A stretch of DNA of 64,000 nt from Branchiostoma lanceolatum (Eukaryota; Chordata; Leptocardii; Amphioxiformes; Branchiostomatidae), in assembly GCF_035083965.1 (NCBI RefSeq), contig NC_089730.1, positions 14,243,242 to 14,307,241 of the forward strand, given 5' to 3'. The position numbers and the translations under genes are program-made. The notes beneath the pieces were generated by a model, which did not search any database, was not told the origin of the DNA, and saw nothing but the letters and a program-made list of their open reading frames with translations. Below, piece after piece: positions 1 through 64,000 of the stretch (position 1 is its first letter; each line of letters opens with the position of its first letter).

Positions 1-3000
1 ATCATATTACATGTACTAGATTTTCCCTTGAATGGCAGCTTTTGCCTACACAGCACCATCCACAAGGACCTTCATCATTACACCTATTTATACAATGTAG
101 GCTCTTTTCAAGAGGCGGCACAAGGCTAATGAAGTCAAGGCTTATTTTGGGATCTCGACATCCTGTCATACGTTAAAGACATGCCAGAAATGTCTGGTAT
201 TTCCTTGGGGAGAGCTCGAGGATTGAGTCTGAGTTGCTGGGAGGAGTAGCGAGCACATATATGGTCCTTGTCCTTATATCTGTGTTGAAACTGGTGACTG
301 CACTAGTACAGGACCTGAATATGCATGAAAATAAGACTCACAATGTCTATGATGGTGGCCTACAATATGATGTACCATCCTTGTAAGATTACAGCACTTT
401 CCAGTAGTGATTAAGTCAGAGATATATATTGTATACAGTCCAACTTGAGCGGGCTAGTCCTAATTAGGCTAATCTGATGTATTCAATTCCGTCTATATCA
501 GATAAAGACTCCAGCATGAAGGCTACACAATTTAATTAGGTGGCTTCACATATACCCATATCAAATACACATGTTTCAAATACAGTGTTCAAAGTGAACC
601 TGTTTCAATGCACCTGTTCCAAATACACCTGTTCCAAATACACCTGTTCCAAATGCACCTGTGTCAAATGCATCTGTGTGAAATACACAGCCATGTTTCC
701 AAATACAACTGTTCTAAATGCACCTGTATCAAATACACCTGTTTTAGATACACCTGTACCGATACACTTGTTTTGAATGCACTTGTACCAAATAGTACCA
801 GATACACCTGTTTTAAATACACCTGTCCCAAATATATCTGTACCAAATATACCTATACCTGATAGTAATAAATTAAAGTATATACACATGTGTATCAATC
901 TAAGTTAGTTTGTCAATATACTACATGTAATTGTAATGGTAACACTTGAGCCAAATTTGTCTAAAAATGTTCTTAATCACTTCATATTCAAATTCGACCT
1001 GAATGCTATAACAAAAACCCAACCCCAACCTGTGCTTAATACAGATTGCTTTAATCTCGACCTGTCAAAGTCTAAAGGGGCAGCCGTTTGTCGAAGGCCA
1101 TTTACGAGCTTATCAATCTGCAAACAACTGCAACTGAAAGGCACTGCTTACTCTGTGATTATGGTGTGCGGTTTGTAGCTATTCAAGGGGCAAAGTCCTT
1201 GGGACTGTCCATGAATAGACCTATCTACATCATGACAAAAGGACTGTTTGATGGAAAAAAGAGTAGGTTTAAGTGAAAAGGTTTAGAAGAAGCTCAATTC
1301 AGTTTCATTGTACCAGTGAGAAATTTTTCTAGAAGAAAAATTCCAACCCATTTAAGTCACTGCAACCCTTTTCGGTTACCTTAAAGTCAGGTAAGTGACA
1401 GCAGCCGGGATTTGAACTCACTGAACCTTTAGTCCAGAAGCAAGGCCCGGGACCACAAACACTCTATCAGTGTGTCTATAATACAGTATAGGTCACAGTA
1501 CTTCTCACAGCAAGCCTTTGTTTCTAAAAGGTCAACATTTGTTTTCACCAACCTATGAAAAACTCTCTTGGCATTTGTGAAACAATGACTGCTTTTTGTT
1601 GTGACAAGTGCCTTGGAAATTGTTATTGCAAGTGCCTCTACCAGGGTAACTCTAAAAATAGCCTAACATTGACTTTTTAAATCAGCTGCTGGCTGAGGCC
1701 TTAGTGGTGATCAGAAATTAGAGTTTTTGTTCACTTGAAATTCCTTTCAAATTGGACAACAAAATAATCTAATACTGCACATATATACGCATATGAATAG
1801 TTCACCACAAATCCTAACAAAGTAATGTGTCACCAGCCCAACGAATTTCTATAAAAAAAAATGAAACTTCAACACTTAAATTAACAAAATAGGGGGCGTT
1901 CTTTCAAAAATGAACTATATTTCAAAATCTATATTGTATATAGCCAGCTCTGTAGAAATCACCAAAAGTATTTTAAAATCTCAATCAGGGGTTCCACTGT
2001 GACAGTAAAAATGTGAGGTAGTTTTACCCATAGGTTGGTATGCGCTATTGTTGTTTTTAATGCTCGGGGAACCTAATGCCAAACAATCAGTGAACCAAGA
2101 AGAATGTATTCTATGCACATCACCACCATGTCAGACACTCCCCACCATCAGACACCTGACAACAACATCAACAAACTAACAGACAAGGTTTGAGAGGTGT
2201 TATTAGGTGATACATGGATCTATCTCTGACAGAAATCTATTCTAGGCTTGAGACTCAAATGAACATGTTACATAACAGTCTAACAATGTCTAAAAATCTA
2301 AAAACAAAACAACAACAACAACAAAAGTCCAACAATGTTTGCTCATTTGCCCATGTTAAACACTGGGACAGACTAAAAAGGTGAAACATCCTTGACTTAG
2401 TTTCCCTGGAAAGATACTCTAAGGCAAATTGTTTCTCAACAAGTTCAGACTGAGTATCATTGATACCACTATAATAATCATTATCCCTCATTTCCAACAA
2501 AACCTGTGGCACAGAATTCCCCAATTCACCTAACCTATAATTAAAACATCACCTGGCATAACCTAGATATCCCTTTAAAATGACTGCATTCAGATGTGAC
2601 AAAAGCTTTCTACAAAACAGGTTTCTATTGACCCAGCAGACAGACTCAGGTGCCTTGTGTGTATTTACTCAGTATTGGTAAAGTTAATAGAAACAATTGT
2701 GACCTCTAAATCCTGACATTTCCAACCAGCGACCCATGGTTGCTAAGCGATTATGTTGACATGCTCACATACAGGTAGGATTAGGGTAGGGCTGAAAGTG
2801 GAAAAGACACAGGATTTGGGCGGCACCCAAGCTTATTGAATGGAAGCCTGAACTGTTATTGCATTGTGTATATTGGTGATTACTAAAATAACAATGTGTT
2901 CTTTTTTATCTAAGGTCATAGTAGGCTCAAGGATATTACAAAGTCATCCTTATAGGCTGTATTTTTCTGGTCTAAGAAATCCTAAGTGTATAATTTGGGT

Positions 3001-3347
3001 GATATTTCTACATTCAAACCATCCACATCAGTGCATTTGCCTACTCTTAAACCAGACCACAAAATGTCAATAAGGCGGCTCAGTGTTTGCCCTCTAAAGC
3101 ACTGCACAGATTATATTTAGGTCAGATGTATTTAGGATTAGCATTACTAATGTGATGTTTACATAATAATGATCAAATACGCTGTGTAATAGAAAATTCA
3201 GACTTATCATTATCCATTAAACAAAACTTGACCTCAAAATGTTTGTGTGGTTGCTTCCTCTATTGTGATATTTTAAGACCCTGTGGTGACTGAGTGTGTG
3301 ATATAGTGTTACACCTGTGTATTGTGTGTGTACTAGGCTGTACTCAC
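1..3347. other. Probable NCS1 intron 2, with no further exon seen
   Basis: No frame in this stretch encodes the expected next NCS-1 segment (around the YKGF motif). It is AT-rich, contains a degenerate minisatellite near 560-862 and short CA/AAC runs, and is best read as intron sequence of the minus-strand NCS1 gene. Confidence 0.5.
560..862. repeat. Degenerate 15-bp minisatellite
   Basis: About 20 imperfect copies of a 15-base unit close to CACCTGTTCCAAATA run head to tail. Because the period is a multiple of three, overlapping open frames appear on both strands; these are repeat artefacts, not genes. Confidence 0.85.
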
Positions 3348-4084
3348 CATTGTTGTAGCTCCTTTTCAGTAACTGCAATCAAAACAACAGGGAAAAACTT
3401 GTCAGTGAAACTCATTTTCTCGGAATGAATGAAAGGGGCAAACTGAGGTGGAGAAGAATGTAATACAATTTGCTGTGGGTTTAAAAAAAAATCTATTTAC
3501 GAAGGTAAGACGTTCATTTGTAGACAACCATACTACTCCGTAAATTAATAACAATACAACTGTAATACCTCTCTCCGATATAGATAACTATGAACTTGTG
3601 GCTGTTACGTGATTGATCCAAGACCACTTTACCGAATAACAAGTCATATATCACGTAAGTATGACACTTAAAATGCGCCTAAGGGTTTGACGTTATAGCA
3701 GTCACACACACATTTGGGCGCAGGTGCATCTCTCTATAGCTTTTTGCACTAAAACATTTGGCAATGTTAGATTACATTCCCCCGCTTGATAGCGACAGGA
3801 AAGCGTTCACAAAGTGTCCTTTCATTGGAAAAAGGACAAATTTAATGCCGTTGCAAAAATAAAAGCCGGACGTATATTGAGGAAATTGATTGGAGTTCCC
3901 CTGGAAATAGATGGCATGTGTCGCTTCCATGCGGCATGTCCTGAGCATGCACCTGCTAGTGGCCTAGCATGTAAACACGGAACGGGACGGTCTAACACTT
4001 CAAGGCGTGCGGCTACTCACAGTAGGTTTTCTGCGTCAGTTCCTTGACTAGAGATGGATCGAGCTTGCTGTTCTTCTTGCCCAT
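3348..4084 (-). CDS. NCS1: Neuronal calcium sensor 1 (frequenin), first two coding exons, partial
   Basis: Coding exons are 4084..4021 (21 codons plus 1 base) and 3372..3348 (25 bases); both donors read GTGAGT and the exon 2 acceptor is TTGATTGCAG. The spliced product reads MGKKNSKLDPSLVKELTQKT, then YFTEKELQQW, and breaks off inside the Trp codon. This matches the conserved N-terminus of NCS-1: an N-myristoylation start (Gly2, with Lys3, Lys4 and Ser6) followed by the first helix leading into the degenerate EF-hand 1. The family is an EF-hand Ca2+ sensor that tethers to membranes through its acyl chain and regulates PI4-kinase, receptors and exocytosis. The frame closes exactly across the junction (T + TT = Phe). 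The remaining exons (EF-hands 2-4) are not recognisable in 1-3347 and should lie to the left of the window. Identification is strong despite only about 31 codons. Confidence 0.88.
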
Positions 4085-4500
4085 GCTTCGCTTTTCAACA
4101 CACCGAAGCGGCTTGGGGCAGCCCTCGGTGAGTCTTCCTCCCTCCGCCGTAAACACGGAAAAACCGGGTGATCGCGCTGTGTATCCGCCGCTGCGGGGGC
4201 TGATCCAGCTCTAACTCGGGAAATTTGACAGCACTGCCCGCCTCAGCCCGATCACGACCCGCAACGCTCGCAGTAGTCGCCCACGCCTGCCTCGCCGGGG
4301 GAATACTTCATTTTCCGGACGGTAAACTTGACTCGTGGTGCTTCTCTCTCTCCGCTTCTAGAGACGACAACGTGCGATACCGTACCGATCACTCACCCAG
4401 GTGACGGGCCCGGGGGTCGACCGGTACTGCTCACGACATGGGCTCTGAATCCACTTCTATCCACAACTATACAGACCGATATTCATGAAAGACTAAGTCA
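4085..4500 (-). promoter_or_regulatory. GC-rich 5' flank of the NCS1-like gene
   Basis: The sequence directly upstream of the NCS1 start codon is clearly richer in G+C and CpG than its AT-rich surroundings and has no TATA box at a convincing place. It probably holds the 5' UTR and a CpG-type promoter. The boundary is by eye; the transcription start is unknown. Confidence 0.4.
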
Positions 4501-7500
4501 CACGTTATAGAAAACTACCACTTACAAAACTGAAGAATCTATATAGCATTGGTTGATATACAACACTCGCTATGCTGTACGGTAGTCTAACGGATTGTCC
4601 CCAAAACCCTACTCAGATTCGCGACCGGATAACGCACTCCCAAATACGCGTAGGGAAATGACGCCAATTAGTGCGCCTGAATGACGCGGCCTTTCACGGC
4701 CTTAGCGCCCGCCTTCAAGGATGTTGCTTTTCTTATTAATACTCTAGAGACCACTAGTGGTCGGTTTAAATGTTTTACGCTTTGGTCTCCCGAGATAGAT
4801 TAAATCTTTCAGCGGACGGATCTAAATTGGATTAAGGTGAAGCGCCCCAGGCGAACAGACAGCACTACAGGTGCATGTAGACAACTGCCATGAAAACTGG
4901 AGCTAAAAATCGTGAAAACGTGAAAAAAAACAAGAAAAATCGATTCAATTTATTACCACCTTATCAACAATAGTGGCAAGAACTAAAAGCAAGGCACTGA
5001 TTTAACGAGAAATCGAGCCCAAGCGCGTGTTAAGACTGTGAGACAGGTGCCGCACTGATACGAGCTTTACAAATCAGTTGTCACCCCTTTAGAAGCCATC
5101 AAAACCAGCGGCGCCACAGTAGAAAGAAAGCTAAAGATTAAACCGCCACAAACTACTGCCTCTCGACTTCTAAATGTACATGTGTGGGCTAGCGTGTTTT
5201 TCTTATCCTTTTTTTTTTGGGAATGCGGTTGATCTATGTACACTCGGATGAAGGTTTTGTCCGTGAAATGGGCCCGGGTCTGACTTCTTTCATATTTACA
5301 CGGCCGCAGGTGCCTCAGTTGGTCCAAGCAATCACCAGGTTGGCGTAGGTGTGGTATTGAAGACGTCTTTCCTTTGTCTCGTTTTTCTTTTAAGTTTGAG
5401 TGAAATGCTGGACACACCATGCACATTTCTAAACGTATACCAGAAATCAACATGTGTCATCTGACTTTCGTGAAAATGGTGAAATCGTTTTGCCAATCTT
5501 AAAGTTCGTCCTGTTAGCTATAGATTCCTTGCGGCACTGAGCACATCAATTTTAAAGTCTTGCCACCCTTTTCTGCAGTGTGGATTCATCCGTCTTGCAG
5601 AATGATTTGATAAACTGGCATGTCGCCATGGCGGTAATGTAATACACGGTAAAACGGTAATGGAGAATTGTGTTATTCCATGTATTATAGGATCAAAGAG
5701 CAAGGGTACGTTCGCTTCTTCTCAACATCCTTTTATCTCAACACCATTAGCATTGAACGCGTAGCTACGTAGGTGATGCAGTATATCATTGTCACCGATT
5801 TAAATCTCCAGTTTGTAAGTTTTCCCTTTATAATATAAGTTTTGCTTATTCATGCCTAGACCTAAAAAAAATAAGTCGCGGTCTGTTGTTGTAAAAACCT
5901 GTCCGAGCCAACGCTGGCTGTCAATGACTTTACTTTGTGAAAATAACAGACAGGATCCCACATTCGTAATAGTAGTAGATATCAAGCCAGACACACCCTT
6001 CTTTTCTTCACAAAAGAAGCCACCCACGTGTTTATCAAATCGTTCCTCGATTGAGAGATTTCGTTAGGCTTAACGCAGTGCTATATATGATAGAGAAATT
6101 GCACCCAAATATGATTATACCAGTATGATTTGAGCCATGTATCACGCGTGCACGCAAAATAATTGTTGGGAATGATAAATCTAGCCAGATGGCCGTAAGA
6201 CTCATGGATGCGAAATACCAAACATGGTACAACACCATACGAGATCTGAATCTGCAGTGTCTGGCACGACCGCAAGAGGCACTCGCAATACGGTGTTACC
6301 TTCAGTTTACACATTTTTCTCAATCATCATCATCATCAGTCGACGTGCTTACGCACCGGGGTTATACCACCCCTTACGGGGTGATGTACCCTTTGAAGTT
6401 TCGTTGGCTGATACAAGATGGGGGTGCGCCAGGTCTCCCATATCGGGGTGAATGGTGTAAATCACTCAATAGCGGGGAACAACCTCAAAGGAAATTGATA
6501 GCCAGTATTTTGCTGCATCAAAACTAGTACTTCGTCCAAGAAAAGAGTGGGTACACGTTGGTCAAGTTGTTGACTTAAGTGGGAGAGCTGCAATCTCTTC
6601 CAACGACGACGACAAAATTATGTTTTTGTGCGATATAGACTAAGATTTTGTCACACGTCATAAAAACTCCAACCTGCAAGGACTGAGTTTCATACACATT
6701 TGTATGCCTACACATAGCGACATACGCTTATGTCAGTTTTGCTGGCATCCGTGGAGAGTAGTCAGTAATGATATGCTCACATTTCCAAACGATTCTCGGG
6801 TTGATTTTAACTCCGAGTTTTCAATGACTCCCGGGGCCCGGCCGTGCCCCAAAATAGCCCGGTAGCCACAGTGCGTCAGTGTGTAACACGGGGCCACATA
6901 TAGGTTACGTCCGAAAGTGTAAAGAAACAGCCCGGAAAAAGACCCGACGAGGCTCTTTTTTTTCCAGTTACAAACCTGAGAATCAGCGCACATTATCTAA
7001 AACTTGAAAAGGGTCGACACGACAACACACAAGCCACTCAGAGATTGTGTGAGTTACTGACATACATTGTACCATGTACGATTGTCGAGCAATAAAGTTC
7101 ACTGTATATTGTATCATTGTATTGTATAATGAGCAAAATAGTCAATCCTCAACGCCATTCCTTGTCTCACATTGCGGCTAGAAGCCGGATGATAAGAGAA
7201 GGTTCGCAAACCGGAATTATCCGCCCTACACTGTGACCAAGTGTCAGGAAGACCCGTTTTTGTGTCGTAATAACAACGTGCGTCCGCTAGTGCAATCCTT
7301 TTTCTTATCTAGATTAGAATTTGAGTACATTGACGTTTAGTCACGTGAACGGTTTGGTATTCAACCACTCCCCGTATTTGCTGACATGTTTTACACTACT
7401 CTTCTCTTCTAAAAAATGTGACGATGTCTTTACTGAATACCCATGCACGTTCAAAATGGACTTTAAACGTAATGTTACAGAATCATCAAAAAGGCGACCT

Positions 7501-8064
7501 TCTATACATTTCATTATCTTTAAAGTGACGCTATGATCCAATGTTAATGAAATGTATGGTAAAAATACATCAATAAAGATCACGTTCCGGCTTATTTTGG
7601 GCCGATTGATTTCTTCTAAAGCATCATACCTGTGTCAGCTTATTCTTATTTGCTTAAACTAATTGGTCTATATTAAGGCGTTCCCGTTGGTTTTTGCACC
7701 GGTATCTAAGAGGTACTGCTCCCTTCCGTCCACGCGGATGTCTGTTGTTTTCCTAGCCTTGCAGGACCGATAATAAATACGACGGAAAGAAAACATTACG
7801 CACATACAGGCCATATCTGAGTAGTGCTACGGGTCATATAACGTTGCGTAGATAAGAAGTTCCGAAGTTATAAACTCGGCAAAGAATGATAACGTGTGTT
7901 ACTTATGGCCCCGCGGCCAGTCACCTGTAACTGATAAAACATTACTCTTCGAAACCCTGGGGAACTTGACTTGAAGAGAAACTTCAACCGTGGATGACAC
8001 GTTTTGTTTCTGCTTACAAATATCCTGTACTAGTCTAGTTGGTGTTGTTCTCCATCTACTGTCA

Positions 8065-8350
8065 AGTCTTCAATATCCCGCCGTCTGCTGTCCTTGATAA
8101 TTAAAGCCATGTCCATTAAAAATGACTATAGTAATGCGTTTACATGGCTTGTGTTCTGAGTCAATGCCTGTCGCTCAGTCATCAAGAAACAGACTAGCGA
8201 CTTGTGCCACTTTAGATTTGCTAGAGCCACGTCTTTAATATCTCGTCGTCCGCTATCATCGACAGTTAAAGCAAGCCATGTCTATCAAAAGCGACGATAG
8301 TAACGCGTCTGCTTGGCTTGTGTCCTGACTTAATGTCTGTCGCTCAGTCG
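8065..8350. repeat. Diverged direct duplication, two units
   Basis: Units 8065-8180 and 8231-8350 share an ordered series of words (AATATC-CG-CGTC near the start, TTAAAGC-CATGTC, GGCTTGTGT-CTGA, and CTGTCGCTCAGTC at the end). Identity is roughly 75-80% by eye. Coding potential is absent. Confidence 0.75.
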
Positions 8351-8534
8351 TGAATCACCTCATCGACGACTCTGTGTATCTGGCAAGCGGAAAATTATTC
8401 AATTCTTCAACGAAACTGACAATGACAGTCATTGTTTGGACCGGCGAAAAGTCACAAATCAATTATTGGATTTTTGCTGACTAAGCAACATAAACTCAAG
8501 TCACGAATCTGTATCATGTGTCAATCATGAGAGA

Positions 8535-8569
<35 letters not shown>

Positions 8570-8919
8570 GAATGTTTGTATTAGGCCATGTTGATTTGAT
8601 TATTTGGATGACATCCTCTGGGAATCCTAAACTGATGCGAACGTGCGAACAAAAGAAAAGTTTGCCTTCATTATGAAATCTGAGTAATCAGGAAGGTTGG
8701 ACAAATGACGAAATATAGACGAGTGTAGATTACCGAAAAATAGACTCTTTTATATCCATTTTCCGATATTTTTTGCAATCCATAGCATGCATTTTCTCAT
8801 TTTGCGTCTGCTTCGTACGTACGAAGCTAGGTCAAAAACCTTATTTCTTTTTTTTGAAAATGGACGAAAATTGATGCGCGATGGACACCTATGTAATCAA
8901 ATCAACATGGCCTTACAAG

Positions 8920-9320
8920 AAAAGAAGCAAGCCGAACTAGTTCTTGACCGCATGGCTATCAGCCCAGTCGTTTGACCGTGAGGTTATTCACCCCGTATTA
9001 AGTTTTACGTCTCTTGATTAAGACTATAATATTTGCTTTAATATCATTTTATCTTTTGGAACAGTGTGACAGAGAGAGAGAGACTGTGACACACACACAC
9101 ACACAGACAGAAAGACACACACCCTGACACACACACTGCAGAGAGAGAGAGAAAGAAAAAGAGAGAGAAAGACGATGCTTGTATCATTAGAAAAAAGCAA
9201 GCTGAACTGGCCCTTGACCGCACGGCTATCGGCCCAGTCGTTTGACCGTGGGGTCATTCACCCCGTATTAAGTCTCTTTATTAAGACTATAATATTTGTT
9301 TTCAAATCATTTTATCTTTC
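8920..9320. repeat. Direct duplication upstream of the peptide gene cluster
   Basis: Units 8920-9058 and 9190-9320 both contain CCCAGTCGTTTGACCGTG, CATTCACCCCGTATTAAGT or a close variant, and AGACTATAATATTTG, separated by a GA/CA-rich spacer. The second unit ends about 30 bases before the putative TATA box of the first peptide gene, so it could carry duplicated regulatory sequence. Confidence 0.8.
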
Positions 9321-9349
9321 AGTACCTTATCAATCTCCGCCGTCGATCC

Positions 9350-9356
9350 TATAAAA
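9350..9356 (+). promoter_or_regulatory. TATA box of peptide gene 1
   Basis: TATAAAA lies 93 bases before the start codon of the first cluster gene, a plausible core-promoter distance allowing for a short 5' UTR. Equivalent boxes precede the other five genes. Confidence 0.6.
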
Positions 9357-9442
9357 TCAGCCAGTGATGTACTTGACTACACTAAAGTCGAATACATTCT
9401 GAACACGAGTGGTTCCTTCGATCGACTAAAAAAATCCGGAAG

Positions 9443-10826
9443 ATGAAGACAGCACTGTTTTTCCTGGCATTCATTGCTGTGGCTGCGGTAAGTTTCTCGC
9501 ACTTTCTTGCTAAAGATGTAACGTGATGTCTTCTTGTTAATACGACATATCCACTCTTGTTAAGTCTTGTACCCATTCGTCAAATCATTAGAGATGAGGA
9601 CGGTGGTGGTGGCATTATTCTTTCCTCTCTATCATTTCATGAACCATGGATCAAGCTGAGGACAAGGCGTCACAAAAAAACGGCGGAGGGACCAATTATT
9701 GACCTGATATGCTTTTCGTCGTTGATGCATCGATGCTCTAACAGACAGAAGCTCCTGCCTACTAAGCTCACATGTGTACATTTATCATGCCTGCACAAAC
9801 TCAGTACTAGTATATTATTAGAACAGTGATGGGCGAGAAAGCCCACCCCGACCAATCAAACCACGTGAATCGCATTGAAACTCAGATTCGTATCCGCCAT
9901 GACCCGACAAATCGCTTTCTAACTTGCGTTAACGACTACATCTAACCAAACAAACTCGCCAGTAAGATGGTGGAAGGTGTCAGCTTCCAAAAGATGTTTT
10001 CAGATTGACAATTTTGGCACTTTGGAAGTGATTGAAAGCGACCGCGATTTAACGTTTAGAGAAAAGTAGTAGATACTATTTTTTCTAAACGTTAAATCGC
10101 GGGCGGATTCAATCACTTCCAAAGGACCAAAATTGTCAATCTGAAAACATCTTCGATTCACGTGGTTTGATTGGTCGGGGTGTGTGTGGGAATGCTAGAA
10201 ACCACATTGCCTGCTAAAGTCGTTTGTGAAAACTAGTCATTCAGAAAATTGAATAATAACATTCTAATTCATTCTATGCCACTGGATTACAAGATGAAAA
10301 TAACAGTTTGTTTGTTTGTTTGTCATTAGTCTCAGTGGACTCCATGGAATCCAAACGACCCATGCACCGATGCCGATGACTGCCCCCTGCCGGACGTGTA
10401 CTGCTGCATCTACAACCAAGCTCTAGGCTACAAAAAGGTGAGCTGTGTTTTAATCACATTGGACAGGAATCACAATACATGCCAGTTAAACATAGTTGTA
10501 ATATTGCACCAGGTTACATTCATACCAGTTAAACATAGTGAATATTGCGCTAGATTACATTGATGGAGACACCGCAAATATGGATCGTTATGTATTTAGC
10601 AGACCATCGAAATATTTCTCAATCAAAGAATTTGACTTTTGGCGACGCCTCTCAGCAAAGCCGTACTCATACTTTTGACATTTGCTTGCAGTGCGAGCTC
10701 ACGCCGCTAGAGGGCTGGGCCTGCTGGCCGGAGACGGACTGCCCATGCGCAAACAACGGCCAGGCTCTGACGTGTGTCCCGAAGCCGGGCAGCAGCACGG
10801 GGGGTACCTGTGAAATAACTGGTTAG
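9443..10826 (+). CDS. Secreted colipase/prokineticin-like ten-cysteine protein, cluster gene 1
   Basis: Exons are 9443..9487, 10330..10437 and 10692..10826, giving 95 residues; all junctions are phase 0 and GT-AG. Exon 1 is a signal peptide (MKTALFFLAFIAVAA). Exon 2 carries Cys1-Cys4 as C-x5-C-x6-CC; exon 3 begins on Cys5 and continues C-x9-C-x5-CPC-x7-C-x11-C. This is the spacing of the colipase / prokineticin (AVIT) / Dickkopf-C disulfide fold, and CCIYNQALGYKKC resembles the corresponding colipase segment (CC-x4-ALG-x3-C). The N-terminal AVIT motif of vertebrate prokineticins is absent, so receptor activation of that type should not be assumed. A polyadenylation signal AATAAA lies at 11090-11095. 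Exon 3 was chosen because its acceptor restores the frame directly on the cysteine. Substrate or receptor is unknown. Confidence 0.85.
9842..10184. mobile_element. Fold-back MITE in intron 1 of peptide gene 1
   Basis: Terminal inverted arms at 9842-9872 and 10154-10184 share CGTGAATCG / CGATTCACG and CCGACCAATCAAACCACG. A second nested pair of arms (about 9990-10067 and 10085-10152) contains AGATGTTTTCAGATTGACAA and its reverse complement. No coding capacity. This is a non-autonomous DNA-transposon type hairpin. Confidence 0.8.
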
Positions 10827-12545
10827 AAAACAGAACACGCAGAACCGCCATGTAGAGCCTTCCAGTGTGATTAATGTCATTGTCAAATCGCCTGACTAAA
10901 TATATTTGAACTACAATGTGCCATGGTAAACTCCAACTAAGACGTTACCGAACTTTCCAATCGTCCATACATAACGATATTCAAGGCCACGTGAAAGTTT
11001 TCCCCTTTTCTTCTGTGCCATTAAAACAAAATTATACTTCGATATCACAAGACAAAGTCATTTCATCAACTGGTTTCATCTGACGATCAAATAAAATCAA
11101 TGTGTCATCAACTGTTGAATGTACTGTCTTTTCTTCTTACTTAAACCTTGATGGCTAATTAGCTATGCAAATATTGGATACGGTTACATTAGCTTTCTGG
11201 AGGCCACCACATGCAGAAAGCTATTGTCACTATCTTACAATGTTGGATATATAGTAGATATCACGCAATGATGATTATAGGAAGATGGAAAGAATATACT
11301 ATGTTATGATTAGATATAGATAGATAAGTTTATTTGCATGTTCTTGTCCGAGGGCTAATTGCAACTTGTAAGGGCATTTATAAAAAGTAAACATACAGTA
11401 CAAGATAACAAAAGTGACAAGTGGAACTAGAACAATACCATAGCACGTCCAGGACAAAACATACAAAAACTGGACGTTCTTCCGTACCATGGTCACATAC
11501 CAGGGGGCCCAAAATCAACCTTAACCTTTGTCTTCCCAAAAATCTATCCACATACCATTATCAAATATCATCGTATCATAGGTTCTTGATATGCTGACTA
11601 AAAAATCCGGAAACACACACACACAGACACACATAGACACACACACGCACAAAACTATATATCCATTTCCATGTCGGTAATAAGAACTGCTCCGGATGTT
11701 AGAACATAAAAAGGAAGAGATATGTTTCGTAAATCAGTTGGAGAGATTACAACATCGTGGAGGCGAATTCAACATCTCTCCCGGTATTTAGTTCCAACAA
11801 ACAAACAAACAAACAAACAAACAAACAAACAAACAAACAAACTAACTAACAAACTAACCACCCAACTTAGCGTCTCAAATACGCTTTTAGAAATGTGATC
11901 TTCATACAACTATTACCTCATTCAGAGCCGCCCCGCAGTTTTTCTAATCTTAAAAAAACATATACTTCGGAGTCATGCGTTAGGAGTGGGTGGGCGGATG
12001 TCAGATAGTCACATCTGACACCTTACTGTACATATTTCAGGAGTTTGGAAAATATTTAGAATTGGCATCACACGACTTAACATGGTGGGAAAACAAGTTG
12101 ATAGGTCAATGAATAGATAGCTATGAATGAATGAATGAATGAATGAATGAATGAATGAATGAATGAATGAATGAATGAATGAATGAATGAATGAATGAAT
12201 GAATGAATGAATGAATGAATGAATGAATGAATGAATGAATGAATGAATGAATGAATGAATGAATGAATGAATGAATGAATGAATGAATGAATGAATGAAT
12301 GAATGAATGAATGAATGAATGGATGGATGGATGGATGGATGGATGGATGGATGGATGGATTAGTAGATAGATAAACATATATGACTCACAACAACAGGAA
12401 CCACGCAACACCTGGCGCCACTAAAACCTTGAAAATAGCCTTCAAATGTGACCTTTTAGCCCGTCACGTACGTCAATTCCGCACAGCACGAACAAATCAA
12501 ACATGTGACGTTCTATTCTTGTACCTTGCCCTTCAGCAGTCCCCG
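10827..12545. other. 3' UTR of gene 1 and spacer with simple repeats
   Basis: Contains the gene 1 polyadenylation signal, a dispersed-repeat piece near 11325-11420 with a relative near 23620-23690, an ACAA array (about 11797-11845) and a very long GAAT array (12122 onward). No gene seen. Confidence 0.5.
12122..12361. repeat. Tetranucleotide array (GAAT)n changing to (GGAT)n
   Basis: About 50 near-perfect GAAT units are followed by about 10 GGAT units. On the minus strand this reads as an open frame of repeated Ile-His-Ser, which is an artefact of the repeat. Confidence 0.97.
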
Positions 12546-12552
12546 TATAAAA
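12546..12552 (+). promoter_or_regulatory. TATA box of peptide gene 2
   Basis: TATAAAA lies 86 bases before the start codon of cluster gene 2. Confidence 0.6.
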
Positions 12553-12631
12553 CCAACAGCACCTTGGGAGAGACCTCCACTCTCACCTCGACCCATTGCC
12601 AATCGCTCCGACACTCCAGAAGCTCGGTAAA

Positions 12632-14300
12632 ATGAAGACTGCTCTATTGTTCCTGGCCTGCATCACTGTGGCTGCGGTAAGTGTCCATCCCTCTTCTTCA
12701 CTTCACTTCACTTCAACAGATAAATGTTCATATGTAGATGATCTGTATAAAATCATTGTATTTCACCTAATCTATGGGAGCAATAGAATTGTCTTGTTTT
12801 CTCCAATGTTTCATCTCTCTTACTAAGGAAAATGTTATGTTGTCGTTAAGTATTGAAAATCCTCAATGACATACTACATATATCAGCAAGACGTTACTAG
12901 CATGGTATGGGTGACATTAAAAGACTTAAGTATCACATTTAGGTATTTCTTAAAATATTTTCAACTCAGAAAAAGTGATAGTTGGGAAAGTTGATAGCTC
13001 CTTTTTATAGAGTAACTTACTTACTTTACTTCCTTTTTTTGTATGGTAAGACGATGATTGAATGTGTCTTCTAGTGAAAAATTGAGTGGTGCAATCTCAT
13101 TAATGCACTAATGAGAGAATGATTGGATCTGTTTTCTAAAACTGGTGAAATAATACGATATCTTTGTGACAATAGCTGATACTTATAAAAGTAATTATCA
13201 CGATTTTCAAATGAAATACTTTTCCGAAATAAAAGCAATGTGATAAATAGCTATAGCTAAATTGCAAAAGAGAACAACGGACGTGGAATGGCGTTTGTCT
13301 TGGAGAAATGGCTCAGCTGACATGAGGCCATGGGTTTTCTTATGGAAAATGTACGCGCATGTCCCGTACACGTGGACAAGGTAGATGAGCAACACTTGCC
13401 CCTGCACCAGAAGTTTCATCACTGCTATCGTAGTTAAAGTTTTGGCGCAGAATAAAGCTGAATTGTGAAACATTCATTGTCCTTACCAAAATGTTTCATG
13501 TTTTCTTTTTTTTCTTTTCTTTTTCTTTTTCCCCCCAGGCCCAGTTCTGGCACCCGCTGCACCCATGCGTAGACGACACCGAGTGTCCAGGCGCTGGATA
13601 CTGCTGCCGCTTCAACAATGTTATCTTCCAGAATCTCGTAAGTAATCTAACCATTGGTCTGGGTTGTAAATATTATATCATCTTAATCCTTCTACTCAAA
13701 CGAAACTTCCAAACTTCAGTAATATTGTGTATATTAGCTCTACCTAAAATGTGAAAAGCATACAGCGTCAATGCAAAGTGTTTTGCGAAAACTTTACACT
13801 TGCCATACACTGTGCCATACATAGGTGCATCTTTTCATGCATCATTCATTGATTCATTGATCCATTGATTCATTCAATCATTCATTCATTCTTCTTCTTC
13901 TTCTTTATTCCTCCCGTAGGAGAGCATAGCATACTTAAAATATAACAGTATTAATACATATTTAAAGGACAAAAACATATTTACAAATCTCACAGTATAT
14001 GACATCCGTCACATCCCGTCACATCTATATGTCTAAGTCTGTGGCACTCGTTGTTCTACTGTACTGTTCGATGTCACTTCTGTCTCTAGTCCCCTCATCG
14101 GGTATAATTTTTCAACGGCTTCATTCAGTCATTAATTCATTTATTCATTTTGTCGGCAGTGCGAGCTGAAGGCTCAAAACGGCTGGCCCTGTGACCCCAC
14201 TTATGCTACTAGCTGTGCATGCGCCGACGGTCTCGTGTGCATGCCAAATGCTCTCACCTCCGAGTTCGTCTGTCAGATCGAAGCGGAACCTGCGGCTTAA
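12632..14300 (+). CDS. Secreted colipase/prokineticin-like ten-cysteine protein, cluster gene 2
   Basis: Exons are 12632..12676, 13539..13637 and 14160..14300, giving 94 residues; both introns are phase 0 with GTAAGT donors, and the exon 2 acceptor sits behind a strong pyrimidine tract. The signal peptide is MKTALLFLACITVAA and the mature chain is predicted to start at Gln in AQFWHPL. Cysteines follow C-x5-C-x5-CC-x10-C-x9-C-x7-CAC-x5-C-x10-C, the colipase/prokineticin/Dickkopf-C pattern. Exon 2 is almost identical to that of cluster gene 3, with CCRFNNVIFQNL shared, so the two are the most recent duplicates together with gene 3. The tail is short and acidic (QIEAEPAA). AATAAA at 14498-14503 is the likely polyadenylation signal. 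Function unknown. Confidence 0.87.
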
Positions 14301-14608
14301 GAACCAGCGCACTTCACACCTCAAAACGGATCCTTCAAGCTCTGTCTAGATACACGATGTACTCGTAGTGATGAGTGTTATTTGGGGGCCTTTCAATGGT
14401 CCACAATATTGTGTACCCGGCGTAAGGCAACTCAAAACCAACATTACAAGTTCCTCCATGTATTCTTGGTCAGATCATTTGATGGGATCCATCTAAGAAT
14501 AAAGTAGCATGAACATACGAGTGCGTTGCGGAGTAGAGTGATGTTTTTTATATTCATGTATGGTTTGTTATGATAGAGTTACATGTGCCCAGCGTTCAGA
14601 AGACAAGT

Positions 14609-15080
14609 TTAAGGTCTCATTCATGTGTTACTCCGCGTCTAAAAGAATCCGTGACGAAAAAAATTAACGGCTGCATGAACGTGTGTTTATATCGGTGGGA
14701 AATTCCCTTGTAGCCAGCCTAACTGATCTCAAGCGTCAAACTGATGAAAGCTTGTTTGTATCTGAAGAAATTGGCAAGTAAAGTTCGGCAGCCGCGCGCG
14801 AGGTCGGACGGACACCGCCGGGCATCGCGCGTGATGCGGTCATGCGATTACAGCTGGAAAGTGCCTTTTTGGTGGTGTAACAGTTTGTAATAGCTATAAA
14901 AAGAGATTGTATGTAGTGAAAATGTTGGCAATTTTTTCACACGATCTAGGTTAAATGTTCTCAACAAATAATGAATAACATTGGCACATTTTCTATATCT
15001 TCATTACGAACGCGCCCATATAAAACACGTATTATAACATGTAAGCCTATGGGGCAAAAAACTCATGAATGAGACCTTAA
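14609..15080. mobile_element. TTAA-flanked MITE (piggyBac-like target site)
   Basis: The 13-base inverted ends GGTCTCATTCATG (14613-14625) and CATGAATGAGACC (15064-15076) are perfect, and each is flanked outside by TTAA (14609-14612 and 15077-15080). TTAA duplication is the hallmark of piggyBac-type insertion. The 464-base interior has no transposase frame. It separates cluster genes 2 and 3. Confidence 0.75.
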
Positions 15081-15385
15081 GACTTTACACATCTATTAAG
15101 TCACCGGCTCAGTTTGATTAGTTGCCATGGAAGCAATGCTAATTCAGCATCGAAACGAAGCTTCTCCAGAGATTTCGCTCCAGCGGTCAGAAGGAACCAT
15201 ACCACAGATCGCGCCACCAAAAACTCTGCCAACACCAAAAATATTGGCAAACATCGGATGTATCTATTAGCAAGACAGGCGCTGGTTTCCGCGCAGGATG
15301 GGCGAGTATTAGTTCACCTGTTACTTCACACAGTTTTATTTATTCTAACCCTCGGCTCTTATCTACATTCGTCATCCACTCTATC

Positions 15386-15393
15386 TATAAAAG
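15386..15393 (+). promoter_or_regulatory. TATA box of peptide gene 3
   Basis: TATAAAAG lies 75 bases before the start codon of cluster gene 3. Confidence 0.65.
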
Positions 15394-15460
15394 CAACGCG
15401 TGTGGTCCTACGTGTCCTATTCTGAACAGAAAGAATCCGTTCGCTCAGAAACTCTGCAAA

Positions 15461-17090
15461 ATGAAGACTGCACTGTTTTTCCTGGCATTCATTGCTGTGG
15501 CTGCGGTAAGATTTATCCTTCCTAACAAGAAAAGTCTAACGATATTAATCATAGGTTGATTGCTCCATATAATGACATCCGTCGTTTTGTAGGTGAAGAA
15601 TATCCTTATTACAAAATATGGAGCACTTTATAGCATGCTTACTGCTGTAAATCTTACGGTGAAAATTACGACTTTTCTTGGAGTGAAAACCACTATAGCC
15701 TCAGAGAAGTATACGCAGATGCTGAGAAAGACAAGTAAACCGGGTTATCTTCTCTTCACCGAATACATTGCTCTTCTATGTTTTACTTCAACAGCATCTA
15801 CAAAACAAACTATAGAACCTCTCATGGTTCAAAGATATGGTTGATTTGCACAGGTTTAACTTATATATATCTGTGTGCTGAACACAACTGTTTCACTCTT
15901 GTTACTTTCTCTCTCTGTGTAGGCCCAGTTCTGGCACCCGCTGCACCCATGCGCAGGCGACCACGAGTGCCCCGCACAGGGATACTGCTGCCGCTTCAAC
16001 AATGTTATCTTCCAGAATCTCGTGCGTAATCTAATGTCGTTGTCTTTTGTCTGGATAAAACATTCTTCTAAGCATTCTACAGCAAGACCAGATTCGACAG
16101 TGAGGCGTTGGTGTTTAGATGTTACCTGAATATCTTCATCGAGGTTGTATTTGGTCTGGATAAAACATTCTTCTAAGCATTCTATAGCAAGACCAGATTC
16201 GACAGTGAGGGGTTGGTGTTTAGAAGTTAATTACCTGAATATCTTCATCGAGGTTGGTACGAGTAAGTCATTCATTGCTAACATCCGTAATTTTCTCGCC
16301 TGCAAGTTGAAGAAGGCAGATGACAAGTTGCCGAAACGTTTTTTTTTCTGGCGAAAAAAATTGCAGTCGAGGGGAAGGAATGATTTAGTAACCTCGTGCG
16401 AGGCTGTTCACGGAATTTCATCCTTGAGGAAATCGGATTTTTGGCAACGCCTCACTGTCGGGATGTGGTCTTGAAAAGAGCAGGACTCGGACATAGATTT
16501 TAATTCATGATACACAGAAAATTGCCTGTGTTGCGCAATGTCTCGTTATCAGACGCTAAGGCCTAAGAAAAAAATGCTGTGTTTCCGGTTACCGGACCGA
16601 GCCTAGCAAAAACCAACCGACACTAGCCTTTTGTCTGGTTGGTCACTGGTATGGCAATGGACATGAAATTTTCATGCCATCTGACATCTGAGTGGTGAAA
16701 TTATTTTAAAAAAAAGACGTTTACAGAATTCATACTAAATTTACGGGATCCATACGGTACATTACTAAGAAACATACGAATTCTACGGAATTCATACGAG
16801 TTTTACTAATAGTAAGGATCGTATGTATGCTGTAAGACTAGTATGAATTCCGTGAAATTTCTCGATTGAATTCTGAAAAATTCGTTTGTATTCCGTCAAA
16901 CTCGTATCAATATTTCGGCACCCCTGACTAATGTCTGTATTTGCGTTGACAGTGCGAGCTGAAGCCCCAGCAGGGATGGCCCTGTGACGTCACCGGAGTG
17001 ACTAGCTGCGCCTGTAACGACGGTCTAGTCTGCAAGCAGGCCAACCCCCTGTCAGCACAGTTTACCTGCCAGATGGAGATGGAGGCCTAG
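15461..17090 (+). CDS. Secreted colipase/prokineticin-like ten-cysteine protein, cluster gene 3
   Basis: Exons are 15461..15505, 15923..16021 and 16953..17090, giving 93 residues; introns are phase 0. The signal exon encodes MKTALFFLAFIAVAA, identical to gene 1, while exon 2 (AQFWHPLHPC through NVIFQNL) is nearly identical to gene 2, so this gene is a mosaic or a middle member of the 1-2-3 subgroup. The exon 2 donor is GTGCGT rather than the GTAAGT of gene 2. Cysteines: C-x5-C-x5-CC-x10-C-x9-C-x7-CAC-x5-C-x10-C. The C-terminal tail is acidic (QMEMEA). AATAAA lies at 17394-17399. Intron 2 contains a tandem duplication of about 105 bases. A secreted disulfide-rich protein is strongly supported; its target is not known. 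Confidence 0.87.
16048..16258. repeat. Tandem duplication inside intron 2 of peptide gene 3
   Basis: Units 16048-16148 and 16152-16258 share TCTGGATAAAACATTCTTCT, GCAAGACCAGATTCGACAGT and TGAATATCTTCATCGAGGTT with only a few substitutions, so the duplication is recent. No coding function. Confidence 0.9.
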
Positions 17091-17946
17091 GTCTAGCAAC
17101 ATCGACCCGTACAGCCCAGACATGAAAACATCGAAAACCGCCAAAACATCGAAAGCAGCCAAAACATCGAGAGCATCCATAAAATCTAAAGGCTAGATAT
17201 AGGTGAACGACTTGAAGTGATGATACACTCAAACTTTGTTTGAAATTTCCAGTTATCGATATGTATCGGTCGTCACGAAATGATGGCCGCCGTATTGATT
17301 TATGTGGTGATTTGAAACAACAGGGAACTGTGTTTCGTCATCGCGAGTTGTTTCATGTATTTCTGGTCTGACTATTGGAGGAAACCCTCTGGGAATAAAG
17401 TAGTATGAATGTACAGTTGTGTAGACTGGTTATTTGTCTTACTTGGACCTTATCACCTACCGTAAGATTGTACGCTTTCACCATCAGTATATTTCCAGTA
17501 GAACGCAAGCCGTAATGTGTCATGGAACACTAGACAGAAGATAGAGATTAGACGAGAGAATATCAGGTTTGGTTACATCCAATGCTTACTGCTAGATCGA
17601 TGTAACTCGTACGTGACCTGTGGGGAAAATTGCGGTTTTTTTTGTGAAAAACCGTAACTTATAGTCTCAGAGCAGTAGATGCTGAGAAAGACAAGTAAAC
17701 CGTTTGATGACTTGATGGGTGGATGGACGGATGGATAGATAGATAGATAGATGTAAGTATAGATGGATGGATGGATGGATGAATGGATGTGTGGATGGAT
17801 GGATGGACAGATGGATGGATGGATGGATTGATTTAATCATAGCTAGAATATTAATAGTAATAGAAATAGTAATAGTACATGAAAAAACATTTGACATCTG
17901 TGACAAAGATTGAAGAGCAGCACTCCTTATATTATCATGTACACAT

Positions 17947-17990
<44 letters not shown>

Positions 17991-18253
17991 ACACTCACAA
18001 ATCCACACTATACCATGTAACACTTCTACACACACTGATAAACTTCAAACAGTTCTAGATGCACTCCTTTCCGTACAGGATGGAGCACTATTGATTTTGT
18101 ATGCTTAACTTATGCTTACTTATGGCAAGGACATTGTAAAGTATTATACATTTATATCATGACCTTGCCTCTGGTTAACCTTTGCCATACTACGTCGTCA
18201 CGTTGCCAAGATATCACAAAAGCAAAACCAACAACCAATGACGCCCTTTTATC
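17091..18253. other. 3' UTR of gene 3 and spacer with microsatellites
   Basis: Contains the gene 3 polyadenylation signal, a GGAT/GATG array (about 17707-17830) and a CA array (about 17945-17996). No gene seen. Confidence 0.55.
17945..17996. repeat. (CA)n microsatellite
   Basis: A run of about 25 CA dinucleotides, slightly interrupted at its end. Confidence 0.95.
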
Positions 18254-18260
18254 TATATAG
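18254..18260 (+). promoter_or_regulatory. TATA-like box of peptide gene 4
   Basis: TATATAG lies 55 bases before the start codon of cluster gene 4, within a flank that is also similar to the flank of gene 5 (shared word CCATCGGCTGT just before ATG). Confidence 0.5.
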
Positions 18261-18308
18261 GAGCACAGGTAGTTTGCCTAAGGACATTCTACCCATCGGC
18301 TGTTCAAG

Positions 18309-20024
18309 ATGAAGACTGCCCTGCTGTTCTTGTTCTGCCTTGTTGTGATCAAGGTGAGTTCCTCTCTTTCTTCAACTGCACTGGGCAGTCTAAGAACATG
18401 GGCAGTTGCTCTCAAGACATGAAAGCCCCTTCTCCACTGGTAGCGTGTGTAGTCCAGTGGTTAGTAACCCTGCCTCTGGAACTAGAAGCCGTGAGTTCGA
18501 TCCCGGCCGTGTCGCTCACCCGACATGTACGCTACTGGAAGCGCCTGCAGTCCTTAAGCTGTGGTCCTCTGTTTACATTGTACATGCATTGTCTAAAAGA
18601 GCTAGGGAAATTTGCCCGGCTATGATGAATTTGTAAATACTGTACATATATAGCGTCTGTCTTCTCTGTCATGACCGGTGGCAGAGTAGCTCTTCGGTGA
18701 GCTAAACTTCCTTCCACGGGTCTGAGGCCGTTGAGCGACTCAAACCTACCAAAAGTGGTTTCTATGGAAACACTCTGACTGTTTTGAGTATGTTTAAAAT
18801 ATGTTGGAGACTGGAAGCGATTGAAAAACCAATGAGCGCTCTCTGAAAGACGAATGAGCGATTAAGTCAAGTATATTAGAGTCAAAATCAATTTTTTTTC
18901 ACCAGTTTTCTATCTTTGTAAAAGCAGGTATAACAGGACTGATTATTCTGAATGGAGTTTAAACTGTAAAAGCCAACACCATAAATTGGACTTACTCAAA
19001 TTTTCGACTGAACAGCTACAGTCTTTTTCAAGGAATGAACCATCCAGGACTGATTATTCCTTATGATTACTATATATTACAGGCTCAGTTCTTCAACCCG
19101 CTGACTCCATGCCAGTCGGACGAGAACTGTCCGTCCCCGGAAACTCACTGTTGCCGCCTGGGCGTTTTCGGCATCAACACTGTAAGTCTCACTTTTTTTA
19201 TCAGAAAACAAGATACACATGGACATGGACATGGACATGGACATAGTGGCGCTACACGCAAGTACATAGACTTATTTTACAGCGCCACAGAAAAACTAAA
19301 TAAGAATAGACAGAGACAATGACAAACTTAAGCAAGTTTCTGAACAAACGTAAGATGAATAATATAAGATATGACTGAAGTAAAGCGTATCAAATTGAAT
19401 ATTTGAATAGACAAAGTGATTGAAATATGAAATACATAATACATACATCTGTACCGACCCTTGATTAATGTTAAGGTAAGTCTCACTTCATACGACCGTC
19501 AACTTTATGGGTTCAGCTATGTCGTGAATACGTTCGATGTCTCAAACAGTTATCAATTCCTTGATAACACACTCAAATACAAGTTGTCGCATATCTAGCT
19601 ACTATAGAACAACCCATGCTAGAAGAGGTGCATGTATCTGGTCTTTCAGGTTGACCCCTTAACACCCTCACTATGACTCTTGGGTCCAACATTTTCTTCT
19701 AGCGTGGTAACGCCCACGACAGGCCAAAATGTACATTTGAACGCTACAAATTTAGGCCTGTTTCGCGCTTAAAAGATTCTGCCATGGACATATACATTGC
19801 GTTACACGTGAAAGTGATTGTACTTCCTTTGATGATGACATATATTTCTCTTATGTTGACAGTGTCATGTTAGGCCACATCACGGCTGGCCCTGTGGCCT
19901 CACAGGGCTCGACAGCTGCCCCTGCGTGCCGGGTTTCCAGTGCGTGTTGAAGCCAAACAGCACCGCGGAGGCGTGGTGCGTTTCGATGGACCTGGAGTGG
20001 CTGGCCCAGAGGCCCGAGGAATGA
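18309..20024 (+). CDS. Secreted colipase/prokineticin-like ten-cysteine protein, cluster gene 4
   Basis: Exons are 18309..18353, 19083..19181 and 19863..20024, giving 101 residues; both introns are phase 0. The signal exon is MKTALLFLFCLVVIK and the mature chain begins AQFFNPL. Cysteines: C-x5-C-x6-CC-x9-C-x9-C-x7-CPC-x5-C-x11-C. The CPC motif, also in gene 1 and gene 5, matches vertebrate prokineticins and colipase. The C-terminal tail is longer (about 14 residues, Trp- and Glu-containing) than in genes 1-3. Flanks and coding sequence are closest to gene 5. AATAAA at 20269-20274 is the probable polyadenylation signal. Intron 1 carries a tRNA-like SINE. A secreted disulfide-rich protein; partner unknown. 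Confidence 0.86.
18440..18650 (+). mobile_element. tRNA-derived SINE in intron 1 of peptide gene 4
   Basis: A tRNA-like head has an A box TAGTCCAGTGGTTA (18450-18463) and a B box GAGTTCGATCC (18493-18503), spaced as in a polymerase III internal promoter. It cannot fold into a full tRNA and continues into unrelated sequence, so it is a SINE rather than a tRNA gene. The 3' boundary is uncertain. Confidence 0.65.
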
Positions 20025-20848
20025 TGAGGATGCGCACGTACCCCATGCAGACCCTTCAAATCCATTAAAATCACCTGAAGATCGCCCGACTAGATACATG
20101 ATCATGATGATCTATTCGAAATGATGATTAGCTCCGGCAGTTGTCCATGTAGTATGGTCACTTGATGCCATATTAGTTTCTGTACTTTCAGGCAACAGCT
20201 TGTGGTGTTTCATCATTACGAGTATCATCATGTACTTCTGGTCGAAACACAAGAGATACCCGTCACTGAATAAACCGTCATGAATTGTGCCATAGAGTTG
20301 TGTGTGATTTTGTACTTAGATATATTATCAAATTCGATGTGCCGGCTGTGCAAATAGCTCAGTCCGTCAATCGCACGGATGTGAACATTCCTTTTATGCA
20401 ACTGCGTGAGGCACAAGTATTATAATTACTTGATTTGAAAAATGCAATCGGATAACTTATACCTCCATAATAGTATCCCGTTTCTCTCTACAGAATCTCG
20501 AAATCAATGGCCTTGAATTCGAATAAAGAACGAGTTCCTTTAGATTAGAACGGCCTGCTGTAGCTTATCCTGTATGTACCTGATAAGTCGGTTATGGGTC
20601 CGAGATGCAGTGGGTCCAGTTTCTGGTACCAGAGAACCAAAACCAGTTAAGAAGGATACAGTTTCTCCGCATTCAATTCGTTTTCTCTATGTGCTAAGTA
20701 ACCCAAAACAAATCGGTCTGGTCAATCATTTTTTCCACGAATGAACTACATAGCTTATAAAGAGCTGATGAATATAACGTATCATTATACATTGATAGAC
20801 TTCTGGTTAATCTTTACCATGATATATTGACAAGGTCGTTGCCAGTCC
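20025..20848. other. 3' UTR of gene 4 and spacer
   Basis: The first 250 bases are similar to the 3' flank of gene 5 (shared CCCCATGCAGACCCTTCAAA and TTTCATCATTACGAGTATCA), showing that the duplication unit of genes 4 and 5 includes the 3' UTR. The rest holds nothing recognisable. Confidence 0.6.
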
Positions 20849-20856
20849 TATATATA
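20849..20856 (+). promoter_or_regulatory. TATA-like box of peptide gene 5
   Basis: TATATATA lies 101 bases before the start codon; the context resembles the gene 4 flank, but the spacing is longer. Confidence 0.4.
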
Positions 20857-20949
20857 CAACAGTAGAACCGACCGATGACGCCATTTTACCCACATCGCAT
20901 ATTTGAGCAGAGGTGTTTTTAAAGACATCCTATCCATCGGCTGTACAAG

Positions 20950-21893
20950 ATGAAGATAGCCCTGCTGTTCTTGCTCTGTCTTGTGGTGATCAAGGCGAGT
21001 TTCTCTTTTTCTTCAGTTAAAATTGTACTGGGCTGTCTAAGAACATATACAGTTGTAAATGAAATCCCTTCTCCACAAGCGGGGACCATCAATCGACCAG
21101 AAAGGTGGTTTCTATGAGCCACTAGGGATTGAAAAATCATTGGTGCTGTCTGAAGGACAGATGAGTGACCTGTCGAAGTTTCGCCAACGGTCGACAGCTT
21201 TCTTTCTTTTAAAAGTGGGTAAAGTAGGGGTGGTCCTGCGTCTTCATGTTCGCTTTTACTTTTCACAGGCCCAGTTCCTGCCATTGGCTCCATGCCAGTC
21301 GGACGCGGACTGTCCGTCTTCTGCAACTCAATGTTGCCGCCATGGCTTTTTTGGTATCCAGACTGTAAGTACTGAAATATTCTTCAGATGTCTAAATTCT
21401 ACAGAAATTTCAGCAATGGTGCGAACGTGATGTCTTAAAGCGTAGCTATCAGTCCTTGATAATACACGAAAATAGTTGCATATAATCTATCAACGATACA
21501 GCGATTCCTGTTGCAAAGGTATCTGGTCTTTTAAGTTGAAACCCTTCATATCATACAACCCGTGATTTGGTAGTAACTATTTCTTAGCGTGGCTACGACA
21601 AACCAAACTATTGAATATTTGACCATTCCGCAGTAGGTTTGACATATGAAAATATTTTGTCATAGACCCATATTGTACGTATATGTGAAATGAGTTGTAC
21701 TTTCTTAGCATGATGTGTATTTCTCCTGTATTAACAGTGTGAGACTAGGCCACAAGCTGGCTGGCCCTGTGACCACGTTGAGGCAGGAGTCGGCAGCTGT
21801 CCCTGCGTGGAAGGTTACGAATGCGTGCTGAAGCCAAACACCTTCGCCACGAGGATCTGCATGGCGGTCCAGGCGAACACCCCGGAACCGTGA
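20950..21893 (+). CDS. Secreted colipase/prokineticin-like ten-cysteine protein, cluster gene 5
   Basis: Exons are 20950..20994, 21269..21364 and 21738..21893, giving 98 residues; both introns are phase 0. The signal exon is MKIALLFLLCLVVIK. Its donor is GCGAGT instead of GT, a GC-AG intron: the same position in gene 4 reads GTGAGT, so one T-to-C change explains it, and AAG|GC is the usual context for GC donors. Exon 2 is one codon shorter than in gene 4. Cysteines: C-x5-C-x6-CC-x9-C-x9-C-x9-CPC-x5-C-x11-C. The gene is the most compact of the six (944 bases). AATAAA lies at 22156-22161. If the GC donor is not used, the gene would lose its signal peptide junction; the intact downstream frame argues that it is used. 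Confidence 0.82.
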
Positions 21894-22907
21894 GGGCGCA
21901 CAAGTATCCCCATGCAGACCCTTCAAACCCTACTAGAATCAGCAGAAAAATATCCTAACTAGATACTTGAACTATCCGAAATGATAATGAACTCCGGCTA
22001 AGCGGTTATTGGACTGTCCAGTTGTCCATGCAGTACGGTCACTTGATGCCATATCAGTTTCTGTACTTTCAGATAACAGCATATGGTGTTTCATCATTAC
22101 GAGTATCATCATGTATTTCCGGTAGAAACACAAGAGATAACAAACTGCCAATGAGAATAAACCGTCATGAATTGCGTCATGAGTGTGGTTTTTGTACTTC
22201 CTTGGATATATGTATATGATTAGACTCTATGTACCGGCTGTGCAAATCCGGCAATCGTACAGCCATTCGTTTTCCGTGTGTTAACTAACCAAGAGCAAAG
22301 CAATTTGGTTCATTATTTTTTTCACAAAGAAACTATATGACTATAAAGTAATGGTGAAGACATGGCTGCTTCGTTTGGACAATTGTTTAATGACATTTAC
22401 AAAGTGTTAGGTTGGGACGTCCTTGGGTTCCCATTCAACCCCACCTTAAAGCCCGTCGGTCGTATATGTACGTCGTTTTGTCAGGTATACGCCAAGAATG
22501 AGGACATTCTCGAAACGTGCAGTTATGGATTCGTATCCTCCTCTCTTGAAAGGTTGAAGTTGATCATAGCTTTTGTTGTCTTATAGTCTTGCTAAATGTC
22601 GTACGACAAAGAAAACTACGGCAATACGACAAAAATCGTACGACCGTACCTTCACCTTTTAACACGTAGGCCCAGGCATCCGCTGGGTCCAACGCCTATC
22701 GACCAGCTCAACTGACATCAGTATACGTAGTTCTTTGAAGATAGCACCTTTCTCACCTCATTATTTACAGTACCTTGTACCAACACGTTCCTTCCTGGTT
22801 ATAGGAAGGGTGTGTGTTTACTCACATGGTGACTCACACCGCACGTTTGGATAACACTAGCATCGGACGATACGCGAAGGTCGCAGAAGACGTAATAGCG
22901 CAGTCGA
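21894..22907. other. 3' UTR of gene 5 and spacer
   Basis: Shares its first part with the gene 4 3' flank. An ATG-initiated frame of 74 codons at 22362-22586 has no family resemblance and is probably chance. Nothing else seen. Confidence 0.5.
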
Positions 22908-22915
22908 GATAAAAA
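22908..22915 (+). promoter_or_regulatory. TATA-like box of peptide gene 6
   Basis: GATAAAAA lies 53 bases before the start codon; weaker than the boxes of genes 1-3. Confidence 0.4.
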
Positions 22916-22960
22916 CAGCAGAACATTTGTCTGACGTTTACAATTGAACGGCTCTGCAAG

Positions 22961-24888
22961 ATGAAGGTTGCTCTGTTTTTCCTGGCTTTTGTTGTGGTGG
23001 TGAAGGTAGGCTTTAAGGCTCTTTTATCAAGGATGTAATATTAGCAGTGTATTTATATTCCTTTCCGTTTCTTAGTATAAACTGTATAGTAGAAAGCGTT
23101 TCACGTTCTCATGTAGTATCTGGGCGAAGATATTTTATTACACGAGGATTGCAACCTATCGTTAAAAGTAGTCAGCATTTTCTCCGATACGAAGGGATCT
23201 AAATCATGATGGATTCTTCACTTTAGTTGATATCCCTTGTTTATGTCGAAAACATCAGCTAGTTGCCATTGTACAAACTTGAATACGTCTATGAATACGA
23301 GGACATGAAACTAAATTGAGGGACATTACGCCTCACGGGCTCATCGTCACTCGATGACCAATGACCAAACTAATGAGAAGATGATGAGAGTAGCAGGAGA
23401 AACATCTTTTCAGCAATATTTGTGATTTTTTTCAATGTTCACTGTCAATAAAATGATATTTCCGACATCGAAGGTTATTAACCTAAGTGAGAACAATCAA
23501 CAGAGAAGTATATGATGTTCATATGTATTTATTTGTGCCTCCAAAAATGATTCCCAGGAAACTTTCACTTTGGCCTCCCTATGGTTGGCTTAAAACTTGA
23601 GTTAAAGTAACGTTGTTGGAAAGTTAATTGCAAGTTCTTGCCCGTAGGCTAATTGCAAGTACATGTATGAAACATGAAAAGGGACGGACAGACAATCATG
23701 AACAGTATAGCCCTCTAACTACTGACACTAAGTTCTAACTTATTGGGTTCGACTTCTTCTTTCGAGAGAATGGAATACGAATGATCACACTTTTTCTGTA
23801 AACTAATGTGTTAGATATTAGGAGATAGATCACATAGAAATCACAAAACAAACTAAAAAGGAAGCAACTATCAAAGTTGATGACACTAGTGCTGACGGTG
23901 AGTTTGAATGTTTGCAGGGTCAGTGGAACCCGCTGGGGATCTGCCAGTATGGGACTGCTGATGCCTGCCCTGACATGAACCGCTACTGCTGCCGCTCCAA
24001 CACCGTCTTCCTCGGACTGCCCGTGGTTAGTATTGTTCTTGTTCCTGTCGCTTTCTTATTTTCATTCAAAACTTTCTCACAATTACATTCCTTCCCTCAC
24101 AGAGCTCTAAAGCTATACAATAAGAACTATATTATAATCTGATATTACGTAACTGTAGCTGACTCCAACTTTACCTAGCCTGCTTTCGAATGACAGCGAT
24201 AAGTTAGTTTTTCAACTGATTTTAGCATGTTTGTACCCTTGTAATATGTGTGATCGCTAGTGATCTTTGATATTATGTAATGAATCATTTTAATCAACAC
24301 ATTTCATGTTATCATGCAAGTGTAACATGCAAGTTGATTTGCAATAAATCTGAATCTGTACATAGAAAACCACGAATATTTATGCAGCTCAGTTGATTCT
24401 TTCAGACAAGACGCAAATATGCACTTTCATATAAATGTAACGTTAAATCCAATGACTGTTTCACAAACTTTCTGCGATTTTTATCATTTTATCGTGTCGA
24501 CAATGAACTCCTAAATGAAGAAAGATTGATTGCAACTGGTGTCCATACTACTGCAGAAGCAGAACACAGTGGACTACTACTATTACTACATTCACCCCTA
24601 ATCTCAAAGCTGAAGGTGTTGGATGTGGCCTCACCTGGGATATTTGATTAACTGGTAATTTATTTGTTTATTGTGCTGTTATTATAATAAACAATGAGCA
24701 CGTCTTTTTGACAGTGTGAGTTGAGGCCGCACCTCGGCTGGCCGTGTGACGCGACCCTGGAGACCAGCTGCGAGTGTGTCCCGAACACAGTGTGCTACAA
24801 GGATATCTGCGTACTCACGTCAACCCTGTCAGCCGCGGATCTGGCGGATCTGGAGGGATCGGGCGGTAATGGTATCGAGGGTCTCTAA
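22961..24888 (+). CDS. Secreted colipase/prokineticin-like ten-cysteine protein, cluster gene 6 (divergent)
   Basis: Exons are 22961..23005, 23918..24025 and 24715..24888, giving 108 residues; both introns are phase 0. The signal exon is MKVALFFLAFVVVVK; the mature chain begins GQWNPL, keeping the invariant Gln. It differs from its neighbours in three ways: Cys1-Cys2 is widened to seven residues, the Cys9-Cys10 loop is cut to four residues (CYKDIC), and the C-terminal tail grows to about 25 residues rich in Ala, Asp, Leu and Gly. The pattern is C-x7-C-x6-CC-x11-C-x9-C-x7-CEC-x5-C-x4-C, still ten cysteines. A shortened last loop may alter the finger that in colipase contacts lipase and in prokineticins contacts the receptor. 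The 3' signal is weak (ATTAAA at 24982-24987). It is the last gene of the cluster. Confidence 0.82.
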
Positions 24889-26967
24889 ACACCTTCACCG
24901 ACTCGTCTGCACAGCCCTGGTTTTAGATGGAATTAAATCGCATTGAACCTGTACTTTGTAAATGCTCTCATTGTGTCATGAATTAAAGGAACTTTAATCT
25001 GATCTGAAGACTAGACTAGATCAAGGAGGTTTAGATGGGATAAACCACCTTGACTAGATAAAGTATTTTTTTTTATAAACCACACAAATTTCTGCCACTA
25101 GTATCTCAGTCCTTACATATCTCATATCACTGTTACAGTAGTAACGTTGCAGAATAGCCCGAATTATATCAGATGCACGTCTGTCCTTTAAAATTCTTAT
25201 ACAAATCAAATATAATCTTTTTAAGATTCATTCCAATCATTGCCCCACAATTCTGCCCCCCCCCCCCACCAATAGTGTCATTTTCATCAAAAACCCTTTC
25301 CTGCCACACCCTATCCATCCCAGCAGGCATTGCAGCGACTTTTAACCAATCAGCATGAACCACAAACACCGTAGTGCTATGGTGCTACACCTGTTGGTTC
25401 ACACGACCTTTATACCAATCTTAGCATACAGGTTATATTAGCATACATGCATATAAGGCCTAAGGAAATATTTGTGTGTTTCCGCGGTTATGGTCCTGAA
25501 AAAAATAGGATAGGATAGGTAGTAGAGATTTATCTTCTTTATATTCTTAGATTTTGGTGGAAGTGATCCAGACAAATAAATACAGTTTAACAATGCCAAA
25601 CTGAATGGCATCAGGGAACTGGTTTTTCCAACATGATGTTTTGTTATTATACAGATATAACTACATTGCACAAACACAAATACTGGACAAAAAAGTAGTG
25701 TCTATTCCTTTTCAAAGAGAGTGTGAAGCAGAAAGTCTGTAAGGAAATGTGCATTACTACTTGGATTCTATTTTGAATTTTCATTAGTGTTGGTCAAGTA
25801 ACCAGAAACACAATATTTTTTCCTTGGCCTTTGCATGCTTCACTGCTAACACCGTGCTGAAATATCTTGCTGGTAAATACAGTCCTTCTGCTAACACTAT
25901 ATTGTCTAATATGAAAAGATGTTCCTCCCTCTATCATTGAAATTAATGTAAGCATTTCACAAAATAAAATAAAAAAGGACAAGGTTACAAATTGCTTATA
26001 TTCAATTTCAGGTGCTTTATAATGCAAATGGTAAACAAAATACATAATTACAAACACATACACTACTGAAATAAGCAACTAACATGTACACGTGAATATG
26101 GCTTGTCTATGTCAGGCATTCGCAGTTTATGATATCTTCCACGAAGTTTTTTCTTCAAATGTGTCTTCTAAAGGAAATACATGCACAATCTATGACTGGT
26201 AAAATATATGTATTGGTGTTTGAGAAGTTTTGCATATTCTAATTGTTAAAAAATATGATAAGCTAGAATTTCCTGAAGAGCAAAAAAAAAAAAAACTAAA
26301 CATCTTTTTGTAAAATGTAATAATACAGTGACAGTTGTATCTAAACGACATGGATTGCCAGTATTCAATATACACTTTTTTTACTAAACATCAAAACTAA
26401 TAGTCTGGAACAATGCATGATGCAAATACATTTTATTATGATATATCTATCATCATTATCATCACATCATTACGTTTCTACTTATCTTATCAGAAAACAT
26501 GATTAGATATCTTCTCATTTTATATAAATGTAGAATAAAAAATGATATAGCATTGAAAAAAATTGGTAAGTCAATAGGTAAAATGAACTTCTTTGGCACT
26601 TATATATAAAATTCAAATGTATGGTCCTTCTACCAATACATGATATGCAGGGCATATAGTATAATATTCCGAGTGCCACACCCATCCTACGTGCCCAAGA
26701 CCAAGGAAGGAGAGAGGGATAAGGTATGCGGAAAATAGAAAACCCCCATCCTATGCCTGGGCATGAAAGGAAATAGAACATCATAAAAGAAACAGGGATG
26801 TACATGTTGTTTTAATAACTCAACTGATATGTAGCTGGGTTTATCAATAGAGAAGTTTATCAATCTTCAAGTTGTGTATTTTCAAATTACGTTTTTTCCT
26901 GATTTGATAGCAGCTTTTGCAAAAATCTGTAATTGAAATAGTCTTGTTAAGACAGTCCACCAGATCT
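24889..26967. other. Intergenic between peptide cluster and FOXRED1
   Basis: AT-rich, with a poly-C run near 25254-25269 and no supported coding sequence. The 3' UTR of FOXRED1 (minus strand) probably occupies the right-hand part. Confidence 0.5.
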
Positions 26968-29900
26968 CTACACTATGTTCTTTTCCCTGATCGGTTCGTT
27001 TCGCAAAAATCTCTCGAAACCAAATCTAGTCAGATCCAGCGTCTTGAATTCTCCGTCCAAGAGTAGTTCGGCCACGGCTCTTCCGACCGCGGGCGCTTGT
27101 TGGATTCCGTGTCCGCTGAAACCGTTGGCAAGGTAGAGGTTGTCGTAGATGGGGTGCGTACCGATGATGGCGTTCTGATCTACCGTGTTGTAGTCATAGT
27201 AACCGGCCCAGGCCATCCGCAGCTGGGGGGGGGGGTGCATGGTATTATGAGTGTTTTACAATTGCAAGTATATCTGGACTGCGGATTGCTGAATTCTACA
27301 ACTATGGAGTTTTAGTGATGCAGTCCCCAGTTGTGAAGAAACTTAGTATGACTAAGTATGACTTTATGCAATGCCCAAGACAAAACATATAATCATATCA
27401 GCATCAATTAGAGGTAAGAGTCATGGCATTAGCTTGAAGACAAGCTACGGCTGAGCAATTTGTTACTTAAAGTGACAATAAAGTCAGTGATTTTACATGA
27501 ATGGGGGTGTTAACCATAGCTTGGCAGAGGTAAAAGTTGAACAGACAACAACTGAAATCTGCCAACAACAGTGAAAAGTTTGCACAAACTCCAGCTTTTA
27601 TACAAAACTGTTGAATATAGCCAATACATAGATCCCTGTCATCTAAACGTTTTCACGCATTCACTGATGTTTTCCGTACCTTGATTTCCTCAAATGCCTG
27701 GACCCGGTTTGCCAGCTTTGGCCAGATGGTCTCGTTAAAAAAGTCGTAGTCCACTTCCAAATGTTTGGCATCCGGTTCTTCATGCTGAAATCACAATCAG
27801 ACATCAAATATTTCCACAAATCAATGGTATCTTTGAATGCTGTAACATCTGTGATACTACAGAAAACAGATAGGTGGCACAACTAAACCCTTTATTCAAA
27901 TACACGTTTTATATCTATTCTTGTAATTCCTAGCTAGCATGTATTCAGAACATAATGCACATAAGTATATAGCCTGGCATTCAAACCAATTACAGTATAA
28001 CTGCCGAGTCTCTTTTGTCTTCTTTGGTCAACATTGCATCAGAGTAACAGCCGTTGCATAAAAATATCTCTTCGGACACAACTACATGTATAAGAACCTA
28101 TATTTGGGTTTATCAACCTTTTAAGGTTAATATCCCATATAGAATGTAAGCATCTAAGATCATATTCGCGTAATCAAAAATATGTGAATACAACCTTAAA
28201 TGCTTACATTCTGCATTCATGCTTTCGTAGCTGAATGTACATTGTATGACGTATAATATATGTCTTGTTCTACTTCATACGAACAACATCACGCTGTCTG
28301 TATTGTGATCGTTGTCTGTATTGTAAACACACTGATAAAATAGATACTGATTTGTCTTGGAGACAAAAACTATTTCTGTCATCTCACTATTTTGAACTCT
28401 GCAGTACTGACCTCCTCAGGTGACTTCCCGCACAGATAGTTCCCAGCCAGCCCCTCTCTCCTGAAGTACATTCCCGACGGGTCCACCACCATCGGGCAGT
28501 CCAGCCCGGGACCCTGCGGACAGTGGAACACATACACGAACCTCTTACGCGGCTCTACAGGGAGCGGCGCCTGCAGCTCCCAGTCCAGCCCCATGGGGTC
28601 TTCCTGGCCAATCCCGATCATTTTGGCGATGTCCTGAGCCCAGGGGCCGGCCGTGTTGATGATGTGGCCAGCCTTGACGTTCTGGTACTGTATGCTGTTG
28701 GGCATCTTTACCTGCAGGATATGGAAATATTCATTCTCATGTTTACAACCATGGCTGATGATTAATACCATATGATCTTTGCCACCAGAGGATCTCAAAT
28801 ATATCTCTAATGCTGTAAAGCCCAAACTTATGTAGAATACGTAGGTCGTGTGGCGTAATGGCAGATCTAGAGCGTTTGGCTCAGAACCAAGTGGTCCCGG
28901 GTTCAAATCCTATCTTGTCACCGATCTTGAGCCCTTGGGAAAAGCACCAATTCAGCACTAAAAAGGCTACCATTGCACTGGTTATTTCTGACCAATAAAA
29001 ACCATTATTATTATTATCATTATATCTTAATATTGATAAAACTTTGCAAAACTTACCAAATTTCATAACCATCCTTCCACAGCTTCTTGAGTTACGTTGT
29101 TTAAAAACCACAAGAACAAAGCCTTGTTGGCAAAGGTAATAACAATCATAGAGATCTGCCTTACCTTGACATGTGTTATCCTCTTACAGAGCCTGCCTTC
29201 AACCACGCCTGGTTTGGCCTCCACTACCAGATCGGTGACCTCGCCGTGGCAGTGGTTCACGCCCAGCGAGATCGCCTTCTTCTTCAGTGCCATGAGCAGC
29301 AGCCACGGGTCAAACCAGCCTTCGTTCTCCATCCCTAAGGATAAATTATCACATTCTTCTTGAACACTACGCAGATGTATTGCAATGTGTTCTTCATCAT
29401 TTCTTATAAAGTGACAGGTGTGAGCCGCAGCCTGCACATGCCATTGTTTTTTTCCGTCCTAATTCTGTACTGTAACAACGTTGTCAACATTTCATTTGGC
29501 ATTAACGGACAAGTAAATAAAGTAAATGCCGTTACACTGGATTGAAAATTAGCGTAACGGTTCAAAATAAGCATCAAATTATAGAGTAATGGCCCAATAT
29601 GCTACTTTGCTAGCCAGAACAATGATAGTTGAAAAATTATGACACTTTTTTGCACTGCTTATCCTAACAATATCAGTTTTCCTCCAGCACAGCAGATACC
29701 TCACAGACCAACTCAACTTGTCATTCATCTGTTTTTTATTTAGACTGTATAATTCTAAAGCTTGTAAAGATAGTTTAGAAGAAGAGTTGCAAAGGTTTTC
29801 AGTACCCACCATAGTTTCCCAACTCAATGCCATCAGTGTTGAGCCAGGGGAATTTCACTTCTAGTTGTCTCTTCGTGAACAGTCTCACTTTGGCGCCTAG

Positions 29901-32900
29901 TGCTCTATAATGGGAGGAGAATAACAAGTCTGGTTGTCTTCTTCAATAGTCACAAATGACTTATCATTATATTGACATTGCACAAAATAATAATGTTTAA
30001 ATGCAACATACAAATTACAGACGAAGCCACTTAATTGCACCTCGGATAAACGCACCTTCCATTTAATTGCACCGAATCCCAATATCCAAAACCGGTTCCC
30101 ATTCACTGCATTGTTAGTGACTCCGCATATCTGCACCGCGCATGGTCACCAATGCCGGATAACTGCACCAATTTTTTCAAAAATCCTCGACAAGTTAACT
30201 GAAAAGGTGCGCTAAAATCGACAAACGCGGTACAAATGAGCCGATACCTGCCGGTGTAAAAGCGCAATACCACCAATATGTTTAAAACTGTTTTGAGTAA
30301 CAAAAGAAGGCGGTCTCCATTGACAGTTACGTTGATAGGAATTGTATGGGAGGTCCCGGGCGGGTCACCCGTAATCAGTAACCAAGTTTTAGTTTCAATT
30401 CCTAGTTTCATGGCGGTACATGATTTACGTAAATCGACAACTGCACTCTACGTAATGTAACACAGAAACTGTTATTCCATGAGTGGCATGACGATGTTTC
30501 AGAATGCCTCCCCTGTAACATTACGTGTGTTGTAATGCGGTAGATCGCATGGAAAAATGAAAGAATGCAAAATCAAAACGTTCGTAGTCATTTCTTTATT
30601 TTCAGTAAAGGGTCAATAGATAAAGTTAATAACTGAATAGTTTCGTCTGTTTTCTTTGTGCTAGTGTTTCTGACTAACAATACACCCCCTCGCCCATGGT
30701 GGTGCGGTCCAGCTGGGCATTTCGCATAATTGCACCAGCCTGATAATTGCACCAAAAACGCTGACAAATGGGTGGTGCAGTTAAGCGGATTCTACTGTAC
30801 AAGAATTGTATTCATGAATTTAGAATCAAAACAGAAGTTATCACTAATATGACAATCAGAACAGACTACCGTAAATGCAGAAATATTCGCGGTGGTTTTA
30901 TGTTCGCTGTTTTAGTGGTGAACTTTTAGCGCGAACTTAATCCACCGCAAAGCTTTTTGCCCACCTATGACTGTAGTGCTACTAACAGTTTCAAACGCGA
31001 AATGAAGACCACCGCAAACGCTCCATTTTCTCTCTTCCGTGAAATAAAAGTCACACAAACTTATATGCATTTACAGTATTAGACAGCTTATTGACACATA
31101 CAGTATCTGTTGATACTCACACTTGTGTGTCATGTGCTTGCTTCAGTTGCTCCGCCCCTTCTGCTGTTGCCAAAAACAGGTAACCCTAAACAGCAGACAT
31201 GTCATTTTACAAATCACCCAAAGTCATTCTGCAAAGAATCACATGTACCATTCAGAATGCAAGTTAGCCCAAAAATGATAGTGTATTTTGTCACCAGTAG
31301 CTAAAGAAAGTCTCTGCCTTGCTTAGTTACTAAACGGAACTGTTATAGCATTTCCATTCAACAATGGATTAATATCAAAGTTGAAAATTAACTTTTGAAA
31401 AACGTACATTGGTATATGTTGACTCTGTCGCACCGGTGGTAGTAATGGACATGGATCTATCTCAGGATACCTGTTTTTTATTACTATCATTATATTCTGC
31501 CTGCCTGCCTGCTTTATAGATTTCCAGCAAAAATTTGAAAACCAAGAAACAAACTTGGCGTTGTTTCCTGACCTGTGGGTTGAATTGCACGTCCGGCGGG
31601 TCGTCCTCGTACACGCTGAGGTATTCGCGGATGTTGCGGATGAAGTGAGAGGAGAACATGGACATGTTGATGTTCTCCGGCAGGGTGAACTGTTGTCTGA
31701 TAGAGCCCACTGATAACACTGTGGAGGCCCTGGTGTACTGTGGAAATGATGTACAGCTTTAGCATCATGTAAAGGACTGGTCCAGGAACTCTTAAATCTT
31801 GAAGCACATATCCATGGTGTCAAAATCATATAAGCCAGCCAGAGAAGCTCTAGTCAGGCACCGTAGGTAATAATTTAATAAAATATGCCAAAAATACCTG
31901 CAGTGCCCAACTGGAGCTTCTCTGGCTGGCTGATACGATTTTGGCACCGGTGTAGATCTGCTTGGAGATTAGGAACTCCTTACCATGACTTGTGGTTGAA
32001 GCTAAAACTGAAGACTGGGATTCTACACCTTTCCCGAAGATGGTATTCAGGTAATTTCTGTCACTCATCTACATGTAGTGTTTCTGACTAGATTACCATA
32101 AAATCTTCACACTTTTGTGGATGTTTTATTTTCACTGTTTTCAGAGTGACTTTTCCACAAATTCATTTCATGACACCATGAATATGTTACCCTAGTATGA
32201 TTTATTTACCACAGAATTATTTCAATTGTGTAGTTAAGTTAAAACAATATGCAAGCTTCCTTTTGCCTCCAGACACAAAATGAAACCACCACAAAAGCAT
32301 ATGAATTCACAGTACCAGATTTCATTCTTAAAACAGATAAGACACTGTACTTACAGAAGGATCCTTCTCCACAACCAAAACGTTGAGTCCGATTTTCCCA
32401 CGAGCTTTCCTGGGTACCTTGTGCATGAGCCAGTAGGCTGTCGACCAGCCCATCACACCTCCGCCGATTATCACGATGTCGTAGTTGTTTAGAGGCATGT
32501 TGGGGTTGTTCCAGCTGTAAACATCAACAAAAAAAACAACACAAAATCAATGAACTGTAGACCAGCCCAACTCCTCAATTATAACAATTTTTGGGAACTT
32601 TTTTGATGGGCATGTTTGGGTTGTCCCAGCTGTAAAAAAATAAGTTAGTACTAGTAGGTAATATTAACATAATAATAATAACAGGATCAGTTGTAGGCGA
32701 CGGAATTTGATCCGAGTAGTCGCTTAGTCAAGTTGGATACAATCTTTGTGATGTAGACATGCCTTGTCATAATTGGCTGATCCTGGCCCCAGTATATGTG
32801 AAGCAAGTATCCGTTCATTTATCAGTCAGTATCCTGACTGATATACCGTAGTTCTTGCAACTGTACTGTTCATGTAGATGTCCTTTATCCCTGAACACTT

Positions 32901-33739
32901 TACCCCAACCAAGGGGTGTTGTTCAGTATGCAAACAAGAACAGAGGTGTGATCAGCAATGACCCTTGACTGTATACACTTAGTCTAGTTCTCCATTGATT
33001 CAAAGCTAACACTTTTCAACATATATGAATTGCATTGTAAGTTGCTTAGAGCGGAATTATATCAATCATATTCATAAATTACAGAAAATTTTCATTCATT
33101 CATTAATACTCATGCCATGGGTATCTACGTTACTGAGAGGGTGCCATGCATGATTTTTACAAGCTGTCTGTAAATGAGTAGAGTAAAAATACAGACAGCT
33201 AGGATGTTCTTCCAGTTTAGACCGCTCCTTATCTCAAAATATATATTTTCCTATCACAGAGCGTCAACGATTACTTTTAATACACAACAACTTTAATTAA
33301 GTTTAGACCAGTTTACCCCAGTTTAGACCAGTTTAGCCTTAGGGCAGCTTGGATTTTACAGAAAAGACCATCACCAAGGATATTTTCTGTGAGTGTGAGA
33401 ACAGTTTGCGGACAGTTTGCGGACTGACCTCCGGATTGCATAGCCAAAAGCCAAAGGCATTCTCTTACTAGATAATAAATGTGTAAGAGGAAGAAACACA
33501 ACAACCTGTGCATCCTCAAAGTTTCCTCAAGAGTCGAGGTATAACAATAAGTCGAACTAATATTTGCTTGTTGCAATTTGAATAAAATAAAATAAAATAA
33601 TATTTGCTTACCCCACATCGAATCCTGGACCTGGTTTTATCGCCGTTTTCATCCGTTGTTTCGCCTTGCCCCATCCTTCATCGAAAATCTTCATGTACCC
33701 ACCTACAAATGTGCGTCTAAAAGTTCTGATTGCATTCAT
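26968..33739 (-). CDS. FOXRED1: FAD-dependent oxidoreductase domain-containing protein 1 (complex I assembly factor)
   Basis: Nine coding exons: 33739..33612, 32514..32355, 31737..31573, 31185..31121, 29904..29810, 29334..29165, 28711..28412, 27784..27680 and 27222..26968. All introns are GT-AG, all phases close, and the total is 480 residues, close to vertebrate FOXRED1. The N-terminus ([14 protein letters not shown]) is basic and lacks acidic residues for 19 positions, as in a mitochondrial presequence. [11 protein letters not shown] (about residues 55-65) is the dinucleotide-binding GxGxxG of a D-amino-acid-oxidase-type fold and VLVVEKD ends with the ribose-binding Glu. [33 protein letters not shown] and [12 protein letters not shown] are FOXRED1 signatures. 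The protein is needed for mid-to-late assembly of respiratory complex I in the mitochondrial matrix. The start is chosen at the first ATG after a possible 5'-UTR acceptor (CTTTACTCTGCAG); an upstream non-coding exon is possible. Confidence 0.95.
28842..29022 (+). mobile_element. tRNA-derived SINE in a FOXRED1 intron
   Basis: An A box TGGCGTAATGGC (28851-28862) and a B box GGTTCAAATCC (28900-28910) are spaced like a polymerase III promoter. The element ends in an ATT-repeat tail (about 29006-29022). Inserted in antisense to FOXRED1 in the intron between exons 28412..28711 and 29165..29334. Confidence 0.75.
30016..30799. mobile_element. Non-autonomous mariner/pogo-like (Tigger-type) element in a FOXRED1 intron
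   Basis: About 26-base terminal inverted repeats start TACAGACGAAGCCACTTAAT on the left and, in reverse complement, TACAGTAGAATCCGCTTAAC on the right (21 of 26 positions match). Ends abut TA as expected for TA-targeting Tc1/mariner superfamily elements. Internal CTGCACC / TTGCACC motifs recur. No transposase frame is evident. Confidence 0.7.
30867..31078. mobile_element. Short MITE with TAC-GTAAATGC ends
   Basis: Ends TACCGTAAATGC and GCATTTACAGTA are inverted repeats with one mismatch. The interior has GCGGTGGTTTT and its approximate complement AAGACCACCGC, so it forms a loose hairpin. It sits in the same FOXRED1 intron as the Tigger-type element. Confidence 0.6.
31816..31948. mobile_element. 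Hairpin MITE in a FOXRED1 intron
   Basis: Arms of about 38 bases share AGCCAGCCAGAGAAGCT and its reverse complement, with GGTGTCAAAATC / GATTTTGGCACC at the outer ends. Directly to its right is a word (GATCTGCTTGGAGATTAGGA) that recurs in the hairpin near 55273. Confidence 0.75.
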
Positions 33740-36537
33740 GCTGCTGGAGAAAGCTGCAGAGTAAAGCAGAGAAGTCAGAAAATCTGTCAAGGCAACAACT
33801 TCAGCTGCGACATGCCGTGATACATTGCACAGTGACCTCCGTATGACCTGACCTCAAGTTAAGGTGGCCGCCGAGAATTAATTTTAGCCTGAAAAAAAAT
33901 AAAGAGTTAGGAGCCAAAGTGTCCAATAGCAAATGTAGAAAGACATAATAAATACAGTTGTATGCTATTAGATATCGCATTGGTGACTATAATTCACAAT
34001 GAAAGGTTTACTGAGTACCGACACCCCTAATTTACATGAGGCACTATATAAAAACATAGCAGGTAGCAATAGCAGGGTCTCAGAGGAGTCAGGGCTGTGG
34101 GGAGGGCAGATCGTAGTTTTACTGTGTCTGCCCCAAATATGCCCGTTTTCTGGTGGAGGGGACGGGTGGTATTAAGAGTGAGGAATTCATGACAATGTCT
34201 ATCATCATTCTTCAATAGATCTGCACTCCAGACTAGGGAGCAAAACGAAATGTGTGCCGCTATGCCAGTTTGCATGGCAGTGGGGACATCTGGCGGTTGT
34301 TGTTATCTTTACAGGACTTTTCCCGAGTGAGGGACTTTCGAGGTGCTATGATGTGTATCAATATGTACCATCTATAACTGCCCCGAGTTACGAGAGTGAA
34401 TGAACGAACGAATAAACTATTGAATGAATGAAAGGAAGCAGTAAAGAAGATGGTGATAAAGATGATGATGATGATGACACAGTGTATGACATATGCAACT
34501 TTTCTTGCAAAACACTTTGCGTTGCCAAATAAACGTTGTGCTTTTGTGTAATAACTTTCTGTGTGGCGTAGCAAACCCCAGTCCTAAGAGATGTAGAATG
34601 CGTAATTATAAAGTGAATATATTCCCACATCAATGAGGCACAAATCGGACGGCTAAATTAGAGCGGCCGGGATACGCATTTCAATTAATTAGAACGGCTG
34701 ATTACGCTCTACGGGAATTATGGGCATGCAGGCTCCCATTACCGTTGATATTGGCATGAACACGCGTACATTATGGCCATTGATAAACAACTGCCCATAG
34801 TCATCTACACGTGGCAAAACCGGATACTACAGAGGCTAAAATATTGACATGATTGTTAGGCAAAACATCACCATTCACACGGTGTCGAACGTTTCTACCT
34901 CAAGTCACAACGGCTCGGCGGCTTGGTAACGTTACAACCACCTGACGACAGATATGCTCATGCTCATGTACGTAGACATCTTGACTTCAATAGCTGTAAA
35001 GATGACTATTTTCGTCACTCTCACCGTTGTTATTGTTCAACTGAAGGCTGACGTTATAACATTAATGTATGTTTAATATATTGTAGCACCCTATTGCATG
35101 GACTGATATCATCTTGGTTAGTTTTTGATCCATATGACAGTTTGACATTTCTCTGAAACCCGTAGAGACAACAACTATTGGGGCGGGTATTACAGGCTAA
35201 GCACGCTTATGGTAGTACATTGAACACACAGCCGGACTTTGAATTCTGTTGTTAAACAACCTTATGTTGCTATAGACAACAAATCGGTCGGTGTAACTTA
35301 AGGACGTAAGGACAGCGAAAAAGTTTATGATCATACGCGTATGTGCCGTGCTCAATTTTTCCGTGCAAGATTTCCATCTTAATAAGAAAAGTAAAGTCTT
35401 GGGATGGTTTCGAGTGGCTGTCCGATTGAGAGAAGTTCTTTTGGTCGTGAGTGAGATGTCAACTACAGTGAGGACAAAGTTAAAGATAGTTTCCAGTACG
35501 ACCATAACCTTGAATTGCAGTCATAATTACGACAGTCAACTAGAGAACTGATTCATTTTTGCAAATCACACATGACTCTCAATCTCAACAGAAAAATAGA
35601 CCAAACATCCGTTGGAATATTCTATCATAGATTTTATATATGTATCCGAAGCGTTACCACAAGACCAGTACACAGTATGTGAGAAACACGCTGTGACTCG
35701 GGGTTACTGAGAATGTTTCACCATAAACAACTGAAGACACGTGAGTACCATGGCAGTCGCTGATTGGTAGGGTTTGACGTGTACGTGTAATGCGTAGATA
35801 GTATAAGAATATGTTTTGGGGCGGGATAACAATGCTACTTCCTGGTTGAGTTTGGAAAACCCCATAGATACAAACACAATGATATAAACATCGCGCACGG
35901 CTTGGCAGTCGGTGATTGGTGATAGCTGACGTGTAGAGCGCAGATTGCAGAGGAGAGGGTACGTGGAGCAAAATTGTTGCCTTGTAGATCAGCACAATGA
36001 CAGTATATGTTATGTGAGCCATTTACTCACAAGACAAATCTGTTTAGAACTTCTTCAAGCTGTAGGAAAAACTTTCGTTGTACTTTCTGGATCTACAAAT
36101 TGGCACAAGTAAGTTGATACTTATATTCTTCGATTAGTTATAATGTGGGCATCTTAGCAAAAACGACCTAGGACTGAAGCGTATTGGTTTACTCAGTGTC
36201 TATGATTCAATCCAGATACATCAGACAAAGGACAGGAACATCCAGCTGTTTTTATTATTATTTCCCACAAATTAGCAAATCTACTACAGTCAAACCTGTG
36301 ACCACGTTTACATAAGGACCACTTGGCCAATATAACTACCTTTTGGTGTCCCTGAGGTATTTTCTCCCATAGACACAAGCGGCACTAACTTATCCTGTCT
36401 TTGATGACAACCAGTCCACATAGATCAGGTTTAATTGGTCTCCTGAGTGGTCTTCGTGGTCAGTTTTGAGACTGTAATTCAACTTTTAAACACGCGTATC
36501 ACGCCTCGACCCTAACATGATTTCTGATCATATTTCT
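33740..36537. other. Intergenic between FOXRED1 and the DUF229 gene
   Basis: These two genes are divergently transcribed, so promoters of both may lie here. No exon is supported. Around 34650-34790 there is a stretch with TTAATTA homeodomain-like cores and little repeat character that could be regulatory, but this is only a suggestion. Confidence 0.4.
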
Positions 36538-36645
36538 TAGCCTGGGTGCCAGCCTTTTTAGCTTTACTCCGCTCTCTCGGTCATTCGTGGCTACGGAAGC
36601 GACCGAGAGAGCGAAGTAAAGCTAAAAAGGCTGGCACCCAGGCTA
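36538..36645. mobile_element. Near-perfect 45-bp-arm hairpin MITE upstream of the DUF229 start codon
   Basis: Left arm 36538-36582 and right arm 36601-36645 match at 44 of 45 positions around an 18-base loop; ends are TAGCCTGGGTGCC / GGCACCCAGGCTA. It ends 39 bases before the ATG of the DUF229 gene, so it probably lies in the 5' UTR or core promoter. Confidence 0.9.
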
Positions 36646-36684
36646 CATATTGCTGCCTCATGACAATGTAGAAAGACACGAGAC

Positions 36685-39600
36685 ATGGCCCGAATGAGCT
36701 CACGCCACGTCTGCATCATCGTCGGCATCCTGACCATCGTGGTGCTCCTCAGCCTGCCGTGGGTCACCAGGTCAGAGGCTAAGGTCGAAGAAAAGAGTGA
36801 CGAGGACAGCGAGGACAAAGCCGCGGATGAAGACGAACCTTACCGGCATCCTAAAAACATCTTAAACGTACCAAAGGATGCGGGGAGGACAGACGACTCT
36901 GAAGAAGAAGAAGAAAGTGAAGAAATTGAAGAAGAACCGGAGGAGATGTGTCCACCTAACGTCGGAGATAACTGCATCACCCTGGAGGACGGCACAATCA
37001 AGGTGAACATACCAAGTTTAAAACTCATTCTAGTGATTGCATTTAACGTATACATAGGGCAACGCTATCAAGTAGAGAGAGAGGGGGAGAGGGAGAAAGA
37101 GAGAGAGAGGAGAGAGAGGAGAGAGAGAGGGAAGATTCAGGCACCGTTTGCAAAATCATCGCAAAGATACAAGATCCCCTTTGTCTGTAAGAACCGTGCA
37201 ACTTTATCAATTTCTGTCACAGAGAGAGATATGCAAACTTGGATAATATAAAAAAATTAAAAGATTGAGACAGAGATTCTATAACGTTAAATGCATGAAC
37301 TACAGCAAGTACAGCACCAACTAATCACTAGTCCGTCACTACTAATCACAGGGCTGTGGTATTGAGCTCATAAAAATAACAGTTTATCACCAATGAAACT
37401 AAAGTTGCTACTTGTATTGTCTCCCCTGACGAGGTTGACATGGCCAGTCTGCAGGCGGAAGGCTGGGAGAAGCTGGACTGTCGGTACCAGGCGTTCTCAC
37501 GCAAAATGGACCACGATATCACGTGAGGATGGTCAACTTTATAATGGAAAAAGAGACCAATTAAGTTATTAATCCCCAAAGGCAGCTCTTCTGGTCAACT
37601 TTATTACGATATGTTATTATGATAATTCTATTTTATGTAAACATATGTTATTATGATATTTATGTAGAAAAACGGATGTACATAACGTGACAATTCTTAA
37701 AGGCATCAATTTAGTATAGGCAGTAGATACAAACATAACGGCTTCATGAATCACTAGTGTGATAGATCTCTTCCTGAAGATAATTTTGTATATTGTCTTT
37801 ACTCCTACGCAAGGTAACAGTTACTCATACGACTGGAAAGATTTTTGACATGAACGTTCTGCGAAATTTATCCAGTTGCTTGTGCATGTTACCGGTACCT
37901 GGCGTATCTTATCACACCCGGATGTCTAACCTTCATCGACGCTCCTTACTCCTAGGTTCAACCCGAAGGACGTGATCCAGGATCTCGGCCAGAAGGGAGA
38001 GATCTCGTTCCCGATGAAGCACGAGTTCGTGAAGGTGGAATGTCGTCTGCTGTCTGCCAACAGGACCAGACAGACCATCTACCGACTCTTTTCACAGGTA
38101 CGTGTATGCCACACTGTGTTGTTTCCGTTCTGTGTGCATTACTTGTTGTATCATAGTATTGTCAATAAAACAACCGGGGTAATGCCAAAAATCAATATGC
38201 ATTTATCAATGTTGTGACATTCGGACAGCCGTCCTGATCCCATGTCAAAGAAGTGCAAGAACTCGTTGTCAGCGCTAGCTAAAGGTAAAAGATATGGACC
38301 ACCAAATCCATTTTCACTTGACAAAGTACCTTTTCATCGATGCATCATTACAAAAGATCAGTTGTAGGGTAACTAGTTTATGAATTCGTGGCATCATTTC
38401 AAATGTCTATACGCTAGTCGACAAATTTGTATACACAACAAAGCTTTAACAAGACTCAAGTTTCGATCCTGCCACTTTCTTATCTTATTAACTGTCTTCG
38501 GAATGCCTTGTCAGGTGATGAGGAACGACGAGTTGGTGACTCGGAAGGTGAAGGGCAGTCGGAATCCGCTAGGGGTGAACGTGTTCCTGTTGTGTGTGGG
38601 CTCCATGTCTCAGAACAGGTTCAAAACAAACCTGCCGCTCACCTACCGCCTCCTGACAGAAGGCCTGCGCGCCAGGGAGTTCCCCAGGTATCACATGGTG
38701 GGGAAGACTTCAGCGGCCATGACGGCGGCCATGACAGGTCAGTCTGTAACTGAGTTTTAATCACCTCCATGAAAATGGAGGTACATGACATTGTATAGTT
38801 TTAGGCCCGTTAGTGTGTCTATGTGCACGCGTAATAGAGGAGTAGAGGTGCAATATCTTAATTAAGAAGTCATGATCGATTGCGATGATATTTGGTAGGT
38901 GTTGGTGTAGGTGTTGTGGACCTGATAGCCAAGGTCGATTATGGGCCGCCTGGTAGCCGACCTTGGTACTGAACTTCCGGTTTTTGTATCTTTTGTCCTG
39001 GACATGCTATGGTCTTGATTCTTGGGCGGCAGATAGCTTTTGATGTAAGAAATAAGTGGTATAGGTTTTGCCCATCTAGTAGTTCGTTCGCCAAGAAGCC
39101 AGTCTTTTTGGTTTAGTGGTTTAGTAGCACAACGTTCAAGAGGTTATGAATACTGTATTTGATTGCATTGTGATGATATTTGGTATGCATGCGATTGTGA
39201 TTAGATTTTAACAAAACAACACACTGATGATACATACGTGGTATCAAGTGCTGTGTATGTGCTATCGAACACCCATGTACAACAGGATATTATCTTGTGT
39301 GAGTCCCAGTATTGACACACAACAGGACAACCGGTTTAGAAACATAAACGACAACAAACTTTTCGGGGTCGTAGTCAATCGAATATTGTCCATGTTCCAC
39401 CGTGTATACAGTACTACACTTTCTAAAATGACGGAAAGCAAGCGCTAAGTATATTTCATTGAGAAAATGCATTTTTTGTTGAAAGAGACAGAATTTGCAA
39501 TGTGCAATCTTTTAAAGAGCAACAACGATTTTAACTATAGAAACCTTAATCATGGCTTCCTTTTGTTTTCAAAAGGTCAGGTTGAACGTGAACTTGAGGC

Positions 39601-40945
39601 TGACATCGAGCAGCAACAGTTCGGCTGGTACAAGGATAAATACCCGTGGCTGTGGAACGAGTTCAAGAAAGCCGGTTACGTCACTCTACTGGCGGAAGAG
39701 ATGCCCAGCGTCTGGGGTTATGAGAAGGGCGCGTTCCGTAACCAACCCACGGACCACTACTTCAGAACCCTGCTCGTGCAAGCGACGAAAACGTTCGGGT
39801 AGGTTGTCACCTCTATTTTTCACTTCGTCGTGCGTGTGCCTCCGGTTCCGGCCCAATGTCTTTGGTATGGTGGAAGACAGGCCGGGTACTGATCCAGACG
39901 CATTTCGGCACCAGTGATAGAACATTATGATATAGACATGGCGTTTCAGCACCAAGGACAGAATCGTTATATTTAGACAGGGTGCTAACAACTTTACAAC
40001 TTAATAACGTATTCTAATGCTAAAACAACTACGTACGGTCCAGGCGATTGCGATGATATTTCGTATGTGAGTAGTTGTTGTGAACCTGATGGTCAAGGTC
40101 GATTTTGGACCTCCTGGTGACCGACCTTTGTACTGCAGCAGAACCTCCGGTTTTTGTATCTCTGGTCCTAGATATGTTGTGGTCTTGATTTCATTTGGCG
40201 CAAAAACTATACCTTATCACAGCCACGGAAATTAGAAAGTTGGCTGCAGTGCAATGAAAAATAAGATTTGAACTTTTCAGTGCAGTTGTGAAGGTGACTA
40301 AAAGACATTTTCCTTCGATGACACAAAGGACTTGAATAAACTGTCTAAAGTGAAAATGACATTTCGACTTTTCTATATTTTTGTTCCAGAGACGAGGCGT
40401 GTGTAGGTTCCACCCCTGCGCACCAAGCAACACTGGACTACACCCGGGACTTCACCAATAAATATTCTGACGGTCTGATGTTCGTCCTGTCCTCCATTCA
40501 CGAAACTTCCCGAACACAGCGAAGTGCCTCCGACTTCGCCACGATCGACTCCGACATCTACTCGCTACTGAAGTTTTGGAACCACAAACTGCTTCTGCAA
40601 AACTCCATCGTTGTCGTGTTCTCAGACCTCGTGGACGTGGCGACTGAGGGCGGGACGGAGGATGATACAGTTTTACCGTTCATGAGCATCGCGCTTCCTC
40701 CTCACATCAAAGACCAGTACCCCGAGATCATGGCTAACCTCAAGGTCAACCAGAACAGGGCTACGTCACCGTTCGACCTTCACAGGACTCTCCTGGAGGT
40801 GCTGGACTACAAGCCGAGGCAGAACGGGCAGTACTCTCGCGAGAGTAGCCTCTTCCACGAGATTCCCGCTGACAGGAGCTGCCAACAGGCGGGGATTCCA
40901 AAGGAACACTGCACGGGCAAATTCACCGTCCATCCAGAAATATAG
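36685..40945 (+). CDS. DUF229 family, alkaline-phosphatase-fold membrane protein, probable pseudoenzyme
   Basis: Exons 36685..37002, 37434..37522, 37956..38097, 38515..38737, 39576..39798 and 40390..40945 give 516 residues; all phases close and all junctions are GT-AG. Residues about 8-27 form a signal-anchor helix, followed by a very acidic stalk (about 31-88) and then the DUF229 (PF02995) domain. Family hallmarks: FPMKHEFVKVEC, LTEGLRAREF, KAGYVTLLAEE, NQPTDHYFR, LPFMSIALPP and TSPFDLHRTLLEVL. The fold is that of alkaline phosphatases and sulfatases. Two expected catalytic positions differ: the usual G-x-D-S motif reads CVGSMSQ (Gly about 212 in place of the metal-binding Asp) and the usual SDHG reads SDLV (Leu about 412 in place of His). 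It is therefore probably inactive as a hydrolase and may act as a binding protein, lumenal or extracellular. Polyadenylation signal AATAAA at 41277-41282. Confidence 0.88.
37072..37135. repeat. GA-rich microsatellite in DUF229 intron 1
   Basis: An imperfect GA/GAGG run just after exon 1. The open frame reads through the exon 1 donor into this repeat, but the GTGAAC donor at 37003 and the in-phase exon 2 show that it is intronic. Confidence 0.85.
38876..40203. repeat. Two copies of one dispersed repeat in DUF229 introns 4 and 5
   Basis: Copies at about 38876-39047 and 40045-40203 share ATTGCGATGATATTT, CCAAGGTCGATT or TCAAGGTCGATT, CTCCGGTTTTTGTATCT-like words and GTGGTCTTGATT. Identity is roughly 75%. 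The left copy is preceded by a small palindrome CCTCCATGAAAATGGAGG (about 38764). The family is not identified. Confidence 0.7.
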
Positions 40946-40947
40946 CC

Positions 40948-41117
40948 TCTCAAACAGTAGAGCGACAGCTAACCTCGCTCACCAGGGTGCAGCCCGGCCT
41001 TAGCTTTTGGTAAGCCCAGCCTGTCGGGCAGGCTTTGCTTGAAGCTAAGGCCGGGATCGTGCCTGGGGAGCGAGGTTAGGCGAAAGCTGAACTCGGCTGT
41101 CGCTCTGATGTTTGAGA
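40948..41117. mobile_element. Hairpin MITE in the 3' UTR of the DUF229 gene
   Basis: Ends TCTCAAACAGTAGAGCGACA (40948 onward) and its reverse complement (41096-41117) match at 20 of 22 positions. Inner arms continue with AACCTCGCTC / GAGCGAGGTT and GGCCTTAGCTT / AAGCTAAGGCC. It begins two bases after the stop codon, upstream of the polyadenylation signal, so it should be transcribed within the mRNA. Confidence 0.88.
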
Positions 41118-41299
41118 AACTACATTTCGTCACTCTATCATTCGAAGAACTACAGTGATGCTGAGGACAGCTAGCTAACCTAATCACTGAAAAGTTATAC
41201 TAGTAGCCTGCCAGATGCACTTTCTGGTCCGGAGAGAATGTGATGTGATATTGGCGGGAGAAGCAAATATCAGACAAATAAAACTGTTACGCTTGTGGT

Positions 41300-42427
41300 C
41301 AGCAAATGCGTCTTTTATTGACAGTGGCAGAAAGCAATGTCGTCATCTATTTTCAACACATATCTTATGATAATTGATTGTCACCAGTTTCATACTGTCC
41401 TATACACAGCATTTCGTGTTCTTTCTGAGTCTGAGTCTATTCACACGTTAAACATTCCCAATACTAACACAACTTTAGGAGGAACCACCTTTTTTAACAT
41501 CACCACAAAAGTCATCCAATGTGTGAAGCGTTATGAGGATTGTCATTGAGGAAGCTGTGTTTCACGCCAAGTAATGTATGTAACGTTACACATTCTCAAA
41601 CAAGAGTTCCCAGAACCTACATCTAGCAAAGGAATGTTAACAGTGCCTATTTCCACGCCATCGGAGAACTTTACTTTTCTGGTAAGAGCCCCATGTATGT
41701 ATCATACAATCTTCTTCATAGTGTATAATTCAACATTTGGAATGCAAGGGAATGTCAGTAGCTTCAGACTGCGCTAGTATCTGTTAGAGGTAAACAAAAA
41801 TAGTATTGTGGCATCAAGAGCAGATTGAAATATATACAATATCGCTGCCTGAAACTCAGTCTTGTGACTGTATTTCCACATGTAGCCATGTAATATATAT
41901 GTAACCGTACTCAAAATAATGGATATACGTTAATATAAACAGATAAGTTTCAAAGCAAGACAATCACAACACAATGTTATTAATATTGCTTGTCCGTCAA
42001 GAATGACAAGATGAGTAGAAAATATTGAGCAATAAAATACACTTTTATCTAGAAATATTAGTAATCCGTATGATGGAGAGGAATTCTACTCGGCCGATTC
42101 CCCTACCATTTCTTCGTTCAGTTAAGTATATTCACATCTTTCCGTGTTTCGGGACTGCAATCCTTTCTGTTTTCAGGATAATTTATTTTCATTATCCCTT
42201 TCAAAACACATCAAAGTACACTTTTGATACTACCCCACAAGATCCCTCTTGTGATCGAGGGAAAAGTGGCTAACGGTGTCGATTAGAGAATATTCCTTCG
42301 CGTGACTACAAACTAACCTTTAGTTTACATTGATTTACAGAATGTTAGAGGTGAAATACTGACGAACAAAGTTATCAAGGTCATATAAACAAGATGGCGG
42401 CCTGTCGAACTCGCGTATGCGCAGATC
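41300..42427. other. Spacer between the convergent DUF229 and TRIM45-like genes
   Basis: AT-rich. It probably includes the 3' UTR of the minus-strand TRIM45-like gene on its right side. No exon or recognisable element seen. Confidence 0.45.
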
Positions 42428-44677
42428 TCAGACCGTGACGTGTTTGCTGATGGAAGGGGGCCGTGTGCACTCAGCTTTCTCCTCAGTCGAGCCGCAGCAC
42501 GACCAGTGTGGCTTACCGGGATGCCCGATGTGCCCGTGGCCGCAGCCTTTGTAGCCCCCTGTGTGAGGCAAGAAATAGACAGTGTGAGTCATAGGTTTTT
42601 GATAAGCACCTTTCCGGTCAACCGGTAACTCTTTGGGTATTCAATTTATCATCCTTGGGCACATTTCTGGTCATGAATGGCGAAACGGGAGGTTGCATAA
42701 TACGTTTTACACTGACTCTGTGGTTTATCAGCCACCGTTTTGACGAAAAAGTAGATTACAATTCTTTTCATACAGTTCGTTTTTTATAACTCGGATTCGG
42801 ATCCTTCTTTCTGTATACTTACCATATACAGTATTGTTAAAAGCCTAACCAACTTTCCAACACACATACACGCACACACACACACACACACACACGCACA
42901 CACACACATACACACACTCACACCAACACAAATTAGTGCAATACAGACCAGTACCTGTTACAGTCCCACCACACCCACAGCTAATGTCCTTGTTCCCCCC
43001 GCTGGAGCAGAACGTGCAGCAGTGAAAAACTCCGGGGTGAGATCTCCACTTCGGCTTTACCGAGACCGTGAAAGGACTGCCCTGTAGCATGATGGGAAAT
43101 AATAAGTTAAGAACTTGGCTAGTTAATAAACCTATCAACACCACTTGTACTGAGTTCGAAGTATTTCAAAATGACGACAAAATTACCCAAAACAAAGGCA
43201 AGTGTGTTTGCGCGAAGGGCATGTAGATTCAAGGTAGCTAGATCCAAGATGGCGTATCTTTAATCCACCAACATCGCAGACGCACAACTGCGTCACAGTC
43301 ACGTGACTACAAACACCCTGTATCCATTCTACTATCTACCTGTATATGCTGTCCTCCTACTGAAAGGCTGATCAAGTAGTGTCCGGATTCGTCCGCCGTG
43401 TAGGCCACGTGGAAACTTCCGTCCAGCCGGTCGGAGATCACCACCTTGTTGCACCTACAACAACAGACATTTCCTGTCAACGCTTACCCTTTAACTATGG
43501 CCCAATTCACACACGCATTTTCTGAGTCAGCTCCAAGTCGGTGAGTCCACTTGGAGAAGACTTGGAGCCACTGAATCGACGACTCCAAAAACGCGTGTGT
43601 AAATCTGGCTCGGGAAATAATATCGTGGAATTTTATCAAATCACAAGGGATGTTCCAAACATTTACCGAGGGATTTGGGCAAAAACTAATGGATGGTGAT
43701 TACAAATGTACGATCCAAATGAAGTAATGATAGAAAAAAGAAATGGTTGGAAAAGAAGTTGCTGCCGCCCCATCTAGCGGAAACCTTTGGAACAGCTCTC
43801 AGAGGTCCTCTTCACTGACTCCCATACATTTGCGAGGGCCCCCACCTTTTCAATGTCCAAAGCCCAACTATTCGCTCACCTTTTTCTCAGCCAGGGGAAT
43901 CTCAGAAGTCTGCGGGGAAGGAGAGAGACACCTTTCACTACTTGGAAGTCTTTGACAGTTATTTTTTGTGAACTGTCGATACAAGGCCCCCCTCCCAAAT
44001 GACATGATGTACGTCGTCACTATCTGTTGGAAGGGGGTGGGGGATATGCACTTTTGAAGGTGAACAGTTATCAGGGTCATATGGCTACACAAGGCGGGTC
44101 TGAGAGTATCTTCGAGGAAGTAAAATTAGACATCTGAACAAAGACATGTATTAGGGGCACTTATTGGGTTGTTAGTTACTGTCATTGCCTAATAGACATG
44201 CTCTAACACACAAGTCAAGTACACTCATTGACACACTACCTACGTCATATCTATGTTAGGTAAAGAAGGCTGAATGCGTCGGTTGAATGAACTTCGCTTG
44301 TTTTGCAAAGAAGGCTTAGATTCTGATTTACATACAACATGGCGACGTCCATTATCTGTACATTAAGCTGACAGGCTGAATTAAAGTTCTAAACGGGAAA
44401 TTTGCGGCCCCAGAGTCTTTACTGAGGGATGACTGCGGTGCGATAGATGTCGGTTAGCTTGAGGACTGCGTCCTCTCTACTTTATACTACTAGTACTATT
44501 ATCTATACATCAGGCTAGTCATTTACGCTAGTCAAGCTTGGACGCACTTAGCGTTCTTGTTCTTCTCGATGATGTCGACCTTCATGTCGTCCCCGCCCCT
44601 GCGCCACTGCTCCCCGTCCCGGTCCCGCAGCGTCACGGCGAACTCCGCCTCCTGCCCCTGCCGAGCCACGTGCAGAC
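42428..44677 (-). CDS. TRIM45: TRIM45-like protein, last four exons (filamin repeat and C-terminal Cys/His region)
   Basis: Exons are 44677..44548, 43454..43340, 43081..42955 and 42558..42428, giving about 167 C-terminal residues; every junction closes in phase with GT-AG sites. Exons 1-2 of this set encode a filamin/ABP280 repeat (EAEFAVTLRDRDGEQW, then LDGSFHVAYTADESGHY and GGQHIQGSPFTVSVKPKW). The rest is a Cys/His-rich tail: HCCTFCSSGGNKDISCGCGG, then GYKGCGHGHIGHPGKPHWSC. This order and wording match the C-terminus of vertebrate TRIM45, a RING/B-box E3 ubiquitin ligase linked to MAPK and NF-kB control. The RING, B-boxes and coiled coil should lie upstream (higher coordinates) but none was recognised up to 64000. 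The gene may have a very large intron, start beyond the window, or have lost its N-terminal domains. Confidence 0.88.
42862..42920. repeat. (CA)n microsatellite in a TRIM45-like intron
   Basis: About 25 CA units with interruptions, in the last intron. Confidence 0.93.
43506..43603. mobile_element. Hairpin MITE in a TRIM45-like intron
   Basis: Ends TTCACACACGCATTTT and AAAACGCGTGTGTAAA are inverted; inner arms carry GCTCCAAGTC / GACTTGGAGC. About 100 bases, no coding capacity. Confidence 0.75.
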
Positions 44678-45280
44678 CTAAGGAAAACAAAGCGTGTAAA
44701 TGAGTACCTAGCCTATAAGTTAAACCGCTGTATCTATGGGGTGGGATTAATAAAACAAAAGTCCGTAGGACATAATCCTCCGTGAAGTAATTATGGTGTT
44801 TATTGTTGGCCTAATTTGCATAATTAGTGCGAAAGTGCCATAACTTATCTAAGTGGTAGATGATAGTAATTTCATACTTGTTCTTATTGTGGTGACAAAC
44901 AACTGAGACTTGACGATGGTACTGAACTAGATTGTGCATTTGCTTTGAATTTTGCTTTAACGACGAAGAACTGGACCACGTTACATGTTAACGATGCCAA
45001 AAGACAAACAAAATGGACCGGCTTCACGTAAAATCCTACGAAGGTCACGCAAACCATATGTGTGTTCGTGACACTGAGGGATACAGAGCTAGCCCTTGAC
45101 AAAACAACTCTTATTTTCACAGATTTAGAGCTCTGGGTCGGCCTGGACGGTGTGCATCAGGGATAGGGGTCTGAAAAGCCGTTTTGACTGATGTTGATAT
45201 CTTTTACACGCCCCTATATTCGCAGAGAAACAGACTTCCCTATTACGTTGATGAAAGTTAGACATCCAGGTAGTAAGATA

Positions 45281-45364
45281 CGCCAAAAATAATTACTCAA
45301 GCAACTGGATAAAATTTTCAAGTTTCAAAATCTTATCCAGTTGCTTGAGTAATTGTTTTTGGCG
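45281..45364. mobile_element. 84-bp fold-back with 32-bp arms
   Basis: Arms 45281-45312 and 45333-45364 match at 31 of 32 positions (CGCCAAAAATAATTACTCAA and onward) around a 20-base loop. A minimal hairpin MITE; its transcripts would make a stem similar in size to a microRNA precursor. Confidence 0.88.
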
Positions 45365-48300
45365 AGACTTCCCTATTGACGTGAATGGTGGAGGTAGAAT
45401 AGGAAGATGCCGTTTCAGTCCTATGTATGCAACTCGCAACCACTAGGTTCTCCCGTCCAGCTACCAAATACCGGTCTTCAACAGCAGCAACACTTTCTTT
45501 GTGTGGACTGAAAAATTATCTCTCCCTCCCGAATACAATGCACAAGCCTTCGAAACCAACATTTACCATGATCATCTCCTAACCTATTCATTTATATCTT
45601 GCACCAACTTAGTCCCGTGCCCAGACGTGGTCACTTGGCCTTAGCCTTGCAACTTTTCAAGCGGCATTTGAGTCTTGTTACGTGAGGACAATTGAGTTTT
45701 TAAAAAAACATTAACGACGATAACGAACGTGTTGAAAAGTCGAAATAGACCGTCCGCCAGGGCACATAGTCATGAAATCTCCAACTAGTCCACTCCTTTA
45801 TATCATCAGTAACGATAGATTCAAGACAGTAGTGTAGAAGACCTGGGATGGATAGAAGACTAGATAAAGGCGCTAGAATGTTCCTTTAAGACCAAAGTTT
45901 GGTCACGTAATCAATAAAAGTGTCTGGACGAATCTCAGGGGATGAATCGCAGACTAAATATCGTTAACGATGTGGAGAAAAGTCTCTTACGGTTTGGCAC
46001 GAAACCCAGGATTGGTGACCTTGGGCTTGTTAGTAGTTTTGACGATTTAGGTCGATAAAAAGTAGGATACATGTGTCAGCTTCAAAGCCTCTACCTACTT
46101 ATACACCTATCACTGACAGAATACCTGGATACAACAAATATACCCTAAACTGGCGCATTTGTTACATGGTTCTGGAAAGGTTTTCTAGAATCTAAACCAG
46201 ACTTTTCCTCGCCTCTCCTGTCACCATAGCAGGACAGATGATACAGTTTCTAGTGCTTTAATCGCATTAAGTCCTCTCATTAAGAGCCGAGCTAGCCCGC
46301 GGGATTTCTGCAGACGACGTTTTGGTGAGAGGTGCGGATTTTCCTCCTTGATTGGAACCAGGCAAGGTCAGACAGGTTAACTTGCGGTCATCATTCAACT
46401 GCACTTCTGAGACTGGTGGGTATACTGGGCATTCCTACACTGGGCACGAGGGCATTCCTGTATACTGGGCACGAGAGCATTCCTAGCTTGGCCTGACGGC
46501 CGAGGCGCCTCTTGATTTTGATTGCGATCTGAAGATCGAGCATCGGTATAGGTTAGTTATTCAAATCGAGAGCTACAGCTACAGGTTTCCTTTCTCTGAT
46601 CGTTGCCACCTCATCGCCACTTTTCATATTTCCATCAGTATTTGATTCTGCTCATGACGTTACAACACAGCGGCATACCTGTAGCACCCAGAGAGTTGGC
46701 CAGATCGTTTTGGGTCAGACATAATTTAAGGGAAAGGTCAAATGTTTCAATTTCGGTACCAGACACTGCAGCCAGCCTTTAGCGTTTTCACAGATGTGTA
46801 AGTTATTCTTTTGAATCAAAGCTACAAGAAACTGCTGTTTCTGTCCATTCTTCTCAGCGTTCTAAGTGCCTGCGCGCCGTTTGTAGTGATTAAACACCCT
46901 TCCTCCCTTATCTTGCACTTCTTTGTAAATACGGAAATATTAGGCCGCCATTTTTAAATAAACCCAGTGTCGATAACTCCAACAAACGATTTCTCAAGAT
47001 AAGAGAAACATGCTTTAAGTGTCTCTGGCATTTCTGTCACAGAGCAAACATTGCCGAGCCACAAAGCCTGGTTCTGAAGTTAAAAAGTCGTATTAAGCTG
47101 CCGCCCTCATAAACAGATTTTCTCAATAAAAGTTGCCGTGTGTGGTCTTGTACATGACGTGTAGGTGTGAGAACAGAAAACGACAGTCCGCTCGCCCACG
47201 TGTATCTTATTTACGTCCCTGAATGTGGACTTTCTCCACAAATCATGTGGACGCCGGTTCCTCAGTCAGAGATGATACTTCTGCGACTGATAGAGTCTGA
47301 TTACTACCCTTGTCCTTTGTCATAGATCGGGGCCAGGGGCGCACAGCTGATAGACTAGTTCTTTCATCTGTTCTTTTAACATGAGCCGGCCAATAAATCC
47401 TTACAACAGAAAGAGTTCCATGCAAACCAAACGCAAGGTTAAGGGAAAAGCCATTTCACATCTAAAGCGAGAACTAGTTATAATGTGTATGTATAGGTCT
47501 GGTACAAGCTAGCTGTTTACTGGGGTTCAAGGCGGTGTAGGGTTTATTATGGTATCATTGTTTCTCTGCAAAATGTAGACTGTTAGCAGCATCTATGGCA
47601 ATCTAGCTTCAATTATATACTACTCACGTATGTGACAATTTTTTCTAGTCTTGACAAAAGATGTGGACGATAGAAAACAGGGCCACTAGGGCTAAGGTAG
47701 AGACTGAGAGACACAACTGCCAGCAAAACAGGGACACCTGGTAAGATTACTGTCAGCCACAGTCGTGCGCGAGCGCAAGCTTCAAGTGGAGATAAGTAAT
47801 CCCATCTTCTGCCCAATTTAACTGAAGCTAGGCACGTCCCTAGGCTTGACGACGGGACATCTGGGGTCAAGGGTAAGGTCACGGACAACTCGGTTGACAG
47901 GGAGATCTGTTTGTGAACATGACCTTACGGTGTTAGGATGGACCTTGCAAAGACAATGACGTTCATGTTAACACTGTCACTCGACTCAGGAAGATAATGA
48001 AGACATGTCCAGTAGCCTGGAGGCCAAACCTATTATAACTGCTGAGTCTGCGAGGACGAAGATACTCGACATCTATAACAGGTTTACCAGACTAACGGGA
48101 GGGGGCCAAAGTCCGACAGGGGGGTACTTGTCCAGTATTTGGGCCATGATCTAGTGTACAATCTGCCAACATGGCATATAGTGTATGTCCGACAGCCAAA
48201 GACAACAGAAATTTGCACTGCATGCAGAAGGATCGTCTCACGGTACAGAAGAGGGGAGGGGGGCAGAGCAAGACCAAGGTCATACGCAGAAAGGTCATCC

Positions 48301-50892
48301 AGATAATACATGCGACGGTGCCAATAGACGTCTACATATCCCTCCCTATGGATCTCGTTCCCATAGCCTCTGGCACTCGTGCCCAGAGCTTCCCACCTGT
48401 TCGAGCCATAAATAAAGCTAGGAATTCCATATATGGGCAGAGATCGCAACCTGGCTGGTGTAACCGAGAAAGGAACATTGTGAGAAGGAGAAACAAAAAT
48501 CCGTGGGAAAGGTAGACATGGCATACGGCCATCACCCCTTGAGCGCTCAAACCTACCCGAACCCAACCCTCAGGCTTTGATCTACAACTGCAGGCCATGG
48601 TTCGACACAACAATGTTCGTCAGCTACTGGGCCAGGTGCAGCTGATTTTGGTTTATGATTGGCATCTAGACAGACGACAGAATAACCGCATACTCTTGAG
48701 GAAAATTAGGGTCACTCCCAATGTTCACCTTTTTCTTATGTATTATGTATATAATCAGCTAGCATATTGCTACAAATTATGGTGATGAGCCCATGGGGTA
48801 CGTCGTAACTCTCTTCAAGAAATGCGCATTTGCTTGTATGATTGGTTATTGTAGGGAGGCCTCTGTTGTAATAGACATACAGAGGCCAAGATGTGCTGTC
48901 ATAAATCATTTTTACCGAAATGGTAGAACCGTGTGGCAATAGTATAAGATTCTTGTATTCGACCATGACCAATAGCATCTTCAAACACATTTCAACACCT
49001 CGTTGAAAAGTTGGCTGACGAAACTTCTGGAAAAGTTAAGAATACACTAGACCAGTACATGCTATGGGGGAGTTCTGACGCCAGGGCGTGTGATTGATAC
49101 TGGAACGTGTGCCAACTGACGTGCTACAGCGTGACACATGAAGTTATCGCTGCAAACGATACTTTTGTAATAACGTGAAGGAATGGACGCCCTTGCCCTC
49201 AGGGCGTAGAAGTGTCAGAACGTCAGGACAAACAGGAACCTGGCGTTTGCTTGGTATTTCAAGAAAACAGTATTTTTGTACATGTACCAAAAAGAGAGGG
49301 TAATACAAAACATTTTATCATAATCAAAATTTCCCATAATGATGTTTTTTACTTCTCTCTTTTCGATTGTTTCAACCGTCATGATTTGATTGCCAAACTT
49401 TGGTCATCCTCTCTTTTTCAAGCGAGTCTTATTTTCACAACCTTCGCATCAGAATTTGAGTGCTCGAATAATGTCATACATAAAAGTGAGACAGTGCGGC
49501 CTTCCACATGGAATGTAATGGTTTTTACTAGAATTGCCAAGGCCTGGCCATTTAAAGCCTTTTCATGTTTTCCATTAGCTTGACGATCTTCTGGTAAAGA
49601 GCCATTGTAACGGTCAGTCACTAAGAAAGCAAAGCGTGTGTGCTGAATCTACATGAAAACATGTTTTCTTCGTCTCACAACATCGTTTCTTCGCGGTAGT
49701 GCCAAACAAAACTTTTTGTCCTTCGCCTTTCAAATCGGTTACCTATTTTCATGATTGATACCAAGTCTTTGACCCTGTCACATAAAATGCACCGAAAATC
49801 CAATAAAGCGATTGGAAACGTGCCTGAGCTCACCCTGTGACATACACCGTGTAGGATCAGGACGGCTGGCGGGGACATGTGTTCCTGGGATCGGCTGGGG
49901 CAAAGGTCTGGAAGCCGCCTTCAGACCGACACAACCGAGAGGCTCAGGAATGAAACTCAGGTTTAGAACACAACACGAAGCTTACAAGAAGAAGACCAGG
50001 TACACACCGTACTGGGATTGGTAACCAAGGTCTCCCTTGTACTTCCAATTGGTTTGTCCACAGGTGGAGACCAAAGGGCAGATCAGGCTCGCTGGCATCT
50101 GGAAGTAGCTAAGGACAATGTCCAAGGATCCAAGGAAGGATGTAAATGTCCTTCTATACTCCAAGAAGTCATCACAATGTTTGGCCTAGATGGAAATGGT
50201 CGTCTATCGCTCCTTTCGCTGTAACCTTCGTTGTAATAAACAATTGACGCTGCATTCGTTCTAAGACTTCATTCTGCCATACAGGTTATAGCTACCTAGC
50301 GTGAGCATCGTCAATGGAATAAATCAGACAAAATAAAGTTGTCTTGTTTTACTGGGCCCTAAAGATCATGTTCCGTTTGAAAGCTTGATTAGGCAAGGAG
50401 CTTATTCGTAACCAGACGATACTGAAACTGGACAAGAGAGCTCAGCGCTGGTAAATTCATTTGAATAAGTTTGAAGGATCACCAAAGTTCTTAGAGTTCA
50501 GATGCAAGGTTGTTTTCTGTCTCTTATATTCGCAGAAAACACTCCCATGACGTGACAATGTGCCCGACCAGTCTGTGGGAGGGTGTGTGATTGAAATTGA
50601 GGTGTTGGCCGCACGCTGGTAGAAAGATTACTTGTCAACACAGAAGCACGAGCCGTACTTGAACTTTTGACTGGGCTGTCCTCGACAAGGCGTGAGCAAT
50701 TGAAGGTACCAAATTAAACTGTGTCTTAGTAAGTGTTTTCGAAGTGAACCAGGTACATCCTAGTCATTGGTGGTCGCTCGCGTTCGAGCATTTGATGCCT
50801 GTGCCAGATCAGCCCCAGTTGTTGATTTTCAGGCGGTGTAATGTCATTGCGGTGTAATGTCATATGTGGCTGCTCAGGCCTAGCCCCTACAT

Positions 50893-50999
50893 AGGCTCCA
50901 GAGGTGGTTGAAAAAAGTAGAAATTAGCAAAGTAGACAGATAACATGCCATGGGAGTTATCCGGCCATACTAGAGTACAGTTTGCCACCTCTGGAGCCT
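50893..50999. mobile_element. Short inverted-repeat element
   Basis: Arms AGGCTCCAGAGGTGG (50893-50907) and CCACCTCTGGAGCCT (50985-50999) are perfect complements; similarity may extend outward imperfectly. Probably a degraded MITE. Confidence 0.65.
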
Positions 51000-51649
51000 G
51001 GTAGAGGATAGATCAGGCCCAGAGCAGAACGGAGTCGAGGCCACTTTGTGCAGGGCAGGGTGGGTGGTGAGCGAGTAAGAGAAGTTGCTCATACATCACA
51101 GTAGATATCCTGTCTTGCTATTGTGTGGTAAGGTAAGTTCCAGCAGCCGGAACAGCTTTTCATCCTCAAGTCACGAAATTCTGACTGCTGGGAGTAGAAA
51201 ACATCTCTCTGATGAGCTTCAGAGACGTTTAAAGTCGAGGTCAACGTCTGCAACCCGGTAGGATTTAATCTTTCCCTCAAGGGAAGTCATCATTCTTGTA
51301 GAACAGCTTCTGTGAGCCAAAACACGTTCACTGCGAAACTCTGATCACTTCCAATACTTGAACGAGTTATCAAAGTCAAGAAAACGTCTGCTGGTGATAC
51401 CATGCAGTGAGCTACATCTGTTTCTTACATTTTGTTTGCGCCGTGTTATAGAACTTATGAAGTTCAGCAGGCGTTCGGGTGCGGTATGTTTCAGATAACC
51501 TCACAGGCCCTTCTGGTTAGCCGCAAACACACGGCTGTTGAGCGGCGCTTACCACATCTAAAACTTTCCGCTTATCTGCGAATATATTGACAGGACAACA
51601 GTACAGAGACTTCAGTCTGGGCTACAAAGGATCGGATGAGACTACACAA

Positions 51650-51780
51650 TATCATACATGAATAAAAATGCTCCTTGTACACAACCAAGCGTTTTATTCA
51701 ACCGACGTTTCGGTAACCGTCTGTACTGGCACCTTCCTCAGAGCAATTCTGACTGGTACAATTTTCAGTTTGCACTGCAG
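51650..51780 (-). mobile_element. Possible retroelement 3' end fragment
   Basis: The reverse strand reads TCTGAGGAAGGTGCCAG, then GGTTACCGAAACGTCGG and TGAATAAAACG. This wording (GAGGAAGG...GAAACGTCGG...AATAAAACG) is, from memory, typical of retroelement 3' ends of the Penelope-like kind, after the coding region. No reverse transcriptase or GIY-YIG frame is attached, so it is at most a truncated remnant. Confidence 0.35.
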
Positions 51781-54700
51781 CTATAGGTGTCGCTGCTTAC
51801 AGATGCGGTCCCAAAAGTAAAGTATTTACGTTTGGGACCTCATTGTAAGCACTGCACTGATTATCTCTGTATATAAATTTATGTCACATTTGACCTTTGA
51901 CAAAGAGTCTTTTTATTCAATGACGTACCAACATGATGAAACTATTCACGGAATATCATGCATGGCTTGAAAAACACCGGTGCACCAAAGCCTATTGATC
52001 CGTCCTTAACTGTCACCACGTCCTGTAATCTGGTCAGCTTCCGTCTCTATGTAAGGTTTGTTTTTCCTTGTTATGGTCGCATCCGAGAGGAAGTGTCGAC
52101 AAAATGCATTCGGTTCCAGTTAAATGGTGCAGATGGGGAAGGGTAGCCTCCTCGTACATGTGTACGGCAGACCGATGTACAGGAAGGCAGGACCGCCTTA
52201 CCGATGCTGTTGACAAATATATTGACGGGGTATTTCTCCAGCTGCGCCAGAGAGGGGTTGAATGGAGGCGGAGGGGAAGGGAGGTATCGTAAGTCAAATT
52301 GCTGTTGGGCAAGGCGTATCTGAAATGTTACCCCTGCGTTATATGAGAATAAACAGGCGTATGCTCATTTGCTAAAAAAGTCAATTCCGTTTGACGTTTG
52401 TTAAGGATACATTGTTAAACCTAGGTCTGCTTTTTACATGCCCGCGAACGAGGCTGCTTACCAAGCTAGTAAATCGTATGCGTGAACACAAACAAAATAG
52501 CATTTGGTGTTGAAAGCGTTGACACGAAACAAGCGATTCTATTGTATATCAAAGTCGACTAGAATCTTCCTTCTTTATATTTGCTACTTTCTTGCGGGTG
52601 GTGCTCAGAATCCTTCACCTTGAATGACGTCATGGCAGTGTTTGACGCCAGTCGTTTGACAAAAAGTAATTGATAGAAATGAATGTCTGAGGTACGAAAT
52701 GTCCACAACGTGACCACACATCCTGGTATTTGGAGCAATGACCTCAAGGAAACGATCGCGAGTTGTAGGAAACGTTGCCAAGCCAAGTTGAACGGAATTC
52801 TGAGACAAGAGACACGGTCAGATAAGGAAAATCGTCCCAGCTGCTCTTTTTATATCGGACTTAACTTCTCTTTGTTATCACCTCATTACACAGTTGATTA
52901 GGTGGCTGGTGAAGGTCGTATGAACTCTTCACTGAAAAATTTTCAGAAGCAAACCAGGTTGCCATGGGCAACCAGAGTTCAAAGGTTACACAGCGTTCGA
53001 TGAAATGAATCGCCGCCATGTTGTTTTCAACTCTGCATCAAACATTGTACTCAAACCAGATTACTCATTACTTGATATGGCCAGCACATCTGGGCTGGAT
53101 AAGAAGCTGATGGGATAGAAATTGACTTTGAGTGACATGTTGACATAATTAATGACGAGAAGTCTGTTAACTGGTACACTTATCTGTGCCCCGGTCATCA
53201 CAGTGCCAAGCTGCGACGGTACCTGTCTCGTTCTTGCATATCTCGTTTTGTTGAATGTGGGGACATTGCCAACAAGCAAAATCTTTGCTCAGCGAGACAA
53301 TTCGCGCCATGTGTGTTTTCCAAAAGCATATTAAGATTTCCAAAGCAAACCTAAAAACATGATTAAGTGTAGCAGTAAACATCATACATGTGTTTTAAAA
53401 CAGCATATTAGACTCCTAAAAAACATGATAGTCACCAATGTTGGCCCCAAATGTTCAAAGAAATTCACTAAGAACAACTTATCCTGTTTCGAAGTCTTGA
53501 ACTTAAACGCCACCTGCAGTTCCAAAGAAAACCGTTAGAGGAACCAAACTTATGTCATTTCTTTCTTCTGCACACAGAAGCCCGCCACCACCCAAAAATT
53601 GTGACCATAGCTTGCACAGAACGTGAGATATCAAAACCTGAAGTTCTGCTGCAGTACCAAGGAAAGCCGCCAGGGGCCCCAACACCCAATCATTTCTTCG
53701 ACAGAACATAACCTAGCCACATCAAAATCAACCAACAATAAAACCACAAACATCTAAACGCTACCGAAAACACAACTTTCTTGGAGAAGGTAAAAATGGC
53801 TCAAAACCCCGTCCGTTTGGTCTCTCAAGAGTGGCGTCCTACGTGCAGTATTGGCAACGTTATTCCCTGCTGTTCAGAAACTTTCCCTTCCAAACTCCCC
53901 GTAAGCCTCCGGATACACAGGATCTGTCGGCGCTGCCGGTGGGCTACTGGGGTCACGAACCACCGCGGGACGGAAGGGCTCTGTTTGTTGTGAAGCTACC
54001 GACCGACTATCTTTGTAACATGTCGTTCTTGTTACAGGAATGTTTGGATGACGGAATAAGAAGAGAATGTTGTGGATAGTTGGAAAAGACACAAGCTAGG
54101 AGATGGCACCGGGCGGGTTACCGGTAAGGGATACGGAGAACATCCCTTCTGTATATTTGGATACAAAACACTGGAAACATTGGGTAAGGTAGAAACGAAG
54201 AGACAGAAATAACAGGAAAAGGTGGGACTGGGAACTGATGAGTCAATCATCGTGTACGAAATTACAAGAAGCTGTTTGTAATCCGATAAGTACAAGTTTT
54301 GGTTCATTACCACAGCGACCGATATCTGAGGTTTTGCATTTGATTGTCAGTTAACTGTCATCATTGGTACATGTTGTTTACGAGTTCCAGCATTTCCGGG
54401 CATCTAAAGCAACGTCCACCATGCAGGTTAACCTAAGATGACATGAAGAGTGGCAGTTCCGAGCTCAGAAAGTTCAGTCCATCACTAGTCTTTAACCTTG
54501 CGTGTCAATCAGTTCCATCGTTGCCTAGCAACCGGGTAGCAACCCTCCATTTGATCCCACTTGTATCCTGTAGACTGTATCTACTCGGGTGTAACTCTGA
54601 CAAACTTACCGGGTAAATGAAGCAAAGAGCACGACTGAATGTATCGTAGAGATTAAATGATGCACGAATTGTTAGTGGGAAATTGACATGGCCACGTGCT

Positions 54701-55170
54701 TAGCGTAAACTGAGATTGCTAAGTTACCGAAAGGATTTGTCAGCTTACAGAAGATACCTGACACTTACATGAAACATGAATAGACAATTCCGATCGAGCT
54801 ATAACGACGCTGCCAAAGGCTCGACTATGGGGGCATTGTTTTTCTCAACATATGTCGAGATTGTTTTTCTGTCAAAGAGGACTCTCACTAAAAGGCTATT
54901 GTCATTAAGCCAGTATTCACTTGTTACAGTATTGTCCATATCCTGTGTTAGTTCAGCAACTATAACAATTAAGTTAAAGATAACGGCAGTCGTTATTGTT
55001 TATTCTGGTTATAGCAATAACTTTTTCACAATGCTTTTTCTTGGGTACAAACGATGAAATTAAGTACGTCATTTGTGATGGTTGTTTGTCTCTACATGTC
55101 AGCATTATTGCTACGTGAGAGCAACGAGCCAGAACTAGATTCGGTATGGGTCTGGAGTCGGGCATCAGTG

Positions 55171-55288
55171 ATCTCCAAGCAGATCCTACGGTGGCAGTGG
55201 AAAGCATACATTGGCCAAACAGTACATACGGTGGCCAGTGGATACTGTTTGGCAAATCGATACTGTCCCCTTGGATCTGCTTGGAGAT
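55171..55288. mobile_element. Hairpin element sharing a word with the FOXRED1 intron
   Basis: Arms ATCTCCAAGCAGATCC (55171-55186) and GGATCTGCTTGGAGAT (55273-55288) are perfect complements. The right arm continues TAGGA, and GATCTGCTTGGAGATTAGGA recurs at about 31954-31973, marking the same repeat family. Confidence 0.7.
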
Positions 55289-57066
55289 TAGGACATCAAA
55301 GGTGTACATGAGATACAGCGGAATGATAAAAGAGTGACAGGACAGTTTGAAGAACTGGCAGGACGGGAGGCGGTTACCACGGGTCAGTGGGAGGAAGGTG
55401 TTCGGGTGTAATTGAGTTGGCAGAGATGTCGGAATATATAGAGGAGATCTATTCTACTTGTTGGAAACAGACAGCTACTGACTGATGAGATACTAGCCTG
55501 AATTCAATCAAGCCTCCTGTGACCGCTCGCCGCCCTGTAACCGCTTCCGCGGGGAGGGGACAGAAATCCCCGGACAGCTGGAGTTTGCGCTATACAGACT
55601 AATGAGATACCTGTTGTTGATTATTGGTTTATGGGTACTGGCATTGATTTTATGAAAGTTTTAGTGGGTTTAGTCTGCATGTGAAAAGATAAAGGCAGAT
55701 ACCTTCTGAACAGAATTAGAGGATGGGACACTCTACTAGCATTAACCCTTTTTCCATACCCTTTATTTCTTGTCGGTCGGTGTCTCACTCCATTGCTTAA
55801 CGTCTAGCCTGAATACGGATTGAAAGGTGCAAATACAAAGTTTTATCAATTTCTGTAAGAAAACATCGCCCCCTGTATTCATGCTAGGGAGCGTGTACAG
55901 AGCAAAAGAGGTTTCAAGAGATCGACAGAGGTCAAGATATACAGGAGGAGCCTCGCAGAGGTGGGTATGCTAGTATCAATCCAGGATGAGGCAACCCAGT
56001 TTGAGTCACGGGGCACCGGGGCAGTGGACAGTCCTGGCAAGATCGCGTGATAGGGGCAGCTAAGGTGGCGTGTGGGTCAACTCTGTCACCACGCCAATTT
56101 ATACTAAATCCGCGGCACAGGGCCCGTGAAAGAAAATATATCCCCAACAACAGGAGCATGTGTACGTCTGTAGAAAGTGTCTATCACTGTGCCCCGGATT
56201 TATCCACCACGGCTAGTGGACACGACATGGCCCCCTGACCTTCTGCCCCACCCCGTGACCTCCACACACCCCAAACGGTAAGGGGAAAGGCACCCTACAG
56301 ATGAGCCTCTCATTAAGATCACTAATCGCTGTTGTATGTCTCTCTGAATCATAAAAAAGTGACCTCCTTCTGTCAGACTTTCGAGGACGAGAGTTGGCTG
56401 CTATGCAAGAAGTTAGCTAGGGCAACTTTTAATACCATTACAACCCCCCGCTCTCTTGTGTAACGTTACATTAATCCCGCACAACAGTGCACCTGTTTCG
56501 TGAAGAAATACGACTTGAAATAGAAGGTAGAAGAGAGTTGTTGTCCTCACTTGGTCCATGACAGGTAACCGAAGAAATTGCTGAACTACATCTGTTCCCA
56601 GTTGACACATGTCAATCATTAGCGTGCGAATGGAAGACCCAACGAACTCTCTGGCTGAGTTCGTCACAGCATGGTTCCGCGGTATTCAAGATCTCGGTCA
56701 TTGCACCTACTCAAGAAATGACAATATAGATTAAGACGTGCGACAAAGACCGTGAACATGCTGAGCTATAAAGCTAAGTGCAGTGAACTAGATCGGTGCT
56801 ATATGTTGGTATCGTTGATATTCGTAATTCCACAACTGCAAAAGGGCAGAGAGGTTGTCTCATTTGCTGCAATTAGTAAATCAATAACTCAGGGATTTCC
56901 CAGCCGACCCCACCCGGTCTCGACCATGATCCCGGATGTCCAGGCCGTCTCCCAATAACCTGCGGAGTCTGGGAAGAATGATAATTCAAACTGGCAGGGC
57001 AGTTAGATCAATCTGCTTTGGTCTGGAAAATGGCGCCGCATGGGCCAAGCTGTCGCGCCGTTGAAA

Positions 57067-57076
57067 TCTCGCGAGA
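57067..57076. promoter_or_regulatory. TCTCGCGAGA promoter-type palindrome
   Basis: An exact TCTCGCGAGA within a locally CpG-rich stretch (about 57010-57110). This palindrome is enriched in metazoan core promoters. No downstream gene is confirmed, so the role is speculative. Confidence 0.35.
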
Positions 57077-59163
57077 TGTGACGTTGATTGACAGTTGGTA
57101 CGAGTGGTATCAGTCACAACCGGCAACATAACAATATGGGTTTTATTTCCAGAGTAGAGTAGATAATATTTTTATTCAATATATGCAGCCAAATTTTACA
57201 AATGTTGGTCTCGTTTCGTTCAGAGCTACAACTGATAAACCAAGACCGACATAACGTTATGTCACATTTGACCTAGACATGGTGACCCTTTGTTTGAATG
57301 TTGACTTTTTTGTCAAAAGGTGCTTTGCCGTGATTACATACATACATACATGACGTCAACTTTCGTCCAAAATAGGTAAGGAGCAAGCGCGTTGGAATGA
57401 CGGATTCTTTCCTGTTTACGTTAACTGAAAGACAGTGAAAGATGGCAACATTTATCAACTGTAAGTGTTTCACTTCACGCAGCCCATGGAAATATCAATC
57501 TCTCATAGCTGCTTCCCGATCTTAAAGATAACGTTACACATTTCTTTTTAAAGAGGATCCCATTTTCTTGAAAGAGTGGGAGATGGCGAGATTTTATGTG
57601 GCTAGGAGACATATCCCCTACAAGACACATTTCCGTTGACTGCTGCATACCCTTTGGAGCTGACCATTTGGCTTCAATAGTATACTATAAACTAAGAGTG
57701 ATGTTCCAAGTTAGAGCTAGGGGAGCTCGTAACGATGAAGATCCAACAAAGGTCAGTCAGATGACCCTGGAGCCAAGATGGCGACATTTCTAAGCCGCTC
57801 TATTAATCTTCATGAAGGTGATCACTGTGTCTGGTACATCGGAATCCGGGTATAATCAATGATGTACGTACTGGTTCATGAGTTTCGTCATCAGGTATGT
57901 GTACTCCTCAACTGTAATGATAACCTGTTGGAAGAATCTGCGTTACAACATCTTCAACACCGAACATTACACATAAAAGAACTGAAATTCCTGACATTAT
58001 AGATCATCCTAGACTAGCCCTATGAATTCATTGTCACTTTCAATTTCTCTAGCGACCTTTCAAAGGAAAGCTACACTTAAAGGTTGAAAAGCCTACTATA
58101 CTATGCTAAATATACCCCAAAGTCAAATTGACCATTTACAAATACAAAGTGTAAATTTTTCTTCTACCAAGAAGCAGCTGCGGTCGTGGTCTTTTTGAAG
58201 ACGTGAAAGAATGCAGCGATTTCACGTGAACCGCAAAATGCCAACTAGGAGCAGTACCTCGACCGCAAAGCGATTCAGCGGGCAATAGTGTGGTTCAATC
58301 AAGAAATACCGCCTGGGCAATTCGTCAAAGCAACTCTCTTGTCAACAGCTACCCATGTGGTACTTTCTGGTTGGAAAGCCGAATGCTGCAGCAACCTACG
58401 CAGGGAGGAAACTCGGCAATATATGTTACGACTAACCTGCAAACTAACCAGAGAGGTGTCAATGAGTGACCTGTGGAACTTTGCTTCTAACAGTGTTCTA
58501 CATTTACAGTACATGACTATCGCCATTGGCAACCGGTTGAGGTAAAGGTTGAAGATATTCGGTTTCAAAAATATCAATATTGAAAAACATAAACACCATG
58601 CTCCTTCAATCCAGAATCAAACTCAAGATGTCATTCAGTTGTTCAACAATATCCTATTTCTATGGCGTGGTAACTAACAAGACGGGACCGACACATGTCT
58701 GTCACACTCCCTCATTAGCGAAACAACAGATTTGGAGGTTGCGGCCCTAACTCCCACTTGCGAATACCAAAAGCTTAGTGTCTAGGCAATCCAGCAAAAT
58801 CTGCTCTCCTATTCTCTTCTAAGGTGTCATCAACTATCATTCTCTAAATGCACCTTGTCCAAAGCTTAAGCATCTTCTTCAGCATTTCTTGCTCATTGCT
58901 GTAGTGTCTGTCGTAACAGATAGCTGGCGGTTATTCCGCAACATTCTCCACATACTAGCACGGACTGAAGAATCCCACAAGATGTACGATCGGTGATGTA
59001 ACCGGCTCGGTCTTGCCAAGACTCGTTACTACGCAGGGACGGTTAGTTTACGTCTGTCTTTAAGATTGACAGATCGAAGTTGGCCCTCTTCACCAGTGCC
59101 ACTCATGGAGTCAGGATATGCACACCACCGAGCTAGCATTCTGACCCCAAAACCAAGGTTTCA

Positions 59164-59214
59164 TACGTCAGTTTCATACGCGTATGAAATTCATACGCGT
59201 ATGAAACTGACGTA
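59164..59214. repeat. 51-bp perfect palindrome
   Basis: Arms 59164-59188 and 59190-59214 are exact reverse complements around a single A; each arm contains TTCATACGCGTATGAA, itself a palindrome. It marks the left edge of the tandem-repeat island. Confidence 0.92.
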
Positions 59215-59349
59215 GCGTACCAAATTGTGGGCGGCGCGGTGAGCGATATTAGTACACGTCGCCACTTCGGCCCGCAGAATTTCGTACGCCTCCTCGGTGG
59301 GCAGTTTGTTACGCGGCCGGGAAAATTCGTACGTGCGTTCATACGACCG

Positions 59350-60582
59350 CGGCGCAATTTGAAACGCGTTTCGGTGAATTTCATACGTCAGACAATTTTC
59401 GTTCGCGATGGCAAAATGACGGACAGTCGTGCTTGGCGGCGGACCTATACCGGCCGGCGGAAAATTTGAAACGCGTTGCGGTGAATGTCATATAATACGT
59501 CAGGCAGTTTTCGTTCGCGATCGATGGCAAAATGACGGACAATTGCATGACGTATGAAATTCACCGCAACGCGTTTCAAATTGTCCCGCGGCCGGTATAG
59601 GTCCGCCGCCAAGCACGATTGTCCGTCATTTTGCCATCGCGAACGAAAATTGCCTGACGTATAAAAAATTCACCGCAACGCGTTTTAAATTTTCCGGCGG
59701 CCGGTATAGGTCCGCCAACAAGCACGATTGCCATCGCGAACGAAAATTCACCGCAACGCGTTTCAAATTTTCCGGCGGCCGGTATAGGTCCGACAGTCCG
59801 CCGCCAAGCACGATTTTCGTTCGCGATGGCAAAATGACGGACAGTCGTGCTTGGCGGCGGACTGTCGGACCTATACCGGCCGCCGGAAAATTTGAAACGC
59901 GTTGCGGTGAATTTTCGTTCGCGATGGCAATCGTGCTTGTTGGCGGACCTATACCGGCCGCCGGAAAATTTTAAACGCGTTGCGGTGAATTTTTTATACG
60001 TCAGGCAATTTTCGTTCGCGATGGCAAAATGACGGACAATCGTGCTTGGCGGCGGACCTATACCGGCCGCGGGACAATTTGAAACGCGTTGCGGTGAATT
60101 TCATACGTCATGCAATTTTCGTTCGCGATGGCAAAATGACGGACAGTCGTGCTTGGCGACGGACGGGCCGGACCTATACCGGCCGCCGGAAAATTTGAAA
60201 CGCGTTGCGGTGAATTTTCGTTCGCGATGGCAATTTGCGGACAATCGTGCTTGTTGGCGGACCTTTACCGGCCGCCGGAAAATTTAAAACGCGTTGCGGT
60301 GAATTTCATACGTCAGGCAATTTTCGTTCGCGATGGCAAAATGACAGACAGTCGTGCTTGGCGGCGGACCTATACCGGCCGCCGGAAAATTTGAAACGCG
60401 TTGCGGTGAATGTCAAATAATACGTCAGGCAATTTTTCTTTCGCGATCGATGGCAAAATGACGGACAATCGTGCTTGGCGGCGGACGGGCCGGACCTATA
60501 CCGGCCGCGGGACAATTTGAAACGCGTTGCGGTGAATTTCATACGTCAGGCAATTTTCTTTCGCGATGGCAAAAAAAAAAAA
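59350..60582. repeat. Tandem/inverted repeat island, unit about 85-115 bp
   Basis: About twelve copies of a unit carrying ACCTATACCGGCCG, GAAACGCGTTGCGGTGAAT, CATACGTCAGGCAATTTTCG and GCGATGGCAAAATGACGGAC occur; nine point right and three (59541-59812) point left. The unit is CpG-rich and sharply unlike its AT-rich surroundings. It ends in a 13-A run at 60571-60583. Open frames through it are repeat artefacts. Confidence 0.93.
59541..60117. repeat. Long inverted repeat with 272-bp arms inside the repeat island
   Basis: Left arm 59541-59812 and right arm 59846-60117 are mirror images around a 33-base spacer; the coordinates are symmetric to the base, so no indel separates the arms, and I saw no mismatch while reading. 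Such a large, near-identical palindrome implies very recent inversion/duplication or ongoing gene conversion. Confidence 0.85.
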
Positions 60583-60583
60583 A

Positions 60584-63500
60584 TTAGATCAGATGCAGTT
60601 TTACCTTTCTCTACATTCAGTAACCTATAAAACTATCTTCAACTGGTGATGGCATCTATACAGGTACGTGGTTTTCATGTTTTTTCACCCTTTCAGCCTC
60701 TCGTCTTGAAAAAGGAAGCTGATTTGCATGGCGGCCATCTTGATTCTCGTTTGTACTAATGAAGCGCTATCCTTTTCTGAAGAAATTGATCCTACAAAGG
60801 ATGTTTATTCTACTGACAAATTATGTAACATTCTACTAAGCTTCTTTTAGTCGTAACATCGGAAGAAAAAATGGCACATATGTAGAATCAAATTCTACTA
60901 AGTACAGTTTACAGGAGTACTTCGTGAGTAAGTCAAACCCCCCCCCCCCTCCAAAAAGATGGATATGGGGATATGGCGTCTTTGGCTAAACTGATGAATA
61001 TGATTGCTTTCAGAGGGAAAATGTAATTCTGGCTACCACAGACGTAACTTATTTACCATCATTAGAAAAGCGGGCGGTGGAGAAATATGGCCAGTATAGC
61101 AGTTAATCGTACGATTGAAAATAACGAGGCTAGTTTCCCAATAAGACGCTGTTATATCAAACGTAACTATAACTAAAAATCTAAATGATAACGTAAAGGC
61201 TTTAACTCACAAGAATACCCGGGATGGTAAACGCAGGGCTTTGATGACTTTTAGGCGCGATGATTTAGGAGAAGTCGGGGGTGACATCTTTACTAGCAGA
61301 CCAAGCTTGTTATGACAGCTTACCCACGCGGGAAACAATGGGAGCAATTACCTGGCGCCATGGCCGAAACCATTTCGTAATTGTGACAGGGTGTCGTAAA
61401 AACAAACTCTGAATACGATTACAAATTGCTGACTTGACAAGGAAACCTGGCGTTTGAAAAAAATGTTCGGACTTTTGCAGTGGTGTTTTAAAAGAAATGC
61501 ATTTTATTTTCTTAACGGCAAATCAGCGTGGCCAAGAAAAATATTCAGAGTAGTTCCGTCCGTCTTTTGTTCGTAGAAGGTAAAGCGCATTCCTTCAGCC
61601 CATGGGGGGGTGAGGGTGGGGGCTAAACTGTTGCAAGTAATGCATCGATATTTAATCCTTTGGGAAAGTTGTAAAAAGGAGGTTTCACAATTTCAGGAAT
61701 GAAAAAAAAACTTGCAAAATTTTTATACACTTGCCATAAAAATGCTAACCTGATCTGTCAACTGTCATCAAACGCATCTACACCCCCCACCCCTCAACCA
61801 GAGCCCTTGGATTGTCCCATTAGACTCCAAACAGCAGACTATTCCAATATACATATAGAGCGGGGGTGCGATAAACCCCAAGATGGGGATACTAGTATTT
61901 TTTAATTTTTTTTAAAACTAATTCAACGAGTTATCTATTCCCAACAATAGCCACCCCTATCATAGCACCCCTATGTTGCTCAGAGTTCAGGAAAAAAATC
62001 CATCTACACAGTCGCTAAATATCGCGTCACCCTCATAGACCTTTTCAAGGACCGGTCAGACTATCATGATAACGCTTGTGCGGCGGATGTGTTCTGAAGG
62101 CGCTTCAGGAAAACACGACTTCAGTAACAGGGTCATTCCAAACTTCCGATCCTGCATAGCAGGTTCGTCGGGATGTTGGACATATTTGCGGACAAGTCAA
62201 TCGACGGTGAGAATTGCGTAAATAATTTCTGCTGAGGTCTCACAAAGAGCTACCCACCTACCAAATATGAAGACAATTCGTCCAGGCATTCTTGAGTTAT
62301 CGTCTTGAGGACACAATTCCTAGAAGATTCCTAGAATTCTTACAGACTGCACACAATACTCATTAGGCTCTTCTTTGTGGCGTCGCCCAAAACAGTGAAT
62401 TCCGTTTATATTCCGACAATAATATGCCCAGTTTAAATGTGCTGACTAGAGGTCCTCGGAGTCATCTAAATATAAATCTCATATTTCAACATACAAATCT
62501 CGGACACATGGAAAGCACGATTCGGGTAATCAGGCGATATTATCGTCTAGGGCGCACTACTAGGATTAGACCAATCTGCGTGACGCGACCGAAAAGATTA
62601 GAGTAGATTTGAGTGGAACTCTGCAAAGGCTGGACTTTTCAGGAGGGGGTGGGGGTCATTCATATAGCGCTAGCCAATAAATCTGGGGCCAAGACTATCC
62701 ATTTGTGTCTTATTTATGGGACTCTTTTACTATACGGTTAAATCAAATTCCGAGCCGGTGCCTAAAGGTTCTGGGTCGGAGTTCAAATGTCATGATCCGG
62801 TAATCCGCCGGAAGTGCGTGGTCGTCACACTGATTACTGCCCCAGATTGCTTGGTGGTGGTTTAGCTGTGCATAAGTGATCATAAATATTTTGAATCTTC
62901 TGAAAAGCCCGTGAGTTGTGGTATTTTTGGGCGCGGTGCAGTTGGTTCGCCATCGAAGCCTTTATTGTAATAGCCAAGGCAACGGCGATGCATTTTTTTT
63001 CGTCAAAAAGCAGCGTTTTTAATGCATTTTCACCGCATTTGCGTCATCGGAGATCGCGAAAAAATGACCACATGACTTTTTATTTTTATTTTATTTTTCA
63101 GCGACATCATTTACTTAGCTTTCTCAGCATGTATGCCGACTGACCCCAGGAAAACTCGTCTTGGGTCCAAAATTTACATTTTTCTATGGTTTCTATCAAA
63201 CATAAAGAGACAGCAGACGATACCGATAAAAACATCGGAAAGCAGCCAGAAACCGCTTTTTGCCGATATGATTACATTTTCCGTCCTACTTTTCTTAGCG
63301 GAATTGTGGTAGCAGAACACAATTTTCGGCCTATGGGAATTTCTATAGTTAAGGGCCGCAAGGTGACTAGCCTCGACGCGGTAAAAATTATAGCGCGGTG
63401 CACTTGAGAAATACGAAAAACGAATATGTTTGATTTTAGGGTACAACCTACAAATAACTAAAAAAACTAAAACATTCTGTCGGCGTATCGGCTCCTCACG

Positions 63501-64000
63501 CCCACTTCGAAAAGCGCTCTGCGAGAGGTCACTAAACTGCAGCCGCCTGACCCCGTGAGGCTATTGCACAAGATGGCGCATTTATACACAAAGCGGAAAA
63601 TGCCCACTATCCAAATCTTACAGTATAAAGCCCGACATATTTTTACACCACACAGCACAGTTTACACATGGATGCCTCTCACGTGCAGCTTTCTACCCAG
63701 TCTCCAAGAGTTTGGGCCGCACTACTTTCTGTACTCGCGTCATAGATTAAAACTGTGTTGTGCTACCTTGTAGCCCCCCGGGCTGGAGGTGGCGTCCTAC
63801 AAACTCCGGTCCGATACCTAAAATGGACCGGTTAAAATGGCGGCTGGTTTGCAGCGAACTTACAGCGAACTGATGAGACGCAGAGGCCTGGGAACTGCGA
63901 CTGCATGCAGCCGTGACTGAAAAACTCGCGAGACGGCAGGAAGCCAAGAGGCCGTGAAGCTAGCGACATCCAAAATTCGGGGCGCCATTGAAGCAAGATG
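60584..64000. other. Right-hand flank, no gene recognised
   Basis: Mostly AT-rich, with poly-C and poly-G runs (about 60939-60950 and 61603-61610). The last 250 bases become CpG-rich and contain AAGATGG-type words (also 63570), which may mark a promoter or first exon just beyond the window. No coding sequence is supported. Confidence 0.4.

Follow-up and report, generated by a model that had tools for sequence, protein, structure and literature searches.

The window, the whole 64-kb stretch of DNA analyzed here, contains a cluster of six head-to-tail genes on the + strand (9443-24888), each with three exons. The first gene (g1, 9443-10826) has exon 1 at 9443..9487, which encodes the signal in 15 codons, exon 2 at 10330..10437, which encodes an N-terminal arm (N-arm) and Cys 1-4, and exon 3 at 10692..10826, which encodes Cys 5-10 and ends with the stop codon. 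Downstream on the same strand lie g2 (12632-14300; exons 12632..12676, 13539..13637, and 14160..14300), g3 (15461-17090; 15461..15505, 15923..16021, and 16953..17090), g4 (18309-20024; 18309..18353, 19083..19181, and 19863..20024), g5 (20950-21893; 20950..20994, followed by a GC splice donor, 21269..21364, and 21738..21893), and g6 (22961-24888; 22961..23005, 23918..24025, and 24715..24888). The exon ends, and with them the 12 predicted junctions, were set by eye at splice signals, with alternatives unscored. In all six predicted genes, exon 1 was 45 nt (15 codons), both introns were in phase 0, and the fifth cysteine opened exon 3, in agreement with the three-exon, phase 0/0, head-to-tail design with a 15-codon signal exon described in the initial annotation. 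The splice acceptor was AG in all 12 introns and the donor GT in 11, the remaining one being the GC of g5 intron 1. TATA-box-like sites, which are consensus matches only, were located on the + strand upstream of the ATG of g1 (9350..9355, 93 nt), g2 (12546..12551, 86 nt), g3 (15386..15391, 75 nt), g4 (18254..18259, 55 nt), and g5 (20849..20854, 101 nt), and the same consensus scan upstream of the g6 ATG gave none. We also searched for a seventh copy with exon profiles, run in six frames of the whole 64 kb over stop-to-stop segments 15 aa or longer. Each profile gave six strong matches (E 3e-8 to 3e-7 for exon 1, 8e-20 to 4e-16 for exon 2, and 5e-27 to 8e-15 for exon 3), the next matches were at chance level (E 3.4, 0.22, and 0.45), and no seventh copy was found on either strand of the window. 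The six genes are themselves the source of the profiles and score well by construction; what is actually tested is the gap to the next matches and the lack of further copies.

The mature proteins all carry ten cysteines in the order C-C-CC-C-C-CxC-C-C, exactly as had been claimed. The C5-C6 loop is 9 residues and the C7-C8 spacing 1 residue in every protein, finger 2 (C4-C5) has 9-11 residues including hydrophobic ones, the C6-C7 loop has 5-9 residues, and a GW ahead of C6 is invariant. The mature proteins are acidic, with net charges of -4 to -7. Cys 1 is preceded by an N-arm of 7-10 residues (QWTPWNPNDP, QFWHPLHP in two genes, QFFNPLTP, QFLPLAP, and QWNPLGI, assuming signal cleavage before Q), in which Gln1 and one Pro are invariant and neither Lys nor Arg occurs in any of the six. 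Signal cleavage probably falls one residue past the exon 1/2 junction in all six, which would make Gln mature residue 1, and we infer that this N-terminal Gln is probably present as pyroglutamate. Mature-region dN was lower than dS in all 15 gene pairs (dS was beyond estimation in two), and in 14 of the 15 when the shared cysteines were left out, with g4/g6 as the exception; this is expected of translated sequence. The strong divergence between cysteines that had been proposed was seen in most pairs but less so in g2/g3, whose proteins are 74% identical with dN well below dS (dN/dS ~0.20). We regard it as very likely, from the predicted gene models, that the six genes are intact tandem paralogues, each encoding a small secreted single-domain colipase-fold protein with ten cysteines and presumably five disulphides.

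Profile searches did not place the proteins in the Pfam families Prokineticin, Colipase, or Dickkopf, to which the initial annotation had pointed: none of the six matched at an E cut-off of 10, with the proviso that HMMER filters drop weak matches. In the PDB, colipase was the best match of a six-member profile (E 0.0023, with the next match at 0.98), was recovered by another profile search (E 0.0074), and was the only family clear of noise; no prokineticin chain was among the PDB profile matches listed. None of 300 column shuffles reached the colipase score, so the cysteines alone do not account for this match and non-cysteine columns are needed. The match hangs on the six-member profile, since g4 as a single query against the PDB gave no match. 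When a 57-residue colipase stretch was used as the PDB query, only colipases were matched at E up to 10, indicating that colipase, prokineticins, and Dickkopf CRD2 share one fold with sequences that are barely alike.

Several other matches were rejected. In the PDB profile searches, one of which comprised the best 60 of 75 matches, a bovine antibody (E 0.19), the WAP protein elafin (E 0.66), and RSV fusion proteins (E about 0.5-3, with a short stretch around GW-x-C in common) were taken as chance. Sub-threshold Pfam matches were obtained to Nodulin_late (g1 E 0.2, g4 0.1, and g5 0.0012, the match starting inside the signal peptide), Bee_toxin (g4, E 0.015), LDLRAD1_C (g6, E 0.037), and WAP (g2, E 0.032; g5, E 0.0041, 17.8 bits against a cut-off of 20.8), and none to g3. 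The WAP domain has eight cysteines; the WAP match covers ~20 residues at C1-C4 and could reflect cysteine spacing alone, and the ten-cysteine order is not that of WAP. In NCBIfam, a single member had a match (E 0.35). Pattern-matching stretches numbered 12 in viral contigs and 35 in prokaryote genome contigs, with no confirmed relative in either set; such relatives are not to be expected of an animal family.

Structure models were made for g3 and g4, two of the six members, with moderate confidence (pLDDT ~78; pTM 0.55 and 0.61). The best four Foldseek PDB matches for g3 and the best six for g4 were all colipase-fold proteins, namely Dkk1 CRD2, MIT1, Dkk1 CRD2, and Dkk2 CRD2 for g3 (probability 0.99-1.00, E 0.0032-0.010) and MIT1, Dkk1, Dkk2, Dkk1, and two colipases for g4 (probability 0.96-1.00), and neither model had a match below E 0.001. 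Dkk1 CRD2 aligned to the two models with TM 0.67-0.72 by target length. The disulphides of the colipase fold are reported to be C1-C4, C2-C5, C3-C7, C6-C9, and C8-C10 (PMC9918498). A colipase-type fold of the six proteins is supported by the two models and by the borderline, non-trivial colipase sequence match. The fold part of the earlier colipase/prokineticin/Dickkopf-type proposal is upheld in this way. Membership in one of these families is not established, the Pfam searches that the initial annotation had suggested as support having given no match.

We tentatively favor reading the six proteins as prokineticin-like ligands; a role in mucosa or defence comes close behind. A rigid disulphide core would present the short exposed N-arm (typically Q-[FW]-x-P-L-x-P before Cys 1) and the hydrophobic finger 2 to a seven-transmembrane receptor, the Gln-aromatic-Pro arm would stand in for AVITG, and the divergence of exon 3 among the paralogues would serve recognition of different receptors. 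Members of the prokineticin/AVIT family (PROK1/2, Bv8, and MIT1) resemble the six in being small secreted single-domain ten-cysteine proteins of the colipase fold, MIT1 is the second (g3) or top (g4) structural match, and a short N-arm and three exons (PK1) are also in common. A Q-aromatic-x-P-L-x-P-like arm sits at the AVIT position, and in finger 2 all six have a hydrophobic or aromatic residue at, or adjoining, the position of Trp24. We counted this residue, together with the invariant Gln1 and Pro and the lack of Lys and Arg in the N-arm, as ligand-like anatomy. Also in favor of the ligand reading, the two mature exons of g2/g3 differ in conservation: exon 2, which encodes the arm and finger 2, has 11/99 mismatches, and the more divergent exon 3 has 42/135 (p 0.0003). 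Published work adds two points in favor. In ambulacrarian and Xenoturbella prokineticin-like ligands, another signature is described in place of AVIT (PMC11521371). Branchiostoma floridae has twenty predicted prokineticin-receptor-like genes, reported in 2008 as an expansion that the authors called surprising (PMC2246102), and if the cluster is from a lancelet, these ~20 GPCRs would be candidate receptors.

Several observations count against prokineticin-like ligands. The closest sequence relative is colipase rather than prokineticin, there is no Pfam Prokineticin match, and the models are of moderate confidence, with none of their Foldseek matches below E 0.001. The mature proteins are acidic, and vertebrate prokineticins differ from them in charge. 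As stated in the initial annotation, AVITG is absent from all six N-arms; Trp24 is also missing, with A, V, V, F, F, and V at the aligned place. Both AVITG and Trp24 are reported to be essential in vertebrates, where PK1 has three exons and exon 1 encodes the signal and AVITG (PMC8877203), whereas the arm of the six lies in exon 2. AVIT is moreover ascribed to chordate ligands in general (PMC11521371). AVIT-less relatives, that is, astakines and lophotrochozoan, ambulacrarian, and xenacoelomorph prokineticin-like peptides, are likened to the six by published description only. MIT-like atracotoxins are described as having the same fold with no action on prokineticin receptors (PMC9918498), which we also counted against the ligand reading. 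A more specific form of the ligand reading, to which we give rather little credence, is that cephalochordates have a ligand family of their own, in which a pyroglutamyl aromatic-Pro-Leu-Pro arm took the place of AVITG on a colipase-like core and which expanded in tandem together with the ~20 unexplained lancelet prokineticin-receptor-like GPCRs; as its core sequence is still colipase-like, such a family may keep features predating the colipase/prokineticin split.

A defence or barrier function is somewhat less likely: the proteins would be secreted into mucus or gut as antimicrobial, protease-inhibiting, or deterrent factors on a stable colipase-fold scaffold diversified by duplication. Arguing for it is the arrangement in tandem, with the signal exon conserved and the mature exons changing faster. 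Between g4 and g5, identity is 67.3% in exon 3 and 83.5% in the 290-nt 3' flank (mismatches 49/150 vs 43/260, p 0.0002), and mature dN/dS is ~0.64 (0.77 without cysteines) against a signal dN of 0.06. Constraint or conversion in the flank could also give rise to the contrast between exon 3 and flank. The g4/g5 introns are less alike than the exons (intron 1 51%, intron 2 60%), values from global alignment that were set aside because they are unreliable where intron lengths differ. Positive selection was not shown, mature dN/dS of g4/g5 being below 1, and both this value and the low one of g2/g3 count against defence; the proteins are moreover acidic rather than cationic, and invariant N-arm residues are unexpected in a diversifying defence peptide. 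Published precedents in favor are a spider protein with the MIT1-like fold that inhibits trypsin (PMC9918498) and the abundance in sea-fan nematocysts of colipase-fold peptides without AVITG (PMC11896702); by description, these nematocyst colipases and the MIT-like atracotoxins share with the six a secreted colipase fold lacking AVITG.

It is unlikely that the six are digestive colipase-like cofactors, which would serve a chordate lacking the vertebrate pancreas by anchoring lipase at gut lipid droplets. Among PDB sequences, the top match, also beyond the cysteines, is vertebrate pancreatic colipase (CLPS; porcine 1pcn/1eth/1lpb). It has the same fold, and its cysteine order agrees with that of the six at the nine cysteines that the match spans. 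Porcine colipase shares the 9-residue C5-C6 loop of all six, the hydrophobic finger 2 has 10 residues in three genes, as in colipase, and the C6-C7 loop is short (11 residues in colipase). Structurally, colipase appeared at Foldseek ranks 5, 6, and 12 for g4, but the fit was poor (TM 0.48-0.49, rmsd 6-7 Å), and it was absent among the best 50 of 54 matches for g3. Colipase has a trypsin-cleaved N-terminal propeptide, whereas the six have no basic residue before C1 for such a cut, and a trypsin-released propeptide of the colipase type is thus not expected. They also lack the Tyr55/58/59 finger (one Tyr occurs in the g2 loop), and they have the Q-aromatic-Pro arm and the invariant GW before C6 as extra features. 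Among the lipase-contact residues given for porcine and fish colipase in a published study (PMC7094207), E15, L16, R38, E64, and R65 are found in none of the six (g1 has Lys at R38) and E45 in one. Six divergent copies would also be needless for one lipase cofactor. Finally, secreted Wnt modulators derived from Dickkopf CRD2 are very improbable, because, although Dkk1 CRD2 is the top Foldseek match for g3 and the second for g4, each of the six is a stand-alone domain with no CRD1 and no Pfam Dickkopf match, and strands two and three are separated in both models by a helix-free stretch of 21 residues, where Dkk1 CRD2 is reported to have 31 residues and a helix that binds LRP6/Kremen (PMC6078440).

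No description of such a cluster in lancelets was found in the titles and abstract openings of the open-licence papers listed. Because most working residues of both colipase and prokineticin are missing, the six may be unrecognized signals or defence proteins. A family nearest to colipase by sequence and bearing a prokineticin-like short arm, in what may be an invertebrate chordate, could show how one scaffold became both a digestive cofactor and a hormone. If the proteins act in mucus defence, the cluster would be a case of scaffold reuse as known from spiders and corals; as prokineticin-like ligands, they would offer candidates for the amphioxus prokineticin-receptor expansion.

We rebuilt gene models from the raw sequence for the six tandem genes g1 (9443-10826), g2 (12632-14300), g3 (15461-17090), g4 (18309-20024), g5 (20950-21893) and g6 (22961-24888). 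All lie on the forward strand within 9443-24888, with 0.9-1.8 kb between each stop codon and the next start codon. Each gene has three coding exons separated by two phase 0 introns; exon 1 is 45 nt in all six, exon 2 is 96-108 nt, and exon 3, stop included, is 135-174 nt. The predicted precursors comprise 93-108 amino acids, with ten cysteines downstream of exon 1, and intron 2 invariably sits immediately 5' of the fifth cysteine codon. The six-gene cluster is real, and its description in the initial annotation (three exons, phase 0/0 introns, a 15-codon first exon and ten cysteines) is accurate, the rebuilt models agreeing for every gene. Intron donors are GT in 11 of 12 cases and acceptors AG in all 12; the exception, a GC donor (GCGAGT) at 20995-20996, opens intron 1 of g5 as a GC-AG intron, while the close paralogue g4 has GT at the same place. 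Exon-profile scans of the 64-kb window in six frames recovered only g1-g6 and no seventh copy above chance. Further features point to genuine genes. In the mature region, dN was below dS in all 15 gene pairs (dS being beyond estimation in two), and in 14 of 15 when shared cysteines were left out. A TATAWA motif occurs 55-101 nt upstream of the ATG in five genes; of windows about 60 nt long that were sampled, 4.9% contained one, although the contrast is weaker than this suggests because 150 nt were searched per gene. An A[AT]TAAA motif follows within 305 nt of the stop in all six.

Exon 1 encodes nearly the entire signal peptide. The first residue past the exon 1/2 junction is Ser, Ala or Gly, followed by Gln in all six proteins. 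The -3/-1 rule, the usual guide to signal-peptide cleavage, would place cleavage ahead of this Gln, making it the mature N-terminus (Q1); an N-terminal Gln often cyclises. The arm preceding Cys 1 is 7-10 residues long; Q1 and one Pro are invariant in it, and neither Lys nor Arg occurs in any of the six. Also conserved are a hydrophobic finger 2 (the Cys 4-Cys 5 loop) and a Gly-Trp before Cys 6, one residue intervening, in 6/6; the exon 3 loops and tails are variable. Net charge of the mature proteins is -4 to -7.

The closest pairs are g2/g3 (74% identical) and g4/g5 (56%). The former, with a mature dN of 0.18 and dS of 0.90, evolves under constraint, and its introns align no better than shuffled sequence. 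The g4/g5 pair has a lower dS (0.55) and more protein change (dN 0.35; 0.43 without cysteines), and its mismatches are denser in exon 3 (49/150) than in the 3' flank (43/260; p 0.0002). In g2/g3, exon 3 has changed faster than exon 2 (p 0.0003); the same difference is marginal in g4/g5 (p 0.058). The first exons of g1 (9443-9487) and g3 (15461-15505) differ at 1 of 45 nt. Elsewhere in this pair synonymous sites are close to saturated (dS 1.56), and alignment of the flanks is no better than that of shuffled sequence, so the near-identity suggests gene conversion confined to the signal exon.

Repeats were also found in and around the array: an inverted repeat of 75 nt around a 13-nt loop (9991-10153, 92% complementary) in intron 1 of g1, perhaps a MITE-like element; upstream of g2, an ATGA microsatellite with roughly 59 copies of the unit (12123-12357); and two tandem copies of 105 nt in intron 2 of g3 (16039-16256). 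A complex direct-repeat array at 59344-60574 (units of about 65-310 nt) contains a 281-nt inverted repeat (59538-59818/59840-60120, 99% complementary), so that a nearly identical peptide can be read on both strands. A possible start of a neighboring gene on the minus strand (4019-4084) translates as MGKKNSKLDPSLVKELTQKTYC, which we take to resemble neuronal calcium sensor proteins at their N-terminal end. Two minus-strand ORFs at 28379-29458, presumably FOXRED1-like, had Pfam DAO matches that were weak and fell short of the cut-off (E 0.00056 and 0.0081), and two forward-strand ORFs downstream of the cluster (39449-40945), presumably sulfatase-like, gave strong DUF229 matches (E 4e-16 and 9e-36).

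We next consider relatives of the proteins. The initial annotation had pointed to a pattern shared by colipase, prokineticins and Dickkopf (Dkk), but the profile check it proposed against these Pfam families gave no match for g1-g6 at E up to 10, and membership of any of them is unproven. When a six-protein profile was run against 177,635 distinct PDB sequences, the best three matches were colipases (E 0.0074-0.017; next 0.19); with a mature, C-terminally trimmed profile, colipases reached 0.0023-0.0056 and the next chain, unrelated, 0.98. As a cysteine-spacing control, the well-filled non-cysteine columns were shuffled 300 times and scored on the porcine colipase stretch. The real profile scored 19.2 bits and no shuffle reached this (mean 3.5, sd 3.3, maximum 16.1), although the stretch had been picked by the profile itself, which somewhat favors the real profile. 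As a query, this stretch recovered only colipases from the PDB, and g4 alone gave no match.

Structures were predicted for two of the six members and searched against the PDB with Foldseek. The g3 model, built with AlphaFold2 from an alignment of all six proteins (pLDDT 77.6, pTM 0.55), best matched the C-terminal cysteine-rich domain (CRD2) of Dkk1 (3s2k), the AVIT-family protein MIT1 (1imt), Dkk1 CRD2 (3s8v) and Dkk2 CRD2 (2jtk), with E 0.0032-0.010 and probability 0.99-1.00; colipase was not among the best 50 of its 54 matches. For the mature g4 model (pLDDT 77.7, pTM 0.61), MIT1 ranked first, followed by Dkk1, Dkk2, Dkk1 again and the colipases of 1lpb and 1lpa; E for these six was 0.0033-0.086, at probability 0.96-1.00. 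Rank 12 was another colipase, and superpositions on colipase were loose (TM 0.48-0.49). Neither model had a match below E 0.001. With Dkk CRD2, MIT1 and, for g4, colipase leading, the predicted models make a colipase-type fold well supported, as had been proposed.

The working parts of the three families were then compared. Among the residues reported in PMC7094207 to touch lipase, located by cysteine-anchored position, E15, L16, R38, E64 and R65 occur in none of the six genes and E45 in one, and the Tyr-rich third finger (Cys 6-Cys 7 loop) of colipase is replaced by a loop of 5-9 residues; judged by these functional parts, the proteins are not colipases. AVITG and Trp24, described as important in prokineticins (PMC8877203), are absent from g1-g6, which bears out the missing AVIT N-terminus noted initially and excludes AVIT prokineticins. 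In Dkk1 CRD2 the second and third strands are reported to be joined by 31 residues that include a binding helix (PMC6078440), against 21 residues and no helix in the g3 and g4 models. None of the six carries the N-terminal domain CRD1 either, and Dickkopf identity was rejected on both counts.

A fixed N-terminal trigger combined with variable address loops is the design of prokineticins and chemokines. In g1-g6 the arm would be the trigger and the exon 3 loops the address parts, and because the conserved arm and variable loops match this design, we tentatively place first a role as prokineticin-like ligands of seven-transmembrane receptors, a possible rather than a probable function. Provided that the window is of lancelet origin, as its sequence character and the wording of the initial annotation suggest, the twenty prokineticin-receptor-like genes counted in B. 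floridae (PMC2246102) would allow for further ligands not yet known. Deuterostomes and a nemertodermatid are reported to have prokineticin GPCRs (PMC6188537), whereas PMC8557429 states that no receptor is known for protostome prokineticin/astakine peptides. PMC11521371 describes another signature at the AVIT position in ambulacrarians and Xenoturbella; it also names AVIT as the chordate signature, and this latter point counts against a ligand role if lancelets were included there. A somewhat less likely alternative is that the proteins serve in mucosal or gut defence or as a barrier. It is kept close by precedents: spider proteins of colipase-type fold are reported as inactive on prokineticin receptors, one inhibiting trypsin (PMC9918498), and colipase-fold proteins lacking AVITG are described in coral nematocysts (PMC11896702). 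The cluster is clean and testable, and its proteins combine an unusual arm with a fold already known rather than forming a new kind of molecule.
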